Positions 1 to 64,000 of a DNA stretch of 64,000 nucleotides are shown piece after piece (position 1 is the stretch's first letter; each line of letters opens with the position of its first letter). Position numbers and translations under genes: made by a program. The DNA is taken from assembly GCA_018241505.1 (NCBI GenBank), contig JAFEDS010000025.1:1-64000 (forward strand), written 5' to 3'. Under the pieces are notes generated by a model. That model did not search any database, had not been told where the DNA came from, and saw nothing but the letters and a program-made list of their open reading frames with translations. The DNA is from Pseudomonadota bacterium. Its GTDB lineage: Bacteria > Pseudomonadota > Gammaproteobacteria > Steroidobacterales > Steroidobacteraceae.

Positions 1-133
1 CAGGCACGCTGAATTCGCCGATACAGCGTTCCGGTGCCCAATCCTTGAGGCCCAGCGCGGTCTTGGCAACACCCAACACAGTGGCATCGCCGAGGAACAG
101 CAGGTACGGCTGCGGTAAAACAAGAGTAGTCAT
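1..133 (-). CDS. dgcN: DUF1611 protein, probable D-glutamate N-acetyltransferase DgcN (N-terminus only)
   Basis: Only the first 44 codons are in the window; the gene runs off the left edge. The start has the PYLLFLGD block followed by AAKT-like and DW residues, as at the N-terminus of DUF1611/DgcN proteins. In the D-glutamate catabolic route known from marine Proteobacteria, DgcN N-acetylates D-glutamate and DgcA racemises the product. Its ATG overlaps the stop of the DgcA-like gene by four bases (ATGA), so the two are translationally coupled and in the order expected for that pathway. Family assignment rests on a short stretch plus the neighbour. Confidence 0.7.
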   Translation of the reverse strand, partial: MTTLVLPQPYLLFLGDATVLGVAKTALGLKDWAPERCIGEFSVP

Positions 134-1143
134 GTGGTCGGTCCGCCCCAGATAGTGTCCGCGCAATCGATGATTCCCGTGTCGTATGAGATGGCGGCCG
201 CACGATCCTTCGCGATGAACAGGGGGCCATCGAGATCGACGACGTCACACAACTGGCCGAGTACGAACGCGGGTGCCATCGCCCAGCTCGAACCGACCAT
301 GTTGCCCACCATGACTTCCAGGCCGAGACGCCGGCATTCGGCCTCCATCAGCAGTGCCTCGGTCAACCCGCCGCATTTGTCGAGTTTGATGTTGACGGCA
401 TCGAAGCGACCCACCAACCCCTCGATGTCCGCGAGCACCTGGACGCTTTCATCCGCAGCCACGGTAATGGGATAGTCAAAAACGTCCATGTCGGCTTCCT
501 TGCCACGGGCAAGCGGTTGCTCGAGCAGCTTGACGCCCGAATCAATCAGGATGGATACGAGTCGCCCCAGGGTATCCGTGGTGAATCCCTGGTTCGCATC
601 CACGCCCATCCAGACATCAGGACGCGCGGCGCGTACCGCTCTCACGCGCTCGATGTCCGTATCGAGATCGCCGGTCAATTTCAGCTTGAGCGCACGCGCC
701 TGCGAGAAGGCCTTTGCACCCGCGGCCATGACTGCCGGATCCTCAGCGCCCAGGGTGAAGGTGGTGGTCAACAGCTTTTTCCTGTCCAGTCCCGCCTGCC
801 TCCATACCGGAATACCCGTCCTCTTTGCTTCCAAATCCCACAGGGCACAGTCAACGGCATTGCGCGCGCCGCCCGCCGGCATGATCTCTCGCAAGCGCTG
901 CCGCGAGATACCCGATTCGATCTCGGCGCGATGAGCTTCGATCAATGCGAGCATGCGGTCGGGGACATCGCCGAGATAGTAGACTCCGGCCGCCTCGCCC
1001 GTCCCCCGCCGTTGCAGATCGCTCAACACGACGATCACCACCTGGACTTCCGTAAACGTGTAGCCGGAAATCCGGAAAGGCGCCTTGTAGGGCAGACTCT
1101 CCGCAAATACGTCCAACGACAGTCGCGGGCTCGTTCGGCTCAT
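130..1143 (-). CDS. dgcA: Enolase-superfamily racemase/dipeptide epimerase, probable N-acetyl-D-glutamate racemase DgcA
   Basis: A 337-residue muconate-lactonising-type enolase-superfamily protein. The catalytic pattern is visible: an LKLKL lysine pair near residue 154, metal ligands in GVDANQ (Asp about 182), LEQPL (Glu about 208) and AADES (Asp about 231), and the second-face lysines of NIKLDK near 253-256. This is the set used for 1,1-proton transfer in dipeptide epimerases and DgcA. The start at 1143 gives an ATGA overlap with the upstream esterase; an ATG at 1164 would extend it by seven residues. Coupling to a DgcN-type gene favours N-acetyl-D-glutamate racemase over Ala-Glu epimerase; this is inference from context. 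Confidence 0.75.
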   Translation of the reverse strand: MSRTSPRLSLDVFAESLPYKAPFRISGYTFTEVQVVIVVLSDLQRRGTGEAAGVYYLGDVPDRMLALIEAHRAEIESGISRQRLREIMPAGGARNAVDCALWDLEAKRTGIPVWRQAGLDRKKLLTTTFTLGAEDPAVMAAGAKAFSQARALKLKLTGDLDTDIERVRAVRAARPDVWMGVDANQGFTTDTLGRLVSILIDSGVKLLEQPLARGKEADMDVFDYPITVAADESVQVLADIEGLVGRFDAVNIKLDKCGGLTEALLMEAECRRLGLEVMVGNMVGSSWAMAPAFVLGQLCDVVDLDGPLFIAKDRAAAISYDTGIIDCADTIWGGPTT

Positions 1144-2096
1144 ATCAACATGTCCTCGAGCCACCGCGCCGTCTCGTCAAAGGCGCGGTCGGCAACGCGA
1201 GCCATTGACACCGCCTCCAGAAAACTGTGAGTCGCTCCAGGATAAATAACGGTTTGTGCCGGCACGCCGGCTGCCCGCAACTTGTTACCCATCGCAACAC
1301 TCTCATCGTGCATGACATCACACTCGGGTATGGCGAGGAAGGCGGGCGGCAGCCCGCGCACATCCGCGTGCAGCGGCGCAGCCAATGGATCGAGGGGATC
1401 GGTGTTGCCGAGATAATTACTCCAGAAGGCCTGCATTTCCCCCGGATCCCACAGATAGCCGCCCTGTCCATAGCGCTTGAACGATTCGCTCGCGCATCCC
1501 GCATCGAAACAGCCGTAGTTGAGGACCATCGCCCGCAACGTGCCCGGCTCGCCCCAGTCGCGAAGTTTCAAACCCACGGATACCGTCATCGCCGCGCCCG
1601 CCGAGTCACCGCCCAGCGCAAGCCGATTTGGGTTGATACCTAGTGTAGGTCCTTCCCGTTGCAGCCACCGAACAACCGCGAGCGTCTCGTCAATGGCACG
1701 CGGAAACCTCACTTCCGGCGACAGGGAATAATCGACTCCGATGACGACGGCGCCGGATCGCGCTGCGTACTCGCGCATGATGCGGTCATGCGTATCCAGG
1801 CTGAAAAGAGTCCAGCCCCCGCCGTGAAGGTAGAGGAATGCGGGCCTGTCCTTACCGGTCCGGGCCTCATAAATGCGTACCCGCACACGACCCTGGTACC
1901 AGTCCACCATTCGCTCCGTGGTGACAACCATTTGCGGGCCGCCGGGCGTAAACCGTCCGCGAACCTGGTCAGCAATACGGCGGGCCTCCGCCAGCGGCAC
2001 GGAATTCAACGATGGATACTCCCGCCACGCGGCGCCCATGCGCTCAACGAACAGTCGTATCTGGGGGTCGAGATCGTTTCGGGCTTCATGTGTCAT
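1140..2096 (-). CDS. Hormone-sensitive-lipase family (family IV) alpha/beta hydrolase
   Basis: A 318-residue esterase with the HSL-family oxyanion motif HGGG (residues 91-94) and nucleophile motif GDSAG (Ser165). Likely catalytic Asp and His lie in PECDVMHDE and GATHSF near the C-terminus. No signal peptide is seen, so it is probably cytosolic. It is first in a three-gene overlapping minus-strand operon with dgcA and dgcN, so it may release an amide- or ester-linked substrate feeding D-glutamate catabolism; that is inference. The start at 2096 was chosen because the family core begins soon after; in-frame ATGs at 2147 and 2168 are possible but add a basic low-complexity leader. Confidence 0.8.
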   Translation of the reverse strand: MTHEARNDLDPQIRLFVERMGAAWREYPSLNSVPLAEARRIADQVRGRFTPGGPQMVVTTERMVDWYQGRVRVRIYEARTGKDRPAFLYLHGGGWTLFSLDTHDRIMREYAARSGAVVIGVDYSLSPEVRFPRAIDETLAVVRWLQREGPTLGINPNRLALGGDSAGAAMTVSVGLKLRDWGEPGTLRAMVLNYGCFDAGCASESFKRYGQGGYLWDPGEMQAFWSNYLGNTDPLDPLAAPLHADVRGLPPAFLAIPECDVMHDESVAMGNKLRAAGVPAQTVIYPGATHSFLEAVSMARVADRAFDETARWLEDMLI

Positions 2097-2216
2097 GCCC
2101 GAAAGCCTACCGCGCCGCGCCGGCCGCCCCTGTTTCGCCGAGGCCATTCGTTCGTTCCAGGGGGCCAAAGGATGCCGTGCGGACCGATCGCGCGGGCATC
2201 CCGGCTGACAGATCAG

Positions 2217-2990
2217 CTAAAACGCATACACCAGGTTTACGGTCATCACCGTGTCCAGCTTCTTCAGTCCTGGAGGCGGCTTCGTGTTGTCAGTGAGGCC
2301 GTAGCCCAGGCTGACCGCCAGCTTGTCGGACATCTTCACAGCCAGTGCCAGCGTGTTCGTAATCAACGTATTGCCCGAGCCGGCTTCCAGCAGCGCCTTG
2401 TTGGTCAGAGTGGTGCTGCTGGTCAGCACCTGCGAGTAGTCCAGGCCCGCGGTAAAAATGGCGCCGCCGTTACTGTCTCCCGGGAGCCGCTGGACCACGG
2501 CGCCGCGATCGTCTTTCACCAACTCCTCGGGCCGCAGGCGCCGGTAACCGACACCGGCCTGAGCTGTCAGCTTCGTATCGTTGGAATTGAGGATCTTGTA
2601 GCCCAGGCCGCCGGTAGCGCTCGCCTGATACTGAAAGCCCGAGAACATGTCGTGATCGTAACGCAGGGCGCCGAAGGTAAAGAGCGTTGAGGTCAGATCG
2701 TAGTTGGATTGCCACCGGGCCTGCCAACGCTCTGCGGACACGATCCCGGCGCTGCTGCCATACAGGCCGGCGAGATCCAGCGCGTGCTTCCAGGGCCCGT
2801 CGTACCTTTCCAGGTCCAAAGCGGCATTGAACGACTTCGCCTCGCTATTGCCGTGCGAGCTGAGGAAGCCTGCCTGTCCCTTGCCCGTCCAGACACCTTC
2901 CGGGGGTGGCGGCGCGTCGGCGCCATGACAAACGACGGTCCCGAGCATCGCGCAGGCGGCGAATGAACGCCGCGCAAAATTGAACTTCAT
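2217..2990 (-). CDS. DUF481-family outer-membrane beta-barrel protein
   Basis: A 257-residue exported protein. It has a basic N-terminus, a hydrophobic leader ending near the HGADA region, then alternating amphipathic strands with regularly spaced aromatic residues, ending in VNLVYAF with the terminal phenylalanine typical of outer-membrane barrels. The FLSSHGNSEAKS segment near residue 45 is typical of DUF481 (putative salt-induced outer membrane protein, YdiY-like). A GGAGAG ribosome site lies about six bases before the ATG at 2990. The gene follows mscL by 14 bases, suggesting a shared osmotic or envelope-stress transcript. Specific function unknown. Confidence 0.8.
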   Translation of the reverse strand: MKFNFARRSFAACAMLGTVVCHGADAPPPPEGVWTGKGQAGFLSSHGNSEAKSFNAALDLERYDGPWKHALDLAGLYGSSAGIVSAERWQARWQSNYDLTSTLFTFGALRYDHDMFSGFQYQASATGGLGYKILNSNDTKLTAQAGVGYRRLRPEELVKDDRGAVVQRLPGDSNGGAIFTAGLDYSQVLTSSTTLTNKALLEAGSGNTLITNTLALAVKMSDKLAVSLGYGLTDNTKPPPGLKKLDTVMTVNLVYAF

Positions 2991-3004
2991 TGTTGCTCTC
3001 TCCT

Positions 3005-3403
3005 TCAGCGCTGACGCAACGCGTCGCGAATCTCTTCGAGCAGCACTTCCTGACGGGGCGGTGCCGCCGGCGGGGCAGCGACGGCAACCGGGGGCTTCTT
3101 CAAAGAGTTGATGGCGCGCAGCGCGAGGAACAACACCAGGGCAATGATCGCAAAGTCGAACACGGCCTGCAGAAACACGCCATATTTCAGCAGCACCGGC
3201 TGACCCTTCGGGTCTGCGCCGAGTGCCATGGCGAGATCGCTGAAGTTGACCCCGCCGACCAGCATGCCGATCGGCGGCATCACAACGTCCGCTACGAGCG
3301 AGGAGACAATCTTGCCAAATGCGCCGCCGATGATGACACCGATGGCCATATCGACCACATTGCCCTTCATGGCGAACTCTTTGAACTCGGTTGCTATGCC
3401 CAC
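3005..3403 (-). CDS. mscL: Large-conductance mechanosensitive channel MscL
   Basis: A 132-residue inner-membrane channel that opens under membrane tension to release solutes during hypo-osmotic shock. The family signature is clear: [17 protein letters not shown], the pore helix with [12 protein letters not shown], the VMPPIG loop, a second helix near residues 70-95 and a Glu/Arg-rich cytoplasmic helix at the end. The start is a GTG at 3403: it lies about eight bases after GGGGAGA and gives the usual short N-terminus before the EFKEF helix. A longer frame from 3499 adds 32 residues unlike any MscL. Confidence 0.96.
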
Positions 3404-3535
3404 GGTCTGATTCTCCCCGGATAAATGTGTTGGGTGACACCCACTTGGGTCACGATAGTGTGGAACCGACCGGGAGGAGCAACTGTAAAAGACTGTCAAA
3501 TCGGCGCAGGCGCGGCCCGCCGAGCGGTGGCGCGA

Positions 3536-3928
3536 TCAGGAGTGCGCCACCGCCGCAATTGCGTCGATTTCCACCAATGCCCCGAAGTGAAGCGGACCGG
3601 TAGGAATCACGGCACGAGCAGGCCGATGGTTGCCGAGGACTGCCGCATAGGCCGCATTCACTGCAGGCCACAACTCGACATCGGCAATGTAGATATTCAC
3701 CTTGAGAAGGTCGGGCAGCTCGGACCCGGCGGCCCGCAGAATGGCCCTGACGCTGGACAGCGCGCGGCGTGTCTGTGCCGCGACATCACCCGCCTCCGCA
3801 TCAGACATGCCGGCCGTGCGGCCCAGTTGACCTGAAATGTAAAGCACGCCCTGGTGCAGCGTCGCGTGGGAATAGTGTCCTCCCGGCACGGGAAGCTCGT
3901 TTGATTGGATGATTCGGACGGAACTCAT
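3536..3928 (-). CDS. RidA/YjgF/UK114-family enamine-imine deaminase
   Basis: A 130-residue RidA-family protein. It keeps GVLYISGQLGR near residues 27-37, the conserved RPARAVIP arginine near 102-106 that binds the substrate carboxylate, and a C-terminal VEIDAIA segment. RidA proteins hydrolyse reactive enamine/imine intermediates released by PLP enzymes. The start at 3928 is preceded by CAGGAG. It reads toward the mscL operon and follows the aldolase gene by 37 bases on the same strand, so the two are probably co-transcribed. The natural substrate is not evident. Confidence 0.88.
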   Translation of the reverse strand: MSSVRIIQSNELPVPGGHYSHATLHQGVLYISGQLGRTAGMSDAEAGDVAAQTRRALSSVRAILRAAGSELPDLLKVNIYIADVELWPAVNAAYAAVLGNHRPARAVIPTGPLHFGALVEIDAIAAVAHS

Positions 3929-3965
3929 GCAAGACTCCTGCGAAATCACCCAAAGACTAACAGAT

Positions 3966-4745
3966 TCATTTCCGCGCCGCCGTCGCGGACCGTAAACCCG
4001 CCGCGGCTGATTGCTGAAGGAAAGTAACGTCGCTTCCAACCGTCACCAGGCTGTAGCCCATCGCAACGAGCCGCTGCGCGGAATACGGCGGAAGCGCAGT
4101 GCACCCGGCCCATTTCCCGAGCTTGCGCGCCACCGCCGCGACTTCCGCTACCGCGGCGTCAAAACGTGTATCCGCATAATCGCCCATGCAACCGAGACTG
4201 ATGGTGAGGTCCAGGGGACCCAGAAACAACATGTCGATGCCATCCACCGCCAGGATGTCGGGCGCATTGGCAAGACCGCGGGCGCTCTCGATCATCGCGA
4301 CAACCAACATCTCCTGGTCGTATCTCGAGTAATAGTCCATCGACTCGGAACCCCAGCCCGCCGCCCGTGAGACGGTGAAGTGCGCGCCGCGCGAGCCGCG
4401 AGGCGCAAACCGACAGGCCGCCAGCAGCGCGCGGGCTTCGTCGGCGCTTTCAACATTTGGCACCATGATCCCTTCAGCGCCCGAGTCCAATACCACTTTC
4501 AGTGTGTGAGCGTGGATATTGCCAACGCGAACCAGCAGTGTGGACTGCCCGGCGCTCGCAATGGATCTCATCTGGTCGATGGTGTTTTCAACGCCATGCG
4601 GTGAATGCTCCTGATCGATGATCAGCGCATCGAAGCCGCTGGCGCCGAGAATTTCGGCGACGGCCGGACTGCCGGCAAACAACCAGGCAGCGGCACCCGC
4701 TTGACCTGAGCGCAAGCGATGCTTGAGGCGGTTGGTCCTGAACAT
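3966..4745 (-). CDS. HpcH/HpaI-family class II aldolase
   Basis: A 259-residue TIM-barrel protein of the HpcH/HpaI (2-keto-3-deoxy acid) aldolase family, which uses a divalent metal to cleave hydroxylated 2-oxo acids to pyruvate and an aldehyde. Landmarks are FDALIIDQEHSPHG near residues 38-51, an LVRVG strand, GAEGIMVPNVESADEA near 89-104, the metal-ligand MIESARG region and GIDMLFLGPLDL. It is divergent from the hydrolase at 4823 across a 77-base intergenic region with tandem 12-base repeats. The N-terminus is complete. The exact substrate cannot be read from the sequence. Confidence 0.87.
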   Translation of the reverse strand: MFRTNRLKHRLRSGQAGAAAWLFAGSPAVAEILGASGFDALIIDQEHSPHGVENTIDQMRSIASAGQSTLLVRVGNIHAHTLKVVLDSGAEGIMVPNVESADEARALLAACRFAPRGSRGAHFTVSRAAGWGSESMDYYSRYDQEMLVVAMIESARGLANAPDILAVDGIDMLFLGPLDLTISLGCMGDYADTRFDAAVAEVAAVARKLGKWAGCTALPPYSAQRLVAMGYSLVTVGSDVTFLQQSAAAGLRSATAARK

Positions 4746-4772
4746 TCAGCGAAGCCCTCATTGCCAGATGGG

Positions 4773-4805
4773 AAAATAGTAGCCAAAATAGTGACCAAAA
4801 TAAAC
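4773..4805 (-). promoter_or_regulatory. Tandem direct repeats in the divergent aldolase/hydrolase promoter
   Basis: Two adjacent 12-base units, AAAATAGTAGCC (4773-4784) and AAAATAGTGACC (4785-4796), are followed by a partial third (AAAATAAAC). Read on the minus strand they are GGTCACTATTTT and GGCTACTATTTT. Each contains a -10-like element (CACTAT or TACTAT) and lies 30-50 bases upstream of the aldolase start. The same core recurs upstream of other genes in the window, at 7272 and 58878. They could be alternative -10 elements or tandem regulator sites, with the GntR regulator at 5731 as a candidate. Function is inferred. Confidence 0.5.
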
Positions 4806-4822
4806 TCACCCGGCAAGGCGCT

Positions 4823-5734
4823 ATGCAGCCCCTCGTTGCGCATACCCAAACAATTGCCCTGAAATCAGGGCACTCGATCGTCACCTATCGCTACGGACCG
4901 CCCGTACGCCACGACGCAGAGGTCGTGTTGCTGCTGAACGGAGGGCCCGGTCTGCCAAACGAGTACCTCGGCGCCCCGCATGCCCGGCTGGTCAATCGCG
5001 GTTTCACGGTCATTGGCTACGATCAGTTGGGCTGTGGCCGCTCGGACCAGCCGAAAAAGGACTCGTTGTGGACTCTCGAGCGCTATGTCGATGAGTTGGC
5101 CCAGGTCTGCGCGGCCCTGCGGCTGCCACCCGTCCATCTGCTCGGCCATTCGTGGGGCACGTGGCTCGGAACCGAGTTTTGCCTGACTCGCCCCGGCCTC
5201 GCGAAGACCTATGTCATCGCAGACGGCGCTTGCGACATTCCACACCTGGTGTCGGAGCTCGACCGATTACGGGCCGCGCTGGGTTCCGAAACCGTCAACA
5301 TGATGCTGCGCCGGGAAGCAGCCGGCTCAATCCATCATCCGGAGTACGAAGCCGCAGTCACGCTCCTGAACTATCGCCACGTGTGTCGCAATGAAGTATG
5401 GCCGGAGACGCTCACGCGTTCGCTGGCCGCATGGAACCGCGACCCGTACGTGACAATGCAGGGCCCGAATGAATTCACCTACACCGGCAACATGCGCAAC
5501 TGGAACCGGGTTCCCGACATGCACGCCATTCGCATCCCCTGCCTGGTCATCGCGGGGGAGCACGATGAGCTGACACCTGCCTGCGCCCGCCGTATGCACG
5601 ACGCACTGCCGGATTCCCGGCTGGTCGTGTTCGAGAACTGTTCTCATATGCCCTTCTACGAAGACCCGTCCGCCTACTTCGGTGTGTTGGAAGCGTTTCT
5701 GTTATCACACTCGGGCGAACATTGGATACGATGA
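4823..5734 (+). CDS. Proline-iminopeptidase-like alpha/beta hydrolase (peptidase S33 family)
   Basis: A 303-residue hydrolase with the S33 marks: oxyanion loop NGGPG (residues 39-43), YDQLGCGRS (66-74) and nucleophile motif GHSWGT (Ser110). A likely acid lies in GEHDELTP and the histidine in NCSHMPFYE near the C-terminus. This subfamily includes prolyl aminopeptidases and L-amino-acid amidases. No leader, hence cytosolic. The start ATG at 4823 follows an AAGG site. Its stop overlaps the ATG of the downstream GntR regulator (ATGA), so the pair is co-translated and the regulator probably controls use of the hydrolase substrate. Confidence 0.86.
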   Translation: MQPLVAHTQTIALKSGHSIVTYRYGPPVRHDAEVVLLLNGGPGLPNEYLGAPHARLVNRGFTVIGYDQLGCGRSDQPKKDSLWTLERYVDELAQVCAALRLPPVHLLGHSWGTWLGTEFCLTRPGLAKTYVIADGACDIPHLVSELDRLRAALGSETVNMMLRREAAGSIHHPEYEAAVTLLNYRHVCRNEVWPETLTRSLAAWNRDPYVTMQGPNEFTYTGNMRNWNRVPDMHAIRIPCLVIAGEHDELTPACARRMHDALPDSRLVVFENCSHMPFYEDPSAYFGVLEAFLLSHSGEHWIR

Positions 5735-6402
5735 CCGCCATGACGAAATCAGCGGATGAAAAGCGCGAGGCCCAGGCGGCGGCGGGTGCCTTCGCGGACC
5801 GCCTGCGAGCCGATCTGCTCGCCGGGAACTACCGCCCCGGCGAGTGGCTGAAGCAGGTTGACCTCGAGAGCACCTACAACGTCAACCGCTTCGAGGTGCG
5901 CATCGCGCTCTCGGAACTGGCGGCGCGGCGCCTGCTCGACCACTCCCCGAACCGGGGCTATCGAGTCGCCAACCCGACCGGGCGCGAGCGCGAAGAGTTG
6001 TATGAAGTGCGGACCATTGTGGAAATCGCGGCGGCCAAAACGGCGGCGCTGCGGGCGACTCCCGTGGACGTTGAGCAGTTCGAGGAGCTGGTCACTGAAT
6101 TCGACCGCAACGTGCAGGCCGGAAATCTCGCCGGCCTGCCGGCTTTGAATGGCCGCCTGCACGATGCGTTCTATGCCATGTGCGGAAACTCGCTGCTGTC
6201 GACCCAGATCAAGGAATTGCGCGAACGCGGCATACCGGGCCGTTCGGGCACCTGGGATGCCATGGCGGGCTTGCACGCCAGTAATTCCGATCACCTGGCG
6301 ATGTTGGAATTGCTTCGGCGCCGTGACGCCGAAGGGTTAGCGCACATTGTGTACCGCCATCTGAATCGATGGCGTGAATTCTCCAAACCGTCGCCGGAAT
6401 GA
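5731..6402 (+). CDS. GntR-family transcriptional regulator, FadR/FCD subfamily
   Basis: A 223-residue DNA-binding protein. A winged-helix domain (about residues 15-85, with the GNYRPGEWLKQVDLE element and the conserved NRGYRVA wing) is followed by an all-helical FCD effector domain (about 90-215). The ATG at 5731 overlaps the previous stop as ATGA; an ATG at 5740 and a TTG at 5722 are alternatives. FCD regulators usually respond to organic acids or sugars and act near their own gene. The repeated GGC-N-ACTATTTT motifs at 4773-4796 and 7272-7283 lie in the two flanking divergent promoters and are candidate targets, but this is untested. Confidence 0.85.
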   Translation: MTAMTKSADEKREAQAAAGAFADRLRADLLAGNYRPGEWLKQVDLESTYNVNRFEVRIALSELAARRLLDHSPNRGYRVANPTGREREELYEVRTIVEIAAAKTAALRATPVDVEQFEELVTEFDRNVQAGNLAGLPALNGRLHDAFYAMCGNSLLSTQIKELRERGIPGRSGTWDAMAGLHASNSDHLAMLELLRRRDAEGLAHIVYRHLNRWREFSKPSPE

Positions 6403-6448
6403 GGAGCCGCAGGGGCCGGTCACGCAACAGGCCCATCTCAGGTCAATC

Positions 6449-7261
6449 TCAGCTCGTGCCTTGCATTTCCCGGCGCAGAAACGGGACCGCCGCCTCGGCC
6501 AGCGGCACGAAGTCATGGCCTGCCCCGGCAACGATGTGGGTTTCGCAGGAAATGCCGTTGGCGCGGTAATTGTGCGCCAGGCTCTCGAGGCGCTCGACGC
6601 GGTTGCGCCCGGCGAAGTTATAGGCCGCCTCGCCCGCCGCGCCGAAATGCGGCGCGTCGTCCGTCGATCCCACCAACAATTGAGTCTTCACCCGGCGGAT
6701 CTGCTCGAGACTGAGCTCGCGACCAAACTCTTGCCGCAGGTTCTGGGTCCCCACCCAAAGGTGTTGGCCGGCGTGAATCAGGGTGACCATGCCGGGCGCG
6801 GCGATGGAAACCGCCCGCAGCCGCTGCGGATACACGTACAGGAACCGATGCGCGAATTGAGCGCCGCCCGAGAAGCCGAACAGGCAGAAGCGTTCGGTCT
6901 GGGCACCGAATCGGGTCCCGACCTCATCGACCATCTCCATGAGCGCCCGGTCATAGTCAGCATGGACCGACCGAAGTCCCTTGTAACCATCGGGGTCGGC
7001 GCGCGGGCCGGAGGCCGGACCGAACAAAGGTGCCAACACCACGGAGTTGGTTTCCCGGCCCAGGCCGGCAAAAAAGCGGCACATGGGCTCGTGCGCATAG
7101 TCACTGCCGTGGACGGTGACAATGAGCCCGGGACTCGGGCCACCGGCCTGCGGCCGCGGCACGTAGGCCAGATACGAAAAGCGCCCGTGCAAGGAGGCGA
7201 CACCCCCAAAAAGCTGCCCGTCGAGCCCCTCGCCCGGAGCATTGTTCGCCTGATTCTCCAT
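6449..7261 (-). CDS. Alpha/beta hydrolase, esterase/PHB-depolymerase-like
   Basis: A 270-residue hydrolase: a TVHGSDY oxyanion strand near residue 50, GFSGGAQFAHRF with nucleophile Ser131, a probable acid in VGSTDDAPHFG and a histidine in GAGHDFVP. The spacing fits feruloyl-esterase/PHB-depolymerase-type alpha/beta hydrolases without a lid domain. No signal peptide. The ATG at 7261 follows a GGAGGGA site and was preferred over one at 7285. It diverges from the TonB receptor at 7474, and both promoters carry the same AAATTGGCGACT element. It might therefore hydrolyse the ligand imported by the downstream uptake cluster; inference. Confidence 0.8.
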   Translation of the reverse strand: MENQANNAPGEGLDGQLFGGVASLHGRFSYLAYVPRPQAGGPSPGLIVTVHGSDYAHEPMCRFFAGLGRETNSVVLAPLFGPASGPRADPDGYKGLRSVHADYDRALMEMVDEVGTRFGAQTERFCLFGFSGGAQFAHRFLYVYPQRLRAVSIAAPGMVTLIHAGQHLWVGTQNLRQEFGRELSLEQIRRVKTQLLVGSTDDAPHFGAAGEAAYNFAGRNRVERLESLAHNYRANGISCETHIVAGAGHDFVPLAEAAVPFLRREMQGTS

Positions 7262-7276
7262 GAGTCCCTCCAAAAT

Positions 7277-7434
7277 AGTCGCCAATTTCTATTGCGTATT
7301 GCGCAGAAAAGCAAGCATTACTTGTAGTGGCTAAAATTCACTTCTTTATTTTTCAATTTGTTATGAATCAGTAGCTTCTCACTGCAACGACTCGCGCGAC
7401 AAAATGCTTGACGTTCGCGCATAAATTGGCGACT
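7277..7434. promoter_or_regulatory. Divergent promoter region flanked by a 12-base inverted repeat
   Basis: The 212-base gap between the hydrolase (7261, minus) and the TonB receptor (7474, plus) carries AGTCGCCAATTT at 7277-7288 and its exact reverse complement AAATTGGCGACT at 7423-7434, so each outgoing gene has the same element in the same orientation just before it. A TTGACG -35-like hexamer is at 7408-7413. In between is AT-rich DNA (7330-7375) unlike the surrounding coding sequence. This is best read as two back-to-back promoters under one regulator. Confidence 0.55.
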
Positions 7435-7473
7435 CTTTGTTCACACCGCACAGAACCGGTGGTAGGGGCTCAC

Positions 7474-9621
7474 ATGAAAAGAATTGGCGCATCCGGCTCC
7501 GTGTTGGTACTTCCGCTGTTGGCGGTGACGACGGGAGTATTTGCGCAGGAGGCGCAGAAAGAGTCCGCTCAAGAGGAGTCCGCCCAGGAAGTCATCGTGC
7601 AGGGTTCGCGACTGCCGGCCGAGTTGCAGTCGATGCCGCAATCGGTGGACATCGTCAAGGCGGAGGATATTCAGACCCAGTTGTCCATGACCTCTGACAT
7701 GGAGTCAGTCCTTGCGAACCTGATCCCCGGCTTGTCGCGCAGCTCCAACTCAACCATCAGTACCTACCTGTCGCTGCGCGGCCGCAAACCCGTTACGTTG
7801 GTTGACGGAATCCCCGTCACCTCGACCCTAAACGACGTGGCACGCGAAGTCCGCCTCATCGACCCCGAGAACGTTCAGCGCATCGAAGTCGTGCGCGGCT
7901 CATCGGCCCTGTACGGACAAAGCGCCGGTGCCGGTTTCATCAACTACATCACCAAATCCGGCGACCCCGGCGAGCTCAATGCCCGCACCGAAGTGGGAAC
8001 CGGCCTCACCCTCACCCACTTGAGCGGTGACTCCTTCAGTCCCTCGGTACGGCAGATCCTGTCAGGCACGGTCGATGACTTTGACTACCGGGTGGGCGGC
8101 TTCTATCAAAAGATCAATTCCCTGTTCGATGCCAACGGCGAGCGCCTGCCGCCCCCGACCGGCAATGCCATCAATGATTCCTGGACCGGCAGCGGCTACG
8201 GCAAGCTCGGCTACAACTTCGACAACCAGCGCATCGAAGGCTCTTTCAATTACTACAAGGAGCAAAGCACACTGAAATACGGGATCCTGAACGGTAACAT
8301 CGCCAAGGGGATTGCGACCTCGGCAATCGCCTCGGCGCCGGCGCCCGGGGAAGTCCCGCAGTACAACGAGGAGCTCACAGCCAACCTCGTCTACGCCAAC
8401 TCGGCCATCTTCGGCACCAGCAGCTCGTTTCGCGCGCAGGTGTATTACGACAAGACCTTCAGCATCTTTCAATACGTGAAGAACCGGTTCCCCCTGGTCG
8501 TCGCGCTCGGGCAGAGCCCCAACGCGCAGTCCGAGAACGACACGCGCAAACATGGCGCGCGCATCGACATCAACACGCCGCTGTCTTCGTTCCTGCCCTT
8601 CGACGGCACTTTGCTCTGGGGCGCCGACTATCTCCACGACCACACAGGGATTCCCCTCGTGGACGGGCGCGTGTTCGGAATCCCACAGACTCTCGAGAGC
8701 TATGCGGGATTCGTGGAATTGCAGGTCAAGCCCATTGAGCGGGTGGCGTTGACGGTAGGCGTCCGCCATGAAGTGGACAAGATCGACGTGGACAACTTCT
8801 TCTCCCTGTTCACACTCGCCCACATCACAGGCGGTGAGCTTTCCTATTCGACGACGCCGGTCAACGCGGGCCTGGTGCTGACCCTGACCCACAATTTCGA
8901 CTTGTTCGGTGGTTTCTCACAGGGCTTTGACATTCAACAAACCAGCCAGAACTTCCGTGCCTGGCCGGTCGACATCAATCTCGCCCGGACCCAGCCGCCC
9001 GCCAACGTCATCAACAGCTACGAAAGTGGCATCCGCTTCCACGGCCCGGGCATCGAGGCATCCGCCACCGCCTTCCTGACCAAATCCAGCCATGGTGTCA
9101 GCTACGTCTTCAACAAGGTAACTCCCCTCGAGCCCACGGCTCAGGTTGCGCCCGATCATGTCTGGGGACTGGAGCTGAAAGCGGACTACACCGGGATCGA
9201 CAACTGGCGCTTCGGGGCGAGCTACGCCCAGATGGAAGGAAGTGCTGACACCAACGGCGATGGTGTCTACGATACCTGGCTCCAGGATCGTCGAATTCCG
9301 CCTGCCAGTGCCAATGCCTACGCAGAATGGATGTTCGCCACCAATTCCTCCTTGCGCCTGCAGGGGCTGTACTCGGGCGATCGCAATCGCTTTCCGAACG
9401 CAGCTCCCGGTGTCTTCCACCAGGGTCATGTACACCCCTACTTTCAGACCGATGTCGCGGCGCGGTTCAGCTTCGGCAAGTTGGGCGACCTGAGTGTCGG
9501 CGTCAACAACCTGCTGAACCGTGACTACTTCACCAACTACTCGGAAGGCTTCAATACCAACGACAACTACATCAAGGCGCCCGGTGCGACACTGACGGTC
9601 CGTTACGGCATCAACTATTGA
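7474..9621 (+). CDS. TonB-dependent outer-membrane receptor
   Basis: A 715-residue receptor. A leader of about 24 residues ends at VFAQ; a TonB-box-like QEVIVQGSR follows, then a plug domain with VTLVDGIPVTS and VQRIEVVRGSSALYGQ ahead of GAGFINYITKSG, then a 22-strand barrel ending in VRYGINY. The ATG at 7474 after GGTAGGGG was preferred over 7408 because it starts exactly at the leader. It heads a collinear cluster with an ABC importer, so the ligand probably crosses the outer membrane here and the inner membrane by the ABC system. The ABC parts resemble ferric-ion importers, so a metal-chelate ligand is the simplest inference. Confidence 0.93.
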   Translation: MKRIGASGSVLVLPLLAVTTGVFAQEAQKESAQEESAQEVIVQGSRLPAELQSMPQSVDIVKAEDIQTQLSMTSDMESVLANLIPGLSRSSNSTISTYLSLRGRKPVTLVDGIPVTSTLNDVAREVRLIDPENVQRIEVVRGSSALYGQSAGAGFINYITKSGDPGELNARTEVGTGLTLTHLSGDSFSPSVRQILSGTVDDFDYRVGGFYQKINSLFDANGERLPPPTGNAINDSWTGSGYGKLGYNFDNQRIEGSFNYYKEQSTLKYGILNGNIAKGIATSAIASAPAPGEVPQYNEELTANLVYANSAIFGTSSSFRAQVYYDKTFSIFQYVKNRFPLVVALGQSPNAQSENDTRKHGARIDINTPLSSFLPFDGTLLWGADYLHDHTGIPLVDGRVFGIPQTLESYAGFVELQVKPIERVALTVGVRHEVDKIDVDNFFSLFTLAHITGGELSYSTTPVNAGLVLTLTHNFDLFGGFSQGFDIQQTSQNFRAWPVDINLARTQPPANVINSYESGIRFHGPGIEASATAFLTKSSHGVSYVFNKVTPLEPTAQVAPDHVWGLELKADYTGIDNWRFGASYAQMEGSADTNGDGVYDTWLQDRRIPPASANAYAEWMFATNSSLRLQGLYSGDRNRFPNAAPGVFHQGHVHPYFQTDVAARFSFGKLGDLSVGVNNLLNRDYFTNYSEGFNTNDNYIKAPGATLTVRYGINY

Positions 9622-9639
9622 TCGAAAGAGCGCTCACCC

Positions 9640-10755
9640 ATGACACACACTCTCAGAATCCGCGCCAGACTGCTGCTTGCCGCGGTTGCGGCCACCGTGC
9701 TCTTCGTGGCCTCGTTGCCCGCTGCGTCCGTCGCCAATGCGCCATCCGAGCTGGACGCCCTCATCGCCAAATCCAAGACCGAGTCCCGGCTGCAGATCTA
9801 TGCCAACGTCGGCAGCGAAAACTGGCAAGTGCTCGTCAAGGCGTTCAACCGGAAATATCCCTGGATCCAGGTCGAGCCCCTGGATCTCGGCCCCGCGGAG
9901 TCCTTCGAGCGCTACTACTCGGAAACCGCCGCGGGCAAGCACAGCGCGGATGTGTTGGTCGTTGCCTCCCCGACGAGCTGGCTGCGCTTCATTGACAAAG
10001 GCGAGCTGGAGCCTGTTGAAGCCATCGAAGGTGCCGCGCTACCGGCCTGGAGCAAGCCGTTCAAGGGCCTCTACACCTTCTCCACCGACCCGCTCATTCT
10101 CATGTACAACAAGCTGACGGTGCCGGAACAGGAGCGCCCGAAATCGCTCGCGCAGCTCGTTCAGCTCACCAACACCGATCCCAAGCGCTTCCGCAACAAG
10201 ATCACGACCTACGATGCGACCGGCCATCCGTTTGCGGAAGCAGCTCACTGGACCTACGTCCACCAGCGCGGCGCTGCCGGATGGAAGATCCTGGAAGCGC
10301 TGGGACCGGTCACCCGGCCCGAGAACGCGGGTGGCTCCATGACCGAAAAAATCACCACCGGCGAGTATTCAGCAGCGTACTTCGCATCCGGCGTGACCAC
10401 ATTCCTGCGTACGTCGGAGACCGGTCACGACAAGATCCTGGGTTGGAACCTCATCGCGGATGGCACTCCCGTCTTCATCCGCGGCATCGGTATCACCAAA
10501 CATGCCACCAGCAAGGCCTCTGCCCGCCTGTTCCTGGAATTCGCGCTCTCTCATGACGGACAAGTTGCCATCGGCAAAGCCGGACTGACTCCCTACCGCC
10601 CCGACGTCAAGAAGTCGGAAGTCCCCTACCTGACATATCAAACCATTGTGGACACCATCGGCGAGAAGAACGTTCTGCCGATCCTGTACGACCGCGCGCT
10701 GTTGAAGGAAGAGGACAGCTTTCTCACGCGCTGGAAGAAGGTGTTCAAGCTTTGA
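9640..10755 (+). CDS. Periplasmic substrate-binding protein of an iron-type ABC importer
   Basis: A 371-residue exported protein with a leader ending near PAASVANA and a bilobal type II binding-protein fold. The RLQIYANVGSENW strand, ADVLVVASPTSWLRFIDKGELEP and the late GIGITKHATSKASARLFLEFALS segment match the FbpA/AfuA-like (ferric, thiamine, putrescine-type) class. I do not see the adjacent Tyr-Tyr iron ligands of classical FbpA in their usual position, so the ligand may be a chelate or small organic molecule. Its stop overlaps the permease start (TTGA), 18 bases after the receptor, supporting one transcription unit. Confidence 0.87.
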   Translation: MTHTLRIRARLLLAAVAATVLFVASLPAASVANAPSELDALIAKSKTESRLQIYANVGSENWQVLVKAFNRKYPWIQVEPLDLGPAESFERYYSETAAGKHSADVLVVASPTSWLRFIDKGELEPVEAIEGAALPAWSKPFKGLYTFSTDPLILMYNKLTVPEQERPKSLAQLVQLTNTDPKRFRNKITTYDATGHPFAEAAHWTYVHQRGAAGWKILEALGPVTRPENAGGSMTEKITTGEYSAAYFASGVTTFLRTSETGHDKILGWNLIADGTPVFIRGIGITKHATSKASARLFLEFALSHDGQVAIGKAGLTPYRPDVKKSEVPYLTYQTIVDTIGEKNVLPILYDRALLKEEDSFLTRWKKVFKL

Positions 10756-12479
10756 ACACCGTTGCGGCACGCTGGCCGGAGGAAGCTCGCAGGTTGAGCT
10801 TGCCGTCGCGCGATCGCACAATTCAATGGGCGCTGGTGGTATTGGTGGTCTTCCTCATCGCCGTGCCACTGGTGCCGGTGCTGTTCCAGTCCTTTCTGTC
10901 GGCGCCCATCTACGAGCACGTCAAGTCGCTGACACTGGCGAACTACCTGCACTTCCTGGCCTCGCCCGACTTCCACAGTGCCTTTCTCAACTCCTTTGTG
11001 CTCGCTTTCGTATCGACTCTCATCGGAACCGCGGCCGGCGTCTTCATTGCTATCGCCGTTGCCCGCACCAACATGCCGGGACGCTCCCTCGTCTCGTCAG
11101 TCATGTTGCTGCCGCTGTATGTATCGCAACTGGTTCTCGCGGTTGGCTGGTTCATTATGTACGGACCCGCCGGGTACATTACCGCCGCCCTGGAACAGGC
11201 CATCGGTTTCGCTCCCTGGAATTTCTATTCACTGCTGGGCATGTCCGTGCTGGCCGGCATTGCCGCGGCGCCCATGACTTTCATTCTGTGCATCGGCTCA
11301 CTTCGTTTGCTGGATGCCTCAATGGAAGACGCCGCACGGTCCGTCGGCGCCAACCCGCTGCGCATTCTCTGGTCGGTGACATTGCCGATCATTCGGCCGG
11401 CGCTCGTCTACAGCATGATGCTCAACTTCATCAGCGGGCTCGAGCTGCTGTCCATCCCGTTGATTTTCGGACGCCCCGCCCGGATGTTGTTTTTCACAAC
11501 GTTTCTGTACTCATCCAGCGGCACCCGCACGGTTCCCGATTACGGCCTGGTCGGCGCTGCCGCCACCTTCTTCCTGCTCCTGATCTCCATCCTGGTCATC
11601 ATCCAGGGTCTGCTGTTGCGCAAGGCCGCGCGTTTCACCGCCATCCGCGGCAAGGCCAGCCGCCCTAAGCCGTTCGATCTGGGTGGGTGGCGGTTCGTTG
11701 TGTGCGCGCTGGTGGTCGCGTACTTCGTTCTGGGACTCGGCCTGCCCCTCGCGGGCTTGATTCTCAGGGCGTTCGTGGAATTTCTGACGCCGCTGATGTC
11801 GCCCTGGGAGCTGTTGACCTGGAGCAACTTCGCAACTGTATTCCACAATGACGTGTACGTACGCTCTATCATCAACAGCATCGTTATCTCAGGCTTTGGG
11901 GGAGCACTGGCGACGCTCGTAACCGCCCTGATAACGGTAGTCATTCATCGATCCAACTTCCGGTGGCGGCGGCAACTCGAATTCATTGCGCTGTATCCAC
12001 GCGCCGTGCCGGGGATCATCGCCGGACTGGGTGTTCTGTGGGCTGTGTTGTGGATCCCGTTTCTGTCGCCCTTGCACGGAACCGTGTGGATACTCATCCT
12101 GGCCTTCACGATGCGCAACATACCCACCGGGTATGGCGCCCTCTCTCCCGTGCTCGTGCAGATCGATGCCGACCTGGATCGCAGCGCCCGCTCGGTGGGT
12201 GCCGACTGGTGGACCACCTGCTGGCGGATCGTACTTCCCATTGCGAAGACCGGGCTGTTCTCAGCCTATGTGCTGATGTTCCTGGCGTTCTTCAAAGAGT
12301 ATGCGGCGGCCGCATTTCTGTTCGCGCACGGCAGCGAAGTCATCGGTATCTCCATGCTCGAGTCCTGGGGAATCGGCGACGTCGGTCCGGCGGCGGCCCT
12401 CGGTGTAATTCAGTTCGCAGCCACCTGCGTGTTCATATTCGCGACCCAAAAACTCCTGCGGGTAAGGCTCCATGCCTAG
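10752..12479 (+). CDS. ABC importer permease, fused double-domain (FbpB-type)
   Basis: A 575-residue inner-membrane protein with two repeats of the binding-protein-dependent permease domain, about 12 helices in all. Each half carries an EAA-type loop for the ATPase: DAARSVGANPLRILWSVTLP near residues 193-212 and RSARSVGADWWTTCWRIVLP near 477-496. Fused pairs like this are typical of Fbp/Sfu ferric importers. The only sensible start is a TTG at 10752 overlapping the previous stop; there is no nearby in-frame ATG, so translation probably relies on coupling. It also overlaps the ATPase gene by eight bases. Confidence 0.9.
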   Translation: MNTVAARWPEEARRLSLPSRDRTIQWALVVLVVFLIAVPLVPVLFQSFLSAPIYEHVKSLTLANYLHFLASPDFHSAFLNSFVLAFVSTLIGTAAGVFIAIAVARTNMPGRSLVSSVMLLPLYVSQLVLAVGWFIMYGPAGYITAALEQAIGFAPWNFYSLLGMSVLAGIAAAPMTFILCIGSLRLLDASMEDAARSVGANPLRILWSVTLPIIRPALVYSMMLNFISGLELLSIPLIFGRPARMLFFTTFLYSSSGTRTVPDYGLVGAAATFFLLLISILVIIQGLLLRKAARFTAIRGKASRPKPFDLGGWRFVVCALVVAYFVLGLGLPLAGLILRAFVEFLTPLMSPWELLTWSNFATVFHNDVYVRSIINSIVISGFGGALATLVTALITVVIHRSNFRWRRQLEFIALYPRAVPGIIAGLGVLWAVLWIPFLSPLHGTVWILILAFTMRNIPTGYGALSPVLVQIDADLDRSARSVGADWWTTCWRIVLPIAKTGLFSAYVLMFLAFFKEYAAAAFLFAHGSEVIGISMLESWGIGDVGPAAALGVIQFAATCVFIFATQKLLRVRLHA

Positions 12480-13563
12480 ACTGAGCATTCAAAACCTGAC
12501 GAAACAATATGCATCCGCCAAGGCGCTCGACCGTGTCTGCTTTGACGTGGCCGACGGTGAATTCGTCACACTGCTCGGGCCCAGCGGCTGCGGCAAATCA
12601 ACCACTTTGTTTGCGATCGCGGGTCTCGACAAGCCGACCGGCGGTGTCATTTCTCTCGACGATCGGGTTCTGTTTGATGGCGAGCGTGGCGTGTTTGTCA
12701 GCGCGGAAGCGCGCAACTGTGGACTGGTATTCCAGTCCTATGCGCTCTGGCCGCACATGACCGTCCGCCAGAACGTGGCCTTCCCGTTGCAAATCCGGGG
12801 TGTTGCACGCAAGGAGCTCAACGAACGGGTCGAGCAGTCGCTGGCCCTGGTCGAAATGCAAGCGCTCGCCGAACGCTATCCTCACGAGCTTTCGGGAGGC
12901 CAACAGCAGCGCGTTGCACTTGCAAGAACCCTCGTGTATCGACCCAGTCTCCTGCTTCTGGACGAGCCGCTATCCAACCTCGACGCCAAGCTGCGCTTGC
13001 GGGCGCGAGGCTGGCTGAAGCAGTTGCAAACTCAGCTCGGCCTCACCACGATTTTCGTGACACACGACCAGACGGAAGCGCTGTCGCTGAGTGATCGGAT
13101 CGTCGTCATGGACGGGGGCCGAATCATGCAGGTGGGAACCCCTCAAGAGGTCTACCGGGATCCGGCGACCCCCTTCATCGCCGATTTCATCGGTGGCAGC
13201 AATTTTCTCACGGCGCGCGTCGTCACGGTCGGTGAGGGACTGGCGCATATCGCCCTCCCCGATGGCCAGACTCTGCGGGTGACAGCGGGCCCGGAAGTAG
13301 CCGCCGGTGAGCAGGTGACCATCGCGGTTCGTCCAGAGGCGGTTTGCCTGGCGAGAAACGGCACCTTCCCGGACTCCAATGTCAATCTGCTGCGGGGCCG
13401 GATTGTCGAACGTGAATTTCTGGGCCCCCGCTATCTGTATGCCGTCTCCATCGCCAACCAGTTGGTGCGGTTTGAGACCGTGGAGACCCTGTCCAATGAC
13501 GACACGATGATCACTGTCCCATCCGATTCCTGCACCGTCTTCGCCTTTCGCGGCGCCAGTTGA
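12472..13563 (+). CDS. ABC importer ATP-binding protein (FbpC/PotA-like)
   Basis: A 363-residue ATPase. Walker A is GPSGCGKST (36-44), the signature LSGGQQQR (140-147), Walker B LLLLDEP (160-166), a D-loop SNLDAK and the switch histidine in FVTHDQTEA (His198). A C-terminal TOBE-type domain (about 285-360) follows, as in FbpC and PotA. It overlaps the permease gene by eight bases. With the binding protein and permease it makes a complete importer energised in the cytoplasm. Confidence 0.93.
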   Translation: MPRLSIQNLTKQYASAKALDRVCFDVADGEFVTLLGPSGCGKSTTLFAIAGLDKPTGGVISLDDRVLFDGERGVFVSAEARNCGLVFQSYALWPHMTVRQNVAFPLQIRGVARKELNERVEQSLALVEMQALAERYPHELSGGQQQRVALARTLVYRPSLLLLDEPLSNLDAKLRLRARGWLKQLQTQLGLTTIFVTHDQTEALSLSDRIVVMDGGRIMQVGTPQEVYRDPATPFIADFIGGSNFLTARVVTVGEGLAHIALPDGQTLRVTAGPEVAAGEQVTIAVRPEAVCLARNGTFPDSNVNLLRGRIVEREFLGPRYLYAVSIANQLVRFETVETLSNDDTMITVPSDSCTVFAFRGAS

Positions 13564-13583
13564 AGCCCTCCGCACAGGACACC

Positions 13584-14417
13584 ATGGTGAGCAAAGTCGC
13601 CTGCATACAGACCTCGACCGGCCCTGATTTCGAGACCAACTGGCGCCAGAGCGAGCAACTCATTCGCCAGGCGCACGCACAGGGAGCGGCGTTGGTGGCG
13701 CTGCCTGAAGTCGTTGACTTCCTGGACGAGGGTTCGGCGCCCTTTCAGGCCTACGCACAACCGCAATCCGAGCACATTGCCGCCCGTCGCTTCAGCCAGC
13801 TCGCCGCCGAGCTGAAAGTATGGATTCTGGCCGGCTCCGTCACCGTCCGTGTCCAGCCAGCCAAACTGGCCAACCGCGCCCTCTTGTTCGACTCACAGGG
13901 ACGGATTGCAGCCCACTACGACAAGATCCACCTGTTTGATACGGGTGTAGTCGGCCGGAAGGCATCCACCGAATCCAACACTTTCGCTCCGGGCGATCGC
14001 GCCGTCGTGGTGGAAACGCCGTCGGGACGACTCGGACTGAGTATCTGCTACGACATTCGCTTTCCCCATCTGTATCGGGACCTGGCGAAAGCGGGAGCCC
14101 AGATCCTGGCGGTTCCTGCCAACTTCCTGCAAATCACCGGTGCCGCGCATTGGCACGTGCTGCTGCGCGCCCGCGCGATCGAAACCGGTACTTACGTGAT
14201 CGCTCCCGCGCAATGCGGCGAGTGCCGTCCTGGCAATCGCAGTTTCGGCCACTCGCTCATTGTCGACCCGTGGGGAGAAGTCCTGGCGGATGCCGGCCCG
14301 GACCAGGTTGGTTTCGTGATGGCCGACATCAGCCCCCAACGCATTGCCGAGGTGCGCGAGCGCATCCGCAGCTTGTCGCATGACCGGCCGTATCAACCGG
14401 CAACCCTGGCCGTGTGA
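13584..14417 (+). CDS. Carbon-nitrogen hydrolase (nitrilase superfamily, Nit1/Nit2-like amidase)
   Basis: A 277-residue amidase with the full Glu-Lys-Cys triad: LPEVVDF (Glu42), YDKIHLFD (Lys114) and SICYDIRFPHLYR (Cys155). The sequence around the triad resembles the Nit1/Nit2 branch (deaminated glutathione amidase and omega-amidase). The ATG at 13584 follows AGGA and is preferred over a TTG at 13560 that overlaps the ATPase gene. Being inside an importer operon, it probably hydrolyses an amide of the imported compound in the cytosol; the substrate itself is unknown. Confidence 0.87.
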   Translation: MVSKVACIQTSTGPDFETNWRQSEQLIRQAHAQGAALVALPEVVDFLDEGSAPFQAYAQPQSEHIAARRFSQLAAELKVWILAGSVTVRVQPAKLANRALLFDSQGRIAAHYDKIHLFDTGVVGRKASTESNTFAPGDRAVVVETPSGRLGLSICYDIRFPHLYRDLAKAGAQILAVPANFLQITGAAHWHVLLRARAIETGTYVIAPAQCGECRPGNRSFGHSLIVDPWGEVLADAGPDQVGFVMADISPQRIAEVRERIRSLSHDRPYQPATLAV

Positions 14418-14426
14418 GCTTTTTCC

Positions 14427-15482
14427 GTGGAACGCTCAGCCCTGACTCCGTGGCATCGACGCGTGGCCCTGACAGCCGGGGGCCTGTTGCTCATTCAATT
14501 CCTCACCGGATCGCTGTTGGTATTTCGCGAAGAACTGACCGCCCTGTCACTGCCGGGAGGCAGTCCGTCCGTCTCAGTTCCTTTCCAGGCGCTCGAGGAG
14601 TCTTTGCGGTTGCAATACCCCCAGCTTCAACCCGTGTCTGCGCAGTTCCCCACGTCCGCCACGCGAGACTACATCTTCAAACTCGCCGACGGCGCGGAAA
14701 GTACCGTGTTGATAGCGGTCGACCCGACTGATTCGAGCAGCCGAGTCCTGGGATGGTTACCCACTTTCCTGGAAACGATACGCGGATTCCACGAGGACCT
14801 TCTTCTGGGGCAGTTCGGCCGGGCCATCATCGGCACGGAGGCGGCTCTGCTCCTGTTCTTGATTGCCACAGGCCTGACTTTATGGTGGCCGGCCAAGGGG
14901 CGCCGCAAAGGCTCGATGCGGCTACCGCTGCGCGGACCTCAGCGCAGCTTGTTTTTCTGGTGGCACAGAACACTGGGTAGCGTGGCAGGTGGTTTGATAT
15001 TGCCGAGTGCGGTCACCGGCCTGCTTCTGGCGGCGGGCGGCTTCCTGCCCGCTCACCCAGCGAATGTCACGCCACCCGCCCAAACGGCCACCACAAACAA
15101 TGAACGAATCCAGCTCACCCACGAGCTCTATCCAACTCTGTCAGTCCGGGAAGTTCGATTCGATGCCCGGACCGCGCAGATCGAGCGCATCGTGTTGCGC
15201 CAGCCCGGCGTCGGCCTCCAGGCACCCATCACCGACATCAACTTCGATCCGGCGGCCGGACAGATCCATTCCATTGTCGAGCCCGGGCGCCTGCGCGGCT
15301 TCGACTCCGTTTTGTCCTGGTGCTTTCCAATCCATTCGGCTCAGTGGGGCGGCTATGGACTGCGCCTGTTGTTGATTGCTACAGGCGCAGTGGCCGTTGC
15401 AGTCGCCACGCTGGGACTCGGACTTTGGTGGGTGCGTCGACCCCGATCGACGCCATTGGCAATTTTGCGAAACAGGGGATAA
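14427..15482 (+). CDS. PepSY-associated transmembrane protein (siderophore/ferric reductase-like)
   Basis: A 351-residue inner-membrane protein with helices near residues 12-30, 130-155, 175-200 and 310-340 and a large periplasmic PepSY-type region between. Diagnostic elements are the FHEDLLLGQFGR segment, GLTLWWPAKGRR and the histidine of FWWHRTLGSVAGG. Proteins of this family commonly sit beside TonB receptors for iron chelates, and some reduce the metal at the membrane. The start is a GTG at 14427, nine bases after the amidase stop. Its presence is the best hint that the cluster handles a metal complex. Confidence 0.85.
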   Translation: MERSALTPWHRRVALTAGGLLLIQFLTGSLLVFREELTALSLPGGSPSVSVPFQALEESLRLQYPQLQPVSAQFPTSATRDYIFKLADGAESTVLIAVDPTDSSSRVLGWLPTFLETIRGFHEDLLLGQFGRAIIGTEAALLLFLIATGLTLWWPAKGRRKGSMRLPLRGPQRSLFFWWHRTLGSVAGGLILPSAVTGLLLAAGGFLPAHPANVTPPAQTATTNNERIQLTHELYPTLSVREVRFDARTAQIERIVLRQPGVGLQAPITDINFDPAAGQIHSIVEPGRLRGFDSVLSWCFPIHSAQWGGYGLRLLLIATGAVAVAVATLGLGLWWVRRPRSTPLAILRNRG

Positions 15483-15485
15483 GTC

Positions 15486-16484
15486 GTGAACCTCGGAAAT
15501 CTACGCGCGCTCGTTTTGATTGCAGCTTCACTGGGTGTGCAGTCCGCCTTTGCGGCGGGCGGACACTATGCGGTCACCCAGCAGATCGAAGCTCCGGAGG
15601 GAGCCTGGACGTTCGCGTCAATCGACCACACAAAGCACCAGATGTACGTGGGCCGATCGAGCGGGATACTGGAGTTCGATCTGCAGTCGCACAAGACCAG
15701 GACTCTCGACGGTAACGGCAAGCGTGTACAAATGGTCGTCCCGGTCCCTGGAAGCGCGGTTGTGGTCGGTACCCAGGACACCACGAATTCCGCCGTGCTC
15801 GTCGATATCAGCAACGGCTCGGTCGCCGCGCAGATTCCGGCGGGCCGCCGGCCGGAGACGGCCGCATATGATCCCGCCACCGGGCTCGTGGCTGTCATGG
15901 GTGGCAGCGCCGAAGTCACCTTGATTGATGCGAAAACCAAGGCCGCGGTGGGATCCATTCCCGTGGAAGGCATTCTCGAAAGTGGCGCCACCGACGGCAA
16001 AGGCCACCTCTACATCAACCTGGAGGATAAACACGCCATTGCCGTAGTTGACCTCAGCGCCCGGAAGATGACCGGCAGCTTCCCGATGAAGGATTGCAAG
16101 GAGCCGACCGGACTCGGTTACGACTCGAAGCTGAATGTGCTCATCTCATCCTGCAGCAACAATGTGGCCAAAGTGATTGACGCCGGCTCGGGCGCCGACC
16201 TCGGGTCAATCCAGATCGCCGGCGGTCCGGATGCTGTCCTGGTCGACAGTGAACGTCGCGTCGCCTTCGTTCCTTGCAGCGAGGGGCGTTTGGCCGTGAT
16301 CAGCCTCGCCAGCACGAAGCCCGTCCTGAGCGAGACCGTGGTCACCGCCCAGGGCGCCAAGACCGGCGCCATTGATCCCACGACGGGGAAACTCTACATT
16401 CCAGTGGGCCGCGCCCCCGAAACCGATTTCGGTGGCCGGGCCATTCCAGGCTTCGCCATCCTGGTTGTTGAGCGCAAATCCTGA
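15486..16484 (+). CDS. Secreted YncE-like beta-propeller protein
   Basis: A 332-residue protein with a Sec leader ending at SAFA and then seven or so repeats of about 40 residues of the YVTN/YncE type (for example TGLVAVMGGSAEVTLIDAKT and AVLVDSERRVAFVPCSEGRL). Such propellers are periplasmic or outer-membrane associated and usually have no catalytic residues. The start is GTG at 15486, three bases after the previous stop. A ligand-holding or accessory role in the uptake cluster is plausible but not shown. Confidence 0.78.
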   Translation: MNLGNLRALVLIAASLGVQSAFAAGGHYAVTQQIEAPEGAWTFASIDHTKHQMYVGRSSGILEFDLQSHKTRTLDGNGKRVQMVVPVPGSAVVVGTQDTTNSAVLVDISNGSVAAQIPAGRRPETAAYDPATGLVAVMGGSAEVTLIDAKTKAAVGSIPVEGILESGATDGKGHLYINLEDKHAIAVVDLSARKMTGSFPMKDCKEPTGLGYDSKLNVLISSCSNNVAKVIDAGSGADLGSIQIAGGPDAVLVDSERRVAFVPCSEGRLAVISLASTKPVLSETVVTAQGAKTGAIDPTTGKLYIPVGRAPETDFGGRAIPGFAILVVERKS

Positions 16485-16505
16485 AACGCGAGGTTCGCTG
16501 CCGTC

Positions 16506-17705
16506 ATGGCCGGAAATAAAAACGAGTCATTGGTGGGTACAGGCACCGCTTCCGTCTGGGCGGGCGAGCGTACTCACGCGCCCTATGAGCGATCGACGCA
16601 AGTGCCGGTCGTTCACAGCGTGTCCTTCGGTTACGACGACATCGACACCTGGCAGGCCGTGTCCCTCGGCAAGGAAGAGGGACACATCTATTCACGCAAC
16701 ACCAATCCAACAGTACGCGCATTTGAGGAAAAAATCCGCGCCCTCGAAGGCGCGCAGGCCGCGACCAGCTTTTCGACCGGCATGGCCGCTATCAGCGCTA
16801 CCCTGTTTACCTTCCTGCGCTCGGGCGACCGGGTCGTGTCCATCAAGGACAGCTATGGCGGTACCAACAAACTATTCACCGAATTCCTGCCGGGTTTCGG
16901 CGTTCGCCCACGGCTGTGTGACACTTCCGACTTTCAACAGCTCGAGCAGGAGATCCGCCTCGGTTGCAAGCTGCTCTACCTGGAGACGCCCACCAATCCG
17001 ACCGTCAAGATTGTGGACATCGAGCGGCTCGCCAGGGTGGCACACGACGTCGGTGCCCTGGTTGTGGTCGACAATACATTCGCCACCCCAATCAACCAGA
17101 ATCCGCTCGCCCTGGGCGCCGACATCGTGCTGCACAGTGCCACCAAGTTTCTGGGCGGCCACGCGGACGCGCTCGGCGGTGCCGCGTGCGGTTCTAAAGA
17201 GCTCGTCCAGGAGATCTACCACTTTCGCGAAATCAACGGCGCGACCCTGAGTCCGGGCGACGCCTACAACCTCCTCAGAGGCATGAAAACGCTGAGCCTG
17301 CGCGTGAGTCGACAGAACGACAGCGCCCTGAAGATCGCGCGCTGGTTGCAAACTCACCCGGCCGTGGACCAGGTGAACTATCCAGGGCTCGAATCCCACG
17401 CCCACCACGAAGTCGCCGCACGGCAGATGCGCGGCTTCGGTGGCATTCTGAGCTTCAGTGTCAAAGGCGGCCTCCCCGGTATCAAACGCTTCCTGCCTCA
17501 ACTGAGATATGCGCACCGGGCCGCCAATCTCGGTTGCGTGGAAACGGTTGTCGGACCGCCCTCAGTGACGAGTCACGTGGAGTGTTCCGCGGAAGAACGC
17601 GCAGCCGCCGGCATCCCGGAAGGCCTGGTGCGATATTCCACTGGTATTGAAGATGTTGAAGACCTCATCGCAGATCTTCAGCAAGCCCTCGCGACCGTCA
17701 GTTAG
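16506..17705 (+). CDS. Cys/Met metabolism PLP-dependent enzyme (cystathionine gamma-synthase/lyase family)
   Basis: A 399-residue fold-type I PLP enzyme. The Schiff-base lysine is in HSATKFLGGHAD (Lys214), the pyridine-nitrogen aspartate in VVDNTF (Asp189), the phosphate/partner-subunit loop is YSRNTNPT (62-69), and the C-terminus has the GLVRYSTGIED carboxylate-binding arginine. Family members do gamma- or beta-elimination or replacement on sulfur amino acids; residues alone do not decide which. It is the last gene of the uptake cluster, so the imported compound may be a thioether or beta-substituted amino acid; inference. It overlaps the convergent DUF1080 gene by eight bases. Confidence 0.88.
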   Translation: MAGNKNESLVGTGTASVWAGERTHAPYERSTQVPVVHSVSFGYDDIDTWQAVSLGKEEGHIYSRNTNPTVRAFEEKIRALEGAQAATSFSTGMAAISATLFTFLRSGDRVVSIKDSYGGTNKLFTEFLPGFGVRPRLCDTSDFQQLEQEIRLGCKLLYLETPTNPTVKIVDIERLARVAHDVGALVVVDNTFATPINQNPLALGADIVLHSATKFLGGHADALGGAACGSKELVQEIYHFREINGATLSPGDAYNLLRGMKTLSLRVSRQNDSALKIARWLQTHPAVDQVNYPGLESHAHHEVAARQMRGFGGILSFSVKGGLPGIKRFLPQLRYAHRAANLGCVETVVGPPSVTSHVECSAEERAAAGIPEGLVRYSTGIEDVEDLIADLQQALATVS

Positions 17706-18513
17706 TATTTTGCGGCAGCGGCCGGATCCAGATATTGCGGAATCGCACCGGCATGCTGTGATCCTGGAGTTTGACGGGCATATCCGGATCGTGCGCGACC
17801 CAGGTCGGCAGCGCATGATGCACGGTCGGGCCCAGCAACTCCTTGTGATTCTGTGTCAACACCCCGTTGAGCAGCACCGTCACATAGCCGGGCTTGCTGA
17901 GCTTGCCACCCGTGAAGCGCGGTGTCGTGAAGATGATGTCGTAGGTCTGCCAGTGGCCCGGCGGACGAGCCGCGTTGACCAGTGGCGGCGCCTGTCCATA
18001 GAGCGCTGAAACCTGACCGTCCGCGTATGTGATGTTGTCGTAGCCATCCAGCACCTGCACCTCGTACAGGCCCGCGAGGAATACGCCGCTGTTGCCGCGT
18101 TCCTGACTGTGGCCTGCAGCAGGAGCCGGCTCGCGGAATTCAACGTGCAGTTGATAGTCACTGAATTTCTTCTTCGTGAAGATGTCGCCACTGCCCGCCA
18201 ACACTTCCATGTACCCATTCTCGACCTTCCAGCGGGCAGGCCCACCCTTCTCGGTTTGCCACGCATCGAGCGTTTTGCCATCGAACAGGACGATGGCATC
18301 CGACGGTGGCTTGCCCGGCTGCTCGTCCGAGCTGAAGGTTCCGGGCGCGACTACCTGTGGGTGCGGGCGGTCACCGTCGTGCACACGCCAGCGACTTCCC
18401 GGAAGTAATGGAGTATCCGTGTATCCGGTTGGAGCAGGCTCTTCCGCGCCCGCGGCGAGCTGCGCGACGCCCACAGCGAGAGCAACCGCAAAAGACAACC
18501 ACGCATTCCTCAT
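17698..18513 (-). CDS. DUF1080 (3-keto-disaccharide hydrolase-type) secreted protein
   Basis: A 271-residue protein with a leader ending at LAAGA and one DUF1080 domain (about residues 70-268): IVLFDGKTLDAWQ, the WKVENGYMEVLAGSGDIFTKKKFSDYQLHVEF strand pair, RGNSGVFL and the closing FRNIWIRPL. DUF1080 members hydrolyse 3-keto-glycosides. It overlaps the next upstream gene (ATGA), and the neighbouring GMC oxidoreductase could generate the 3-keto substrate. Cellular location is periplasmic. Assignment of the reaction comes from characterised relatives, not from residues I can prove here. Confidence 0.85.
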   Translation of the reverse strand: MRNAWLSFAVALAVGVAQLAAGAEEPAPTGYTDTPLLPGSRWRVHDGDRPHPQVVAPGTFSSDEQPGKPPSDAIVLFDGKTLDAWQTEKGGPARWKVENGYMEVLAGSGDIFTKKKFSDYQLHVEFREPAPAAGHSQERGNSGVFLAGLYEVQVLDGYDNITYADGQVSALYGQAPPLVNAARPPGHWQTYDIIFTTPRFTGGKLSKPGYVTVLLNGVLTQNHKELLGPTVHHALPTWVAHDPDMPVKLQDHSMPVRFRNIWIRPLPQNTN

Positions 18514-19115
18514 GCCAAACCTACCTTTTGCAAAACTTCCAGTGGAGGCCCATCAAACCGCGGCAGCGGTGTGTTTCCAACATAGCGCAGGTCCGCGCGA
18601 CCCTGCGGTGTTGTGTAGAATCCGCCCGCGGTCAGATCCCGGAAGCGCGCGAAGAAACAGGCCGCTTCCCTAAACTCCGGGCGCGCCTTCGGTATCCAGC
18701 AGATGTCATCGCAGATTGCATGCAACTGCGCTGTGGCCACCTGCAACAGGGGCCGAGCAAAGCGCCGCGTGGCTTCCGAATCCAGCCACTCGAGGCCCTC
18801 GAGCACGAGCTTGCGGTCCTGGCGCTGATCCGGATATGGAGCGCTGATCCATTCATCCATGAAGTCCACGACCCCCACCGCGGAGGCGCTCGCAGAGGTG
18901 CTATCCGCGGGGATGATTGTGTCACACAGCAGGGTGACCTGAGCTTTCTGTACCTTGCTCAGGGTCAACGGCCACAACTCACCCGGATGATAGACGCGTT
19001 GGAGGTCAGGATCCGTGCCATAGCTTGCACTGGCTGCAGCCGACACGGACACTGGGTTCAAACGGATGATCGCGGACGCAGCCAGTACCCATTTGATGGT
19101 TTCACGCCGATCCAT
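18510..19115 (-). CDS. Gluconate 2-dehydrogenase subunit 3-like protein
   Basis: A 201-residue exported protein with an RRETIKWVLAASA Tat-like leader, the family's TLLCDTIIPADSTSASA segment (residues 62-78), a GVVDFMDEW helix and a conserved FFARFRDLTAGGFYT C-terminal block. This small subunit is the export and maturation partner of GMC-type sugar dehydrogenases; folded complex export on a single Tat leader is known in the family. Start and the GMC stop overlap as TGATG. I see no matching cytochrome c subunit in the cluster. Confidence 0.85.
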   Translation of the reverse strand: MDRRETIKWVLAASAIIRLNPVSVSAAASASYGTDPDLQRVYHPGELWPLTLSKVQKAQVTLLCDTIIPADSTSASASAVGVVDFMDEWISAPYPDQRQDRKLVLEGLEWLDSEATRRFARPLLQVATAQLHAICDDICWIPKARPEFREAACFFARFRDLTAGGFYTTPQGRADLRYVGNTPLPRFDGPPLEVLQKVGLA

Positions 19116-20917
19116 CACAGCTCCCGCCGCCGCATGCGGCTCACAATGTGATCTGCCACGCGCCAGGCGTTGGCCATGATTGTCAGGGTGGGATTCTTGT
19201 CGGCGTTTGATGGAAATGGAGCGCCGTCGGCCACAAACAGGTTGTGGACGTCCCAGGCCTGACACCATGGGTTCACGACGGATGTCCGCGCATCCTCACC
19301 CATGATCGCGCCGCCCAGCTCGTGAATGATGCTGCCGCCGGCGGAAATTGCCCGGGCGCCGTCCTTCTCGGGTGGCTTCTCAACTCGGCCTCCCATGGAC
19401 TCGATGATGTCGGCGAATGTCTTTTGCATGTGAGCGGCCTGTCGCGTCTCGTGCTCGGACCACTGCCAGTGAAAGCGCAAAACCGGAATGCCCCAGCGGT
19501 CCTTCACCTGCGAATCGACTTCACAGTAGGACTTCTCGTTGGGAATCATTTCTCCACGGCCCGCGAAGTCGACCATTGAACCGTAGTAACGGCGGGCATC
19601 TTCCTTGAGCTTCAGTCCGTAGCTGCCGCCCGTCAGCCACTCGAGGCCGCCCAGCGTGTCAAAACCCGGCATCCGGCGCCCTCCCCCCACCTCGATATGA
19701 TAGCCGCGCGGAAAGTCGAGCTTGCCGGCCCGCTGGGCCTCGTAGCCCCACCACGGCACATACACATGGGCACCCGAGGCGCCTTCCTCGTTGTGGGGCG
19801 GCAAATTCTCGAGGATGGGGATCTGTCCCGACAGAGAGCTGCCGACCGTGTCCATCAAGTAGCGGCCCAGCCGGCCACTCGAGTTGGCCAGTCCTTCAGC
19901 CGAGCCGGCAGGGTGGGAATTGAGCAAAATCCTAACGGTTTCGAACGCGCTCGCCGCAAGCACCACCACGCGCGCGCGGCTCTCCAAGGTCTTGCCGCTG
20001 CGCCGGTCGACAAAGAGTACTCCCGAAGCTCTGCCGTTCTTGCGTAGCTTTACTTCAGCCACCATGGCATCGGTCAGTATGTCGAGCTTGCCGGTGGCCA
20101 GGGCCGGCGGCAAATGCACGGTGGTAGATTGATAGTTGGCGCGAATGGCACAACCGCTTCCGCACGGCGTGGCCCAGAAGCACGGCACGCGCTGTCGCAT
20201 GTCATGGGCGATGATTTTCTGCGCGGTTGCATTTCCCGGGTGCAACAGCGCCGGCAACCGTTTCCAATCCAACGCCTGCGTCAGGACTGCCCGATGGCAG
20301 GCAACAGTGGGAAACCCTAGTTTGTGGGTCGCTCTTTGGATGAGCAGGTCGCTGACAATGGGCTTGGGCGGTGACAGCAAACAACCGTCCGGCGAGTCGG
20401 GGGTGTTCTCCAGACTCTCGTGGGATCCGTACACGCCGACCAGCATTTCAACCTTGTCATAGTACGACGCAAGGTCCTCATAGGCGATCGGCCAGTTGAT
20501 ACCCAGTCCATCGCGCGATTGAGGTTTGAAATCGTAGGGACCGTTGCGCAGCGAAATGCGGCCCCAGTGGTTCGTTCGCCCACCGAGCATGCGTGAGCGC
20601 CACCATAGGAAATCCGTCTCGCCCTCACCCGTACCCACCGTGTAGGGTTCACCGGGCACCTGCCAACCGCCGTCCACTGTGGCGTCGTAGAAGCCGAAAG
20701 GCTTTTCCGGCGTTGCGTCTGCCCGCAGCGGCGCAAGATCCGGAGTCTGGAACATCGCGGCTTCAGAAGGCTCGTATTTCCTGCCGGCCTCCAACATCAG
20801 CACACGCACACCTTCCATTGTGAGTGTGTAGGCGATCTGGCCGCCTCCCGCTCCGGAACCCACGACAATGACGTCGTACTCTTTGTGAACAGCCTGCTGG
20901 GCGTCTATAAATGGCAT
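19115..20917 (-). CDS. GMC-family FAD-dependent sugar oxidoreductase
   Basis: A 600-residue flavoprotein. The dinucleotide-binding VIVVGSGAGGGQIAYTL is at residues 16-32, a MLGGRTNHWG flavin-linking motif near 109-118, and the C-terminal GMC block with HELGG, MGEDARTSV and the active-site NPTLTIMANAWR at about 575-590. No leader is seen; it likely rides out with the Tat-leader subunit encoded next. The pair resembles glucoside/gluconate 3- or 2-dehydrogenases. Together with DUF1080 the module fits oxidation of a glycoside at C3 and cleavage of the keto product. Confidence 0.88.
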   Translation of the reverse strand: MPFIDAQQAVHKEYDVIVVGSGAGGGQIAYTLTMEGVRVLMLEAGRKYEPSEAAMFQTPDLAPLRADATPEKPFGFYDATVDGGWQVPGEPYTVGTGEGETDFLWWRSRMLGGRTNHWGRISLRNGPYDFKPQSRDGLGINWPIAYEDLASYYDKVEMLVGVYGSHESLENTPDSPDGCLLSPPKPIVSDLLIQRATHKLGFPTVACHRAVLTQALDWKRLPALLHPGNATAQKIIAHDMRQRVPCFWATPCGSGCAIRANYQSTTVHLPPALATGKLDILTDAMVAEVKLRKNGRASGVLFVDRRSGKTLESRARVVVLAASAFETVRILLNSHPAGSAEGLANSSGRLGRYLMDTVGSSLSGQIPILENLPPHNEEGASGAHVYVPWWGYEAQRAGKLDFPRGYHIEVGGGRRMPGFDTLGGLEWLTGGSYGLKLKEDARRYYGSMVDFAGRGEMIPNEKSYCEVDSQVKDRWGIPVLRFHWQWSEHETRQAAHMQKTFADIIESMGGRVEKPPEKDGARAISAGGSIIHELGGAIMGEDARTSVVNPWCQAWDVHNLFVADGAPFPSNADKNPTLTIMANAWRVADHIVSRMRRREL

Positions 20918-20984
20918 TGCGCAATCCTTCGCGCCATATTACCGCATCAGTGAACCCCGACTACGCGCCCGAGAGACCTCACCC

Positions 20985-21866
20985 ATGGCCAACTCCCTGA
21001 TTCGCGACAAACTCGCCCGCGGTGAATTCTTCGCCGCCCCCGGCATCCAGGACATGATCACTGCCGTGATCGCCAGACAGATCGGCTTTGAGATTGTCTA
21101 TGCATCCGGCTTCTGGATGACCGCGTCCGCTCATGGATTACCGGATGCCGGCATTGCTACCTACACGCAAATGGTGGAAAGGGTGAGAACACTCGCCCAG
21201 ACGGTCGGTAGCGCTGCGGTCATCGCGGATGCTGATACCGGCTATGGTGGGTTGCTCAACGTACACTACACCGTCCGCGGCTACGAGCAAGCGGGCGCCA
21301 GCGCGGTTCAGCTCGAGGACCAGGAATTCCCGAAGAAATGCGGGCACACGCCGTTCAAGCGCGTGATATCGGCAAACGACATGGTGGAGAAGATCCGTGT
21401 TGCGCTGGAGGCTCGTCTCTACCCCGAGTCCACTCTCATCATCGCGCGCACGGATGCGTTGGCCAGCGAGGGCTTCGAGGCCACTCTGCGCCGCTGCGAA
21501 GCTTACGCGGAGGCCGGGGCCGACATCATCTTTCTCGAGGCGCCCCAGACCGAGGAACAGATGCGCACCGCCTGCAAGCGCATCCGCAAGCCCATGATGG
21601 CGAACATGTCAGACGGCGGACTGACTCCAATCCGTTCGGCGCGTGAATTGGAGGCCATTGGCTACCGCTGCGCCATCTATCCCGCGGGAGCGTCGCTCGC
21701 CGCTGCGGAAGCCGCCCGGCGCTCGCTGCAGATGTTGCGCGATGAGGGGAGGATGTCCGGGGGCGATGTGAAGCTGTATGACTTCAAACAGTTTTGCAGT
21801 CAGATTGGCTTTGAGGAGGTGTGGGCCTTCGAGCGCCGCTGGGCGCCGGGCTCCAAAAAGGAGTGA
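20985..21866 (+). CDS. Isocitrate lyase/PEP mutase family lyase (methylisocitrate or dimethylmalate lyase-like)
   Basis: A 293-residue TIM-barrel enzyme. The metal-site strand IADADTGYGG is near residues 80-89. The QLEDQEFPKKCGH loop near 108-120 contains the KKCGH catalytic motif that marks C-C lyases rather than phosphomutases. Family members cleave methylisocitrate, 2,3-dimethylmalate or oxaloacetate-like acids to pyruvate or glyoxylate plus a dicarboxylate. Divergent from the GMC gene across 67 bases. The C-terminal 67 bases overlap the convergent AraC gene. Exact substrate undetermined. Confidence 0.87.
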   Translation: MANSLIRDKLARGEFFAAPGIQDMITAVIARQIGFEIVYASGFWMTASAHGLPDAGIATYTQMVERVRTLAQTVGSAAVIADADTGYGGLLNVHYTVRGYEQAGASAVQLEDQEFPKKCGHTPFKRVISANDMVEKIRVALEARLYPESTLIIARTDALASEGFEATLRRCEAYAEAGADIIFLEAPQTEEQMRTACKRIRKPMMANMSDGGLTPIRSARELEAIGYRCAIYPAGASLAAAEAARRSLQMLRDEGRMSGGDVKLYDFKQFCSQIGFEEVWAFERRWAPGSKKE

Positions 21867-22747
21867 GGCCGATCGAGCTCGCGCCAGCGGCCTGGTGACA
21901 TTCCGAACGCCTGTTTGAATTGGCGGGTCATGTGACTCTGATCGGCGAATCCGGCGTCGAGCGCAGCGTCGGCCAGCGAGCCGTTGGTGCGCAAAGCAGC
22001 TCGCACGTGATCGAGCCGCCGCATGGTCAGATACCGATAGGGGCTGGTACCGAAGTGGCGCCGGAAAGCTCGTGCCATTGAATACCGATCCAGACCGGTC
22101 ACGCGTTCGAGCGCTGCGGAAGTGACGGTTTCTCGAAAGCACTCTTCGAGGTAGTCACGGGCCAAACCAACCGGAGCGGAGGACGTGTCGCGAGCGGTAC
22201 CGGCGCGGGCCGATGGGTCCATCGCCAACAAGGCATCGGCTATTGCTGCAACGATGTGATCTCGCTCCAACTCTTCGATCGGCCTCGTCATGTCGGAGAA
22301 CGCGGGTAGCAGTGCTTCGTACAAGCGCTGATCACGGCTCAACACGTTGCGCACGAATGGCAAACTTCGAGCCTTGCCTTCCAACGCATCGCGCACCAGA
22401 GCGGGTTGAAGATAGATCATGCAATAGCGGAAGCCGGGCTCAGCACCCGCGCGTCCGTCATGCGCTTCGTCTGGATGAATCACGATGAGGTTGCCGCGCA
22501 CACTGTTTGCACGAGCGCCGCGGTACACGAACGACTGAACCCCGCTCAGTGTGTAGCCGATCGCATAGCAATCGTGCCGGTGCAGGTCGTACGCATGCCC
22601 AGTGAAAAAGGCATCGAACCGTTCGAGCCCGGGCGTCGTGGGCGCGCGAGCAATGCGGTCCCGCAGGGGGAAGGCGACCGGCGGCGATGGCGGACCGGGT
22701 ACAGCCTTGCACGATCGTTCAATACGATTGGGAGGGCACACGGCCAC
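21800..22747 (-). CDS. AraC-family transcriptional regulator
   Basis: About 315 residues: a cupin-type AraC ligand-binding domain (HRHDCYAIGYTLSGVQSFVYRG, then IVIHPDEAHDG) followed by two helix-turn-helix motifs, the second with LADAALDAGFADQSHMTRQFKQAFGMSPGRWR. The start is uncertain: no ATG fits between the DUF2000 gene and the domain, and GTG codons at 22747 and 22741 are the best candidates. Starting at the ATG at 22894 would run through the opposite-strand gene. The last 67 bases are antisense to the lyase gene. The regulated target is not evident, though the lyase and the DUF2000/oxidase pair are adjacent. Confidence 0.82.
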   Translation of the reverse strand: MAVCPPNRIERSCKAVPGPPSPPVAFPLRDRIARAPTTPGLERFDAFFTGHAYDLHRHDCYAIGYTLSGVQSFVYRGARANSVRGNLIVIHPDEAHDGRAGAEPGFRYCMIYLQPALVRDALEGKARSLPFVRNVLSRDQRLYEALLPAFSDMTRPIEELERDHIVAAIADALLAMDPSARAGTARDTSSAPVGLARDYLEECFRETVTSAALERVTGLDRYSMARAFRRHFGTSPYRYLTMRRLDHVRAALRTNGSLADAALDAGFADQSHMTRQFKQAFGMSPGRWRELDRPHSFLEPGAQRRSKAHTSSKPI

Positions 22748-22781
22748 AGTATCGCCCGATTTCGCCCCCAGGATAAATCGG

Positions 22782-23189
22782 ATGTTCGACTCCAAAATTG
22801 CGATCGTTGTGCGTGAGGACCTACAGGTTTGGCAGAAGCTGAACGTGACGGCGTTTTTGATGAGTGGCGTTGTGGGCAGCACACCCGGCCTCATCGGGGA
22901 GGCCTATCGCGACCGTGCTGGCAATGCGTATCACGCCTTGTCCATACAGCCAGTGATCGTCCTCGCCGCGGACGCTGAAACGATGGCGAGCGTGCACCGA
23001 CGGGCGTTGGAGCGCGGGGTGCGGCACGCGCTCTACATCGAAGAGATGTTCTCGACGGGTCATGACGCCGCCAATCGTGCCGTGGTGGCCGAGTGCGAGC
23101 CGCAAGCCGCCAAGGTGGTGGGCGTGGGTTTGCGGGCGGACAAGAAGATTGTCGATAAGATTATGAAGGGCGCTCGGATGCACCCTTGA
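22782..23189 (+). CDS. DUF2000 family protein
   Basis: A 135-residue protein starting MFDSKIAIVVRED, with the LNVTAFLMSGV helix, a central PVIVLAADAETM strand-helix and the VVGVGLRADKKIVDKIMKG C-terminus. DUF2000 has a peptidyl-tRNA-hydrolase-2-like fold, and its biological role is not established. A good AGGA site precedes the ATG by eight bases. It is followed closely by a D-amino-acid dehydrogenase-like oxidase on the same strand, a pairing that hints at amino-acid metabolism but does not define a function. Confidence 0.83.
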   Translation: MFDSKIAIVVREDLQVWQKLNVTAFLMSGVVGSTPGLIGEAYRDRAGNAYHALSIQPVIVLAADAETMASVHRRALERGVRHALYIEEMFSTGHDAANRAVVAECEPQAAKVVGVGLRADKKIVDKIMKGARMHP

Positions 23190-23278
23190 CCGGACGCTTT
23201 CATCCGGACGTACCCGAGCACCAGAGTCGTCCTCGAGGCTCCCGCGAATGCACTCGCTGGATCGTATATATTCTACGG

Positions 23279-24538
23279 ATGAGCAACCCAGAGCTGAACG
23301 ATTCGATTGCGGTGATTGGTGCGGGCGTCATCGGCTGCGCGGTTGCGTGGAATCTGGTGCGGGAGGGACGTTCGGTCATTCTCATCGACCCGGATGAGCC
23401 TGGCCGCGCCGGCGCGAGCTATGGGAACGCCGGGCACATCGCCTCGGAATTGATTGAGCCGGTGCCCTCCCCGAGCCTGCTCTTCGGGTTCTGGAAACAG
23501 CTTGCGGCCTTTGATGGACCCTTGTCGTTCGAGTCGGGATTCTTGCCGGGCTCTGCTTCCTGGCTGGGACGATTTGTGGCCGCGGCATTCCGCCACTCTG
23601 CCAACACGCAGATACTGGCGCCCCTGGTGAGAGCTTCCACGGCTGCGTTCCACCGCGCACTGCGCGAAGTCGGCCAGGTCGACCTGTTGAAGCTCAACGG
23701 GCACTACTCATTCTGGACCGAACCCGGCGCAAGCAAGCGCGCGCAAGCGGAAGCGCAACACATGGCCGCGCTGGGTATACCCACAATGCCGGTGGATGAG
23801 GAGTTCCGTCAGACGATTGCCGCGACGACGGGCTCTCAACATACAACGGGGTTGTGGTTCCCCGAAACCGCCCACGTGTTGGATCCGATGGAGATCTGCG
23901 CAGCGTTCGCCCGAGCCGCAATCCAGGGAGGCGCCACCTTCCGTAAGACGCGCGTACGAGCGATGGCCCCGCGGGAGCGCGAGATCGAGGTGCTGACGGA
24001 CGACGGGACCGTGAAGGCCAACGCCGCTGTTGTTTGCGCCGGTATCTGGTCAGAGTCGCTGTTGAAAACGGTCGGACTCCGCGCGCCACTGAAAGCGGCA
24101 CGTGGTTACCATGTGGAGTTACCCGGGCACACACCGCTCACCGATGCTCCAATCGTCTACACGGATCAGACGACAGTAGTTACTCCCATGGTTGGCCGAC
24201 TACGCGCCACCAACTTTGTCGAATTCACCAGTCCGGATGCGCCACCCGACCCGCGCAAGCCACGGCGCTTGCGCCGCAAGCTCCAGCGCGTTGGCTATAA
24301 CGTCGAAGCAGATGGACCGAGCTGGATGGGCTCACGGCCGGTATTACCGGACTATCTGCCGGGGATCGGGCGAGCACCGGGGCCTCGGCCGATTTTCTAT
24401 GCGGTGGGACACCAACATATCGGGTTGACGCTGGCGGCCGTTACCGGAGAGATCATGGCCGATCTCATCGCAGGGCGCACCGGGCGTCACGATATTGCGC
24501 CGTTTGACTTGCGTAGGTTTGGAGCCGGCGGGCATTGA
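23279..24538 (+). CDS. FAD-dependent oxidoreductase, D-amino-acid dehydrogenase (DadA)-like
   Basis: A 419-residue DAO-fold flavoprotein. IAVIGAGVIGCAVAW at residues 12-26 binds FAD; SYGNAGHIASE near 48-58 is a DadA-type signature; AAVVCAGIWSESLL near 245 and a C-terminal GHQHIGLTLAAVTGEIMADLI complete the family pattern. DadA-type enzymes deaminate D-amino acids oxidatively and pass electrons to the membrane. The ATG at 23279 aligns with the family start; a TTG at 23186 overlapping the previous stop would add 31 odd residues. The substrate could be a D-amino acid, proline derivative or other secondary amine. Confidence 0.86.
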   Translation: MSNPELNDSIAVIGAGVIGCAVAWNLVREGRSVILIDPDEPGRAGASYGNAGHIASELIEPVPSPSLLFGFWKQLAAFDGPLSFESGFLPGSASWLGRFVAAAFRHSANTQILAPLVRASTAAFHRALREVGQVDLLKLNGHYSFWTEPGASKRAQAEAQHMAALGIPTMPVDEEFRQTIAATTGSQHTTGLWFPETAHVLDPMEICAAFARAAIQGGATFRKTRVRAMAPREREIEVLTDDGTVKANAAVVCAGIWSESLLKTVGLRAPLKAARGYHVELPGHTPLTDAPIVYTDQTTVVTPMVGRLRATNFVEFTSPDAPPDPRKPRRLRRKLQRVGYNVEADGPSWMGSRPVLPDYLPGIGRAPGPRPIFYAVGHQHIGLTLAAVTGEIMADLIAGRTGRHDIAPFDLRRFGAGGH

Positions 24539-24546
24539 GCCCCGAC

Positions 24547-24598
24547 GCCTCTGTCGGCGGCAGCGTCAGCGGCGTCAGCGCCAGCGGCGCCCGCGCAC
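24547..24598. repeat. Short GC-rich repeats between convergent genes
   Basis: The 90-base gap between the oxidase and the epimerase contains GCGTCAGCG twice in tandem (24563-24571 and 24572-24580), followed by related GCGCCAGCGGCG sequence that can pair into small GGCG-N4-CGCC hairpins. It lies between two convergent stops and may slow or end transcription from both sides, but lacks a T-run. I see nothing else in the gap. Confidence 0.3.
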
Positions 24599-24628
24599 AC
24601 GTTCGTCGGGAAGTGACGGTCGTTCGCG

Positions 24629-25585
24629 TCACGCGGCGGGCGGGCCACCCAACTCTCGCCGGAATCCCTCCCGCCAGCTCCCACAAACAGGCGTCCACCT
24701 GAGCAGCCTCTTTGCTTTGTCATTGGATGACCCGCGTATCCTGGTCATCATGGACACACCCGGCTCTCCGATGAGAAAACGCGCGATCCAGGCGGGCACG
24801 TGAATTGGCGGCTTCGCTTCCAGAATCCGCGCCAATTCCGGTAACCAAACGCTGACAGGCGCGGGATCATCGTCCACGATGTTGTAAAGGCCGCTCGGCC
24901 CACCCTCAACCGCCAGCGCCGTGGCGGCCGCAACGTCATCAATATGGACGAACGACCAGACTCCTCCGCCCCCGCCGACAACAGGCAACTTCCGCTGCCT
25001 GACCATCCCGACAACATCTCCGTCGCTCGAGAAAGGCGTACCGGGCCCGTAAAAGGCACCATAGCGTAAAACAACAGGCGCCATCTCACCGACAGCCAGC
25101 ACTTTGCTTTCCAACTCGCGAATCGACTCCAGCGTCCGCGTCATTTCCCGCGGTGGCGTCGCGTCCAGTGGATCCGACTCGCTCTTGATTGCCTCGCCCT
25201 CCCGGGCATTTGGCCAACCCGTGTAACTTTGAACAATCAAACGCGCCGTACCCACCTGGCGCGCTGCCGCGATGAGATAGTCCGCGCCTTCAGTTCGCAA
25301 CCGGTTGGTCAGTGCGAACTCCCGATCAAAATGCTTCAGATCCGGGGCGTTGGCCAGCGAGGTCATCTGGTGAACAATGACCTCGGGCTCGACCTCGCGG
25401 ACCGTTTCCAACACCTCGGTCCGATTCAGGCCGTCCATGATCACCGGTTGCGCCTCCATGGCCAGCAGATCCTGGGCGTTGCCCGGGCTTCGGGTGGTAC
25501 CGAACACTTCGTGACCACGCCGCCTCAATACTGGAACGAGAGCTCGTCCCACCGCCCCTGTTGCCCCTGCTACAAGAACTCTCAT
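24629..25585 (-). CDS. NAD-dependent epimerase/dehydratase family protein (atypical/extended SDR)
   Basis: A 318-residue Rossmann protein with the nucleotide-binding VAGATGAVGRALVP at residues 4-17, IVHQMTS in place of the usual NAG strand, and a V-V-L-R-Y-G-A-F-Y-G-P-G segment (186-197) typical of sugar epimerase-like SDRs. The usual YxxxK tyrosine is not obvious at the expected place, so catalysis is uncertain. ATGA overlap with the upstream TetR gene (25582-25585) makes it the regulator's downstream partner. Confidence 0.8.
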   Translation of the reverse strand: MRVLVAGATGAVGRALVPVLRRRGHEVFGTTRSPGNAQDLLAMEAQPVIMDGLNRTEVLETVREVEPEVIVHQMTSLANAPDLKHFDREFALTNRLRTEGADYLIAAARQVGTARLIVQSYTGWPNAREGEAIKSESDPLDATPPREMTRTLESIRELESKVLAVGEMAPVVLRYGAFYGPGTPFSSDGDVVGMVRQRKLPVVGGGGGVWSFVHIDDVAAATALAVEGGPSGLYNIVDDDPAPVSVWLPELARILEAKPPIHVPAWIARFLIGEPGVSMMTRIRGSSNDKAKRLLRWTPVCGSWREGFRRELGGPPAA

Positions 25586-26151
25586 GGCACAATCGCGCGA
25601 TACACGCTCGTAATCAATTCATCAACAATCACGGGCGGTACCTCACGGCGCTGCAGATGAGATTTCACCGCGGCAATTGGAGCTTCCGCGAGCACAAAGG
25701 TCGCGCGACGCATTGACGCTGCGCTATTGCTGCCAAAGGCATCGAGCGCGAACCGCTCGAGGCATGACTCGAAAGTTCGCGCCTGATCGCGCACACCTTT
25801 CTGGAGTTGCTCCGGCCACGCTCCGTTGATGAAGTCGTGCCGGCTATACAACATCAACAGCCGCGCTTCATCCAGATGCGAGCGCGACCAGACCGCTGCA
25901 TGCAGCGCGGCGGCCAGCCCATCTTTCGCATCAATGGCCTGAATGAAGCCTCGCTGGTAGTCGAGAGTCGACTGCAGCCACAGCTCGCCCATGAGCACGT
26001 CACGCGACGGGAAGCGATGATAGAAAGACCCCTTCGGGGATCCCACACGCTCTATGACCGCGTCAACAGTGACGGAGGCGGGGCTGCTCTCGGCAGCGAG
26101 AGCGCGAGCGGCCGCCATGAAGTGATCTCTGGCAAAAACGGCTTTCCCCAT
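25582..26151 (-). CDS. TetR-family transcriptional regulator
   Basis: A 189-residue regulator: an N-terminal helix-turn-helix with VTVDAVIERVGSPKGSFYHRFPSRDVL (residues 27-53) and a helical ligand domain. It starts at 26151, right next to two tandem TAGAC-N6-GTCTA inverted repeats that also precede the divergent PNPOx-like gene. It therefore almost certainly represses itself, the coupled epimerase and the divergent gene. The inducer is unknown. Confidence 0.9.
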   Translation of the reverse strand: MGKAVFARDHFMAAARALAAESSPASVTVDAVIERVGSPKGSFYHRFPSRDVLMGELWLQSTLDYQRGFIQAIDAKDGLAAALHAAVWSRSHLDEARLLMLYSRHDFINGAWPEQLQKGVRDQARTFESCLERFALDAFGSNSAASMRRATFVLAEAPIAAVKSHLQRREVPPVIVDELITSVYRAIVP

Positions 26152-26156
26152 AGATG

Positions 26157-26186
26157 TAGACTACACCGTCTAGACCATATAGTCTA
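26157..26186. promoter_or_regulatory. Tandem TetR operators, TAGAC-N6-GTCTA twice
   Basis: Two perfect inverted repeats lie in the 66-base divergent gap. TAGAC (26157-26161) pairs with GTCTA (26168-26172), and TAGAC (26171-26175) pairs with GTCTA (26182-26186). The two sites share two bases and their centres are 14 bases apart. This is the expected form of an operator bound by two repressor dimers. Spacing to both start codons fits autorepression by the TetR gene at 26151. Confidence 0.75.
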
Positions 26187-26217
26187 TAGGCAGACTTGAA
26201 ATCAATGAAGGTAAGCC

Positions 26218-26706
26218 ATGCCAACAGAATCGACTCGCAGTCTCCTGGACGCCGCGGCCGAGGTCGTCTCGCGTGTGCGCTATTGTTGGTTGGTTACTCA
26301 GTCCAGGGACGGTGCCGGCAGCGCGCGCCCCATGGGCCGAATCCTGCCCGACCGCGCCGAAGGTTCGTGGACGGTACGTTTTGTTACCGATCGTCGGTCG
26401 CACAAGGCGGCGGCAATCGAGCACTCACCGGACGTCGAGCTGATTTTTCAGGATGACGCGCGAGAGGCATTCGTGGCACTGGGTGGTAACGCACGGCTAC
26501 TCACGAACCCGGTCAGAATCCGGGAGCTCTGGAAGCGCGCCTACGACGTGTACTTTCCGACTGAGGACGACCGCGCCAACGCGATATTCGTGGAAGTGGA
26601 GATGCTGCTAATGCGACTATGGATCCGGGGAGTCACGCCCGAACCGTTCGGGTTGCAGCCGGTGGTGCTCCGATGCGACTCGCACGGCGATTGGCAAGAG
26701 CCGTGA
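26218..26706 (+). CDS. Pyridoxamine 5'-phosphate oxidase-like flavin-binding protein (general stress FMN-binding split barrel)
   Basis: A 162-residue split-barrel protein. CWLVTQSRDGAGSARPMGRIL (residues 23-43), WTVRFVTDRRSHKAAAIEHSPDVELIFQDD and FVALGGNARLLTNPVRIRELWKRAYDVYFP match the general-stress-protein-26 branch of the PNPOx-like family, which binds FMN or F420-like cofactors. It diverges from the TetR gene and shares its operator, so it is probably induced by the regulator's ligand. The reaction is not defined. Confidence 0.82.
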   Translation: MPTESTRSLLDAAAEVVSRVRYCWLVTQSRDGAGSARPMGRILPDRAEGSWTVRFVTDRRSHKAAAIEHSPDVELIFQDDAREAFVALGGNARLLTNPVRIRELWKRAYDVYFPTEDDRANAIFVEVEMLLMRLWIRGVTPEPFGLQPVVLRCDSHGDWQEP

Positions 26707-26712
26707 GGGGCG

Positions 26713-27084
26713 TCAAAACAAGCGGCTGCCGTTCGGCACGGGCTGGTCCGGTTTGAACAACACCACCGCACCGGCTGTATCGGCAAAACCGAGGGTCAGC
26801 ACCTCTGACATGAACCTCCCGATCTGCCGCGGCGGGAAATTGACAACCGCGGCTACCTGACGACCCACCAGGGCATCCAGCGTGTAGTGCTCGGTAATCT
26901 GCGCGCTGCTCTTCTTCCGGCCAATGACCGGGCCGAAGTCGATTGTGAGTTTGAAAGCGGGCTTCCGCGCCTCCGGGAATGGCTCCGCGGCAACGATGGT
27001 ACCCACGCGAACATCGACGGCAAGGAAGTCGTCGAACTTGATTTCGGGGCCGGCGGGCGCATCGAGATCATGATTACTGTGCAT
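26713..27084 (-). CDS. csaA: CsaA-type tRNA-binding domain protein
   Basis: A 123-residue OB-fold protein. FLAVDVRVGTIVAAEPFPEARKPAFKLTIDFG (19-50), SSAQITEHY and VVNFPPRQIGRFMSEVLTLGF match CsaA, a dimeric tRNA-binding domain protein described as an export chaperone in Bacillus and widespread in Proteobacteria. It reads on the minus strand 18 bases after the start-distal neighbour, and its end faces the PNPOx-like gene six bases away. Family assignment is firm; physiological role is less so. Confidence 0.9.
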   Translation of the reverse strand: MHSNHDLDAPAGPEIKFDDFLAVDVRVGTIVAAEPFPEARKPAFKLTIDFGPVIGRKKSSAQITEHYTLDALVGRQVAAVVNFPPRQIGRFMSEVLTLGFADTAGAVVLFKPDQPVPNGSRLF

Positions 27085-27102
27085 GGGGACCCTGATGGGC
27101 GC

Positions 27103-29316
27103 TCAAGCGGTTTTCAGGCGCACAGGCAGCGAGCGCACGCGGGTTCCGGTCGCCACATAGATTGCATTGGTCAACGCCGCAATGACCGGCGGTAGCGCGG
27201 GCTCACCGAGCCCGGTTGGCGGCTTATCCGATTTGACCCAGGCAATCTCGATCTGCGGTGTGGAGTCGATGCGTGCCAGGTGAAAATCGTGCAGGTTGCT
27301 TTGCTGTACGACCCCCTCAACAAAGCCGATCTCCTGGCCGGCGAGGGCCTGCGCCAGGCCGTCAATGATGGCGCCTTTGACCTGGTTCTCCGCCCCCATG
27401 GGATTGACGATCTGACTGCCGATATCACCGGCAACCCACACCTGGTGCACGGCGATGTTGCCAGCCGCGACGCTTGCCTCGACCACTTCCGCGAAATAGC
27501 CCTGATGACAGAAGTAAAAGGCAAAGCCCTTTCCGCGGCCGGCTTGCTGCGGCTTCTGCGCCCAAGCGGATGTCTGTAACACCTTTTGAATGACGCCGCG
27601 AGCACGACCCGTATCAAACGGCGGGCCCCGGCCATCGCGGGGCGGTATTTCCCGGGGCTCTCCTGCCAACATACTCAACATCAATGCCGGCAGGTCGGTT
27701 CCCGCCGCAACGGCCACTTCATCCAAAAAAGACTGCGAGGCAAAACACAACGCGTTCGAGCCCGGCGCACGCAACGGTCCGGTGCGAACCACAGTAGGCA
27801 TCATCGAGCGGCCGTAGCGCAGGTGCTGGACCAAGCCGGCGGGAATCATCGAAAGGTTCATATCGGCCGCGCGCACGGCCTTGCCGTCGCTGCCATGAAA
27901 AGTCACAAAATGATCAGTGAACGCTGTCAGCTTGCCATTGCCGTCGAGAGCGGCCTCAAAGTCGTGCCAGCCGCCCGGCCGATAGTAATCGCGCCGAATG
28001 TCATCTTCGCGGGACCAGAGCAACTTGATCGCAGTCCCGGGAACTGCCTTGGCGATGGCTGCCGCCTGCACCATGAAATCGTTCAGCAGCCGGCGCCCGA
28101 AGCCTCCGCCCATGCGAGTCAGGTGCAGGGTGATGTTGTCCGCCGCGATACCGAGGGACTTCTGGATCATTGTCAGGCCGCCACCGGGCGCTTGTGTGGG
28201 CGCCCAGATTTCCAACTTGCCGTCCGTATACACGGCCGTGCAGTTCTGTGGCTCCATGGGAGCATGGGCAATGAACGGATACTGATAGCGGGCTTTGACA
28301 CGACGGGCCGCCTTGGCCAGATGCTCCGCCGGATCGCCGTCGCGGCGCAACTCTTCACCATTGCCTGCTGCGAACGCTGCTTCAGCCTTCGCCTGATACG
28401 CCGCGCTCGTATGCCCTTGCGCGGCTGACAGATCCCACTTGACTGCAAGCCGCTTGCGGGCCTGGTTGGCCAGCCACCAGTTGGTGGCCACAACCGCAAC
28501 GCCGTCGGCAAGTCCCTGGTCGGCGTCACCATCGCCGGTCAGCGGTATGACGTGCCTAACACCGGGAGCCTGCCTCGCCGCCTCGACATCCGCACTGATC
28601 AGGCGGCCGCCCTGTGCGGGCGCCACCTCAAACACCGCATACAACATGCCGGGCAGCCGGGTGTCGATGCCAAAGATGGGCTTGCCTTTGACAATCCTCG
28701 GGCTGTCGATGCCGACCACCGACTGACCGATGATCGTAAATTGTTCGGGAGTCTTGAGACGCAGGGTGCTTACATCCGGAGCAGGCAACGCGGCAGCTCG
28801 CGAGGCGATCTCGCCATAGCCCATGGACCGGCCGGACGCAGCATGGAAGATACGGCCCTGTGACGTAGTTATCTCATCAACGCTGACATTCCATTGCGCT
28901 GCCGCTGCCTGGACCAACATCGCGCGAGCAGCCGCTCCGGCCTGGCGCATCGGCAGCCAGTTGTTGGGCGTGGCAGTGCTGCCACCGGCGACCTGGGTGC
29001 CGTAGCGCTTCGCATCGGCATCCGCCTGGTCGATGCGAACCTGACTCCACGCACAATCCAACTCGTCGGCAATCATCATGGGCAAAGAGGTCTTGATGCC
29101 CTGCCCGATCTCGGGATTCTTCGACACGATGGTGACGATGCCGTCCGGCGCCACTGAGACGAAAGCCGACAGGGTAGCCGGCGCCGCAACCGCGGCAGCC
29201 CCGTTTGCCGCGAGCGCCCGCACCGGCATGGGAATCAACACCTCGAGCGCCAGGCCACCGCCCGCCAACAACGAGGTTTTCAGGAGCGTCCGCCGATTGA
29301 GGGTTTCAGGCAACAT
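27103..29316 (-). CDS. Xanthine-dehydrogenase-family molybdopterin-binding subunit (IorB-like)
   Basis: A 737-residue large subunit with a Tat leader (NRRTLLKTSLLAGGG) and the two-part aldehyde-oxidase/xanthine-dehydrogenase molybdopterin domain. It has the IorB-type order: IVSKNPEIGQGIKTSLPMMIADELD near residue 105, a Gly-rich MGGGFGRR loop near 430, and GEPALPPVIAALTNAI near the end containing the glutamate that activates the metal-bound water. Together with the next gene's [2Fe-2S] subunit it makes a periplasmic molybdenum hydroxylase or aldehyde oxidoreductase. A cytochrome partner is not seen here. Overlap with the small subunit is 11 bases. Confidence 0.88.
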   Translation of the reverse strand: MLPETLNRRTLLKTSLLAGGGLALEVLIPMPVRALAANGAAAVAAPATLSAFVSVAPDGIVTIVSKNPEIGQGIKTSLPMMIADELDCAWSQVRIDQADADAKRYGTQVAGGSTATPNNWLPMRQAGAAARAMLVQAAAAQWNVSVDEITTSQGRIFHAASGRSMGYGEIASRAAALPAPDVSTLRLKTPEQFTIIGQSVVGIDSPRIVKGKPIFGIDTRLPGMLYAVFEVAPAQGGRLISADVEAARQAPGVRHVIPLTGDGDADQGLADGVAVVATNWWLANQARKRLAVKWDLSAAQGHTSAAYQAKAEAAFAAGNGEELRRDGDPAEHLAKAARRVKARYQYPFIAHAPMEPQNCTAVYTDGKLEIWAPTQAPGGGLTMIQKSLGIAADNITLHLTRMGGGFGRRLLNDFMVQAAAIAKAVPGTAIKLLWSREDDIRRDYYRPGGWHDFEAALDGNGKLTAFTDHFVTFHGSDGKAVRAADMNLSMIPAGLVQHLRYGRSMMPTVVRTGPLRAPGSNALCFASQSFLDEVAVAAGTDLPALMLSMLAGEPREIPPRDGRGPPFDTGRARGVIQKVLQTSAWAQKPQQAGRGKGFAFYFCHQGYFAEVVEASVAAGNIAVHQVWVAGDIGSQIVNPMGAENQVKGAIIDGLAQALAGQEIGFVEGVVQQSNLHDFHLARIDSTPQIEIAWVKSDKPPTGLGEPALPPVIAALTNAIYVATGTRVRSLPVRLKTA

Positions 29317-29785
29317 GGTTCGGATCCTCATGCATGCCGGCGGCGATCTGGATAGCCGTCTGTATCCTGTTGTAACAGGCGCACCGACAGACGTTCCCGG
29401 CCATGGCGGAGTTGATCTGGTCCATCGACGGGCGCGGTGTGTGGTCCAGCAATGCTGCCGCCGACATGATCTGTCCAGCCTGGCAATAGCCACACTGCAT
29501 GACATCGACCTTCAGCCAGGCCTCCTGCAAGCGGGCACCCACCGGGGTTTCGCCAATATGCTCGATAGTGGTGATCCTGGCGTTGCGCAAGGTTCCCACC
29601 GGAGTCTGGCAGGAACGCTGCGCGGCCCCGTTCACATGAACAGTGCAGGCCCCGCACAAGCCGGCGCCGCATCCGAACTTGGTGCCGACCAACCCCAGCT
29701 CATCGCGTAATACCCACAACAAGGGCATCTCCGGCGGCGCCTCGACTTCGTGGACCTGTTCGTTGATATGAAGCTTATATTTCAT
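29306..29785 (-). CDS. [2Fe-2S] subunit of molybdenum hydroxylase (IorA-like)
   Basis: A 159-residue protein carrying both iron-sulfur clusters of this enzyme class: Cys39, Cys44, Cys47 and Cys59 for the plant-ferredoxin-type cluster, and Cys98, Cys101, Cys133 and Cys135 in the helical domain (CGYCQAGQ and CRCAC). The start at 29785 follows GGACGG and overlaps the upstream GST stop as ATGA. It passes electrons from the molybdopterin site of the next gene's product. No leader of its own; it is probably exported with the Tat-bearing large subunit. Confidence 0.93.
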   Translation of the reverse strand: MKYKLHINEQVHEVEAPPEMPLLWVLRDELGLVGTKFGCGAGLCGACTVHVNGAAQRSCQTPVGTLRNARITTIEHIGETPVGARLQEAWLKVDVMQCGYCQAGQIMSAAALLDHTPRPSMDQINSAMAGNVCRCACYNRIQTAIQIAAGMHEDPNHVA

Positions 29786-30462
29786 GTGCCCGTCCTCGGT
29801 CCTGGAACCCGTACGACACCAGCAACGGGCTCCGGGGTCAATGGCTCCGGCCGCCAAACCGGGAACGGCCGCATGATGCGTGCGAACCGCTCGGACCTCA
29901 CAATTGTGGCCAGCCACTTCTGCACGGCGCTCAGTGGCAGGCTCGCAAACCAGCTTGCATCCACGTTGGCAAATTGACGTACAAATGGCGCGATGGCCAT
30001 GTCAGCCAGCGAGACGGCCGAGCCCGCGAGATGCGCGCTTCGAGCAAGCCGGCTCTCCAACAGCTCGAGATCCTGACACGCCGCGGTCCGGCTGGCCCTC
30101 GGGTCCGATCCTGCAAAGCGGACCGGATACTTGTAGCGGTCGAGATTCTCCTTGAAGTGCGAATCGAACTGAGCAATCAGTGTCCGCATTCCCGCGAGCG
30201 AGTCGGATTCGGGTACCAGCCACCGCTCAGGGTCGTTGCATCCCAGTGCCCACAGCATGATATCGAGGCTTTCGTCGAGCACCGTGCCGCTGGGAAACAC
30301 CAGGACGGGCACGGTACCCTTCGGCGATGCCGCGAGCATTTCGGCTGGTTTGTTGCGCAATACGACTTCGCGCAGCTCACAAACCTGTCCGCTCACATCC
30401 AGCGCCAGGCGCGCGCGCATGGCGTAGGGGCAGCGTCGGAAGGAGTAGAGAATCGGAATCAC
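29782..30462 (-). CDS. Glutathione S-transferase family protein
   Basis: A 226-residue two-domain GST. The thioredoxin-like N-terminus has RRCPYAMRARLAL (Cys11), as in omega/glutaredoxin-2-like members, and the cis-proline GTVPVLVF and DESLDI motifs near residues 49-68. A helical C-terminal domain follows. The start is GTG at 30462 without an obvious Shine-Dalgarno sequence. ATGA overlap with the Mo-hydroxylase small subunit suggests a joint role, perhaps protecting against or processing the oxidised product; that is speculative. Confidence 0.85.
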   Translation of the reverse strand: MIPILYSFRRCPYAMRARLALDVSGQVCELREVVLRNKPAEMLAASPKGTVPVLVFPSGTVLDESLDIMLWALGCNDPERWLVPESDSLAGMRTLIAQFDSHFKENLDRYKYPVRFAGSDPRASRTAACQDLELLESRLARSAHLAGSAVSLADMAIAPFVRQFANVDASWFASLPLSAVQKWLATIVRSERFARIMRPFPVWRPEPLTPEPVAGVVRVPGPRTGT

Positions 30463-30495
30463 GGGCGGGGATTGTGAGCGCCCGCGCTTGGGCTA

Positions 30496-31872
30496 TCAAA
30501 CGATCTTCGAGTACCCACCCGAGCTCACGGCACCGCCAGCCGGCAGGTACCGGTCGAAACACCCCGCAATCAGGCGCAGAAAGTACCTCCCCTTCGGGCT
30601 CGCCACAATCCGGCTAGAGCAGGCCCACACCAGACCATCCGACGCCAACTCCTCCAGCAACGGCCGCGCACCGGCGAAGTACGTCCAGAAATCAATCGCG
30701 TACTGGCGCTCGATGGCGGCGATGTCAACGTCACCCTGGCACATGATGCGACCGATCACATCCGCGCGGATCACATCGTCCTCGTCCATTGAAAGCCCAC
30801 GCCAGACCGGCAGCGCGCCCCGGTCGAGCGCCCGCTCCCATTCAGACAGGTCGCGCGGGTTCTGGCTGAAACTGTTGCCGATGTGACTGATGGCGCTCAC
30901 GCCCAGTCCCAACAGATCGCTACCACCGCGCGTTGTATAACCCATGAAGTTCCGCTGCAGCGTGCCCGAGTCCTGGGCCAGCGCCAGCTCGTCTTCGGGT
31001 AAAGCGAAGTGGTCCATGCCGATGTAGCGATATCCGGCGGCGGTCAGGGCTCCAATCGCCATGCCGAGAAGGGCCACGCGGGTGTTTGGATCGGGCAACT
31101 CATCACTGTTGATCTGCCGCTGCCCCTTGAACATCTGTGGCAAATGCGCGTAGCCATAGATGGCGAGCCGTGAAGGCCGCATATCCAGAACGGCTTCGAG
31201 CGTGCGGTGAAATCCCTCGCGCGTCTGTCGCGGCAACCCGTACATCAAGTCAACATTAATGGAGTGGATGCCTGCGCGCCGGCAATCGCCAATGGCGTTT
31301 ACGGTCTGCTCCATCGACTGCAGTCGATTGACGGCCACCTGGACATCGGGATCGAAGTCCTGGACTCCCAAGCTCGCCCGATTGAATCCGAGGTCCGCCA
31401 GCTTGCGCACATCGTCATTGCCCAATACGCGTGGATCGATCTCAACGGAGATTTCACAATTCGGCGCGAAATCAAACTGACGCCGTAATACCTCGATGAT
31501 TCGGCCCAGTTGCGCTGGTGCGAGGAAGTTGGGTGTACCGCCACCGAAATGAAGTTGCTCCACGCGTCGATCGCGAAACAATGGCCCAACGCGCTCGATT
31601 TCCTGAAGCAGGCGCCGCACATATTCCTCGCCACGCGCTACGGAGCGAGTGATGACACGATTGCAGCCGCAGAAGAAACAGGGGTTGCTGCAAAATGGAA
31701 CGTGAACATACAGCGACAGCGGTCGATGGCCACGCACTTCAGCAAAGCGCCTGAAGTCGGACTCATCAAACCCGGTCGAGAAATTTGGCGCGGTCGGATA
31801 AGAGGTGTAGCGCGGCCCGGGCCGGTCGTACCGGGCCAGCAGCGACGGTTCCACGGTGGTTGCACTGATCAT
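30496..31872 (-). CDS. hemN: Oxygen-independent coproporphyrinogen III dehydrogenase (radical SAM)
   Basis: A 458-residue HemN. The radical-SAM cluster is CSNPCFFCGC (Cys61, Cys65, Cys68; Cys70 is the extra HemN cysteine), preceded by LYVHVPF. GGGTPNFL, VEIDPRV, NRASLGVQDFDP and DLMYGLPRQT follow in the expected order, and the C-terminal HemN domain is intact. It catalyses two decarboxylations to protoporphyrinogen IX without oxygen, implying that the organism makes haem under low oxygen. I find no convincing FNR box in the 54 bases upstream, so its promoter may lie before the upstream ArsR gene. Confidence 0.96.
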   Translation of the reverse strand: MISATTVEPSLLARYDRPGPRYTSYPTAPNFSTGFDESDFRRFAEVRGHRPLSLYVHVPFCSNPCFFCGCNRVITRSVARGEEYVRRLLQEIERVGPLFRDRRVEQLHFGGGTPNFLAPAQLGRIIEVLRRQFDFAPNCEISVEIDPRVLGNDDVRKLADLGFNRASLGVQDFDPDVQVAVNRLQSMEQTVNAIGDCRRAGIHSINVDLMYGLPRQTREGFHRTLEAVLDMRPSRLAIYGYAHLPQMFKGQRQINSDELPDPNTRVALLGMAIGALTAAGYRYIGMDHFALPEDELALAQDSGTLQRNFMGYTTRGGSDLLGLGVSAISHIGNSFSQNPRDLSEWERALDRGALPVWRGLSMDEDDVIRADVIGRIMCQGDVDIAAIERQYAIDFWTYFAGARPLLEELASDGLVWACSSRIVASPKGRYFLRLIAGCFDRYLPAGGAVSSGGYSKIV

Positions 31873-31926
31873 GCATCCAAGCGTAGATGAGCCGACTCGG
31901 GTCTCCCATACGCACTTCCCGAAACA

Positions 31927-32391
31927 TCAGCGGGCTGCTACGGCGGGATACGGGTCCTCGATCGCCGCGGTGCCCGTCTCCAGCACCGACTTCAGGTTGG
32001 AGAGGACTTTCGGCCAACCACCGGAAACGGCCGCAATGAATTTCGATGGCTCGCATTCGATGGTGTGAGTGACGGTCAGCTTGACCGCGGTACTGAACGG
32101 CTCCACTTCCATTGTGCAGAGCGAATCGCCTTCAGCGACGAGCTCGGGTTTGTCCTGATGCCGCCAACGTATCACCAGCCGTCGCGGCGGGTCGGCCTCC
32201 ACTATCTCGCCGGCATCGGTCATTCGCCCATCCGGATAGAAATTCTTCCACACCGATCCCACAGTCCATTCGCACTCGGCGTGATTGCCGAACCACCATT
32301 GCTGCACGAACTCCCGGTCAGTCAGCGCCGACCACAGGCGCTCCGGCGTGGTACGGATGTAGGTCACGTACACGAATGTCGATCTAGCCAT
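31927..32391 (-). CDS. SRPBCC/AHSA1-type START-domain protein
   Basis: A 154-residue AHSA1-type protein (FVYVTYIRTTPERLWSALTD, then WWFGNHAECEWTVGSVWKNF, and a late GGWPKVLSNLKSVLET helix). It overlaps the ArsR gene by eight bases. ArsR-AHSA1 pairs are a common bacterial arrangement in which the small START-fold protein probably binds a hydrophobic ligand; the ligand is unknown. Confidence 0.87.
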   Translation of the reverse strand: MARSTFVYVTYIRTTPERLWSALTDREFVQQWWFGNHAECEWTVGSVWKNFYPDGRMTDAGEIVEADPPRRLVIRWRHQDKPELVAEGDSLCTMEVEPFSTAVKLTVTHTIECEPSKFIAAVSGGWPKVLSNLKSVLETGTAAIEDPYPAVAAR

Positions 32392-32716
32392 TGGGTTTCT
32401 CCAGGCGATGTTTGAGCTCCGCGAGCGCTTTGAGGCGTGGCTTTTCAAACTTCGAAAGCCACCGCTCGTAGATTTCCTGCAGCGGAACTGGATTGAGGAA
32501 GTGCAGCTTCTCGCGGCCACGCCGCACGATAGCGACCAGGTTGGCGGCTTCCAGCAGCTCGATGTGCTGCGTGACTCCCTGACGCGTCATATCCATGTGC
32601 TCGCACAGTTGGCTGAGCGTTCGGCCGTCATGCGTATGTAGAAGGTCCAGCAGCTTGCGCCGACCCGGATCGGCCAAGGCCCTGAAGAGCGCGTCCGTAT
32701 CCTGACGTTCCGCCAT
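32384..32716 (-). CDS. ArsR-family winged-helix regulator
   Basis: A 110-residue repressor (FRALADPGRRKLLDLLHTHDG, helix-turn-helix at LSQLCEHMDMTRQGVTQHIELLEAANLV, wing with RRGREKLHFLNP). It lacks the paired cysteines of metal-sensing ArsR proteins, which fits the AHSA1-linked subfamily. Immediately upstream is a long imperfect palindrome overlapping a strong promoter (32722-32775), so it is probably autoregulated. Confidence 0.9.
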   Translation of the reverse strand: MAERQDTDALFRALADPGRRKLLDLLHTHDGRTLSQLCEHMDMTRQGVTQHIELLEAANLVAIVRRGREKLHFLNPVPLQEIYERWLSKFEKPRLKALAELKHRLEKPNG

Positions 32717-32721
32717 GACCT

Positions 32722-32775
32722 ACATGCAAGTGGTTACTTGCCTTTATAATAGGCAAGCAATTACTTGCATGTCAA
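32722..32775 (-). promoter_or_regulatory. ArsR promoter and operator: 21-base imperfect palindrome
   Basis: Arms 32722-32742 and 32752-32772 match at 18 of 21 positions around a 9-base AT-rich centre. Each arm contains its own smaller dyad: GCAAGT-N4-ACTTGC (32726-32741) and GCAAG-N6-CTTGC (32753-32768). On the minus strand a perfect TTGACA (32775-32770), an 18-base spacer and TATTAT (32751-32746) form a strong sigma-70-type promoter that lies entirely within the palindrome. Repressor bound here would block RNA polymerase directly. Confidence 0.78.
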
Positions 32776-33137
32776 ATACCGCCGGCGGCGGTAGAAGCGG
32801 AAGCTGTAGCGCGACGCCATGCGGCCGGCGTCATGCCCCGGTGCTCGCGGAATCGGTTGGATAGATGCGACTGGTCGCCGAAGCCGCAGTTGAGGGCGAT
32901 CTCACTCAACGGCATCGCACTTTGGGCCAACAGTTGCGCAGCCAGTTGTATCCGGCGCCGCAGCACGTATGCGTGCGGACTGAGGCCGAAAGTACGCTTG
33001 AAAGTCCGTGAAAAATGCGACGGCGTGCGGTTCACCAACGCACAGAGGTGTGTGACTTTGATGGGCTCGGTGATATTCCCATCAATGTACTCCTCGATCC
33101 GGCGCACCTGCCAGGCCAGCATCGAAACCGTGCTCAT
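32772..33137 (-). CDS. Short AraC-type DNA-binding protein (HTH domains only)
   Basis: A 121-residue protein made almost wholly of an AraC/XylS double helix-turn-helix (VTHLCALVNRTPSHFSRTFKRTFGLSPHAYV and LSEIALNCGFGDQSHLSNRFREHRGMTPAAWRRA). There is no ligand-binding domain, as in SoxS/MarA-like regulators, which are controlled by abundance. It is divergent from the cytochrome P460 gene (33220); the gap has an ACTCTCC/GGAGAGT inverted repeat (33143-33149 and 33163-33169) that partly coincides with its ribosome site. Confidence 0.87.
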   Translation of the reverse strand: MSTVSMLAWQVRRIEEYIDGNITEPIKVTHLCALVNRTPSHFSRTFKRTFGLSPHAYVLRRRIQLAAQLLAQSAMPLSEIALNCGFGDQSHLSNRFREHRGMTPAAWRRATASASTAAGGI

Positions 33138-33219
33138 GGTGGACTCTCCAGAGGTTCATATGGGAGAGTTGGTACAAATCGCCGCTGTCTATCAATAATA
33201 CCTTCGGGGAGAGCTGGCC

Positions 33220-33768
33220 ATGAAGTCAAGAAAACCGCTGATGGCTGCCGGTGTTGCGATTCTCGCCGCCGCGGCTGCCTTCGCCGCCCAGGACCGCTAC
33301 AGCGTCAAAGTACCCAACGGGCTGGCCTTTGCCGAATTCCGCGGCTACGAGACCTGGCAGGTGATTTCCATCAGTCACAACGGGCCGATGCTGGCCGTCA
33401 TTACCGGCAATCCGGCGATGATCGATGCGTACAAATCCGGCATTCCCGCCAACGGCAAACCCTTTCCCGACGGCGCCAAAATGGCCAAGATCCATTGGGT
33501 GGCGACCAAGAACGAAACGGCCCCCGGCACGCCACTGGTGGCCGGCGCCCTCCACGATGTCGACTTCATGGCGAAGGACAGCAAACGGTTCGCGGACAGC
33601 GGTGGCTGGGGTTACGGGGCGTTCGAATACAATGGCAAGACCGATACCTTCCGACCCGGCAACACGTCCGACTCACCGCCACAAGGCAATGATGCGAAGT
33701 GCGGCTTCGGTTGTCACACAATCGTAAAGAACCGGGACTATGTGTTTACGGAGTTTCCGCAGCGCTAG
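33220..33768 (+). CDS. Cytochrome P460-family protein
   Basis: A 182-residue exported protein (leader ending AAFAA) of the P460 family: FAEFRGYETWQVISISHN (35-53), KPFPDGAKMAKIHW (80-93) and a C-terminal haem site KCGFGCHTI (Cys161, Cys165, His166). Characterised P460s carry a Lys-crosslinked c-haem and oxidise hydroxylamine; many environmental homologues are undefined. An equivalent crosslinking lysine cannot be assigned from sequence alone. A GGGGAGAG site precedes the ATG. Divergent from the short AraC regulator. Confidence 0.87.
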   Translation: MKSRKPLMAAGVAILAAAAAFAAQDRYSVKVPNGLAFAEFRGYETWQVISISHNGPMLAVITGNPAMIDAYKSGIPANGKPFPDGAKMAKIHWVATKNETAPGTPLVAGALHDVDFMAKDSKRFADSGGWGYGAFEYNGKTDTFRPGNTSDSPPQGNDAKCGFGCHTIVKNRDYVFTEFPQR

Positions 33769-33844
33769 TGTCGAGGCTACGATCATCCGGGCGGCCGAGG
33801 CACGATTGATGCTCCTTTTGCCAGAAGGCAAGAAGGAGCATCCG

Positions 33845-34216
33845 ATGATTGCACACACTTCGCTCGCGGTGAGTGACTACGGCCGCGCCAAGACTTTCTA
33901 CTGCAAAGTTCTGGAGCCGCTGGGCTACCGCAACAACATGGAACACGGCGAGTCGGCCGGTTTCAATGACGGGAAGAACACGGACTTCTGGATCACCAGG
34001 GAGAAGACCGTAGTACCGGCCCACCTCGCCTTTGAAACCAACAGCCGGCAACGGGTGGAGGCGTTTCACCAGGCCGCGCTGGCCGCGGGCGGCAAGGATA
34101 ACGGGGGGCCCGGCTATCGGGACTATTCCCCCGGTTACTACGCGGCGTTTGTGTACGACCCGGACGGCAACAACATTGAAGCCGTCTGGTATGACCCGGC
34201 CCGGGAAAAGGCCTAG
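33845..34216 (+). CDS. Glyoxalase/bleomycin-resistance (VOC) superfamily protein
   Basis: A 123-residue VOC protein: IAHTSLAVSDYGRAKTFYCKVLEPLGY at the start (metal-ligand His3), a central FWITREK strand, PAHLAFET and a terminal DPDGNNIEAVWYDP with the metal-ligand glutamate. AAGGAG lies eight bases before the ATG. It follows the P460 gene by 76 bases and overlaps the convergent SBP56 gene by four. Enzymatic role unknown. Confidence 0.87.
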   Translation: MIAHTSLAVSDYGRAKTFYCKVLEPLGYRNNMEHGESAGFNDGKNTDFWITREKTVVPAHLAFETNSRQRVEAFHQAALAAGGKDNGGPGYRDYSPGYYAAFVYDPDGNNIEAVWYDPAREKA

Positions 34217-35559
34217 TCGTCCCGGCCGCCCAGGGTGATCAGCGCATGCGGATGGGCGGGGCCGTTGGCGATATCGTGGCTGAAATCCAGATCGAAGCGT
34301 GCATCCCGTTCCAGGCGATCGGGAAATACGTTGATGACATGCACCTTCATGTCGCCCTCGGCATTGATCACGCCTCCGGGTATCAGGTCCTCCACCAGGA
34401 AGTAGTCGGACACCAGGAGCCGCTTGCCGTCCTTCGTCAGGTGCAGGTAGTGCGGCCCTGAATTCAATCCCAGGTCGACCACGCTCGCCGCCGGATCCGT
34501 ACCCACCGGCTGCGGGCGCTCCGGATCGGAAATGTCGAGCATCAGCACCTTGCCGGCCTGCCCCGCGAAATTGAGGGTGACAAACAGCCGTGTGCCCTCC
34601 TCGTTGACGGTGAGGAGCTGCGGCCAGATCGGCGGGTCGGGAACGGCCTGAACCGCGTACGGGCCGAAGTCGAAGACGGGCCGGGCGGTGCCCGTTTGCG
34701 GCTCGATGAGATAGAGCTGGTGATCGTTCATGCCCGCCGTAAAGGCGCGCTGACGGATGTCGCCCGGAATCAACTTCACATCCATGGTTCCGGCCATCTC
34801 ACCGACGACGATGGTCTTGGTGACTGAACGCTTGGCCAGGTCCCACACCCGGATGCTGCCGTCGAGGTGCGGTACGCCTCCGCCAACGTGCAGAGTAGAG
34901 ACCGGACATACATAGTCGCTGGTCAACATGATGTTGTGAGCTTCATCGACCGACAGGCCGTGCGGGTTGAACATGTGCTGCGCGTCGTCGCTCGGACCAG
35001 GCAGCGTCCGCAGCAGCTTCATGTGCGAATCGTATTCCACCACCGCGCCGGGGTGAGTACCCGCGGGGCCACCCATGAACGATACGAGGAACCCACCGCT
35101 TTTCAGCGGAACAAACTCATCGGTAATGGAAGCAGTCGGTGGATTGCTCGCGCTCAGGAAGCGCGGGTGGCGGGGATGGGAGACGTCGAAGAAAAACACC
35201 TGGGGTTGGCTGCGCAGGAAACTGAGCAGGCCACCGAGTGCGAGCGTGCGTCCGTCGGCTGAGAGTCCCGCATGATGCGGCTCGTTACCAACAGCACCCT
35301 TGCCGAGCACACCGGCAGGCAGCGGTACGGTGCGGATGATCTTGCCGTAATTGCGCGAGTCGCGGTCGAAGTCGACGACCGCCAGAAAATCCGGCGCCTC
35401 GTGCGCCTTGTCGCCTGCCCAGACCAGAAGCGTTTGGTCCTCGTCGCGGTCACGGCCGTAGTTGTTATCGTCCTGGTCGTGCGCGAACGTCGCTCCGCTC
35501 AAAAGCAAACCGATCGCCAGAATGCCGCGCACGGCTCGCTGCAACACCGTTCCCTTCAT
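34213..35559 (-). CDS. Selenium-binding protein 1/methanethiol oxidase (SBP56)-family secreted protein
   Basis: A 448-residue protein with a leader ending ATFA, followed by a His/Asp-rich linker and a beta-propeller. Its motifs follow the SBP56 order: PDFLAVVDFD, GNEPHHAGLSADGR, NPHGLSVDEAHN, TSDYVCPV, HLDGSIRVWDLA, PPIWPQLLTVNEEGTRLFVT, GPHYLHLTKDGKRLLVSDY and the late AHPHAL. Bacterial relatives (MtoX) are periplasmic copper enzymes oxidising methanethiol; the histidines here could hold a metal. It ends the long minus-strand amine operon. Similarity is clear but distant, so the substrate may differ. Confidence 0.75.
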   Translation of the reverse strand: MKGTVLQRAVRGILAIGLLLSGATFAHDQDDNNYGRDRDEDQTLLVWAGDKAHEAPDFLAVVDFDRDSRNYGKIIRTVPLPAGVLGKGAVGNEPHHAGLSADGRTLALGGLLSFLRSQPQVFFFDVSHPRHPRFLSASNPPTASITDEFVPLKSGGFLVSFMGGPAGTHPGAVVEYDSHMKLLRTLPGPSDDAQHMFNPHGLSVDEAHNIMLTSDYVCPVSTLHVGGGVPHLDGSIRVWDLAKRSVTKTIVVGEMAGTMDVKLIPGDIRQRAFTAGMNDHQLYLIEPQTGTARPVFDFGPYAVQAVPDPPIWPQLLTVNEEGTRLFVTLNFAGQAGKVLMLDISDPERPQPVGTDPAASVVDLGLNSGPHYLHLTKDGKRLLVSDYFLVEDLIPGGVINAEGDMKVHVINVFPDRLERDARFDLDFSHDIANGPAHPHALITLGGRDD

Positions 35560-35640
35560 CGCCGCCACCCTTTTTTTTCGCTGTTTGAAAAACACCCAAG
35601 CTCGAGCTGCAGGCTATCACGGGCGCGACTAAAGTACGAG

Positions 35641-36015
35641 TCAGTCCGAAACCAACGTCCCCTGGTGATATAGAGCAATCCAACGTCCGGCTGACCGGCG
35701 CCATACGGTGGCCCGGTGGGACAGGCGTTCCATTTGATTTAGAGAATATGTAAACAGAAAGACATCCGGTGCCAGACATCGGCAATGAAAGTCCGATGTC
35801 TGAAACGGGCCGTCGCGCCAGGTTGGATCGGCGTAGCGCTGTTCGAGGACCGCCAGCACCTGCTCGCGGCTGTAGACCCGGCCCGAGGCGCCCACTTCCC
35901 AGAAATCCTCGGCGGTCATGGCCTCAAAGTCGGCGCGGGTGGTGCCGAGCTCCGGGCGGTGAAAAATCGGCTCGCGATTTTGCAACTCCACGAGAACGGT
36001 CGGAGGTGCCACCAC
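35641..36015 (-). CDS. DUF4440/NTF2-like small protein
   Basis: A 124-residue cone-shaped NTF2-like protein: ELQNREPIFHRPEL, then TAEDFWEVGASGRVYSREQVLAVLEQR and a C-terminal RATVWRRSAGRWIALYHQGT strand pair. DUF4440 proteins bind small ligands or have low-level activities; none is assigned here. No leader. It lies three bases after the gamma-glutamyltransferase stop, in the same minus-strand operon. Confidence 0.8.
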   Translation of the reverse strand: MVAPPTVLVELQNREPIFHRPELGTTRADFEAMTAEDFWEVGASGRVYSREQVLAVLEQRYADPTWRDGPFQTSDFHCRCLAPDVFLFTYSLNQMERLSHRATVWRRSAGRWIALYHQGTLVSD

Positions 36016-36018
36016 GGG

Positions 36019-37746
36019 CTAGTAACCGACCGCGCGCCCGTTCTCATTGCGGGCGTCGCTGGCACCTAACCGCTCGCCGGTCGACAGATCCACCGCAATA
36101 CACTCGGCGTCACCGTCCACGTCCGGGGGCGTGACCTTGTTGCCCGCGGCCTGTAATAGGCGGACCGTATCCGGCGAGAATCGCCCCGGCTCCAACTCGA
36201 TGCGGTCGGGCAGCCACTGCTGGTGTATGCGCGGGGCATTCACGGCTTCCTGGATGTCGAGACCGTAGTCATGTACGCCAATCAGAATATTCGCCACCGA
36301 AGTGATGATGGTGGGGCCACCCTCCGCGCCCAACACCAACCACAGCTTGCCCTTCTTCAGGACAATCGTGGGTGTCATGGCCGATAACGGCCGCTTGTTG
36401 GGCCCGACAGCATTGGCCGCACCCTGAATCAGCCCGTAGACATTCGGCACACCCGGCTTCGCAGCGAAATCGTCCATCTCGTTGTTCAGCAGGAACCCCA
36501 GCGATCCGATGGTGACACGCGAGCCGTAGTCGTCATTCAACGTGGTGGTGGTCGCCACCGCGTTACCTTCCGCATCGACCACAGAGTAATGGGTTGTATG
36601 GTGTGGCTCCGCCACGCCGAAGACCGGATGTTCGCGGGCGTAACGATTGAGCTCGGGAAATTTCGCGGGCCGCTCGAGCTTCAGGCTCACGCTCCCCTGC
36701 TCGGGCTCAATGGACTTGCTCCAGGCCGCCGCGTAGTCCTTGTCAATGAGCTGTGTCACCGGGACGGCCGCGAAATCCGGATCGCCCATGAATTGCGCCC
36801 GGTCGAAGAAGGCGCGCCGATAGCTTTCGGCAATCAGGTGCACGGACTTCGCGGACCCCAGCCCCGCCTGCGCGAGGTCGAAGCGCTCGAGGATGTTGAG
36901 AGACTCAATCAGCGCTGTGCCTCCCGAAGACGGCGGCGGCGCACTGACGATCTCTACGTTCCGATATTTGCCGCGTACGGCCTCGCGATCCTTGACCTGG
37001 TAGTGGGCGAGATCCTCCGTGGTCAGCGATCCGCCGCCCTGGCGAATGAATTCCGCGATCTCCTGCGCCATCCGGCCATGGTAGAACTCATCGGGTATCG
37101 CCGCGATCCGCTCGAGAGTCCTGGCGAGCTCGGGCTGTTTGAACACCTCGCCCTGGCGCCAGCCGCGGCCGCCATTCTGGAAAATACGCCGCGAATCGGC
37201 AAACCGTGCCAGATCCTTCTCCGTGCTCATCATCCGCGCCGCGCCCCAACTCAACGGGAACCCTTCACGTGCGAGCCGGATTGCAGGCGCCATCACCTGC
37301 TGCAGAGTCAACTTGCCGAAGTGCTGCTCGGCGTACACCAGTCCCTTGACGGACCCCGGCACCCCCACCGCCTGGTAGCCCACGAGGCTGAGGTTGGGAA
37401 TGACATTGCCCTGCGCATCCTGGTACATCCTTTCGGTTGCCCGGGCGGGGGCCGTTTCGCGGTAGTCCACAAAATGGACCTCGCCGCTGTTCATGCGAAT
37501 CAGCATGAAACCGCCGCCGCCGATGTTCCCGGCGTTGGGGTGAACCACTGCGAGAGCAAAACCGGTGGCCACCGCGGCATCCACCGCGTTGCCGCCCGCC
37601 TTCATGATCTGTGCTCCCGCCTGGGACGCCAGCTCATGCTGGCTGACCACCATCGCGTGGGAAGCATGTTCAGGATGGGCGCCACCGCCTGCCAGGCAGT
37701 CGGTGGCGATCAATGCAAACAGGAGAGCTCGTAGGTCGAAACGCAT
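36019..37746 (-). CDS. ggt: Gamma-glutamyltransferase, periplasmic
   Basis: A 575-residue Ntn-hydrolase proenzyme with a leader ending CLAGG. The large-subunit GGNAVDAAVATGFALAVVHP (51-70) and GGGGFML motifs are intact. Self-cleavage would occur before Thr384 in EPHHTTHYSVVD, and the small subunit carries NNEMDDFA and the GAEGGPTIITSV oxyanion loop. GGTs hydrolyse or transfer gamma-glutamyl groups, including gamma-glutamyl amides of amines. It stands in an amine-catabolic operon, 18 bases after the SnoaL-like gene, so removing a gamma-glutamyl cap from amines is possible but unproven; glutathione use is the default alternative. Confidence 0.92.
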   Translation of the reverse strand: MRFDLRALLFALIATDCLAGGGAHPEHASHAMVVSQHELASQAGAQIMKAGGNAVDAAVATGFALAVVHPNAGNIGGGGFMLIRMNSGEVHFVDYRETAPARATERMYQDAQGNVIPNLSLVGYQAVGVPGSVKGLVYAEQHFGKLTLQQVMAPAIRLAREGFPLSWGAARMMSTEKDLARFADSRRIFQNGGRGWRQGEVFKQPELARTLERIAAIPDEFYHGRMAQEIAEFIRQGGGSLTTEDLAHYQVKDREAVRGKYRNVEIVSAPPPSSGGTALIESLNILERFDLAQAGLGSAKSVHLIAESYRRAFFDRAQFMGDPDFAAVPVTQLIDKDYAAAWSKSIEPEQGSVSLKLERPAKFPELNRYAREHPVFGVAEPHHTTHYSVVDAEGNAVATTTTLNDDYGSRVTIGSLGFLLNNEMDDFAAKPGVPNVYGLIQGAANAVGPNKRPLSAMTPTIVLKKGKLWLVLGAEGGPTIITSVANILIGVHDYGLDIQEAVNAPRIHQQWLPDRIELEPGRFSPDTVRLLQAAGNKVTPPDVDGDAECIAVDLSTGERLGASDARNENGRAVGY

Positions 37747-37750
37747 CCAC

Positions 37751-37762
37751 CCACTATAGTGG
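37751..37762. promoter_or_regulatory. Perfect palindrome CCACTATAGTGG before ggt
   Basis: A 12-base perfect dyad occupies nearly the whole 18-base gap between the SnoaL-like stop and the ggt ATG, with GGGTGG following it as the ribosome site. It contains TATAGT, a -10-like sequence. It could be a small operator or an internal promoter within the operon; chance cannot be excluded. Confidence 0.35.
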
Positions 37763-37764
37763 AT

Positions 37765-38220
37765 TCAGTGGGGAGTCTTGAAGCTGCCCTTGATGAACGA
37801 GTCGCCTTTGCACATCCACTCCCCGTTCACGCGGGTCCACAGGAACAGGATCGCAAAGGTGAACGGCTGGGTCTTCCCGTCGGTGGGATAGACATGGAAA
37901 TCGGCCCAGTCCCAACCCACATCCCCCTTCACGAAGGTCCGGATGGATTCGACCTCGACCTTGTTGTTCTTGACCACGTCCTGGTACAGCGGCCGTATCT
38001 GGTCGCGGCCCACGAACACACCCTCGCCCTCACCCGCGGAAACTACATCCTCTGTATAGAACTTGGTCACAATGGTCTCCGCATCGTGGGCAGCGAAGGC
38101 TTTCTCCTTGAGATCGTACTTGGCGCGGATGGCCAGTTTGAACGCGGCGAGCTCCTGGTCAGGCGCCGCCGCGACGGCCACTCCGCTCACCAACAACATC
38201 AACAGGGCAAGGATTTTCAT
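37765..38220 (-). CDS. SnoaL/NTF2-like exported protein
   Basis: A 151-residue protein with a leader ending VAVAAA and an NTF2-like fold: FKLAIRAKYDLKEKAFAAHDAETIVTKFYTEDVV, a GEGVFVGRDQIRPLYQDVV helix and WMCKGDSFIKGSF at the end. Such proteins often act as small isomerases, cyclases or ligand binders. ATGA overlap with the upstream flavoprotein gene (38217-38220) makes it that protein's tight partner. No reaction can be assigned. Confidence 0.8.
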   Translation of the reverse strand: MKILALLMLLVSGVAVAAAPDQELAAFKLAIRAKYDLKEKAFAAHDAETIVTKFYTEDVVSAGEGEGVFVGRDQIRPLYQDVVKNNKVEVESIRTFVKGDVGWDWADFHVYPTDGKTQPFTFAILFLWTRVNGEWMCKGDSFIKGSFKTPH

Positions 38221-40121
38221 GCGACCTCCAAGGCCTGCTTGCCGGCCCGTTCACCCTCTTCCGCCGCGGTCTCCCACATCTGGGCGCCACTCAACTCGGA
38301 GTGTCCGAATGACAGCCGCTCATAGCGCGTGCGAAGCACTTCCTTCGGCGCCGGTTTGCCGTCCTTGCCGAAGAAAAAGCCCGGCGGATCGACAATGTAG
38401 GCATGACCCCAGCGGTTCGTAATGAGACCCGCGATATCGCGCCGCGCATCGAAACCGGCATCCGCAAACATCTTGGTAAACTGCTCGCGCACGGCGGTCT
38501 CGATTGCGGCGTAGCTCATTCCGAAAAGCTGCATGCGCGCGGCCGTGCACTGCTGTGGATAGGGCACGCCCGGCAGTGGAAACGGGTTGTACATAGTCAA
38601 CACCGTCGGCTTCGCGGGATCGAGCGGCTGGGTGACCTGGCCGGGGATCTCCAAGTTGCGCCGCAGGCTCGTCCACCAGCCGAAACCCTCGAACCAGCGG
38701 GCCGAGGCAATGCCGAGCTTTTCCAGAAATTTCCAGTTCCGGACGGCCACATTGACCGTCAACATCGGCGCGTGATGGAAATGATTCATGGCGTCACGAT
38801 ACTCGGCGGGAATATCACGACAGATGTGCCGGTTGACGTGCTGTTGTCCGCACAGAATCGCAGTCTTGGCGCGCACGCGATATAACTTGCCGCCCTTCGC
38901 GTAAGTCACGATGACGCCCTTGGCGCCCTCGTGCTGAACAGCGACGACCGTGGACGACAGCCGCATGCGCACGGGCTCGCCGGCCTTGTCGAGTTGGTCC
39001 CATTGCACGGCCCCGTTCAGGATATCCGCCATCCGGTACTCGCCCTTCAGCGCCCCGGGAATAATCTTTTTGAGAAAATGACGAGCCGTTCCCGCATGGC
39101 CGCCGGGGAAGCTCGCCAGATAGATTTCGTCGGTTGGATCCAGGCCGCCATTGTCGTAGCGGTAGTAACCGTTCACACCCGGTTGCAGGAAGTTGTAGGC
39201 CGAGTAGGCGGATATGACATCAGCGCCGAGCCCGCACCCCATCGCGCAGGTTACGGGATTGAGGTACTTCAACACCTCGTGCAAATCCTCCGCACCAATC
39301 CCCATGACATTCCTCAGGAACTCCTCGTAGGTCATGGAATCCAGCCACGGCCCCCAGTCCGCGCGCCGCGGCGGCGTGCGAAACAACTCCATGTCCACGA
39401 GCGCCTGCTTCGCCGATTCCGGGATCGGAGCGTGCTTGAATCCATCCCGCCAGGGATTTTTCACCCACCCCCGACCCTCGTAATAGAACCCGGTGTCAGA
39501 TCGCTCCCAGGCCACATGCATGGGTGACCAGGCATCCTCCGGCACGAGGATGTCCCGACTCAACCCGGTGGGTTTCTGATAAACAAACTCGTCGGGAAAA
39601 CCCAGGTCAGTGGCGAAATGCGACCACATTCCGGCGGTCTTGGCCTTCTCGAACGGCACAACAATGCCGGTTGCGCCCTGCGGGGCGATCAGGTGATAGC
39701 CATCCACTTCGAATTCGTTCTGCTTGGCTTCGCCGCCAAAGATCGGATGCTGATCCAACATCAGCACCTTGCCGTCCGGGCGCCCTTTGCGAAATGCCCA
39801 GCAGGCCGACAGGCCCGCGGTGCCGCAACCGACAACCACGGCATCCAGCACCTCACCCGTGTCCGTGGCGGCGCGTAAAGCCTTGTCCCACTGCTGGTTG
39901 CGGATTCCGCCGTGGGCTGCATTGACCACTTCGTGGGTGTTGCCGTTGGAATGGGCGTAGTCGCCGATTCCTCCCGGTCCGGTCCACTCGGGACCGAGGC
40001 CGGTCATCCTGGAAGCGGACGTCTGGGCGCGTACCTCACCCGGCGATGCCATGCCCAGCAACGCCGCGCCCGCACCCACGAGCGTACCCCCCACGAAATC
40101 TCTGCGAGTGATGTCGTTCAT
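38217..40121 (-). CDS. Tat-exported FAD-dependent amine oxidoreductase (spermidine dehydrogenase-like)
   Basis: A 634-residue flavoprotein with a Tat leader (TRRDFVGGTLVGAGAALLG), the FAD-binding VVVGCGTAGLSACWAF near residues 95-110 and a second dinucleotide-region segment MLDQHPIFGGEAKQNEF near 120-136, an arrangement typical of spermidine dehydrogenase and related periplasmic amine oxidoreductases. It begins 14 bases after a perfect TTGGTC-N4-GACCAA operator identical in form to the one at the TTQ amine dehydrogenase promoter, so the two oxidising systems appear co-regulated. It could oxidise a polyamine or aromatic amine; a role in cofactor maturation is a remote alternative. Confidence 0.8.
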   Translation of the reverse strand: MNDITRRDFVGGTLVGAGAALLGMASPGEVRAQTSASRMTGLGPEWTGPGGIGDYAHSNGNTHEVVNAAHGGIRNQQWDKALRAATDTGEVLDAVVVGCGTAGLSACWAFRKGRPDGKVLMLDQHPIFGGEAKQNEFEVDGYHLIAPQGATGIVVPFEKAKTAGMWSHFATDLGFPDEFVYQKPTGLSRDILVPEDAWSPMHVAWERSDTGFYYEGRGWVKNPWRDGFKHAPIPESAKQALVDMELFRTPPRRADWGPWLDSMTYEEFLRNVMGIGAEDLHEVLKYLNPVTCAMGCGLGADVISAYSAYNFLQPGVNGYYRYDNGGLDPTDEIYLASFPGGHAGTARHFLKKIIPGALKGEYRMADILNGAVQWDQLDKAGEPVRMRLSSTVVAVQHEGAKGVIVTYAKGGKLYRVRAKTAILCGQQHVNRHICRDIPAEYRDAMNHFHHAPMLTVNVAVRNWKFLEKLGIASARWFEGFGWWTSLRRNLEIPGQVTQPLDPAKPTVLTMYNPFPLPGVPYPQQCTAARMQLFGMSYAAIETAVREQFTKMFADAGFDARRDIAGLITNRWGHAYIVDPPGFFFGKDGKPAPKEVLRTRYERLSFGHSELSGAQMWETAAEEGERAGKQALEVA

Positions 40122-40135
40122 GACAGCCCTCTATT

Positions 40136-40151
40136 TTGGTCACGTGACCAA
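40136..40151. promoter_or_regulatory. TetR operator copy 1, TTGGTCACGTGACCAA
   Basis: A perfect 16-base palindrome, TTGGTC-ACGT-GACCAA, lies between the PaaK gene end (40195) and the flavoprotein start (40121, minus). Apart from its four-base centre it matches the palindrome at 43515-43530 beside the TetR gene. It is the only other full copy I found in the window. It marks a separate promoter for the flavoprotein-SnoaL-ggt-DUF4440-SBP56 operon. Confidence 0.8.
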
Positions 40152-40194
40152 TAAACTAGCGTCGCCGTGGGTCGGGCGTCAAGTCAAAATTGAA

Positions 40195-41472
40195 TCAGGG
40201 GTTTTTGGGACGGCGATCGAGCACCCGGCGAGCTTTGCCGGCCGAGCGCTCCAGGGCGCCGGGATCGCGGACGTGCACCACGACGCTGACACCGACGTTG
40301 TTCTTGATGAGCCCGCCCAACTCAACACCGGCGCGTTTACGGGAGTCCGGATCGGCGCTGGAAGTACACTCGACGTGCACGGACAACGAATCGAGATGCC
40401 CTTCGCGCGTCAATTCCAGCAGGTAGTGCGGAGTGAGCGCCGGTAACCGCAGCAACAGCTCCTCAATCTGCGACGGGAAAACATTCACGCCGCGAATAAT
40501 CAGCATGTCATCGCTGCGGCCGGTGATCTTGGCCATGCGCCGCATCGAACGCGCGGTGGGCGGCAACAACCGGGTGAGGTCCCGCGTCCGATAACGGATG
40601 ACCGGCAACGCCTCTTTGGTCAGGGACGTGAAAACCAACTCACCTTCGGTGCCGTCGGGCACCGGTTCACCGCTGTTGGGATCGATGATCTCCGGGTAGA
40701 AATGATCCTCCCAGATGACCGGGCCATCCTTGGTTTCCACACACTCGCTGGCCACGCCCGGCCCCATCACTTCCGACAGGCCGTAAATGTCGACGGCATC
40801 CATGTCGAAGCGCTGCTCAATCTCGCGCCGCATCGCCTCGGTCCACGGCTCCGCCCCGAAAATCCCCGCGCGCAACGAGCACGCGCGCGGGTCCATCCCC
40901 TGCCTGACGAACTCGTCCGCGATGTTGAGTATGTAGGAGGGCGTGACCATGATGATGTCGGGCTGGAAATCCCGGATCAACTGCACCTGCTTCTCCGTCT
41001 GTCCGCCTGACATGGGGATCACGGTGCAGCCCAGCCTTTCGGCGCCGTAGTGCGCGCCCAATCCCCCGGTGAACAGGCCGTAGCCGTAAGCCACGTGCAC
41101 TTTGTCACCGGCGCGGCCGCCCGCGGCCTGGATTGAACGGGCCACCAGGTCCGCCCAGTTGGAAATATCACTGGCGGTGTAGCCCACGACGGTGGGCTTT
41201 CCGGTCGTGCCGCTGGAGGCGTGCAGGCGGGCGATCCGGCTCACCGGCACCGCAAACAGGCCGTACGGATAGTTGTCGCGGAAATCCTGTTTTTTCAGGA
41301 ATGGGAAGCGACGCAGATCCGCAAGCGTCTTCAGATCGTCGGGGTGGACGCCGTTCGCATCAAAGCTACGCCGATAGTGCGCAACATTGTCATACGCATG
41401 GCGCACCGACCACTTGAGCCTTTCGAGTTGGACCGAACGCAGCTCATCCTGACTCGCTCTTTCGAGACTCAT
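40195..41472 (-). CDS. paaK: Phenylacetate-CoA ligase
   Basis: A 425-residue adenylate-forming enzyme of the PaaK type: HASSGTTGKPTVVGYT (residues 89-104, the ATP loop), GAHYGAERLGCTVIPMSGGQTEKQ, AGIFGAEPWTEAMR and IYGLSEVMGPG, then the C-terminal KITGRSDDMLIIRGVNVFPSQIEE hinge. It converts phenylacetate (or a hydroxylated analogue) to its CoA thioester in the cytosol. It overlaps the cytochrome gene (ATGA, 41469-41472), tying CoA activation to amine oxidation. The downstream paaABCDE epoxidase set is not in this window. Confidence 0.92.
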   Translation of the reverse strand: MSLERASQDELRSVQLERLKWSVRHAYDNVAHYRRSFDANGVHPDDLKTLADLRRFPFLKKQDFRDNYPYGLFAVPVSRIARLHASSGTTGKPTVVGYTASDISNWADLVARSIQAAGGRAGDKVHVAYGYGLFTGGLGAHYGAERLGCTVIPMSGGQTEKQVQLIRDFQPDIIMVTPSYILNIADEFVRQGMDPRACSLRAGIFGAEPWTEAMRREIEQRFDMDAVDIYGLSEVMGPGVASECVETKDGPVIWEDHFYPEIIDPNSGEPVPDGTEGELVFTSLTKEALPVIRYRTRDLTRLLPPTARSMRRMAKITGRSDDMLIIRGVNVFPSQIEELLLRLPALTPHYLLELTREGHLDSLSVHVECTSSADPDSRKRAGVELGGLIKNNVGVSVVVHVRDPGALERSAGKARRVLDRRPKNP

Positions 41473-41915
41473 GGCTCACCTGCAATCAGGCGCCGGCGCT
41501 CTTGCTTGACCGCGACCAGGGGCTTGTGCCGCAAAGCCCCGACTTCGGCGGCGGTGAATTTTTGTACCGGGCGGGGAACGGCACTCAGGTTGTCCACCAT
41601 CCAGTTGAGCACCGCGGCCAGGTCGGCATCGGACAGCTTGGATTGGGCCGAGCCGGGTACCTGGATGAGGAATCGTCGTCCCTCAGGCTTGCTCGCCAGG
41701 GGTACGAGGGTATCGCGAACGGAAGGCACACGCCCGGGCTCGCCACGTCCATCCGGAGTGTGGCACCCCATGCAATGAAGCATGTAGTTGACGTGCGGCT
41801 CGTACGCCCCTGCACTGCTACCCACGCACAGCAGCAATGCGAATGCGAGGCCCCTACTTCGCAGCAGAAACGATTCGCGCGGTAGAGCAATGATAGGGGA
41901 CGTTGGCCTTCCCAT
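41469..41915 (-). CDS. Small c-type cytochrome, probable amine dehydrogenase electron acceptor
   Basis: About 148 residues with an N-terminal hydrophobic leader (LAFALLLCVGSSAGA) and a single haem site HCMGCHT; a later NWMVDNL methionine may be the sixth ligand. The start at 41915 lies inside the end of the light-chain gene (62-base overlap). I found no later ATG before the leader, so the overlap is probably real, although a rare start codon nearer the leader is possible. By position it is the likely periplasmic carrier between the TTQ enzyme and the respiratory chain. It has one haem only, so it is not a MauG-type maturation protein. Confidence 0.82.
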   Translation of the reverse strand: MGRPTSPIIALPRESFLLRSRGLAFALLLCVGSSAGAYEPHVNYMLHCMGCHTPDGRGEPGRVPSVRDTLVPLASKPEGRRFLIQVPGSAQSKLSDADLAAVLNWMVDNLSAVPRPVQKFTAAEVGALRHKPLVAVKQERRRLIAGEP

Positions 41916-42375
41916 TTCCAGAGCACCAGTTGTAGTCGTTAGACTGGAATGGAATATACAACGGCGTATCGCGCTCATTGCGATTACACATGCAGCGGCC
42001 ACAGGTGGCCTTGCCGCAGCAATCATTGTACGAGATGACGTAGTCCTTGCCATCCAATGGGTTATGACAGGTTCCGACCCACGTCACCGCAGACATCTGG
42101 GTTCCCGGAGGACACGTGTCTTGAGTCCCGCCACAGCAACTGCATAGATAGCCATCGATCGCGCAATGGCGCCAATAGTCGCAGCTCGACGGGTCATCGA
42201 CTTTCTTGGCCTTAGGGTCCGGCGCCGGTGGCGTGGCACCCCGGGCGACCGGCAACAACGGCACCGTCGAAGCGCCGACCAACAGCGCACCAAGATATCC
42301 CACTACGCTGCGGCGCGACGTCCGCTTGGCCAGCGAGCGGGCTCGGCCTTCGACCAGTTGATCAAACCACTTCAT
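41854..42375 (-). CDS. aauA: TTQ amine dehydrogenase light chain (methylamine/aromatic amine dehydrogenase beta subunit)
   Basis: A 173-residue catalytic subunit with a Tat leader (TSRRSVVGYLGALLVG) and 14 cysteines in the mature part, as expected for the disulfide-knotted light chain. The two tryptophans that become tryptophan tryptophylquinone are present: Trp99 in AVTWVGTC and Trp150 in NDYNWCSGN. The catalytic-base aspartate is probably Asp118 in SYNDCCG. It oxidises primary amines to aldehydes plus ammonia in the periplasm. PaaK and an aldehyde dehydrogenase nearby favour aromatic amines over methylamine, hence the symbol. It overlaps the heavy-chain stop by four bases. Maturation genes (mauG, mauE, mauD) are absent from the window. 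Confidence 0.9.
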   Translation of the reverse strand: MKWFDQLVEGRARSLAKRTSRRSVVGYLGALLVGASTVPLLPVARGATPPAPDPKAKKVDDPSSCDYWRHCAIDGYLCSCCGGTQDTCPPGTQMSAVTWVGTCHNPLDGKDYVISYNDCCGKATCGRCMCNRNERDTPLYIPFQSNDYNWCSGNGKANVPYHCSTARIVSAAK

Positions 42376-43499
42376 GGATTCACCAACACGGTCGGCGTCG
42401 TGCCGATGTCGGTTACGGAGCGCAGGAACTTCCCGCTGGTGGCGTCATAGATATCGAGCACGTTGCTCTCAATGAAAATGGAAAACAGGAGGGGATGCGC
42501 ATCGCGGCTGACCTGGATGGAGCCGGAATCGTGCTGCATGGAAATCTTCTGGATGCGGGCCCGTTTGGCCAGGTCGTAGACCCAGACCTCGCGCCCCGGG
42601 TCCTTGTGAGTGTACAGATCGCCCTGGTGCATGATGGAGTACAGGCGGTTCGTCCCGCTGTGAACGGCAAGCTGTTGCAATCCGCCGGGGCGCCATTTCG
42701 CGGCCTTTTCTTCGGCACTCAGCAACGACCAGGTTGGCTGCAGCTTCAGGGCGCCTTTTTCCGCCTTCACCGGATACAGACCGCCGCTGAACGATACGAA
42801 GTACCAGGTATCGCCCACCCGGACCGCCTTCTCGGTGACGGGGTCCTTTTCAACATCAAACAGCGGCTCGTCGGTGCGGTCGCTGCTCTTGACCTTGCCG
42901 GTATCGTCAATGACGGTATTCAACAGCGCGCCATCGGCACAAATGCTGAAAAACGAGCGATTACCCGTGGGATAGACCAGTGCGCAACCCGAGCTCTCGA
43001 TCTCGCCCACGAATTTCTTCGCCTGCGTGTCGACCACCGTGATGCTTTGGCCCGGATTGAAGTTGTAGAGCAACAGGAAACGGCCGTCATCGGTCAACTG
43101 CGCATTCGCCATCATGGGCAGGTTCGATGAGCGCTTCGGCGGTATCTGGATCTCACTGATGAACGACAGATGCGCCGGATCGTACAGGGAGATCACGTCC
43201 GTGCGTTCGCCGCGCGTGCCACGCGAGAAATAGGTCTCGGGCGAGTAGATGACGCGGCCGTCCAGCGACGGAACGACCCGCAACGCACCGAACCCGGTAT
43301 TCAACTCACCGACAAACCGGCCCGCATCGCCATCGACGAGCATGGCCTTGCCACTGACCATGTGAGGAAACACAAAGTCATTGACCCAGATCCAGTGGGC
43401 TGGCGTGGGCTGCGGCAAGGTCACGACATTGGCCGCGGGTTCCACTGCCGCGGCGGTCGCGGACAGGCAGGCCAGCAGGAGCATCCCCACTTTTGACAT
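42372..43499 (-). CDS. aauB: TTQ amine dehydrogenase heavy chain
   Basis: A 375-residue periplasmic seven-bladed propeller with a Sec leader ending SATAAA. Family marks include HWIWVNDFVFPHMVSGKAMLVDGDAGRFVGELNTGFGA near the mature start, FLLLYNFNPGQSITVVD, and the blade with YSIMHQGDLYTHKDPGREVWVYDLAKRARIQKI; it closes with PTVLVNP. It supports the TTQ light chain and forms the substrate funnel. It is first in the minus operon heavy-light-cytochrome-PaaK, starting 16 bases from the TetR operator at 43515. Unlike mau or aau loci, no maturation genes separate the two chains. Confidence 0.92.
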   Translation of the reverse strand: MSKVGMLLLACLSATAAAVEPAANVVTLPQPTPAHWIWVNDFVFPHMVSGKAMLVDGDAGRFVGELNTGFGALRVVPSLDGRVIYSPETYFSRGTRGERTDVISLYDPAHLSFISEIQIPPKRSSNLPMMANAQLTDDGRFLLLYNFNPGQSITVVDTQAKKFVGEIESSGCALVYPTGNRSFFSICADGALLNTVIDDTGKVKSSDRTDEPLFDVEKDPVTEKAVRVGDTWYFVSFSGGLYPVKAEKGALKLQPTWSLLSAEEKAAKWRPGGLQQLAVHSGTNRLYSIMHQGDLYTHKDPGREVWVYDLAKRARIQKISMQHDSGSIQVSRDAHPLLFSIFIESNVLDIYDATSGKFLRSVTDIGTTPTVLVNP

Positions 43500-43514
43500 T
43501 CAGTAGCGCTTCTT

Positions 43515-43530
43515 TTGGTCGGTTGACCAA
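43515..43530. promoter_or_regulatory. TetR operator copy 2, TTGGTCGGTTGACCAA
   Basis: An inverted repeat TTGGTC-N4-GACCAA centred in the 51-base divergent gap between the amine dehydrogenase heavy chain (43499, minus) and the TetR gene (43551, plus). A TACAAT -10-like hexamer (43536-43541) follows it toward the TetR gene and would place transcription start within a few bases of the ATG, so that message may be nearly leaderless. Position and symmetry fit autorepression plus control of the dehydrogenase operon. Confidence 0.8.
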
Positions 43531-43550
43531 TACGCTACAATCCGGGCCGA

Positions 43551-44201
43551 ATGCAAGTCAAGACGAAGCGAGCCGCGCGGCCTCGTATACAGCCTGGCCG
43601 GCGCCCGGGCAACGACACCGCCGCGCGCATAGTTCTGGCCGCCCGCGAGCTGCTCATGACGGAAGGCTACGCGCAGTTTTCCATGCGCAATGTGGCCGCC
43701 CGCGCCGGCCTGCACCTGGCCAACGTCCAGTACTACTACAAAACCCGGGAAGACCTCGTCAAGGCACTCCTGGACGACACGGGGGAGCGTTACCGCTCCT
43801 CCTACGAAACGCTGCGCGCGAACGCCCCGGCTGACCGCGAGGCCCGCTTCAAGGCCGTGGTCGAATTCAACCTGAAGGACATCGCGACCACCGAAACGCG
43901 GCGTTATTTCATCCAGTTATGGGCCCTGCTGACGGAAATCGACGGCCGGGCCGGCCACCTGATGCACGACTTGTACGCGATCGACATCCAGCAGTTGAGC
44001 GACTGCATTGCCGACCTGGTTCCTGAGACGGACGGGGCCGAGGTACGCCGCCGGGCGAGCATCCTGGCAGCCATGATTGAGGGCATGGTGGTCGTCCGAG
44101 GTGCCCACAGCCGCAACCCGGCAGAACTCAAGAAGCTCATGGCCCGCGCGCAGGGCATGGCCATGCAAATCGCCCTTGGCCTCGTGCCGGATGTGAATTA
44201 G
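43551..44201 (+). CDS. TetR-family regulator of the amine operons
   Basis: A 216-residue regulator with a basic N-terminus, a TetR helix-turn-helix (FSMRNVAARAGLHLANVQYYYKTREDLVKALL, residues 43-74) and a helical ligand domain. It lies back to back with the amine dehydrogenase operon across the TTGGTC-N4-GACCAA operator, and a second copy of the operator precedes the flavoprotein operon. It is therefore the probable local repressor responding to an amine or its aldehyde or acid. No Shine-Dalgarno sequence is visible before the ATG. Confidence 0.9.
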   Translation: MQVKTKRAARPRIQPGRRPGNDTAARIVLAARELLMTEGYAQFSMRNVAARAGLHLANVQYYYKTREDLVKALLDDTGERYRSSYETLRANAPADREARFKAVVEFNLKDIATTETRRYFIQLWALLTEIDGRAGHLMHDLYAIDIQQLSDCIADLVPETDGAEVRRRASILAAMIEGMVVVRGAHSRNPAELKKLMARAQGMAMQIALGLVPDVN

Positions 44202-44212
44202 TCTCACCGGAC

Positions 44213-45226
44213 ATGCACGCGCTCACTGAAATCGAAGCGTCGGCGCTTCCCTACCTGCCCAACCCTCGGTCGGTCCAGTCGGGACACTCGGTTGACGAAG
44301 CCACGGACGTCGTCAGCCGGAATATCTATCCCCATCGCCTGCGAACCGCGAATACCAGCGGCCAGAGCCTCATGTGCCTGACATCCGCCCTGGATCTCGG
44401 CGACTGTGCGTTAGGTTATGTGCAGTACGGGTTTGAGGTTGAGATCGACTCGGGGGTCATCGCCGAATACCAGTTGGTGAAAACCACGCTCGCCGGCCAG
44501 GGTCGCGTGACCTGCGGACCGGAGTCGGTAATCACCACGCCTCGCTCGATTGTCATGACGTCGCTGACCGAAACATCTCGCGTCATGATGTCCGCTGAAT
44601 GCCGCCACCTGACGGCCCGCGTCTGCCGCACTGCGGTCGAGCAACGGATCATGGAAAAGCTGGGGCGGCGCCTCAGCGCACCCCTCAAGTTCCACATGGA
44701 AATCCCCTCGGACTCCGACTTCGGACGGGCCTGGCATCAGCTCCTGGCGCATATCTGCAACCTGTCGGCGACCGCTCCCAAGGCGCTCGCCGCCGAGGAG
44801 GTGCGCAAACAATATTCGCGCACCATGATCGAGCTGCTGGTGCACGCAGCGCCCCACAACTATTCCGAAGAGCTGGAGCGGGGAGCGGCTGGGACCGCGA
44901 TTCCGTGGTATGTGCGCCGGGCGCGCGCCTACATACACGATCACCTGGCAGACCTGCGCTCCGTGGCCCAGATCGCCACGGCGGTCGGAATCACCCCGCG
45001 GAGCCTGCAGAACGGTTTTCGCCGGGTCTTCAACATGACCCCCGCCGAGTACCTGCGGGATATCCGCATCCAGGCCCTGCATGAATCTCTCATGCGCGCG
45101 GATCCGAGCCGCAGCGTGACCGAGCTGATGCAGGATGTCGGCATCGTCAATTTCGGGCGCTACGCGCAGTACTACCGCCGCAAGATGGGGGTCGCCCCGT
45201 CCGAAACCCTCAAGGACAGCGCCTAG
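44213..45226 (+). CDS. AraC-family activator with AraC_binding_2-type sensor domain
   Basis: A 337-residue regulator. The N-terminal sensor (about residues 60-200: CALGYVQYGFEVEIDSGVIAEYQLVKTTLAGQGRV and later SAECRHLTARV) matches the AraC_binding_2 class. The C-terminal double helix-turn-helix includes SVAQIATAVGITPRSLQNGFRRVFNMTPAEYLRD. Regulators of this class, such as FeaR, activate aromatic amine genes in other bacteria. It starts 11 bases after the TetR gene and 120 bases before the TonB receptor, so it probably activates the plus-strand operon that begins at 45347. Confidence 0.88.
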   Translation: MHALTEIEASALPYLPNPRSVQSGHSVDEATDVVSRNIYPHRLRTANTSGQSLMCLTSALDLGDCALGYVQYGFEVEIDSGVIAEYQLVKTTLAGQGRVTCGPESVITTPRSIVMTSLTETSRVMMSAECRHLTARVCRTAVEQRIMEKLGRRLSAPLKFHMEIPSDSDFGRAWHQLLAHICNLSATAPKALAAEEVRKQYSRTMIELLVHAAPHNYSEELERGAAGTAIPWYVRRARAYIHDHLADLRSVAQIATAVGITPRSLQNGFRRVFNMTPAEYLRDIRIQALHESLMRADPSRSVTELMQDVGIVNFGRYAQYYRRKMGVAPSETLKDSA

Positions 45227-45311
45227 CATTTCGTTGCGCACCGGCAACAACCGGCCGCCCCCCTGCAATTTTTTCCGATTCCGTATCGCGCGTTCGCATT
45301 GCACGCGACTA

Positions 45312-45335
45312 AGCTCCACGGAGCTTCCACGTGGA
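45312..45335 (+). promoter_or_regulatory. Palindromic elements before the amine-cluster TonB receptor
   Basis: The 120-base gap ahead of the receptor holds AGCTCC-AC-GGAGCT (45312-45325) followed directly by a perfect 10-base palindrome TCCACGTGGA (45326-45335). CTCCAC and GTGGAG also pair across the two. These overlapping dyads sit 12-35 bases before the ATG and could be an operator or a leader hairpin. The bound factor is unknown; neither element resembles the TetR site. Confidence 0.4.
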
Positions 45336-45346
45336 GTGCCAACGCA

Positions 45347-47518
45347 ATGCCTCGAATAACAATGAAGGCGCTGGCGGGGTTGTCCGCTTGCGTCTGCCTG
45401 GGGGTGCCCCCGAGTGTCTGGTCGCAGGAAAACGGCGACTCGGACAAGCTCGCCGAAATTGTCGTCACCGCGCAAAAGCGCGAGCAGAACCTGCAGGATG
45501 TCGGTACGTCCGTCACTGCGTTCGACGCCAACACTTTGCAACAACTGGGATTGAAGGATGTCACGAGCGTGACATCGCAGGTGCCGGGCCTGCAATTCAA
45601 CCAGTACGGCTCGACGGTGACCATCTACAACCTCCGCGGCGTGTCGCAGAACGACTTCAGCGACCACCAGGAGGCTCCCGTTGCCGTGTACTCCGACGAC
45701 GCCTACATCGCATCGACGGGTGCGTTGGCCGGAACCCTGTTCGACACGCAGCGGGTGGAAGTCCTCCGCGGTCCCCAGGGCACACTGTTCGGTCGCAATG
45801 CCACGGGCGGACTGATCCAGTATTTCAGCAACCAACCGACCGACCACCTGGATGGCTACCTGGATGTCACGGGCGGCAACTTCAGCCGGTTCGATTCCGA
45901 GGGCGCCATCGGCGGTCCCCTGACCGATACCCTGTCGACCCGGGCGGCCTTCGCCACCAACTACCACGACGGCTACATTACCAACGACCTGGGCGGCCGC
46001 ATCAACAATCAGCGCCAGTTCGCGGGTCGTCTGCAATTCACGTGGAAGTTCGCCGACAACGGCGAGGTCCGCCTGAAGTTGCACGGAATCAACAACGACA
46101 GTGAGGTCGCGGGCAACTATTCCTGGGCCGCCTCGGTGCCCGATGCAACGGGGCGCGGCGTGTTCAACCCCGGTGGGACCGATGGCTTCGGCTACATCAA
46201 CCCGAGCACCAGCCCGTTTCACCAGTCCGAAGACCGGCGCGGGATATTCAATCGCACGGTGTACGGCGCCACGGTGCACGCCATCTACAAGACCGATTTA
46301 TTCACAGTGACCTCGGTCACCGACTACCAGCACGTGCAGAAGCGTTACGGCGAAGATTCCGATATGTCGCCGAACCCGATCTTCAATTACGACGTGCTGT
46401 ATCACTTTCACCAGTTGTCGCAGGAATTGCGTCTGAATGGCGAAGGGGACCGGTACCGGTGGGTTGGCGGGTTCTACTACCTGCACTATGACAGCCGCGA
46501 CATCGGCACTACTTCTCTCATCGAGCCCATCGGCCTCGGGCGCGCCGACTTCAGCCTGAGCACCAGCTCGCCGTCGGTGTTTGCGCAGGGGGAATACGAC
46601 CTGCTGCCGCAGTTGACCTTTATCGCGGGCGCCCGCTACACCTACGACGACAAAAAGTTCGACTACTACTACTACTGCGAGGCCTGCGACGAGAACGTCC
46701 ACTACGTGTCGCCGCAGTTCCCGAGCGCGGCCAAGAAATTCAACATCGGCACCGGCAAGGTCGAGCTCGACTACAAGCCCACCAAGGACTTCATGGTGTA
46801 CGCGAGCTGGAACCGGGGTGCCAAGGGGGGCGGCTGGTCGGCGCCCACTTCGGGATTTGTCGACGTTGAAACGCTGCCCTACGCCATGGAGCGCCTGACC
46901 AACATCGAGGCCGGCTTCAAGTCGACCTTCTGGGACGGTCGTGCGCGCCTGAACGGCTCGATCTTCCACTACGACTACAAGAACTACCAGGGCTTCTTCC
47001 TGGACGTGGCCACGCAGGTGGTGGAGAACATCGATGCCAAGGTGAAAGGTGGCGAGCTGGAATTCTCGGTGATTCCGTTCCACGGCCTGAACGTGCAGCT
47101 CGGCGTGTCCCATCTGGAATCGATGGCCCCGCATGTTCCCACGCCGGCCGGAGATGTTGTTCCCGCAGAGCTGCCGCAGGCACCGCACTGGACCTTGAAC
47201 GCCCTGGCCCGCTACGAGTGGCCCCTGTTGGGTGGCATGGCCTCGATCGAGACCGATGCGAAATGGAACAGCCAACAGTACCTGGAGCTGATCAACGCGC
47301 CCGTCGACTTGCAGCCCTCATACGCCGTCATCAATGCTCGCGTAGGCTTCGGCAGCGTGGACGATCGTTGGCAGGTGAGTGCGTTCGTCAAGAACGCGGC
47401 TGACAAATGGTACCGCTTGTACAACCTGGACCTTTCCGGCTTCACCGGCAGCAATCAGGGAGTCTACGCTCCACCGCGCGAATACGGCCTGGAGCTGCGC
47501 TATCACTTTGGAGGTTGA
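45347..47518 (+). CDS. TonB-dependent outer-membrane receptor of the amine island
   Basis: A 723-residue receptor. The leader (from Met16-equivalent MKALAG) ends near SVWSQ, followed by LAEIVVTAQKREQNLQDVG, a plug with FDTQRVEVLRGPQGTLFGRNATGG, and a barrel ending in LELRYHFGG. The last residues are Gly-Gly after the usual aromatic, slightly unusual. The ATG at 45347 was used; 45362, at the leader itself, is an alternative. It heads an operon with aldehyde dehydrogenase, transporter, SDR, phospho-lyase and kinase, so it probably imports a larger amine-containing or aromatic substrate rather than iron. Confidence 0.92.
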   Translation: MPRITMKALAGLSACVCLGVPPSVWSQENGDSDKLAEIVVTAQKREQNLQDVGTSVTAFDANTLQQLGLKDVTSVTSQVPGLQFNQYGSTVTIYNLRGVSQNDFSDHQEAPVAVYSDDAYIASTGALAGTLFDTQRVEVLRGPQGTLFGRNATGGLIQYFSNQPTDHLDGYLDVTGGNFSRFDSEGAIGGPLTDTLSTRAAFATNYHDGYITNDLGGRINNQRQFAGRLQFTWKFADNGEVRLKLHGINNDSEVAGNYSWAASVPDATGRGVFNPGGTDGFGYINPSTSPFHQSEDRRGIFNRTVYGATVHAIYKTDLFTVTSVTDYQHVQKRYGEDSDMSPNPIFNYDVLYHFHQLSQELRLNGEGDRYRWVGGFYYLHYDSRDIGTTSLIEPIGLGRADFSLSTSSPSVFAQGEYDLLPQLTFIAGARYTYDDKKFDYYYYCEACDENVHYVSPQFPSAAKKFNIGTGKVELDYKPTKDFMVYASWNRGAKGGGWSAPTSGFVDVETLPYAMERLTNIEAGFKSTFWDGRARLNGSIFHYDYKNYQGFFLDVATQVVENIDAKVKGGELEFSVIPFHGLNVQLGVSHLESMAPHVPTPAGDVVPAELPQAPHWTLNALARYEWPLLGGMASIETDAKWNSQQYLELINAPVDLQPSYAVINARVGFGSVDDRWQVSAFVKNAADKWYRLYNLDLSGFTGSNQGVYAPPREYGLELRYHFGG

Positions 47519-47522
47519 GAAC

Positions 47523-48935
47523 ATGACGGGCTTTTCGTTAACCATCGGTGGCAGAGCAGCGCCGACCACCAAGACTTTCAACGTACTCAACCCGGTTGAC
47601 GAGAGCGTCGTCGCGGCGTGTCCCGAAGGCACGGTCGCCCTGGTGGATGAAGCGGTCGCCAGCGCCCGCAAAGCATTCAAATCCTGGGCGGCCCTGCCCG
47701 ATGCCGAGCGCGTAGCCAAGCTGATGGCGATTGCCGATCTCATTGAGAAGCATCACCCGGAGCTGTCGCAGCTCATCACCCGCGAGCAGGGCAAGACCCA
47801 GAGCGGGCCGGGAGCGAACCTGGAAGTGGGGGGCGCTGTTGCCTGGACTCGCGCCACCGCCAGCCTGTCGTTGCCCGAACAGACCATCCAGGACGACGCC
47901 CAGGGCAAGATTGTCATGCGGCGCAAGCCCGTTGGTGTGGTTGCATCCATCACGCCATGGAACTGGCCGATGATGATCGCCGTGTGGCACATCATGCCTG
48001 CCTTGCGGGTCGGCTGTACGGTCGTCATCAAGCCCTCCCCGTTCACACCGTTGTCGACCTTGCGCATGGTCGAGCTCATGAACCAGGTTCTGCCGCCCGG
48101 CGTGATCAACGCCGTGACCGGTGGCGCTGATGTTGGAACACACCTCGTGAATCACCCGGACGTCAACAAGGTCGTGTTTACGGGTTCGATTGCCACCGGC
48201 AAGAAGGTCATGGAAGGGGCGGCCCACACGCTCAAGCGGGTAACTCTCGAGTTGGGAGGCAATGACGCGGGCATCATTCTGCCGGGAACGAACATCGATC
48301 CGTTGCTGGAGAAGCTCTTCTGGGGCTGCTTCATCAATGCCGGCCAGACCTGCGCGGCCCTGAAGCGCCTGTACGTTCACGAAAGTCAGTACGAGGAGGT
48401 GGTGCAGAAGTTCGCCGCCTACGTGGCGAAGATCCCGGTGGGGAACGGTCTCGACCCCCAGAACCTGATCGGGCCAGTCGCCAACAAGATGCAATACGAC
48501 AAGGTCAGCGGCCTGGTCGAAGACGCCCGCAACAGCGGCGCGAAGATTGTGGTCGGCGGCAATCCTGACAAAAAGCCGGGCTACTTCTATCCGTTGACGG
48601 TCATTGCCGAGGCGACGGACGGCATGCGCGTGGTCAAGGAAGAGCAATTCGGGCCCGTGATTCCAATTGTGAAGTACAAGACCGTCGAGGAAGCGCTTAC
48701 ACGGGCCAATTCACTGGACGTCGGTCTCGGCGGCTCGGTCTGGGGGAACGATCCCCAGGAAGCGGCCCGCTATGCGAGCCAGCTCGAGTGCGGCACGGCC
48801 TGGGTCAATCAGCACGGCAACCTGCATCCCATGGCGCCTTTCGGTGGCGTAAAGTGCTCAGGTATCGGCGTGGAATTCAACGTCGATGGATTGAAGGAAT
48901 ACACCACCGTGCAAGTCGTAAACGTCGCTCTCTAG
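47523..48935 (+). CDS. Aldehyde dehydrogenase (probable arylacetaldehyde dehydrogenase)
   Basis: A 470-residue NAD(P)-dependent aldehyde dehydrogenase with TPWNWPM (144-150), VFTGSIATGK (218-227), ELGGND (Glu243 general base) and NAGQTCAA (Cys277 nucleophile). Located four bases after the TonB receptor stop; GGAGG lies before the ATG. Both amine routes inferred for this island end in an aldehyde, and PaaK in the same island takes the corresponding acid, so phenylacetaldehyde or a hydroxylated form is the most likely substrate. The sequence alone would also fit succinate-semialdehyde or other aldehydes. Confidence 0.9.
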   Translation: MTGFSLTIGGRAAPTTKTFNVLNPVDESVVAACPEGTVALVDEAVASARKAFKSWAALPDAERVAKLMAIADLIEKHHPELSQLITREQGKTQSGPGANLEVGGAVAWTRATASLSLPEQTIQDDAQGKIVMRRKPVGVVASITPWNWPMMIAVWHIMPALRVGCTVVIKPSPFTPLSTLRMVELMNQVLPPGVINAVTGGADVGTHLVNHPDVNKVVFTGSIATGKKVMEGAAHTLKRVTLELGGNDAGIILPGTNIDPLLEKLFWGCFINAGQTCAALKRLYVHESQYEEVVQKFAAYVAKIPVGNGLDPQNLIGPVANKMQYDKVSGLVEDARNSGAKIVVGGNPDKKPGYFYPLTVIAEATDGMRVVKEEQFGPVIPIVKYKTVEEALTRANSLDVGLGGSVWGNDPQEAARYASQLECGTAWVNQHGNLHPMAPFGGVKCSGIGVEFNVDGLKEYTTVQVVNVAL

Positions 48936-48941
48936 CAGCCC

Positions 48942-50162
48942 ATGAGCTCACCTGCACCGTCGGTCGACCGGCGCGGCCTGATTGCCGCCATCCTGGTCGG
49001 CGTGATCGGGCCCGAGGTGTTCATTGTCCAACCCGGCTTCGTGCAGGGGCTGGTCCAGCACCTCGGTTTCGATGATCGAAGCGCGGGATACGCCGCTTCG
49101 ATCGAGGTGTGGGGGATCACCGCCACCACGGTGTTGATGACTTTCTTCGCGCACCATTTCAACTGGCGCAAGGTCATCAGCGTCTCGCTGATTCTCGTGG
49201 CCGTCAGCAATTTCGCGTGCATTGTAGTGCACGACAAGAGCCTGTTTCTGGCGCTGCGTTTCGTGGCGGGGCTCGGCTGCGGCAGCCTCATTTCATTGAG
49301 CTTTACGACGGTCGGCCTGACCAGCAACCCGGACAGGAACTTCGGCTACCTGATCATGTGGGTGCTGCTCTACGGTGCTGTTGTGTTGTTTGCCATGCCG
49401 GCGGCGTTCGCAGTCAGCGGCATGAGCGGGCCGCTCTTGTTCTTTGCACTGTTCCCGCTCACCGCGTTGCCGATGGTCAAGAGCTTTCCGGTGAGCGGCG
49501 AGACCGTGGCTGCTGTCGAGGCCGACGCGGTCAACCTTTCGAATGTGCTGAAAGGTTCCGCGCTGGCGGCGATGTTTGCCTATTTCATTGCGCAGGGCGT
49601 GGCCTGGGCGTACCTGTTCCTGATTGGTACCGCGGGCGGATTGTCCGAGCAGAAAGTTGCCAACGCGCTCACCCTGTCGCAGTTCGCAGGTGTTGCCGGT
49701 GCGCTGTTGCCGGCCATGGTGGGCTCGAGGTTCGGGCGCTGGCGGCCCTTGTCGATCGGCATCTGCGGCGGCGCGGTCGCCCTGGTGTTTCTGATCGGAC
49801 GCTTCGAATATCTGCCCTTCACGCTCTGGGTCTGCGTGTACAACTTTTTCTGGAACATGACACACCCCTTCCTGCTCGGCTCCATGGCGAGCTTCGACAG
49901 GCGCGGCCGGGTAGTTGTGTATGCCGTGGCGCTGCAGATGTTGGGGCTCGCTATCGGCCCGGCGCTCGCGGCCAGCGTGATCTCACCTGAACACTATGAC
50001 CGCGTGAACTGGCTGGCCATCGGCTTCTTCATGGTGAGCTGGATCTGCATTCTGCCGCCGGTGCTGTCACAACAGCGCAGCACCCAGGCCACCAAACTCG
50101 GTTGGGTGCAACGCATGCGTTGCACGGGTGTCCGCGCGAGCGGCACCCTGGATCGACGGTGA
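48942..50162 (+). CDS. Major facilitator superfamily transporter
   Basis: A 406-residue inner-membrane protein with about 12 hydrophobic helices. The loop between helices 2 and 3 (FAHHFNWRKV) fits the MFS motif-A position in a degenerate form, and FRFVAGLGCGS-like sequence lies in helix 4. The last 25 residues are hydrophilic and basic. It is six bases downstream of the aldehyde dehydrogenase. It presumably moves the amine, acid or a conjugate across the inner membrane; direction and substrate are unknown. Confidence 0.87.
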   Translation: MSSPAPSVDRRGLIAAILVGVIGPEVFIVQPGFVQGLVQHLGFDDRSAGYAASIEVWGITATTVLMTFFAHHFNWRKVISVSLILVAVSNFACIVVHDKSLFLALRFVAGLGCGSLISLSFTTVGLTSNPDRNFGYLIMWVLLYGAVVLFAMPAAFAVSGMSGPLLFFALFPLTALPMVKSFPVSGETVAAVEADAVNLSNVLKGSALAAMFAYFIAQGVAWAYLFLIGTAGGLSEQKVANALTLSQFAGVAGALLPAMVGSRFGRWRPLSIGICGGAVALVFLIGRFEYLPFTLWVCVYNFFWNMTHPFLLGSMASFDRRGRVVVYAVALQMLGLAIGPALAASVISPEHYDRVNWLAIGFFMVSWICILPPVLSQQRSTQATKLGWVQRMRCTGVRASGTLDRR

Positions 50163-50195
50163 GCAGGCCGGATGGCCTGCGCAAAAGGAGAACTC

Positions 50196-50993
50196 ATGAT
50201 CGGTGATCTCAAAGGCAAGGTCGCAATTGTCACGGGCGCGGGCCAGGGCATTGGCGAAGGCATTGCGCGCTGCTTTGCCAAGGCCGGCGCGAAGGTGCTC
50301 ATAGCCACGCGCACGGCAAAAAATGGCCAGGCGGTCGCGGACTCGATTGTCAAGGACGGCGGCGTCGCCAGCCTGCTGCAGACGGATGTAGGCCAGCACG
50401 ACCAGGTCAAACGGACCGTGGAGCATGCGGTAAAGACCTACGGCCGGCTCGACATCGTCGTGCACAACGCCGCGGTCTATCCGGTGTTGCCCATCGAAGA
50501 GTTGAGCGACGCCGATCTCGACATGACATTGTCCGTGAATCTCAAGGCCGGGTTCTGGTTCATCCAGGCCGCTTTGCCGCACCTTCGCAAGCAGGGTGGC
50601 GGCCGCTTCCTGTTCACCTCATCCGTTACGGGACCCAACGTCGCCATGCCGGGTACCGCACACTATGCGGCCTCCAAGAGCGGCATGAACGGACTGATCA
50701 GAACGGCGGCGCTGGAGTTCGCCCGCGACAACATCACCGTCAATGGCGTGGAGCCGGGTTACATCCGCACGCCCGCCATGGAAGCTCTGGGCAGTGAGGC
50801 GGAAATTGCCGAAATGGCCAAGTGCATTCCACTGGGCAAGCTCGGCAATCCCATCGACATCGCCAACACGATGCTGTTCCTGGCCTCCGACGAGGCCGCG
50901 TATATCACCGGTCAGACAATCGTGGTCGATGGCGGATCGACGCTGCCGGAAAGCCCTGTCGTGCTGGACGCCTACTACAACTCAAAGAAATGA
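50196..50993 (+). CDS. Short-chain dehydrogenase/reductase (classical SDR)
   Basis: A 265-residue classical SDR: TGAGQGIG (residues 13-20), NAA in HNAAVYP, the catalytic serine in SSVTG, and YAASK. AAGGAG lies eight bases before the ATG, decisive for the start at 50196. ATGA overlap with the phospho-lyase gene. In an operon for hydroxylated amines it could oxidise a side-chain alcohol or reduce a keto-amine; the substrate is not determinable from sequence. Confidence 0.88.
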   Translation: MIGDLKGKVAIVTGAGQGIGEGIARCFAKAGAKVLIATRTAKNGQAVADSIVKDGGVASLLQTDVGQHDQVKRTVEHAVKTYGRLDIVVHNAAVYPVLPIEELSDADLDMTLSVNLKAGFWFIQAALPHLRKQGGGRFLFTSSVTGPNVAMPGTAHYAASKSGMNGLIRTAALEFARDNITVNGVEPGYIRTPAMEALGSEAEIAEMAKCIPLGKLGNPIDIANTMLFLASDEAAYITGQTIVVDGGSTLPESPVVLDAYYNSKK

Positions 50994-52249
50994 CCGCCCA
51001 ATCACTCATTGAGCGCCGGTTCAACGTCCTCGGGCGCCACTCTCCCCTCTTCTATGAGAAGCCCCTGCAGCTCGTTCGGGGTGAAGGCGTCTGGGTCTGG
51101 GATGCTGACGGCAAACGCTATCTGGATGCTTACAACAATGTTCCCCACGTCGGGCATTGTCATCCCCGGGTAGTCGAAGCGCTGCGCCGCCAGGCGGGAA
51201 TTCTGAACAGCCACACCCGCTACCTCGATGAAACTGTCATCGACTACGCAGAGCATCTGCTGTCGACGTTTCATCCCACGTTGCAGCGGGTATTTCTGAC
51301 TTGCACGGGAAGTGAGTCCAACGAGCTGGCATTGCGCATTGCCCGCGAGACTACCGGCCACATGGGTGTCATTGCCACTGACTTCGCGTATCACGGCAAT
51401 ACAGCCGCCGTATCGCAAATCAGCTCGGTATTTACCCCCGCCTCCAAGCGCGGTCCGTATGTCCGGTATGTACCCGTTATCGACCCCTACAGACAACGCA
51501 ACGGGCGTCGCGACGAGCAGCTCGCCGACTTCTATATCCAGCAACTCCAGCAAGCCATCGATGACTTGGCAAGGAATGGCGTGAAACTGGCCGCGGTGCT
51601 CTTCTGCACGGCGTTCTCCAGTGAAGGACTGCCGGATATCCCGAAGACCTACTTCCCGAAAGTCGCTGCAGCCGTGCACGCGGCGGGTGGCCTCGTGATT
51701 GCCGATGAAGTGCAAGCTGGCTTCGGACGTTTCGGTTCGCACATGTGGGGTCACGCCCGGCACGACATGGTTCCCGACATCGTCACCATGGGCAAGCCGA
51801 TGGGCAACGGTCATCCCCTGGCGGGAGTCGTCACGACTGCCGCGCTGATGGAAACCTTCACCAGCCAGAACATGTATTTCAACACGTTCGGCGGGAATGA
51901 AGTATCGGCCGCAGTGGGCCATGCCGTTTTGAACGTGTTGCGCGATGAGAATCTGTTGGCGAATGCGCTGACCGTTGGCGAGTACGTGCTGACCGGAATG
52001 CGCCGGTTACAGCAGAAGTATCCCATCATTGGCGATGTTCGCGGCCAGGGTATGTTCTTCGCTGTCGAAATCGACGACGCGGCGAGAACGAAGAAAATTG
52101 TAAATCGCATGCGCGAGCGTGGCGTGCTCATCAGCCGGATCGGCCCCCACGACAATATTCTGAAGATCCGGCCGCCGATGGTATTCACCAAGGACAATGC
52201 CGACGTGTTGCTCAACACTTTGGACAGTGTCCTGTCTGAGCTTGCCTGA
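50990..52249 (+). CDS. Class III PLP enzyme, probable amino-alcohol phosphate phospho-lyase (ETNPPL/AGXT2L-like)
   Basis: A 419-residue class III aminotransferase-fold enzyme. Lys269 in TMGKPMGNGHP is the PLP lysine and Asp239 in IADEVQAGFGRFG holds the pyridine ring. Its resemblance is not to GABA transaminases but to ethanolamine-phosphate and phosphohydroxylysine phospho-lyases: NNVPHVGHCHP (49-59), the SHTRYLDETVIDYAE region, YFNTFGGN in place of the usual substrate loop, and IGPHDNILKIRPPM near the end. Such enzymes eliminate phosphate and ammonia from beta-phospho-amines, leaving an aldehyde. The next gene encodes a kinase of the right type, overlapping by one base. Transamination remains the alternative. 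Confidence 0.85.
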   Translation: MTAQSLIERRFNVLGRHSPLFYEKPLQLVRGEGVWVWDADGKRYLDAYNNVPHVGHCHPRVVEALRRQAGILNSHTRYLDETVIDYAEHLLSTFHPTLQRVFLTCTGSESNELALRIARETTGHMGVIATDFAYHGNTAAVSQISSVFTPASKRGPYVRYVPVIDPYRQRNGRRDEQLADFYIQQLQQAIDDLARNGVKLAAVLFCTAFSSEGLPDIPKTYFPKVAAAVHAAGGLVIADEVQAGFGRFGSHMWGHARHDMVPDIVTMGKPMGNGHPLAGVVTTAALMETFTSQNMYFNTFGGNEVSAAVGHAVLNVLRDENLLANALTVGEYVLTGMRRLQQKYPIIGDVRGQGMFFAVEIDDAARTKKIVNRMRERGVLISRIGPHDNILKIRPPMVFTKDNADVLLNTLDSVLSELA

Positions 52250-53235
52250 TGGACGCGCTGCTGCAGAGACTCGTATCGCTCGTGGAGACCCGCTGGCCGC
52301 TACAGTGCGCCTCGATTCAACCCATCAAGGTTCGCGAGAATGCAGTGTATGCCGTGCATTTGCGCGACGGCGGCAAGGTAGTTTTGCGAGTCCATCGCTG
52401 CGGCTATCACTGCGATGCGGCCTTGCAGTCAGAACGCACGTGGATGCAGGCGCTCGAAGAGCACGGTATCGAGGTCCCGCGCCACGTGTTGTCCCACGGT
52501 GGGCGGTCTTTTGAGAAGTCCTTTATTGAAGGTTTCGACGGCGAACGCCAGGTCGACGTGTTCCACTGGATTCAAGGACAACAGTTGGGCTCGGTTGAGC
52601 AAGGGGTGGCGCTTCAGGGCGCCAGTGTCGCCGACGTCTATCGCCAGGTGGGACAGCTCGCAGCGCGACTTCACAACCAGTCATCGGCGTGGCGCGCACC
52701 AGCAGGGTTCCTGCGGCACGCATGGGATGCCGAAGGCCTTGCCGGTGAGCGTCCGTTCTGGGGCCGCTTCTGGGACCTCGCGGCACTAACCGAATCGCAG
52801 CGCCGGCTGTTTGTTGAGTTGCGGCAAGCGCTGTGGCGGGGCCTGAGGGAATTTGGCACCGGCGCCGACCGATACGGCCTGATTCATGCGGATCTCGTAC
52901 CGGAAAACATCCTCGTGGACGGGGAGGCACTGCAGGTCATCGACTTTGATGATGCCGGTTTCGGCTGGCACCTGTTTGAGATCGCCACGTCCCTGTACTT
53001 CATTCGCCGCGATTCGATCTACGAACGAGCGCGGGATGCGGTCGTGGAAGGCTACCGGCGGCACAGACCCCTGTCAGAAAGCCACCTGGCGCTGCTGCCG
53101 ATGTTTCTGGCGGCCCGTGGCAGCACCTATCTCGGCTGGGTCCATACACGGGCTGGCGAGCCCGTGGCCGAAGAATTGACGCCCGCGTTGGTTGAGCTGG
53201 CAGTCGCGGCGGCTGAAGACTACCTCAACGGCTAG
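52249..53235 (+). CDS. APH/choline-kinase-family phosphotransferase, probable amino-alcohol kinase
   Basis: A 328-residue small-molecule kinase with a catalytic loop HADLVPENIL (Asp215, Asn220), metal-binding IDFDDAG (Asp232/Asp234) and an N-terminal VLRVHR lysine/arginine strand. This family includes hydroxylysine kinase, ethanolamine kinase and aminoglycoside phosphotransferases. Start and previous stop share one base (TGATG). Coupling to a phospho-lyase-like gene mirrors the HYKK and AGXT2L2 relationship in animals, so the expected reaction is ATP-dependent phosphorylation of an amino-alcohol hydroxyl. It ends the operon and overlaps the convergent SDR by four bases. Confidence 0.85.
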   Translation: MDALLQRLVSLVETRWPLQCASIQPIKVRENAVYAVHLRDGGKVVLRVHRCGYHCDAALQSERTWMQALEEHGIEVPRHVLSHGGRSFEKSFIEGFDGERQVDVFHWIQGQQLGSVEQGVALQGASVADVYRQVGQLAARLHNQSSAWRAPAGFLRHAWDAEGLAGERPFWGRFWDLAALTESQRRLFVELRQALWRGLREFGTGADRYGLIHADLVPENILVDGEALQVIDFDDAGFGWHLFEIATSLYFIRRDSIYERARDAVVEGYRRHRPLSESHLALLPMFLAARGSTYLGWVHTRAGEPVAEELTPALVELAVAAAEDYLNG

Positions 53236-53960
53236 TACACGATACTGCCGACCGAAGTACCGCCGCAGACAAACAAAGTCTGGCCGGTGATGAAGCCTGC
53301 CTCTGGAGCGACGAAAAACAGGATGGCCCTGGCCACGTCCTCCGGCAGCCCCAGGCGCTTTACAGGGATCGATTGCACGATCGCCGGGATGCGCGGGCTG
53401 TCCTTCGGAATGATCTCGTGGAAGACCTCCGTGGCTTCTATGGGGCCCGGCGCGATGACATTCGAGGTGATGCCATCCGGACCCAGCTCGAGCGCCCAGG
53501 TGCGCGACAGACCCAACATCGCGGCCTTGGTCGCCGAATATGCCGTGCGCTGCGCGAGGCCGAGCACGGCTCGCGACGAGACGAGGACAATCCGGCCGAA
53601 GTGGCGCGCCCTCATGGCAGGCAACACGGCCTGCACCAGGGCAATCGGCGCCGCGATGTGCAAGTTGGCCAGGGTCTGATAATCGTCCTCGGTAACGTTC
53701 TCCAACGCTTGTTGCCTCACGGCGCCGGCGTTGTGAATGACCGTGGTGATGGGGTACTGCTCGGCGAGGTCGTGGACAGTTGCCGCGGTCGCGCGGTTAT
53801 CAGACAGATCTACCTGCACCTGCTGGAGGTTGGGCGCGGTAAAGGTACCCGGTTTGCGATCCAGGCAGATGACCCGGTGTCCCGCGGCGAGCAGCTTCTC
53901 GCAGGTCGCGGCCCCGATTCCCGAGCTGCCGCCGGTCAACAAAGTGTAGGTGTCGTTCAT
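53232..53960 (-). CDS. Short-chain dehydrogenase/reductase
   Basis: A 242-residue classical SDR with TGGSSGIG (9-16), NAG in HNAGAVR, the catalytic serine in VSSRAVLG and YSATK. It is last in the six-gene Rieske-ligase-thiolase operon and overlaps the DUF35 gene as ATGA. In a side-chain or ring-degradation pathway it could dehydrogenate a cis-diol or a beta-hydroxyacyl-CoA. The aromatic-diol option is attractive because a Rieske oxygenase is in the operon and no other diol dehydrogenase is present. Confidence 0.88.
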   Translation of the reverse strand: MNDTYTLLTGGSSGIGAATCEKLLAAGHRVICLDRKPGTFTAPNLQQVQVDLSDNRATAATVHDLAEQYPITTVIHNAGAVRQQALENVTEDDYQTLANLHIAAPIALVQAVLPAMRARHFGRIVLVSSRAVLGLAQRTAYSATKAAMLGLSRTWALELGPDGITSNVIAPGPIEATEVFHEIIPKDSPRIPAIVQSIPVKRLGLPEDVARAILFFVAPEAGFITGQTLFVCGGTSVGSIVY

Positions 53961-54337
53961 TGGGCCACCAGCACTGCATAACCCTCATCATTGAGCTTCA
54001 CGGACACCTGGACGTCGGCGGGCGCCGCGGGCACTGACTTTCCAATGTAGGCCAATGCAATCGGGCCACTCTGCAGTTGCACCAGGCCGATCCGGAGCGG
54101 GAGCTCGGTTGAGGCAAGATGGCTGTGATGCAACGTCGTCTCGGAGATCATGCGCCCGCCTCCGGGTTGCAGCGTCCAATCCAACTCCACAGAAAGGCAA
54201 CGGGCGCAGGCATCGCGGGGCGGATACTGCACGGCGCCGCATTTCCTGCATTGTTGCAGCTCAAACCGGCCCGCCGCGGCAGCGGCCGTCATGCGCAAAG
54301 CTGCCCGGCTATGCCGTTGCAAGGATAGTTGCTCCAC
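53957..54337 (-). CDS. DUF35 OB-fold/zinc-ribbon acyl-CoA-associated protein
   Basis: A 126-residue DUF35 protein: a rubredoxin-like zinc ribbon CRKCGAVQYPPRDACARC (two CxxC pairs, residues about 30-47) followed by an OB fold (GGGRMISETTLHH to KLNDEGYAVLVAQ). DUF35 proteins partner thiolase-like enzymes as CoA-substrate chaperones or aldolase subunits. A GTG at 54337 gives a 29-base overlap with the thiolase-like gene; an ATG at 54292 would avoid overlap and still keep the zinc ribbon. Start therefore uncertain. Confidence 0.85.
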   Translation of the reverse strand: MEQLSLQRHSRAALRMTAAAAAGRFELQQCRKCGAVQYPPRDACARCLSVELDWTLQPGGGRMISETTLHHSHLASTELPLRIGLVQLQSGPIALAYIGKSVPAAPADVQVSVKLNDEGYAVLVAQ

Positions 54338-55454
54338 AACACAGGCCTCGATCGTAATTGATCATGCCGAATCCGCTCACGAGCGCGACCCTGGCGTCCA
54401 CCACCGGCTTTCCCAGCGCGGCTCCCGTCAACTGCCGGACAGCATCCGTCATTCCCAGGAAACCGCCCGCCGCACCCGCCTGTCCGCAGGACAACTGGCC
54501 TCCCGAGGTGTTGTGCGGAAAGGTGCCGTCATTGGTAAAGGTCTGCTCGCGAATGAAGAGGGGACCCTCGCCCTTGCCACAGAAGCCCAGATCCTCCATT
54601 TGCAGCACACTGATGACCGGATAGTCATCGTAAGTCTGCAACAGATCGATCTGCTCGTGCCTGACCCCTGCCCGCGCAAACAACTCGTCCCGATCGAGAG
54701 CCCAGCCGCCGCGCATCTGGATTGGATCGTCCGCAAAGGCATTGTGACGCTCGCAAGTCGACAACACCCTGACTGACCTCAGCCCGAGATCCCGGGCGCG
54801 CTGCTGCGTCATCACCAGGAATCCTTCCGCGCCTGCGCAGGGCATGACGCAATCGAACAGGTGGATGGGATCCGCGATAGGTCGGGCGTTCAAATACTGT
54901 TCCAACGTCAGCGGCTTGCGCAGCAGCGCTGATGGGAAACTGAGCGCATTCTGGCGCTGTGAAACACACAGTTTGCCGAAATCCTCCCGGGTCGCGCCAT
55001 ACTCCCGCATGTAGTACGACGTCAGCAACGCGAAGCTGGCGTTGGGACCGCCCGCCCCGTAGGGCCACACGGCATCCTGCGAAAATCGGCTGAAGTCGCC
55101 CAGCGTTGCTTCGAACGCAGCCGGCGAGTTTGTGTCCGCGCCGACGCAGGCTACAACTCGAGCATCGCCCGCCTCTACCGCGCGTACTGCGCGTCGCAGC
55201 GCTACGATTCCCGCGGCCCCCCCCATCGGAATGTGATCGAGCCAGCGCAGCGACAACCCCAGGTGCTGAGTCAGGCCGACGGCCGTATCCGGTGCGAGTG
55301 TGAAGCTCGAGAAGCACAAGCCGTCAATGGCGGCTTTCTCCAGGTGTGCGGCCTGGAGCATTTCAGCGAGTGTCCGCGCCGCAAACCAGTGTGCACTATT
55401 GTCGCTGAAGCGCGTGTAGGGAATGGTGATCGGACAGGTGATGACGGCGGTCAT
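54309..55454 (-). CDS. Thiolase-like protein lacking the nucleophilic cysteine (SCP-x/Ltp2-type)
   Basis: A 381-residue thiolase-fold protein. Where catalytic thiolases have a CGSG-type loop near residue 80, this one has GGAAG, so the acyl-accepting cysteine is missing; the late GLCCGATIL segment and a HNTSGGQLSCGQ loop remain. This pattern is known from SCP-x/Ltp2-like proteins, which with a DUF35 partner do retro-aldol cleavage of acyl-CoA side chains or related chemistry. The DUF35 gene is directly coupled, and ATGA overlap links it to the CoA ligase. It is probably an acyl-CoA aldolase or acyltransferase rather than a thiolase. Confidence 0.82.
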   Translation of the reverse strand: MTAVITCPITIPYTRFSDNSAHWFAARTLAEMLQAAHLEKAAIDGLCFSSFTLAPDTAVGLTQHLGLSLRWLDHIPMGGAAGIVALRRAVRAVEAGDARVVACVGADTNSPAAFEATLGDFSRFSQDAVWPYGAGGPNASFALLTSYYMREYGATREDFGKLCVSQRQNALSFPSALLRKPLTLEQYLNARPIADPIHLFDCVMPCAGAEGFLVMTQQRARDLGLRSVRVLSTCERHNAFADDPIQMRGGWALDRDELFARAGVRHEQIDLLQTYDDYPVISVLQMEDLGFCGKGEGPLFIREQTFTNDGTFPHNTSGGQLSCGQAGAAGGFLGMTDAVRQLTGAALGKPVVDARVALVSGFGMINYDRGLCCGATILATA

Positions 55455-57088
55455 GACACGCGCTTTTTCAGTGACCGCAGGTCCACCGTGGGCTCGCGGC
55501 CAACGCGCTCCCGCGCCAGCTCACCCAAGCGGGCGCGTTGGATCTTCTCCGTGGTCGTCAACGGCAGCTTCTTACAGAAAGCGACATATCCGGGTGCTTT
55601 GTAATAAGCAAGCTTCTGCAGGCAGAACTCAACCAACTCCCGGGCCAATGCGGGGGGATCCTGCACTGCCCCACGGGCAACCACGCAGGCCATGACCTCA
55701 TCGCCTCGAACCTCGTCGGGCACCGCAGCGACTCCCACGCTGGCAACGAGAGGATGTTGCAGCAGCACACCCTCCACTTCAACGGCGGAGATGTTTTCAC
55801 CACTGCGGCGGATGACATTCTTCTTACGGTCCACGAAGTGAAAGTCACCGTCGGAATCGAAGAAAACAATGTCACCTGTGTGGAAGTAGGCGTTCTCCCA
55901 CGCTTGTGCAGTGGCCTCGGGGTCCTTCAGGTACTCGCGGAAGAAGCCGAACCGTGTTCGTGCGCCGTGGGAACGTACCAACAACTCGCCGTGCTCGCCC
56001 GGCTCCGCATCCCGACCATCCGGTGTAACGACGCGGCAGTCGATTTTGTTGGACGGCCGCCCGAAGCAGGCGGTACCGATCTTGCGCGGCTCGCGGCTGG
56101 CGATGATCGCGGCCCCGCAGCCGGTCTCCGTCATTGCCCACGCCTCGATCAGCGGGAAGCCGAAGCGGTCCTCAAAAGAGGCATGTAGCCGGGGACTCAC
56201 GCCCGCCCCGAAGCCGAATCGAATCCGGTGTTGCTTGTCAGAGGCCGACGGGTCGCTGCCCAACAACATTGCCGGCATCACTCCCAGATAGTGAAGGACG
56301 GTGGCACGCGAATCGCGGACACTGTTCCACCAGGTTCGAGGATGGAAACGGTCCAATGGAATGATGCAACCGCCTGTGAGCAGCATGACCATGGTGGAGC
56401 AGGCCATGGCATTCATGTGGGTCATGGGCAGCGGGGTCAGAAGGCGCTCGGCGCCCTCTTCCAGGCGACAGAGGTCGCCGATACCGGCATACCAGGTGCC
56501 GGCCCAGAGAAAGTATTCGTTGGTGAGGACGCAGCCCTTGGGGCGGCCTGTTGTGCCTGAGGTGTAGAGCAGCGCGCATTCGGTGTTGATGTCGGGAGGT
56601 GGCGCTGCCGCGCGCGCGGCGAGGCCCGGGGCGGCGTCAGTGCCGCTTGCGGCGCTGAAGTCACTCTCCGTGCTCACCGCCAGCTCATGCTTGATCCGCG
56701 ACGCCGCGCGTCGCAACTCCTCGACTCGCGCCGGCGGAACAACCGCGGCCACCATCTCGGAATGGCCGATTACGTACTCCAACTCCGCTTCGCGCCAGTC
56801 GGTATTCAAGGGCACCGTTGACACGCCCAGCGAATTCAACGCCAGCCAGTGGAAAAACATCGCCGGGCGGTTCTCGAGCATCAGGCCCACGCGCTGCGTC
56901 GCACGCAGGCCAGCGGCAGCATACTTCTCAGCCAGTGACGCTATCTCGTCCGCAGCTTCGGCGTATGTATAACTCCGCGCCTGGATACGATAGTGCTGGG
57001 CCGTCTCCGGCAGGATCGACAGAAACTCCCGCTCCCGATGACGCGCGAGTGTCCGTAGAAACGCTTCGTAGACAGTGCCGCTGTCCAT
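55451..57088 (-). CDS. AMP-forming acyl-CoA synthetase
   Basis: A 545-residue ANL-superfamily ligase. LLYTSGTTGRPKGCVLT (residues 173-189) is the ATP loop, EAWAMTETGCG the adenine/carboxylate motif and GDIVFFDSDGDFHFVDRKKNVIRRSGENIS the hinge; the catalytic lysine is in TTTEKIQR near the C-terminus. It activates a carboxylic acid to the CoA thioester in the cytosol. It lies two bases after the Rieske beta gene and overlaps the thiolase-like gene (ATGA). The acid could be a cinnamate-like, branched or steroid side-chain substrate; not decidable here. Confidence 0.88.
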   Translation of the reverse strand: MDSGTVYEAFLRTLARHREREFLSILPETAQHYRIQARSYTYAEAADEIASLAEKYAAAGLRATQRVGLMLENRPAMFFHWLALNSLGVSTVPLNTDWREAELEYVIGHSEMVAAVVPPARVEELRRAASRIKHELAVSTESDFSAASGTDAAPGLAARAAAPPPDINTECALLYTSGTTGRPKGCVLTNEYFLWAGTWYAGIGDLCRLEEGAERLLTPLPMTHMNAMACSTMVMLLTGGCIIPLDRFHPRTWWNSVRDSRATVLHYLGVMPAMLLGSDPSASDKQHRIRFGFGAGVSPRLHASFEDRFGFPLIEAWAMTETGCGAAIIASREPRKIGTACFGRPSNKIDCRVVTPDGRDAEPGEHGELLVRSHGARTRFGFFREYLKDPEATAQAWENAYFHTGDIVFFDSDGDFHFVDRKKNVIRRSGENISAVEVEGVLLQHPLVASVGVAAVPDEVRGDEVMACVVARGAVQDPPALARELVEFCLQKLAYYKAPGYVAFCKKLPLTTTEKIQRARLGELARERVGREPTVDLRSLKKRVS

Positions 57089-57090
57089 GA

Positions 57091-57552
57091 CTACAGCAGC
57101 AGTTGAATCGACGGCAGCGCCGCTTCGCGATTCAGCAGCTCGATTTTCTTCATCTGGATCTTCCAGCCGCCGCCGTCACCCTGCAGATGATGAAAAGCTG
57201 TGCCGGCCAGGATGACCTGCTGATCGAGCTGCGCCTCCGCATAGATAAAGGGCGTACGCAGAACGCACTTCCCCTGCGCGCTTTCAATGATGGTGGGCTG
57301 CTGAAGCACGTGCTGGCAGAAGCTGGGTTGCTGCTGTGAGAACGCATTGGGATGCCGCAACCGCTCGATACGAACCTTCAACAGCAGCTTGTCTTCATAG
57401 AAAAGCGACGTATGCGCCTCACCGATCGGTTGCTCGCGCGTCAACGGCATCCAATACAGCGCATCGTCCGCAAACAACTCATACCACTCATCAAAGCGCT
57501 TTTCGTCAATCAGCCGCGCTTCGTGATAAACGAAATCAATGGGTGAGCTCAT
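57091..57552 (-). CDS. Aromatic-ring-hydroxylating dioxygenase beta subunit
   Basis: A 153-residue NTF2-fold small subunit: DFVYHEARLIDEKRFDEWYELFADDALYWMPL (5-36) is the classic beginning, followed by DKLLLKVRIERLRHPNAFSQQ and a closing KKIELLNREAALPSIQ strand. It forms the alpha3-beta3 hexamer with the next gene's Rieske subunit. ATGA overlap with the alpha gene. No substrate information can be taken from this subunit. Confidence 0.93.
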   Translation of the reverse strand: MSSPIDFVYHEARLIDEKRFDEWYELFADDALYWMPLTREQPIGEAHTSLFYEDKLLLKVRIERLRHPNAFSQQQPSFCQHVLQQPTIIESAQGKCVLRTPFIYAEAQLDQQVILAGTAFHHLQGDGGGWKIQMKKIELLNREAALPSIQLLL

Positions 57553-58859
57553 GTTGCCGCGCCTTCTGAACGGGTCATGAGGTCGACCCAGGCGCGATAC
57601 TGGCCGCGCATGGGCGCTTCGTTGGTGGCGCCATAGGTACCCGCATTTGTCTCGTCTGCGCAGAAATTGCGATGCAGGCTGACCCAGTCCGAGCTCGCCG
57701 AGCTCAACCCTTCCTGGATCGCACGATAGCAGTGCAGATCATCGTGCCCCACCATGGAAGTCGGCGCATTGATCAACCTCGAGTACGTCGCCGTACGCGC
57801 CAGCATTTCGTCCGGCGCACCTGCCAAACGGAATGTCCAGCTCTCAATGATCGTCTTGTCTACCGCCACGGGACGTGCCACGCGGATGGTTTGAATGGCA
57901 CCTTTGATGGTCAGGCTCGGATAGTAGACCGTGTTGTGCCGGGCCTCGGCGAGAATGGCCTTGGCCCGCTCTTCCCCATAGGCCGCGAACATGCGCTGCT
58001 CGTACTCACCCACACTGGAGTATTTGGAGTGGATTGAGAAGTTGACACCCGTATAGCTGTGACCGTTGGGGTACACGCGGACGCCCATCTTCTCGAAGAA
58101 CTCGTAGTCATTTACGAAGGGGGTGAATTGTTCAATGACCATCGGCTTGGGCGAGCCCGCCGCAGTGGCGTCCCAAATACGCTTGGCCGTACCGGCGGAT
58201 GACTCATGCGCGACCATCGGGTGCATGGCATCGTTCAGGTTCTCGACGTACATCTTCCAATTGCAGTCGTGCATGTAGCGCAGAGGCGCGCCCGCCACCT
58301 CCAATCGCCCTTCCGGCGACCGGTCCACCATGTTGTCAATGGAACTGAGGGACTCGCCGAAGAATTCCTGGAATCCAATGCCCCGCGCGGCCAGCCGGAC
58401 AAACACAAAGCCGCGATAGTTGTGTGAAGTCAGCTCGCCAATGCCGTGCAGAGCCTGCGCCTGTGCCGCCTCGCTGTAGCCACCCTTGAGAGGGACTGAA
58501 CGCAAGGTGCCATCCAGGCGATAGATCCAGCCGTGGTAAGGACAGCGAAGCAGCCCGCCCTGACACTTGCCCCGCTGGGCGCTGACCAACTTGGTGCCCT
58601 TGTGGGCACAGCGATTGGGCAAAACGCGCACCTTGGAATCATTGCCGCGCACCATGATCACCGGCTCGCGGCCGATCTGGGCGCTGTAGAAATCACCGGG
58701 TTTGGGCACCTGGCTGTCGTGCCCCACGTACACCCAGGCATTACGCCACAAGTGATTCATTTCCAGATCGAAAACGGCCGGATCGACGTACACGTCCCGG
58801 TGGATACGGTCCGGACGTACCAGCTCGCGCACGGAAGCAGGATCAGCGTAGCGATTCAT
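57549..58859 (-). CDS. Aromatic-ring-hydroxylating dioxygenase alpha subunit (Rieske/mononuclear iron)
   Basis: A 436-residue catalytic subunit. Rieske ligands are Cys84 and His86 (NRCAHKG) and Cys106 and His109 (CPYHGW). The mononuclear iron is held by His213 and His218 (DAMHPMVAHES), with Asp210 as the inter-subunit electron bridge. It resembles benzoate/anthranilate-type oxygenases. It starts the operon; its promoter region shares the GGCTACTATTAT element with other genes of the window. No reductase or ferredoxin is encoded nearby, so electrons must come from proteins encoded elsewhere. Confidence 0.93.
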   Translation of the reverse strand: MNRYADPASVRELVRPDRIHRDVYVDPAVFDLEMNHLWRNAWVYVGHDSQVPKPGDFYSAQIGREPVIMVRGNDSKVRVLPNRCAHKGTKLVSAQRGKCQGGLLRCPYHGWIYRLDGTLRSVPLKGGYSEAAQAQALHGIGELTSHNYRGFVFVRLAARGIGFQEFFGESLSSIDNMVDRSPEGRLEVAGAPLRYMHDCNWKMYVENLNDAMHPMVAHESSAGTAKRIWDATAAGSPKPMVIEQFTPFVNDYEFFEKMGVRVYPNGHSYTGVNFSIHSKYSSVGEYEQRMFAAYGEERAKAILAEARHNTVYYPSLTIKGAIQTIRVARPVAVDKTIIESWTFRLAGAPDEMLARTATYSRLINAPTSMVGHDDLHCYRAIQEGLSSASSDWVSLHRNFCADETNAGTYGATNEAPMRGQYRAWVDLMTRSEGAAT

Positions 58860-58875
58860 TTGCGGGACCCCTATG

Positions 58876-58918
58876 CCATAATAGTAGCCCCATCACGTGA
58901 TTTTGCAAGTAATTATGG
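58876..58918. promoter_or_regulatory. Rieske/MarR divergent promoter with dyads and recurrent -10-like motif
   Basis: The 55-base gap holds CCATAAT (58876-58882) and its complement ATTATGG (58912-58918, running into the MarR start), a perfect ATCACGTGAT dyad (58892-58901) centred between them, and on the minus strand GGCTACTATTAT (58889-58878), which includes a TACTAT -10-like hexamer for the Rieske operon. The nested symmetry makes this a good candidate MarR operator controlling both directions. Confidence 0.55.
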
Positions 58919-59409
58919 GTGCAAAGAACGCCCGCCCCCGGCCCGCGGCGCATGCGGACGCCAAGCTCCTGGGTGATCCCGCTCACCCGGATTTCAAGGT
59001 CGCGGACTGGCCTTTCTACCTCATCGCCCGGACCGCGCGCCGCTACGAAATGGACATGGAGGAAGCGCTGCGCCGGATCGATATGGATGTGCCGAGCTGG
59101 CGCGCCATCATGTTGGTCCACGAGCAGAATCCTAGCAGCGTGAGTGAAATCGCGGAGCGCGCCGTCAACCGCTTGTCGACCATGACCCGCGTGGTTCAAA
59201 GGCTCGAGAAGCGTGGCCTGGTCAAACTGGATACCCGGGCCGCGGATGCCCGCGTGACGGACGTATTCATTACGCCGCACGGCGAAGAAGTGGTCGAGCA
59301 AGTCCGCGCCGTGGCCAGCCGGATCTATCAGTCAGCCTTCAAGGACCTGAGCGCTGTCGAGGTTGAAACATTGAACAACCTGCTGCTGCGGGTGTTCAAT
59401 AGTCTGTAA
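58915..59409 (+). CDS. MarR-family transcriptional regulator
   Basis: A 164-residue winged-helix regulator. DMDVPSWRAIMLVHEQNPSSVSEIAERAVNRLSTMTRVVQRLEKRGLV is the recognition-helix region, and DTRAADARVTDVFITPHGEEVV is the wing with the conserved DxRAxxV pattern. It diverges from the Rieske operon, which it probably represses until an aromatic acid or its CoA ester binds. An in-frame GTG at 58897 is an alternative start. Its stop shares a base with the next gene's ATG (TAATG), so regulator and cytochrome are co-translated. Confidence 0.88.
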   Translation: MGAKNARPRPAAHADAKLLGDPAHPDFKVADWPFYLIARTARRYEMDMEEALRRIDMDVPSWRAIMLVHEQNPSSVSEIAERAVNRLSTMTRVVQRLEKRGLVKLDTRAADARVTDVFITPHGEEVVEQVRAVASRIYQSAFKDLSAVEVETLNNLLLRVFNSL

Positions 59410-60374
59410 TGACTAGAACCAACACCCGCCGGATTGCTCTTGCCTTTTCGCTCGGCGGAGCCCTGCTCGTCAGTTACCCGGCTGTGTCCGGCGGCCTGCT
59501 TTGGGATCTGGGAGCGGCCTGCGGCTATATTTGCCTGATCCTGTTCTTGTGCCTGTATGTGTTTCCCGTTCGGGGTGACGGCCTGCCGCACGGACGCCTG
59601 ATGGCATTGTCGCGGCACAAGTCGCTAGGGTGGTGTGTGCTGGCCGCAGCGATCACACACGTTGTCGTCCTGCTGGTTGTAGAGCCACAAAGCTATCGCT
59701 ATCTGCTGCCTTCAGCCCCGCTGTTCATGTGGTGTGGGGTGGTAGCGTTGTTGTCGGTAGTTGCTTCGGTGGTGACAGGGCTGTCGGCGCGCGCGCAAAT
59801 GAGGCGAGCCCCGGAGAATCGCCCGCGTATCGAGCGCTCGACCCTTCACATTGTGCTGGCCGCGGTCCTCATGCTCACGGCGTGCGCGCACGCCATAGGC
59901 AGCTCTCAGCTTTTGAGCGGGACCTTCAAAACAATCCTCGGCTTACTCTTATTGTCGTTGCCGCTGGGCTGGTATGCGGTACGCCGCCGGCCCACACGTC
60001 GATCCCTCGCGCGGCCCGCGAGTCACTTTGCCGCAGTAGGTATCATCGCGCTGCTGCCTACATCAACGTCAAAGCAATTGCTGCTGGAGCCACCGACGCA
60101 GCCCGACAAGATCGCAGTGATCTTTCCCCACGACCTCCACACGTCAGTAAACTGCGTCACTTGTCACCACAACTATGTGGACCACACAGGCACTACCGCC
60201 TGCATTGAATGCCACCGGAGCGCACGAAAGGATCTCCTACGCTCCAGTGAGTCGGAGTTTCACACCTTCTGTCGTGGCTGCCATACGCAACTTGCGTTGG
60301 ACGGCCAACCGAAACACGGTCCCACACGAAGCTGCGGCGGCTGCCATCAAGGAATTCGATCCAAAAGCCTTTGA
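59409..60374 (+). CDS. Membrane/tetraheme cytochrome c fusion protein
   Basis: A 321-residue protein. The N-terminal two thirds have about six hydrophobic helices (residues 8-50, 73-92, 103-125, 146-168, 173-190 and 205-220) resembling ferric-reductase-like membrane domains. The C-terminal periplasmic segment of about 80 residues has four CxxCH haem sites, at 249-253, 265-269, 288-292 and 309-313, with spare histidines (241, 244, 254, 259, 285, 303) for bis-His ligation, as in cytochrome c3/c7. It would move electrons between the quinone pool or cytosol and the periplasm. Coupling to MarR suggests induction with the aromatic pathway. The fusion is uncommon in my experience. Confidence 0.82.
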   Translation: MTRTNTRRIALAFSLGGALLVSYPAVSGGLLWDLGAACGYICLILFLCLYVFPVRGDGLPHGRLMALSRHKSLGWCVLAAAITHVVVLLVVEPQSYRYLLPSAPLFMWCGVVALLSVVASVVTGLSARAQMRRAPENRPRIERSTLHIVLAAVLMLTACAHAIGSSQLLSGTFKTILGLLLLSLPLGWYAVRRRPTRRSLARPASHFAAVGIIALLPTSTSKQLLLEPPTQPDKIAVIFPHDLHTSVNCVTCHHNYVDHTGTTACIECHRSARKDLLRSSESEFHTFCRGCHTQLALDGQPKHGPTRSCGGCHQGIRSKSL

Positions 60375-61450
60375 GCTTGTTGGATGACGGCTTCCTGGTG
60401 CGGCAACAGCCCCTGCCCGCCCATGTTCTGAAACACCGGCAGGAAAGGATCGGCACATTCGGTACGAACTCCGGTCATTTCCTCAATAACGGCCAGGCCG
60501 CAGTTGGGAACGTACGCGGTTGAGTATCCGCCCTCGTGCAACATGACCACGCGACCACCGCAGATCTCATCAGCCAGATCTAGAGTCATCCGCGCCATCG
60601 CCCGATAGGTCTCGCTCGTGCACAACATGCGACCCAGGGGATCCATGGCACTGCCATCGAAGCCGCTGGACACGATAATCAGATCAGGCCTGAAGCGGCG
60701 CACGGCGGGCATCACCACCTTCGACCAGGCTTCGAGATAGGCACCATGCCCGGCGCCTGGCGGCAACGGTATGTTGATGTTGGCGCCCACCCCCGTGCCG
60801 CGGCCGTTTTCCGTCACATGGCCTGAATTCGGCGGATAGTAGTTGTCCTGGTGCACGGAGACGGTCAACACCGACGGGTCTTCGAGGAAGGCATGCTCCT
60901 GGCTGTTGCCATGGTGTACGTCCCAGTCGACAATGGCCACGCGCTTGCAGCCATGCACCAGCTTGGCACGCTGGGTTACGAGCACATTGTTCGCGAAGAC
61001 ACAAAACCCGCGGGCCAGGTCTTTTTCAGCATGATGTCCTGGCGGCCGAATGAGGCAGTAAACGTTCTTGACCTGCCCTTTCATCACCGCGTCCAGACCT
61101 TCCAGCGCCCCGCCCGCCGACAGCAGGGCAATCTCATAGCTACCCGTACCGATGGGCGTAAATTCACCGGCATCGCCGCCCACGCCCGCTGACAACTCGC
61201 GCACGCGCTTCACGTAGTCGGCTGTGTGGTAGTTCGTGACTTCCTTCAAAGTCGCCTGGCGCGGTTTGATTCTCACCAGCCGATCGAGAATGCCTGACAC
61301 CTCCAGAAGGCCCATGAAACGCCGCTTGGTTTGCGGGCTTTCAGGATGAGCATCCGGCTGCAGCGTCAATCCATAGGGCAAGGGCCCTGCGCTGGCACCG
61401 GTGTGATGCCAGAAATAATGCTCGTGACAGACCAGACCTGTGGAATGCAC
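60347..61450 (-). CDS. Histone deacetylase-family (class II) amidohydrolase
   Basis: A 367-residue arginase/deacetylase-fold zinc enzyme: RPPGHHAEKDLARGFCVFANN (the histidine pair), VAIVDWDVHHGNSQEHAF (zinc ligands Asp and His), IIVSSGFDGSAMDP (third zinc ligand) and MLHEGGYS with an SxY-type closing motif. Bacterial members deacetylate acetylpolyamines, acetoin-related or other N-acetyl compounds. It overlaps the convergent tetraheme gene by 28 bases and starts 12 bases from the TonB receptor stop upstream. Given the amine theme, an N-acetyl-amine is a reasonable but untested substrate. Confidence 0.9.
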   Translation of the reverse strand: MHSTGLVCHEHYFWHHTGASAGPLPYGLTLQPDAHPESPQTKRRFMGLLEVSGILDRLVRIKPRQATLKEVTNYHTADYVKRVRELSAGVGGDAGEFTPIGTGSYEIALLSAGGALEGLDAVMKGQVKNVYCLIRPPGHHAEKDLARGFCVFANNVLVTQRAKLVHGCKRVAIVDWDVHHGNSQEHAFLEDPSVLTVSVHQDNYYPPNSGHVTENGRGTGVGANINIPLPPGAGHGAYLEAWSKVVMPAVRRFRPDLIIVSSGFDGSAMDPLGRMLCTSETYRAMARMTLDLADEICGGRVVMLHEGGYSTAYVPNCGLAVIEEMTGVRTECADPFLPVFQNMGGQGLLPHQEAVIQQAQRLLDRIP

Positions 61451-61462
61451 TGTTCCCCCGAA

Positions 61463-63679
61463 TCAATGACGGTAGGTCAGCTCGACACCGTAGGTGCGCG
61501 GCTGCCCTGGAACGAACTCGAATCCCTGCGCACCGACCGCACCGAAGGCGACCGGAATGATCGGGTAGCGCCAACGGCGCAGGTCGTACTCCTTGTTGGT
61601 CAGGTTCTTGCCCCAGGCAAAGACACCCCAGGCCCGATCCGGGCTCTCCCATCCGAGGCGCGCACCAACCAGGGTGTAGCCGCCGATTTTCAGGGGCCAG
61701 CTCACAGCGCCGTTGTTGAGCAGGCGGGCGCCGTCCTGGTTGACCGCATCGGAGAATTCGAAACCGCGCGAGCTGGTATCCGCGTGCAGCACGATGTTTC
61801 CGAAAGTGAATGGCACGCGGTAGTCGGCCGTCGTGCCGATATTCCAGCGCGGCGTGAACTGCAGCCGGTTGCCCGAGCAGTCCTGGTGCAGCCCGAGCGC
61901 GTCGCAGTCCGGGAATTCGAGGTATTTGGCATCGAGCAGGCCGCCGCTGACACCCAGGGTCAAATGCTCCACGGGGGCGACCTCAACTTCCAGCTCTACG
62001 CCGCGGATGCGCGACTTGCCCGCGTTGTTGGTCGTGAATCCCAGCCCCACGAGCTGGCTCACCTGCATGTCCTTGTACTCGGTGTCGAAAATCGCGCCAT
62101 TCAGGCGCACGCGCCGGTGCAGGGCCTCGGTCTTCGCGCCCAGCTCGTAGGTCACGGCCGTCTCGGGTTTGAAGCTGAAGGAGGCTTGGTCGCTGAAGTC
62201 GATGATGTCTGTCTGGAAACCACCGCTCTTGAAGCCTTTGCGCACCGTGCCGTAGGTCAGCAGGGCCTCGGCGGGCTTCCAGGTGAGGGTCACATCGCCC
62301 GATACCTGTTTGTCGCTGCGGCTGATGCCATTGAACTGGACGAAATCGGATTGGAAGCCCAGCGGCACATTGATCGACTGTGTGAAGTTGGAGTCCTTGC
62401 GGTCGATGGTGTAGCGCAGGCCGACCCCGAGCGTCCAGCTCGGTGAGAAGTGGTAGTTCAGGTTGCCGAAGCCCGCATAGGAGCGCGTGCCGACCTTGCC
62501 CACATCCAGGATGCCGACATTCTCGGCCGGGTATGGCACAACAGCCGTGTGGCGATTGGCCCTGACGTTCTCATCGAGGTAGTACAGGCCAACCACGTAA
62601 TCGTAGGGTCCGCCCTGCTTCGAGGTCAGGCGGAACTCCTGCGAGAACATGGCTGACTTGTCAATGAAATGTGAGTGCGTCAGTGTGATCGGGCCGGCGT
62701 CGTCGTCGTTGTCGAGATTGAAGTTGTTGATGCGGTCGGCCGTGATGGAAGTGAACAGCAGTCCGCTCGGCAACGTCCAATTGATGGTGAGGGAGCCGCC
62801 GCCGACATCGATCTTTTCGAAGTTGGCGTCGTTCTGGTTCGTCGTAAAGCGATCGGCAAAGTACCAGTTCGGAATGGCGAGGTTGAGCACCGGCTCCAAG
62901 GACATTCCGAACGCCGTGCGATGGTCCTGGTGCATGATGTCGCCCGACAGACGCACTTCCAGGTTATCCATCGGTGTCCAGTACAACGCGACCCGTCCGC
63001 CCTGGCGGTTCTCGTTGAGAAGATCGCGACCGTCCGCGATGTTGTGAACGTAACCGTCGTTGCGCTGCTCGAATGCACTGATCTTGCCGGAGAGGACCCC
63101 GGGCACGATCGGTCCGGAAATGCCTGCTTCGACGTCCCTGCGGGCGTAGTTGCCAAAGTTGAGGTCGACGTTGGCGCCGAATTCGTTGCTAGGGCGTTTG
63201 GTGGTGATATTCACGGCCCCTGCTATCGTATTGCGGCCGTAGAGCGAGCCCTGCGGGCCGCGCAGCACTTCCACCTGGTCGATGTCCGCAAGCGAGGCGT
63301 TGAATCCCACGGGCCGGCCGACGAACACACCGTCGACATAAATCCCCAAGCCGCTTTCCTGGCCGGCATTGCGGCTCTGGTCCACGATGCCGCGCAATCC
63401 CCAGGACGACAGGGCGTTGATGCCCACGGGGTCCCAGTCGAAATTGGGCACGTGCTCCACCAACTCGCCCATGTTGCTGGCACCCAACTCCTTGAGCTTG
63501 GAGTCGCTCAAGGTGGTGATGGCAATGGGCACGTCCTGGGCATTCTCAGCGCGTTTACGCGCTGTGACCACGATTTCTTCCAGTCCGCCGCCCTCCGCAT
63601 TTGCCTGGGCGTACGCCCAGTCGGACACGACGGCACCACATGACAATACTATCCCTAGGGTAAGGGAACCCCTGAGCAT
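61463..63679 (-). CDS. TonB-dependent outer-membrane receptor
   Basis: A 738-residue receptor. A leader ends near WAYAQ, then LEEIVVTARKRAENAQDVP, a plug with LADIDQVEVLRGPQGSLYGRNTIAGAVNITTKRP, and a barrel that finishes with YGVELTYRH. The ATG at 63679 follows a G-rich GGGGGGTG site and begins exactly at the leader; the ATG at 63709 adds ten residues. The C-terminus lacks the common final phenylalanine. It lies 12 bases upstream of the deacetylase gene on the same strand, and the two are probably co-transcribed, suggesting uptake then deacetylation of one substrate. Confidence 0.92.
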   Translation of the reverse strand: MLRGSLTLGIVLSCGAVVSDWAYAQANAEGGGLEEIVVTARKRAENAQDVPIAITTLSDSKLKELGASNMGELVEHVPNFDWDPVGINALSSWGLRGIVDQSRNAGQESGLGIYVDGVFVGRPVGFNASLADIDQVEVLRGPQGSLYGRNTIAGAVNITTKRPSNEFGANVDLNFGNYARRDVEAGISGPIVPGVLSGKISAFEQRNDGYVHNIADGRDLLNENRQGGRVALYWTPMDNLEVRLSGDIMHQDHRTAFGMSLEPVLNLAIPNWYFADRFTTNQNDANFEKIDVGGGSLTINWTLPSGLLFTSITADRINNFNLDNDDDAGPITLTHSHFIDKSAMFSQEFRLTSKQGGPYDYVVGLYYLDENVRANRHTAVVPYPAENVGILDVGKVGTRSYAGFGNLNYHFSPSWTLGVGLRYTIDRKDSNFTQSINVPLGFQSDFVQFNGISRSDKQVSGDVTLTWKPAEALLTYGTVRKGFKSGGFQTDIIDFSDQASFSFKPETAVTYELGAKTEALHRRVRLNGAIFDTEYKDMQVSQLVGLGFTTNNAGKSRIRGVELEVEVAPVEHLTLGVSGGLLDAKYLEFPDCDALGLHQDCSGNRLQFTPRWNIGTTADYRVPFTFGNIVLHADTSSRGFEFSDAVNQDGARLLNNGAVSWPLKIGGYTLVGARLGWESPDRAWGVFAWGKNLTNKEYDLRRWRYPIIPVAFGAVGAQGFEFVPGQPRTYGVELTYRH

Positions 63680-63773
63680 GACACCCCCCGATCTGACCAA
63701 CAGCGCCACGCTATGCCGACGCAGCGGGATGGGGTATCGTTCAGATGAACGGTGTGAATCAACCGGAGCTGAC

Positions 63774-64000
63774 GTGACCGCCGCCGACCTGAGCGCGCTG
63801 CTGCTCGATCTGTACCGCTATTCGCGCGAGATGACGCTCGCGGACTTTCAGGGACAGGCGCTCGAGCGCTTGCGCCAGAACCTGCATTTCGACTGTGCGT
63901 GGTGGGGTGTTGCCCATTCCAATCACGACATTCACGCCTCCTTTCCCTACAACCTGCCGGACCAGTATCCCAACTTCTACCTCGCGCACGTGAGCGACAC
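63774..64000 (+). CDS. Probable LuxR-type transcriptional regulator (N-terminus only)
   Basis: The first 75 or so codons before the right edge. The start LSALLLDLYRYSREM, then DFQGQALERLRQNLHFDCAWWG, resembles the GAF-like N-terminal domain found in one group of LuxR-family regulators. The helix-turn-helix, if present, lies outside the window. The start is a GTG at 63774 with a CGGAG site seven bases ahead; an ATG at 63745 is in a frame that stops at once. It diverges from the TonB receptor and may regulate it. Confidence 0.55.
   Translation, partial: MTAADLSALLLDLYRYSREMTLADFQGQALERLRQNLHFDCAWWGVAHSNHDIHASFPYNLPDQYPNFYLAHVSD

What the first reader, a model, noticed from the sequence alone, without database searches (positions are those of the whole stretch)
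50990..53235. Kinase plus phospho-lyase pair embedded in an aromatic amine operon: a possible beta-hydroxy-amine route
Seen: the class III PLP enzyme carries NNVPHVGHCHP, YFNTFGGN and IGPHDNILKIRPPM, which are hallmarks of ethanolamine-phosphate/phosphohydroxylysine phospho-lyases. It shares one base with an APH-family kinase gene. Known: such lyases turn phosphorylated amino alcohols into aldehydes, ammonia and phosphate. Inference: phenylethanolamine, octopamine or synephrine could be phosphorylated at the beta-hydroxyl and cleaved to an arylacetaldehyde. That is the same product the TTQ enzyme makes from phenylethylamine or tyramine, and the aldehyde dehydrogenase and PaaK in the island would use it. 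I know of old biochemical reports of such kinase/lyase activity but no gene assignment I can confirm.
Basis: partly seen in the sequence, partly recalled or inferred. Interest (0 to 1): 0.88.

Follow-up and report, generated by a model that had tools for sequence, protein, structure and literature searches.

The report
Kinase–phospholyase module for aryl amino alcohols
Two overlapping genes look like a kinase and a PLP-dependent phospholyase that together strip ammonia from ring-bearing amino alcohols such as phenylethanolamine or octopamine, feeding the aldehyde into phenylacetate-type degradation; relatives sit beside such degradation genes in various other bacteria, but no enzyme activity has been measured.

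Summary
A class III PLP enzyme (50990-52249) overlaps an APH-type kinase (52249-53235) by one base, and an upstream SDR gene overlaps the PLP gene by four. Comparison strengthens the aromatic reading. Of 80 related loci, 29 carry TTQ amine-dehydrogenase, phenylacetate or 4-hydroxyphenylacetate genes in the flanks held (up to 10 kb); 0 of 23 relatives of other architecture do. On a Mesorhizobium plasmid the lyase is the only amine-removing gene annotated beside paaABCDE. The window's PaaK is the genome's only phenylacetate-CoA ligase over cut-off, paaA lies on another contig, and an hpa meta-cleavage cluster starts about 0.7 kb past the window's end. Best reading: a kinase/phospholyase shunt for primary beta-hydroxy-arylethylamines. 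The substrate is inferred. Synephrine, a secondary amine, is an unlikely direct substrate. The catalytic kind is known; the aromatic substrate class would be new.

The parts
50990..52249 (+). PLP-dependent phospholyase (class III aminotransferase family), 419 aa
52249..53235 (+). APH-family small-molecule kinase, 328 aa, one-base overlap with the lyase gene
50172..50993 (+). short-chain dehydrogenase, four-base overlap (ATGA) with the lyase gene; possible stereo-adjusting or amino-ketone reductase (inferred)
   Evidence: a homologue (45% identity or more) is directly upstream of the lyase in 7 of 80 loci
48942..50162 (+). MFS transporter, probable importer of the substrate (inferred)
47523..48935 (+). 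aldehyde dehydrogenase, PRK13473- and StyD-like but below both cut-offs; probable arylacetaldehyde dehydrogenase (inferred); ATG at 47523 after GGAGG
45299..47518 (+). TonB-dependent receptor, first gene of the putative operon (start codon uncertain)
44213..45226 (+). AraC-type regulator (AndR-like, below cut-off)
43551..44201 (+). TetR-type regulator
42372..43499 (-). TTQ amine dehydrogenase heavy chain (aromatic or methylamine type not settled by sequence)
41854..42375 (-). TTQ amine dehydrogenase light chain
41469..42053 (-). c-type cytochrome, likely electron acceptor (inferred); the ORF start overlaps the light chain, so the true start is probably further in
   Evidence: weak Pfam match, E 0.00018
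40195..41472 (-). PaaK phenylacetate-CoA ligase, the only one over cut-off in this genome
38217..40121 (-). flavoprotein like spermidine dehydrogenase SpdH; an 80% identical copy lies next to the module in L033

Best explanation
The pair is an ATP-dependent deamination shunt for primary beta-hydroxy-arylethylamines (phenylethanolamine, octopamine, possibly norepinephrine). Step 1, inferred: the APH-type kinase phosphorylates the beta-hydroxyl. Step 2, inferred from family: the PLP enzyme binds the primary amine as an external aldimine, eliminates phosphate, and releases an enamine that hydrolyses to arylacetaldehyde and ammonia. Step 3, inferred: the operon's aldehyde dehydrogenase makes the arylacetate, which enters the phenylacetyl-CoA route (PaaK in the window, paaABCDE on another contig) or the 4-hydroxyphenylacetate meta-cleavage route (hpa cluster just past the window). 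The TTQ amine dehydrogenase would make the same aldehydes from amines that lack the hydroxyl. The overlapping SDR may invert stereochemistry or reduce the amino ketone, as recalled for the aminopropanol pathway of the Mycobacterium RMM microcompartment. Shown here: gene content, family placement and recurrent context. Not shown: every catalytic step.
For: Lyase family: 5g4i and 6tor are the top solved relatives by a wide margin, and the tree separates phospholyases, both included, from the 8 transaminase-type rows (100*, branch 1.71). Asn49, Asn50, Arg77, Asn111, Asn273, Lys392 and Arg394 are near-invariant in the lyase-then-kinase rows and differ in the three own-genome transaminases aligned. 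Kinase: solved relative 6ef6; IHADLVPEN and IDFDD motifs. Context: 29 of 80 related loci carry TTQ (4), paa (5) or hpa (21) genes in the flanks held, one locus counting twice; all 29 are among the 70 with the kinase directly downstream. 0 of 23 relatives of other architecture have them. The label needs at least 16 gains or losses on the lyase tree. Telling cases: Mesorhizobium AR07 plasmid, permease-lyase-kinase-paaX-pcaF-paaABCDE-paaZ; Rhizobium binae plasmid, lyase and kinase inside hpaB...hpaFED...hpaHI; Shinella plasmid, decarboxylase-hpaDEF-lyase-kinase. In the window's genus, G406 and G418 keep TTQ-araC-tonB-aldh-mfs-sdr-lyase-kinase (G418 is the same contig as L034 of the 80). Own genome: single PaaK, PaaA, and HpaB, G, E, H and I models over cut-off beside the window.
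Against: No substrate has been tested. 51 of 80 loci show none of these markers, in part because contigs end. In the class sample 1 of 6 lyase-then-kinase loci beyond the window has a marker, and among four further relatives of the window's family 1 of 4 does (L184; not L181, L185, L186). Seen from the TTQ side, only 2 of 19 TTQ heavy-chain places in the class sample lie near the pair, one being the window. The closest characterised relatives are, as recalled, an O-phosphoethanolamine lyase (5g4i) and an aminopropanol kinase (6ef6), both aliphatic. In hpa-linked rhizobial loci a second class III aminotransferase stands beside the lyase and could be the amine-removing enzyme. The hpa and paa genes of the window's genome could serve only the TTQ enzyme's products. 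No structure model was obtained, so the pocket was not examined.
Confidence: 0.74

Rival explanations
1. The pair acts on small aliphatic amino alcohols (ethanolamine or 1-amino-2-propanol), as the nearest characterised relatives do, and its place beside aromatic genes is incidental.
For: Closest solved lyase 5g4i and kinase 6ef6, whose substrates I recall as O-phosphoethanolamine and aminopropanol. An SDR-lyase-kinase set parallels the RMM aminopropanol set (recalled). 51 of 80 loci show no aromatic marker.
Against: Repeated linkage to paa, hpa and TTQ genes, at least 16 gains or losses on the tree; PaaK and hpa in the same island; 6ef6 groups with a different kinase subclade, support 92 and unstarred; no microcompartment shell gene found in the genome.
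Confidence: 0.13
2. The pair degrades 5-hydroxylysine (kinase plus phosphohydroxylysine lyase).
For: Same chemistry class (recalled). Some kinase-then-lyase relatives sit with amino-acid ABC transporters, for example one annotated lysine/arginine/ornithine in Klebsiella.
Against: Those relatives fall outside the 79-kinase group of the window, have the kinase first and lack aromatic markers (0 of 23 of other architecture). No amino-acid transporter is among the annotated genes of this operon.
Confidence: 0.03
3. The PLP enzyme is an ordinary omega-transaminase and the kinase is unrelated.
For: NCBIfam models and plasmid annotations label such proteins aminotransferases.
Against: Tree, signature residues and PDB ranking; kinase directly downstream in 70 of 80 loci; homologues with kinase and lyase in one open frame, including one in this genome.
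Confidence: 0.03
4. The pair acts on a different ring-bearing amino alcohol (for example one freed from a plant phenolic amide, or made by decarboxylation of a beta-hydroxy aromatic amino acid), with phenylethanolamine and octopamine only as analogues.
For: HDAC-like deacylase genes recur near the pair (window, L039, L041, L082, L143); a decarboxylase gene lies near five rhizobial-type pairs; acyl-CoA ligase, thiolase-like and Rieske genes follow the pair in the window.
Against: No direct evidence for such substrates; the lower pathways seen take plain phenylacetate or hydroxyphenylacetate.
Confidence: 0.07

Closest known systems
Class III PLP phospholyases: 5g4i phospholyase (recalled as Arthrobacter A1RDF1), ETNPPL (6tor), PHYKPL (recalled)
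   Same: Family, 49% identity to 5g4i, signature residues, shared clade
   Different: Genomic context is aromatic; known substrates are phosphoethanolamine and phosphohydroxylysine (recalled)
Mycobacterium RMM aminopropanol module (6ef6 kinase, 6ci8 SDR; both functions recalled, no call gave those titles)
   Same: SDR, APH kinase and phospholyase working on a beta-hydroxy amine (recalled); 6ef6 and 6ci8 are the top solved relatives of the window kinase and SDR
   Different: No BMC shell gene found in this genome; kinase in a neighbouring group; aromatic lower pathways instead of propionaldehyde use
PRK06148/PRK06149 fused kinase-peptidase-aminotransferase proteins (domain make-up recalled)
   Same: Same two catalytic parts; this genome has a homologue with kinase and lyase in one open frame on contig C5
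   Different: Window genes are separate; 496.8 bits against a cut-off of 1128; one-frame forms lie on other branches
Octopamine dehydratase EC 4.2.1.87 and synephrine dehydratase EC 4.2.1.88 (recalled; Cuskey 1987 not held)
   Same: Same net conversion of a beta-hydroxy arylethylamine to an arylacetaldehyde (recalled)
   Different: Described as direct dehydration without a gene (recalled); here a phosphorylated intermediate is proposed
[quoted passage not shown]
   Same: Class III PLP enzyme that performs a 1,2-elimination and is annotated as a transaminase
   Different: Eliminates water, not phosphate, and needs no kinase; P0001 scores 203 bits against a cut-off of 525

Membership tests
Amino-alcohol-phosphate phospholyases (class III PLP) | Aminotran_3 domain with PLP lysine | tested here: met
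   Pfam PF00202, 258.5 bits; Lys269 and Asp239 invariant in 31 aligned sequences; their roles are recalled
Amino-alcohol-phosphate phospholyases (class III PLP) | Phylogenetic placement with named phospholyases, away from transaminases | tested here: met
   (quick tree; 5g4i on a long branch; long branches meet among the transaminase rows)
Amino-alcohol-phosphate phospholyases (class III PLP) | Lyase-specific residues (Arg77, Lys392 and others) | tested here: met
   a phosphate-binding role is not established here
Amino-alcohol-phosphate phospholyases (class III PLP) | Phosphate, ammonia and aldehyde release from a phospho-amine | not testable with these tools
   needs purified enzyme
APH-type amino alcohol kinases | APH family match with catalytic HxD...N and DFD motifs | tested here: met
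   motif roles recalled
APH-type amino alcohol kinases | Phosphorylation of an amino alcohol | not testable with these tools
   needs purified enzyme
RMM microcompartment aminopropanol system | BMC shell proteins encoded in the genome | tested here: not met
   no PF00936 match in the own genome (93.9% complete); E. coli and Synechococcus controls positive
PRK06148 fused kinase-peptidase-lyase | Single polypeptide over the curated cut-off | tested here: not met
PbfA | Score over the NF049939 cut-off | tested here: not met
   203 against 525 bits
Aromatic amine dehydrogenase (neighbour) | TTQ heavy and light chains closest to AADH rather than MADH | tested here: inconclusive
   heavy chain 191.7 bits (AADH) against 183.1 (MADH); light chain 167.3 (AADH) against 170.7 (MADH); below both MADH cut-offs
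Octopamine dehydratase EC 4.2.1.87 | Conversion of octopamine to 4-hydroxyphenylacetaldehyde and ammonia | not testable with these tools
   context only
5-hydroxylysine kinase/lyase system | Activity on 5-hydroxylysine and its phosphate | not testable with these tools
   needs purified enzymes; no reference PHYKPL or hydroxylysine kinase was in the trees

The most novel reading that the evidence does not exclude
The lyase-then-kinase family is the missing genetic basis of bacterial octopamine, norepinephrine and phenylethanolamine catabolism. What was described as direct 'octopamine dehydratase' activity (recalled) would be a two-step kinase/phospholyase reaction, spread across alpha- and gammaproteobacteria and often on rhizobial plasmids, with family members also in betaproteobacteria, actinobacteria and Chloroflexi whose context is still open. 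It would let soil and root bacteria use hydroxylated aromatic amines of plants and animals.
Probability: 0.5. Interest if true: 0.78.

Novelty: new variant of a known kind. Interest (0 to 1): 0.66.

Why it matters
It gives a concrete, testable gene pair for an activity that, as recalled, was reported decades ago without genes. It would extend the kinase/phospholyase strategy from aliphatic amino alcohols to neurotransmitter-like aromatic amines. It would also correct annotations: in the three lyase-then-kinase plasmids read here the protein is called an aspartate aminotransferase family protein or a class III aminotransferase-fold enzyme. The rhizobial hpa-linked and paa-linked versions can be tested by simple knock-out and growth experiments.

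Tried and rejected
Ordinary transaminase: rejected by tree, residues and PDB ranking. RMM microcompartment member: rejected, no shell gene found. Phenylethanolamine only: I first read the absence of TIGR02295 HpaD over cut-off as showing no 4-hydroxyphenylacetate route. That was wrong: HpaB was then found just outside the window, and the region holds HpaB, HpaG, HpaE, HpaH and HpaI over cut-off plus a class III extradiol dioxygenase, so both ring types remain open. Direct use of synephrine: rejected on chemistry. Structure prediction for lyase and kinase failed, so no fold comparison was made. The promoter scan found no sigma-70-like site (2.2 expected from shuffles) and 14 terminator-like sites (8.0 expected), uninformative. 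The 10 paper searches listed no paper that assigns these genes; I saw only listings, and the library lacks most subscription journals, so this is weak evidence of absence. Four look-ups by id were not held.

Limits of the counts. The expectation assumes one copy of each marker per 4 Mb genome and a 22 kb window; loci are related, so its P values are only a guide. Of the 80 loci, 70 have a recognised kinase directly downstream, 6 have it upstream (L052, L081, L088, L098, L104, L106) and 4 have none recognised (L090, L097, L101, L108; none with markers); one search counted those 4 with the lyase-then-kinase loci (29 of 74), and one search gives the finer split (29 of 70). The 0-of-23 control is those 6 loci, 8 plasmid loci (L135-L142) and 9 class-sample loci (L149-L157, one of them, L152, without a recognised kinase); the 23 was set by my own count in the script. 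Two further such loci fetched later, L187 and L188, also lack markers. L104, L139 and L142 had hits below the identity thresholds. Left out of the lyase tree before building: L005, L007, L009, L010 (copies or parts of own-genome genes) and most secondary aminotransferases in the loci. The three lyase-then-kinase plasmid loci read in detail came from the top of the ranking, not at random; 11 of the 381 matching plasmid records were read in all. PLSDB's gene table is incomplete. Neighbouring genes in the genome-contig loci were only partly annotated.
Full report
Observation. The PLP gene is 50990-52249 and the kinase gene 52249-53235, sharing base 52249. The gene before them, an SDR at 50172-50993, overlaps the PLP gene by four bases. 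TonB receptor, aldehyde dehydrogenase (ATG at 47523), MFS transporter, SDR, lyase and kinase follow one another with gaps of 4, 6 and 9 bases and overlaps of 4 and 1, so they look like one operon. TetR and AraC regulators precede it. Divergently lie a TTQ amine dehydrogenase (heavy and light chains), a cytochrome c, PaaK and a flavoprotein like spermidine dehydrogenase.

Identity of the PLP enzyme. The best solved relatives are 5g4i (deposited as phospholyase, E 3.5e-128) and 6tor (ethanolamine-phosphate phospho-lyase, E 3.9e-104); the next is dialkylglycine decarboxylase at about 5e-52. Identity to 5g4i is 49% over 426 aligned columns. A tree of 106 rows puts 98 phospholyase-type rows, with 5g4i, 6tor and the one-frame kinase-lyase proteins, apart from 8 transaminase-type rows, 5 of this genome and 3 from other loci (100*, branch 1.71). 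The tree is of the quick kind, midpoint-rooted, 5g4i has a long branch, and the program warned that long branches meet among the transaminase rows. Columns conserved in lyases but different in three own-genome transaminases include Asn49, Asn50, Arg77, Asn111, Asn273, Lys392 and Arg394.

Identity of the kinase. Pfam APH, 94.6 bits. Best solved relative 6ef6, E 1.4e-46, deposited as aminoglycoside phosphotransferase; I recall it as the aminopropanol kinase of the Mycobacterium RMM microcompartment, but no call gave that title. The SDR's best solved relatives are 6ci8 and 6ci9, deposited as 3-oxoacyl-ACP reductase, which I recall as the RMM aminopropanol dehydrogenase. A kinase tree (FastTree) holds 79 kinases of the lyase-then-kinase type together (support 91, unstarred) and puts 6ef6 in a neighbouring group with three kinase-then-lyase types and with L052 and L081, whose kinase is also upstream (support 92, unstarred); the other kinase-then-lyase and fused types lie beyond a 100* branch.

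Context across genomes. In 70 of 80 a recognised kinase is directly downstream. A marker search with proteins from annotated plasmids and the window found TTQ amine dehydrogenase in 4 loci (a Gammaproteobacteria MAG, Sphingomonas, a Woeseiaceae MAG, Pseudomonas akapageensis), phenylacetate genes in 5 and 4-hydroxyphenylacetate genes in 21, together 29 of 80 because one locus has two kinds. These fall in 17 of 45 genus-level or record-name groups and need at least 16 gains or losses on the lyase tree, though many rhizobial loci are close copies. The other 51 of 80 show none in the DNA held. As a control, relatives of other architecture (kinase upstream, one open frame, or in one case no kinase found) show 0 of 23 (Fisher P 1.3e-4 against 29 of 74, not corrected for relatedness).

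Telling single cases. Mesorhizobium sp. AR07 plasmid: permease, lyase, kinase, paaX, pcaF, paaABCDE, paaZ, with no other amine-removing gene in the (incomplete) annotation; SDR-like pieces in two frames lie unannotated before the permease. Pseudomonas insulae: paaK, paaABCDE and paaZ, permease, lyase and kinase, no TTQ or second-aminotransferase marker, other genes there not all annotated. Rhizobium binae: lyase and kinase between hpaB and hpaF-hpaE-hpaD...hpaH-hpaI. Shinella PSBB067: PLP decarboxylase, hpaD, hpaE, hpaF, second aminotransferase, lyase, kinase. G244, from a separate sample of 369 genomes of the class: SDR, lyase, kinase, aldehyde dehydrogenase, TTQ chains. In that sample the lyase was found in 14 of 369 genomes at E 1e-100 or better and a TTQ heavy chain in 13 of 369, with 4 in common: the window's own, G244, G120 (on other contigs) and G314 (kinase-then-lyase type, other contig). 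So 2 of 19 TTQ heavy-chain places lie near a pair. Of the 6 lyase-then-kinase loci from the sample beyond the window, 1 has a marker.

The window's own genome. PaaK in the window is the only phenylacetate-CoA ligase over cut-off; paaABCDE and paaZ lie on contig C42. Starting about 0.7 kb beyond the window's end come a flavin reductase (no HpaC model over cut-off), HpaB, HpaG-N, HpaG-C, HpaE, HpaH and HpaI (these six over cut-off, HpaI narrowly), plus a class III extradiol dioxygenase between HpaE and HpaH, the place for HpaD, below the cut-offs of the models it matched. So both unsubstituted and para-hydroxylated arylacetates can probably be consumed. Caveats: the assembly is in 46 contigs, 93.9% complete, with 5.67% contamination, and the hpa genes also suit tyramine oxidised by the TTQ enzyme. 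Among 119 relatives, 14 (own included) have the lyase at E 1e-120 or better. Of the six closest others, two (G406, G418) keep the TTQ-to-kinase order, G418 cut inside the heavy chain and identical with L034 of the 80; G423 has the pair with acyl-CoA ligase, thiolase-like and second-SDR genes but neither TTQ nor the first SDR; G373 is cut by a short contig; G427 (the L033 contig) and G430 show no TTQ in the stretch.

Mechanism. The known substrates of this enzyme group are H2N-CH2-CH(R)-O-phosphate with R = H, methyl or an amino acid chain (recalled). An aryl R fits the same chemistry, and the linked lower pathways suggest that R is phenyl or hydroxyphenyl. The primary amine is needed for the PLP aldimine (stated as the norm in PMC8154272, passages read), so N-methylated synephrine would first need demethylation.

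Literature. Ten searches of the open library listed no paper that assigns these genes. Cuskey 1987, Cuetos 2016 and Veiga-da-Cunha 2012 were looked up by DOI and are not held, nor is a fourth DOI tried for the aminopropanol dehydrogenase; statements about them are recalled. PMC8154272 was read in passages only; [quoted passage not shown]

Verdict. A real, conserved kinase/phospholyase pair; lyase/kinase chemistry very likely; aryl amino alcohol as substrate well supported by context but unproven. New variant of a known kind.

Noticed in passing
own contig C17 64722-74179 (L190:4723-14180), just past the window end: An hpa 4-hydroxyphenylacetate meta-cleavage cluster (flavin reductase, HpaB, HpaG-N/C, HpaE, class III extradiol dioxygenase, HpaH, HpaI) continues the island.
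   Followed up: yes
window 60347-61450; also L039, L041, L082, L143: A histone-deacetylase-family amidohydrolase recurs near the lyase/kinase pair (42-52% identity). It might free the amine from an N-acyl form such as a plant phenolic amide.
   Followed up: partly
window 38217-40121; L033 3284-5194: Flavoprotein like spermidine dehydrogenase SpdH (7d9i, 5.4e-52) with a twin-arginine-like start; 80% identical copy beside the module in L033.
   Followed up: partly
window 42372-43499 and own contigs C4, C7, C8: The genome has five TTQ heavy-chain matches. MauE-type genes lie near the C4 and C7 copies; none matched on the window's contig.
   Followed up: partly
own contig C5:65009-67324: A second kinase-lyase homologue, both parts in one 823-codon open frame, without aromatic markers in 20 kb.
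   Followed up: partly
L048, L049, L057, L132 and other rhizobial loci: A second class III aminotransferase, a Tm-1-like ATP-binding protein and a HAD hydrolase travel with the pair, often with hpa genes; role unexplained.
   Followed up: no
L134, L064, L093, L084, L057: A PLP decarboxylase gene lies near five pairs, three of them (L134, L084, L057) with hpa genes, hinting at a beta-hydroxy aromatic amino acid as a source.
   Followed up: no
L135-L139, L141: Another lineage of the pair (kinase before lyase, GntR regulator in five of the six, ABC transporter genes in most) sits on plasmids of Sinorhizobium, Klebsiella, Rahnella, Agrobacterium, Azospirillum and Paracoccus; substrate probably not aromatic.
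   Followed up: partly
window 53232-58859: SDR, thiolase-like protein, acyl-CoA ligase and a Rieske ring-hydroxylating dioxygenase on the opposite strand; ligase, thiolase and SDR homologues also join the pair in G423.
   Followed up: partly
L043 11340-12268: The kinase of Aliamphritea spongicola matches in two pieces in different frames; frameshift or sequencing error not examined.
   Followed up: no
window 30496-35595: A radical SAM protein and an SBP56-like protein lie near each other on the TTQ side of the island.
   Followed up: no
window 36019-37746: Gamma-glutamyltransferase (TIGR00066 over cut-off) next to the TTQ side of the island; possible gamma-glutamyl-amine handling.
   Followed up: no
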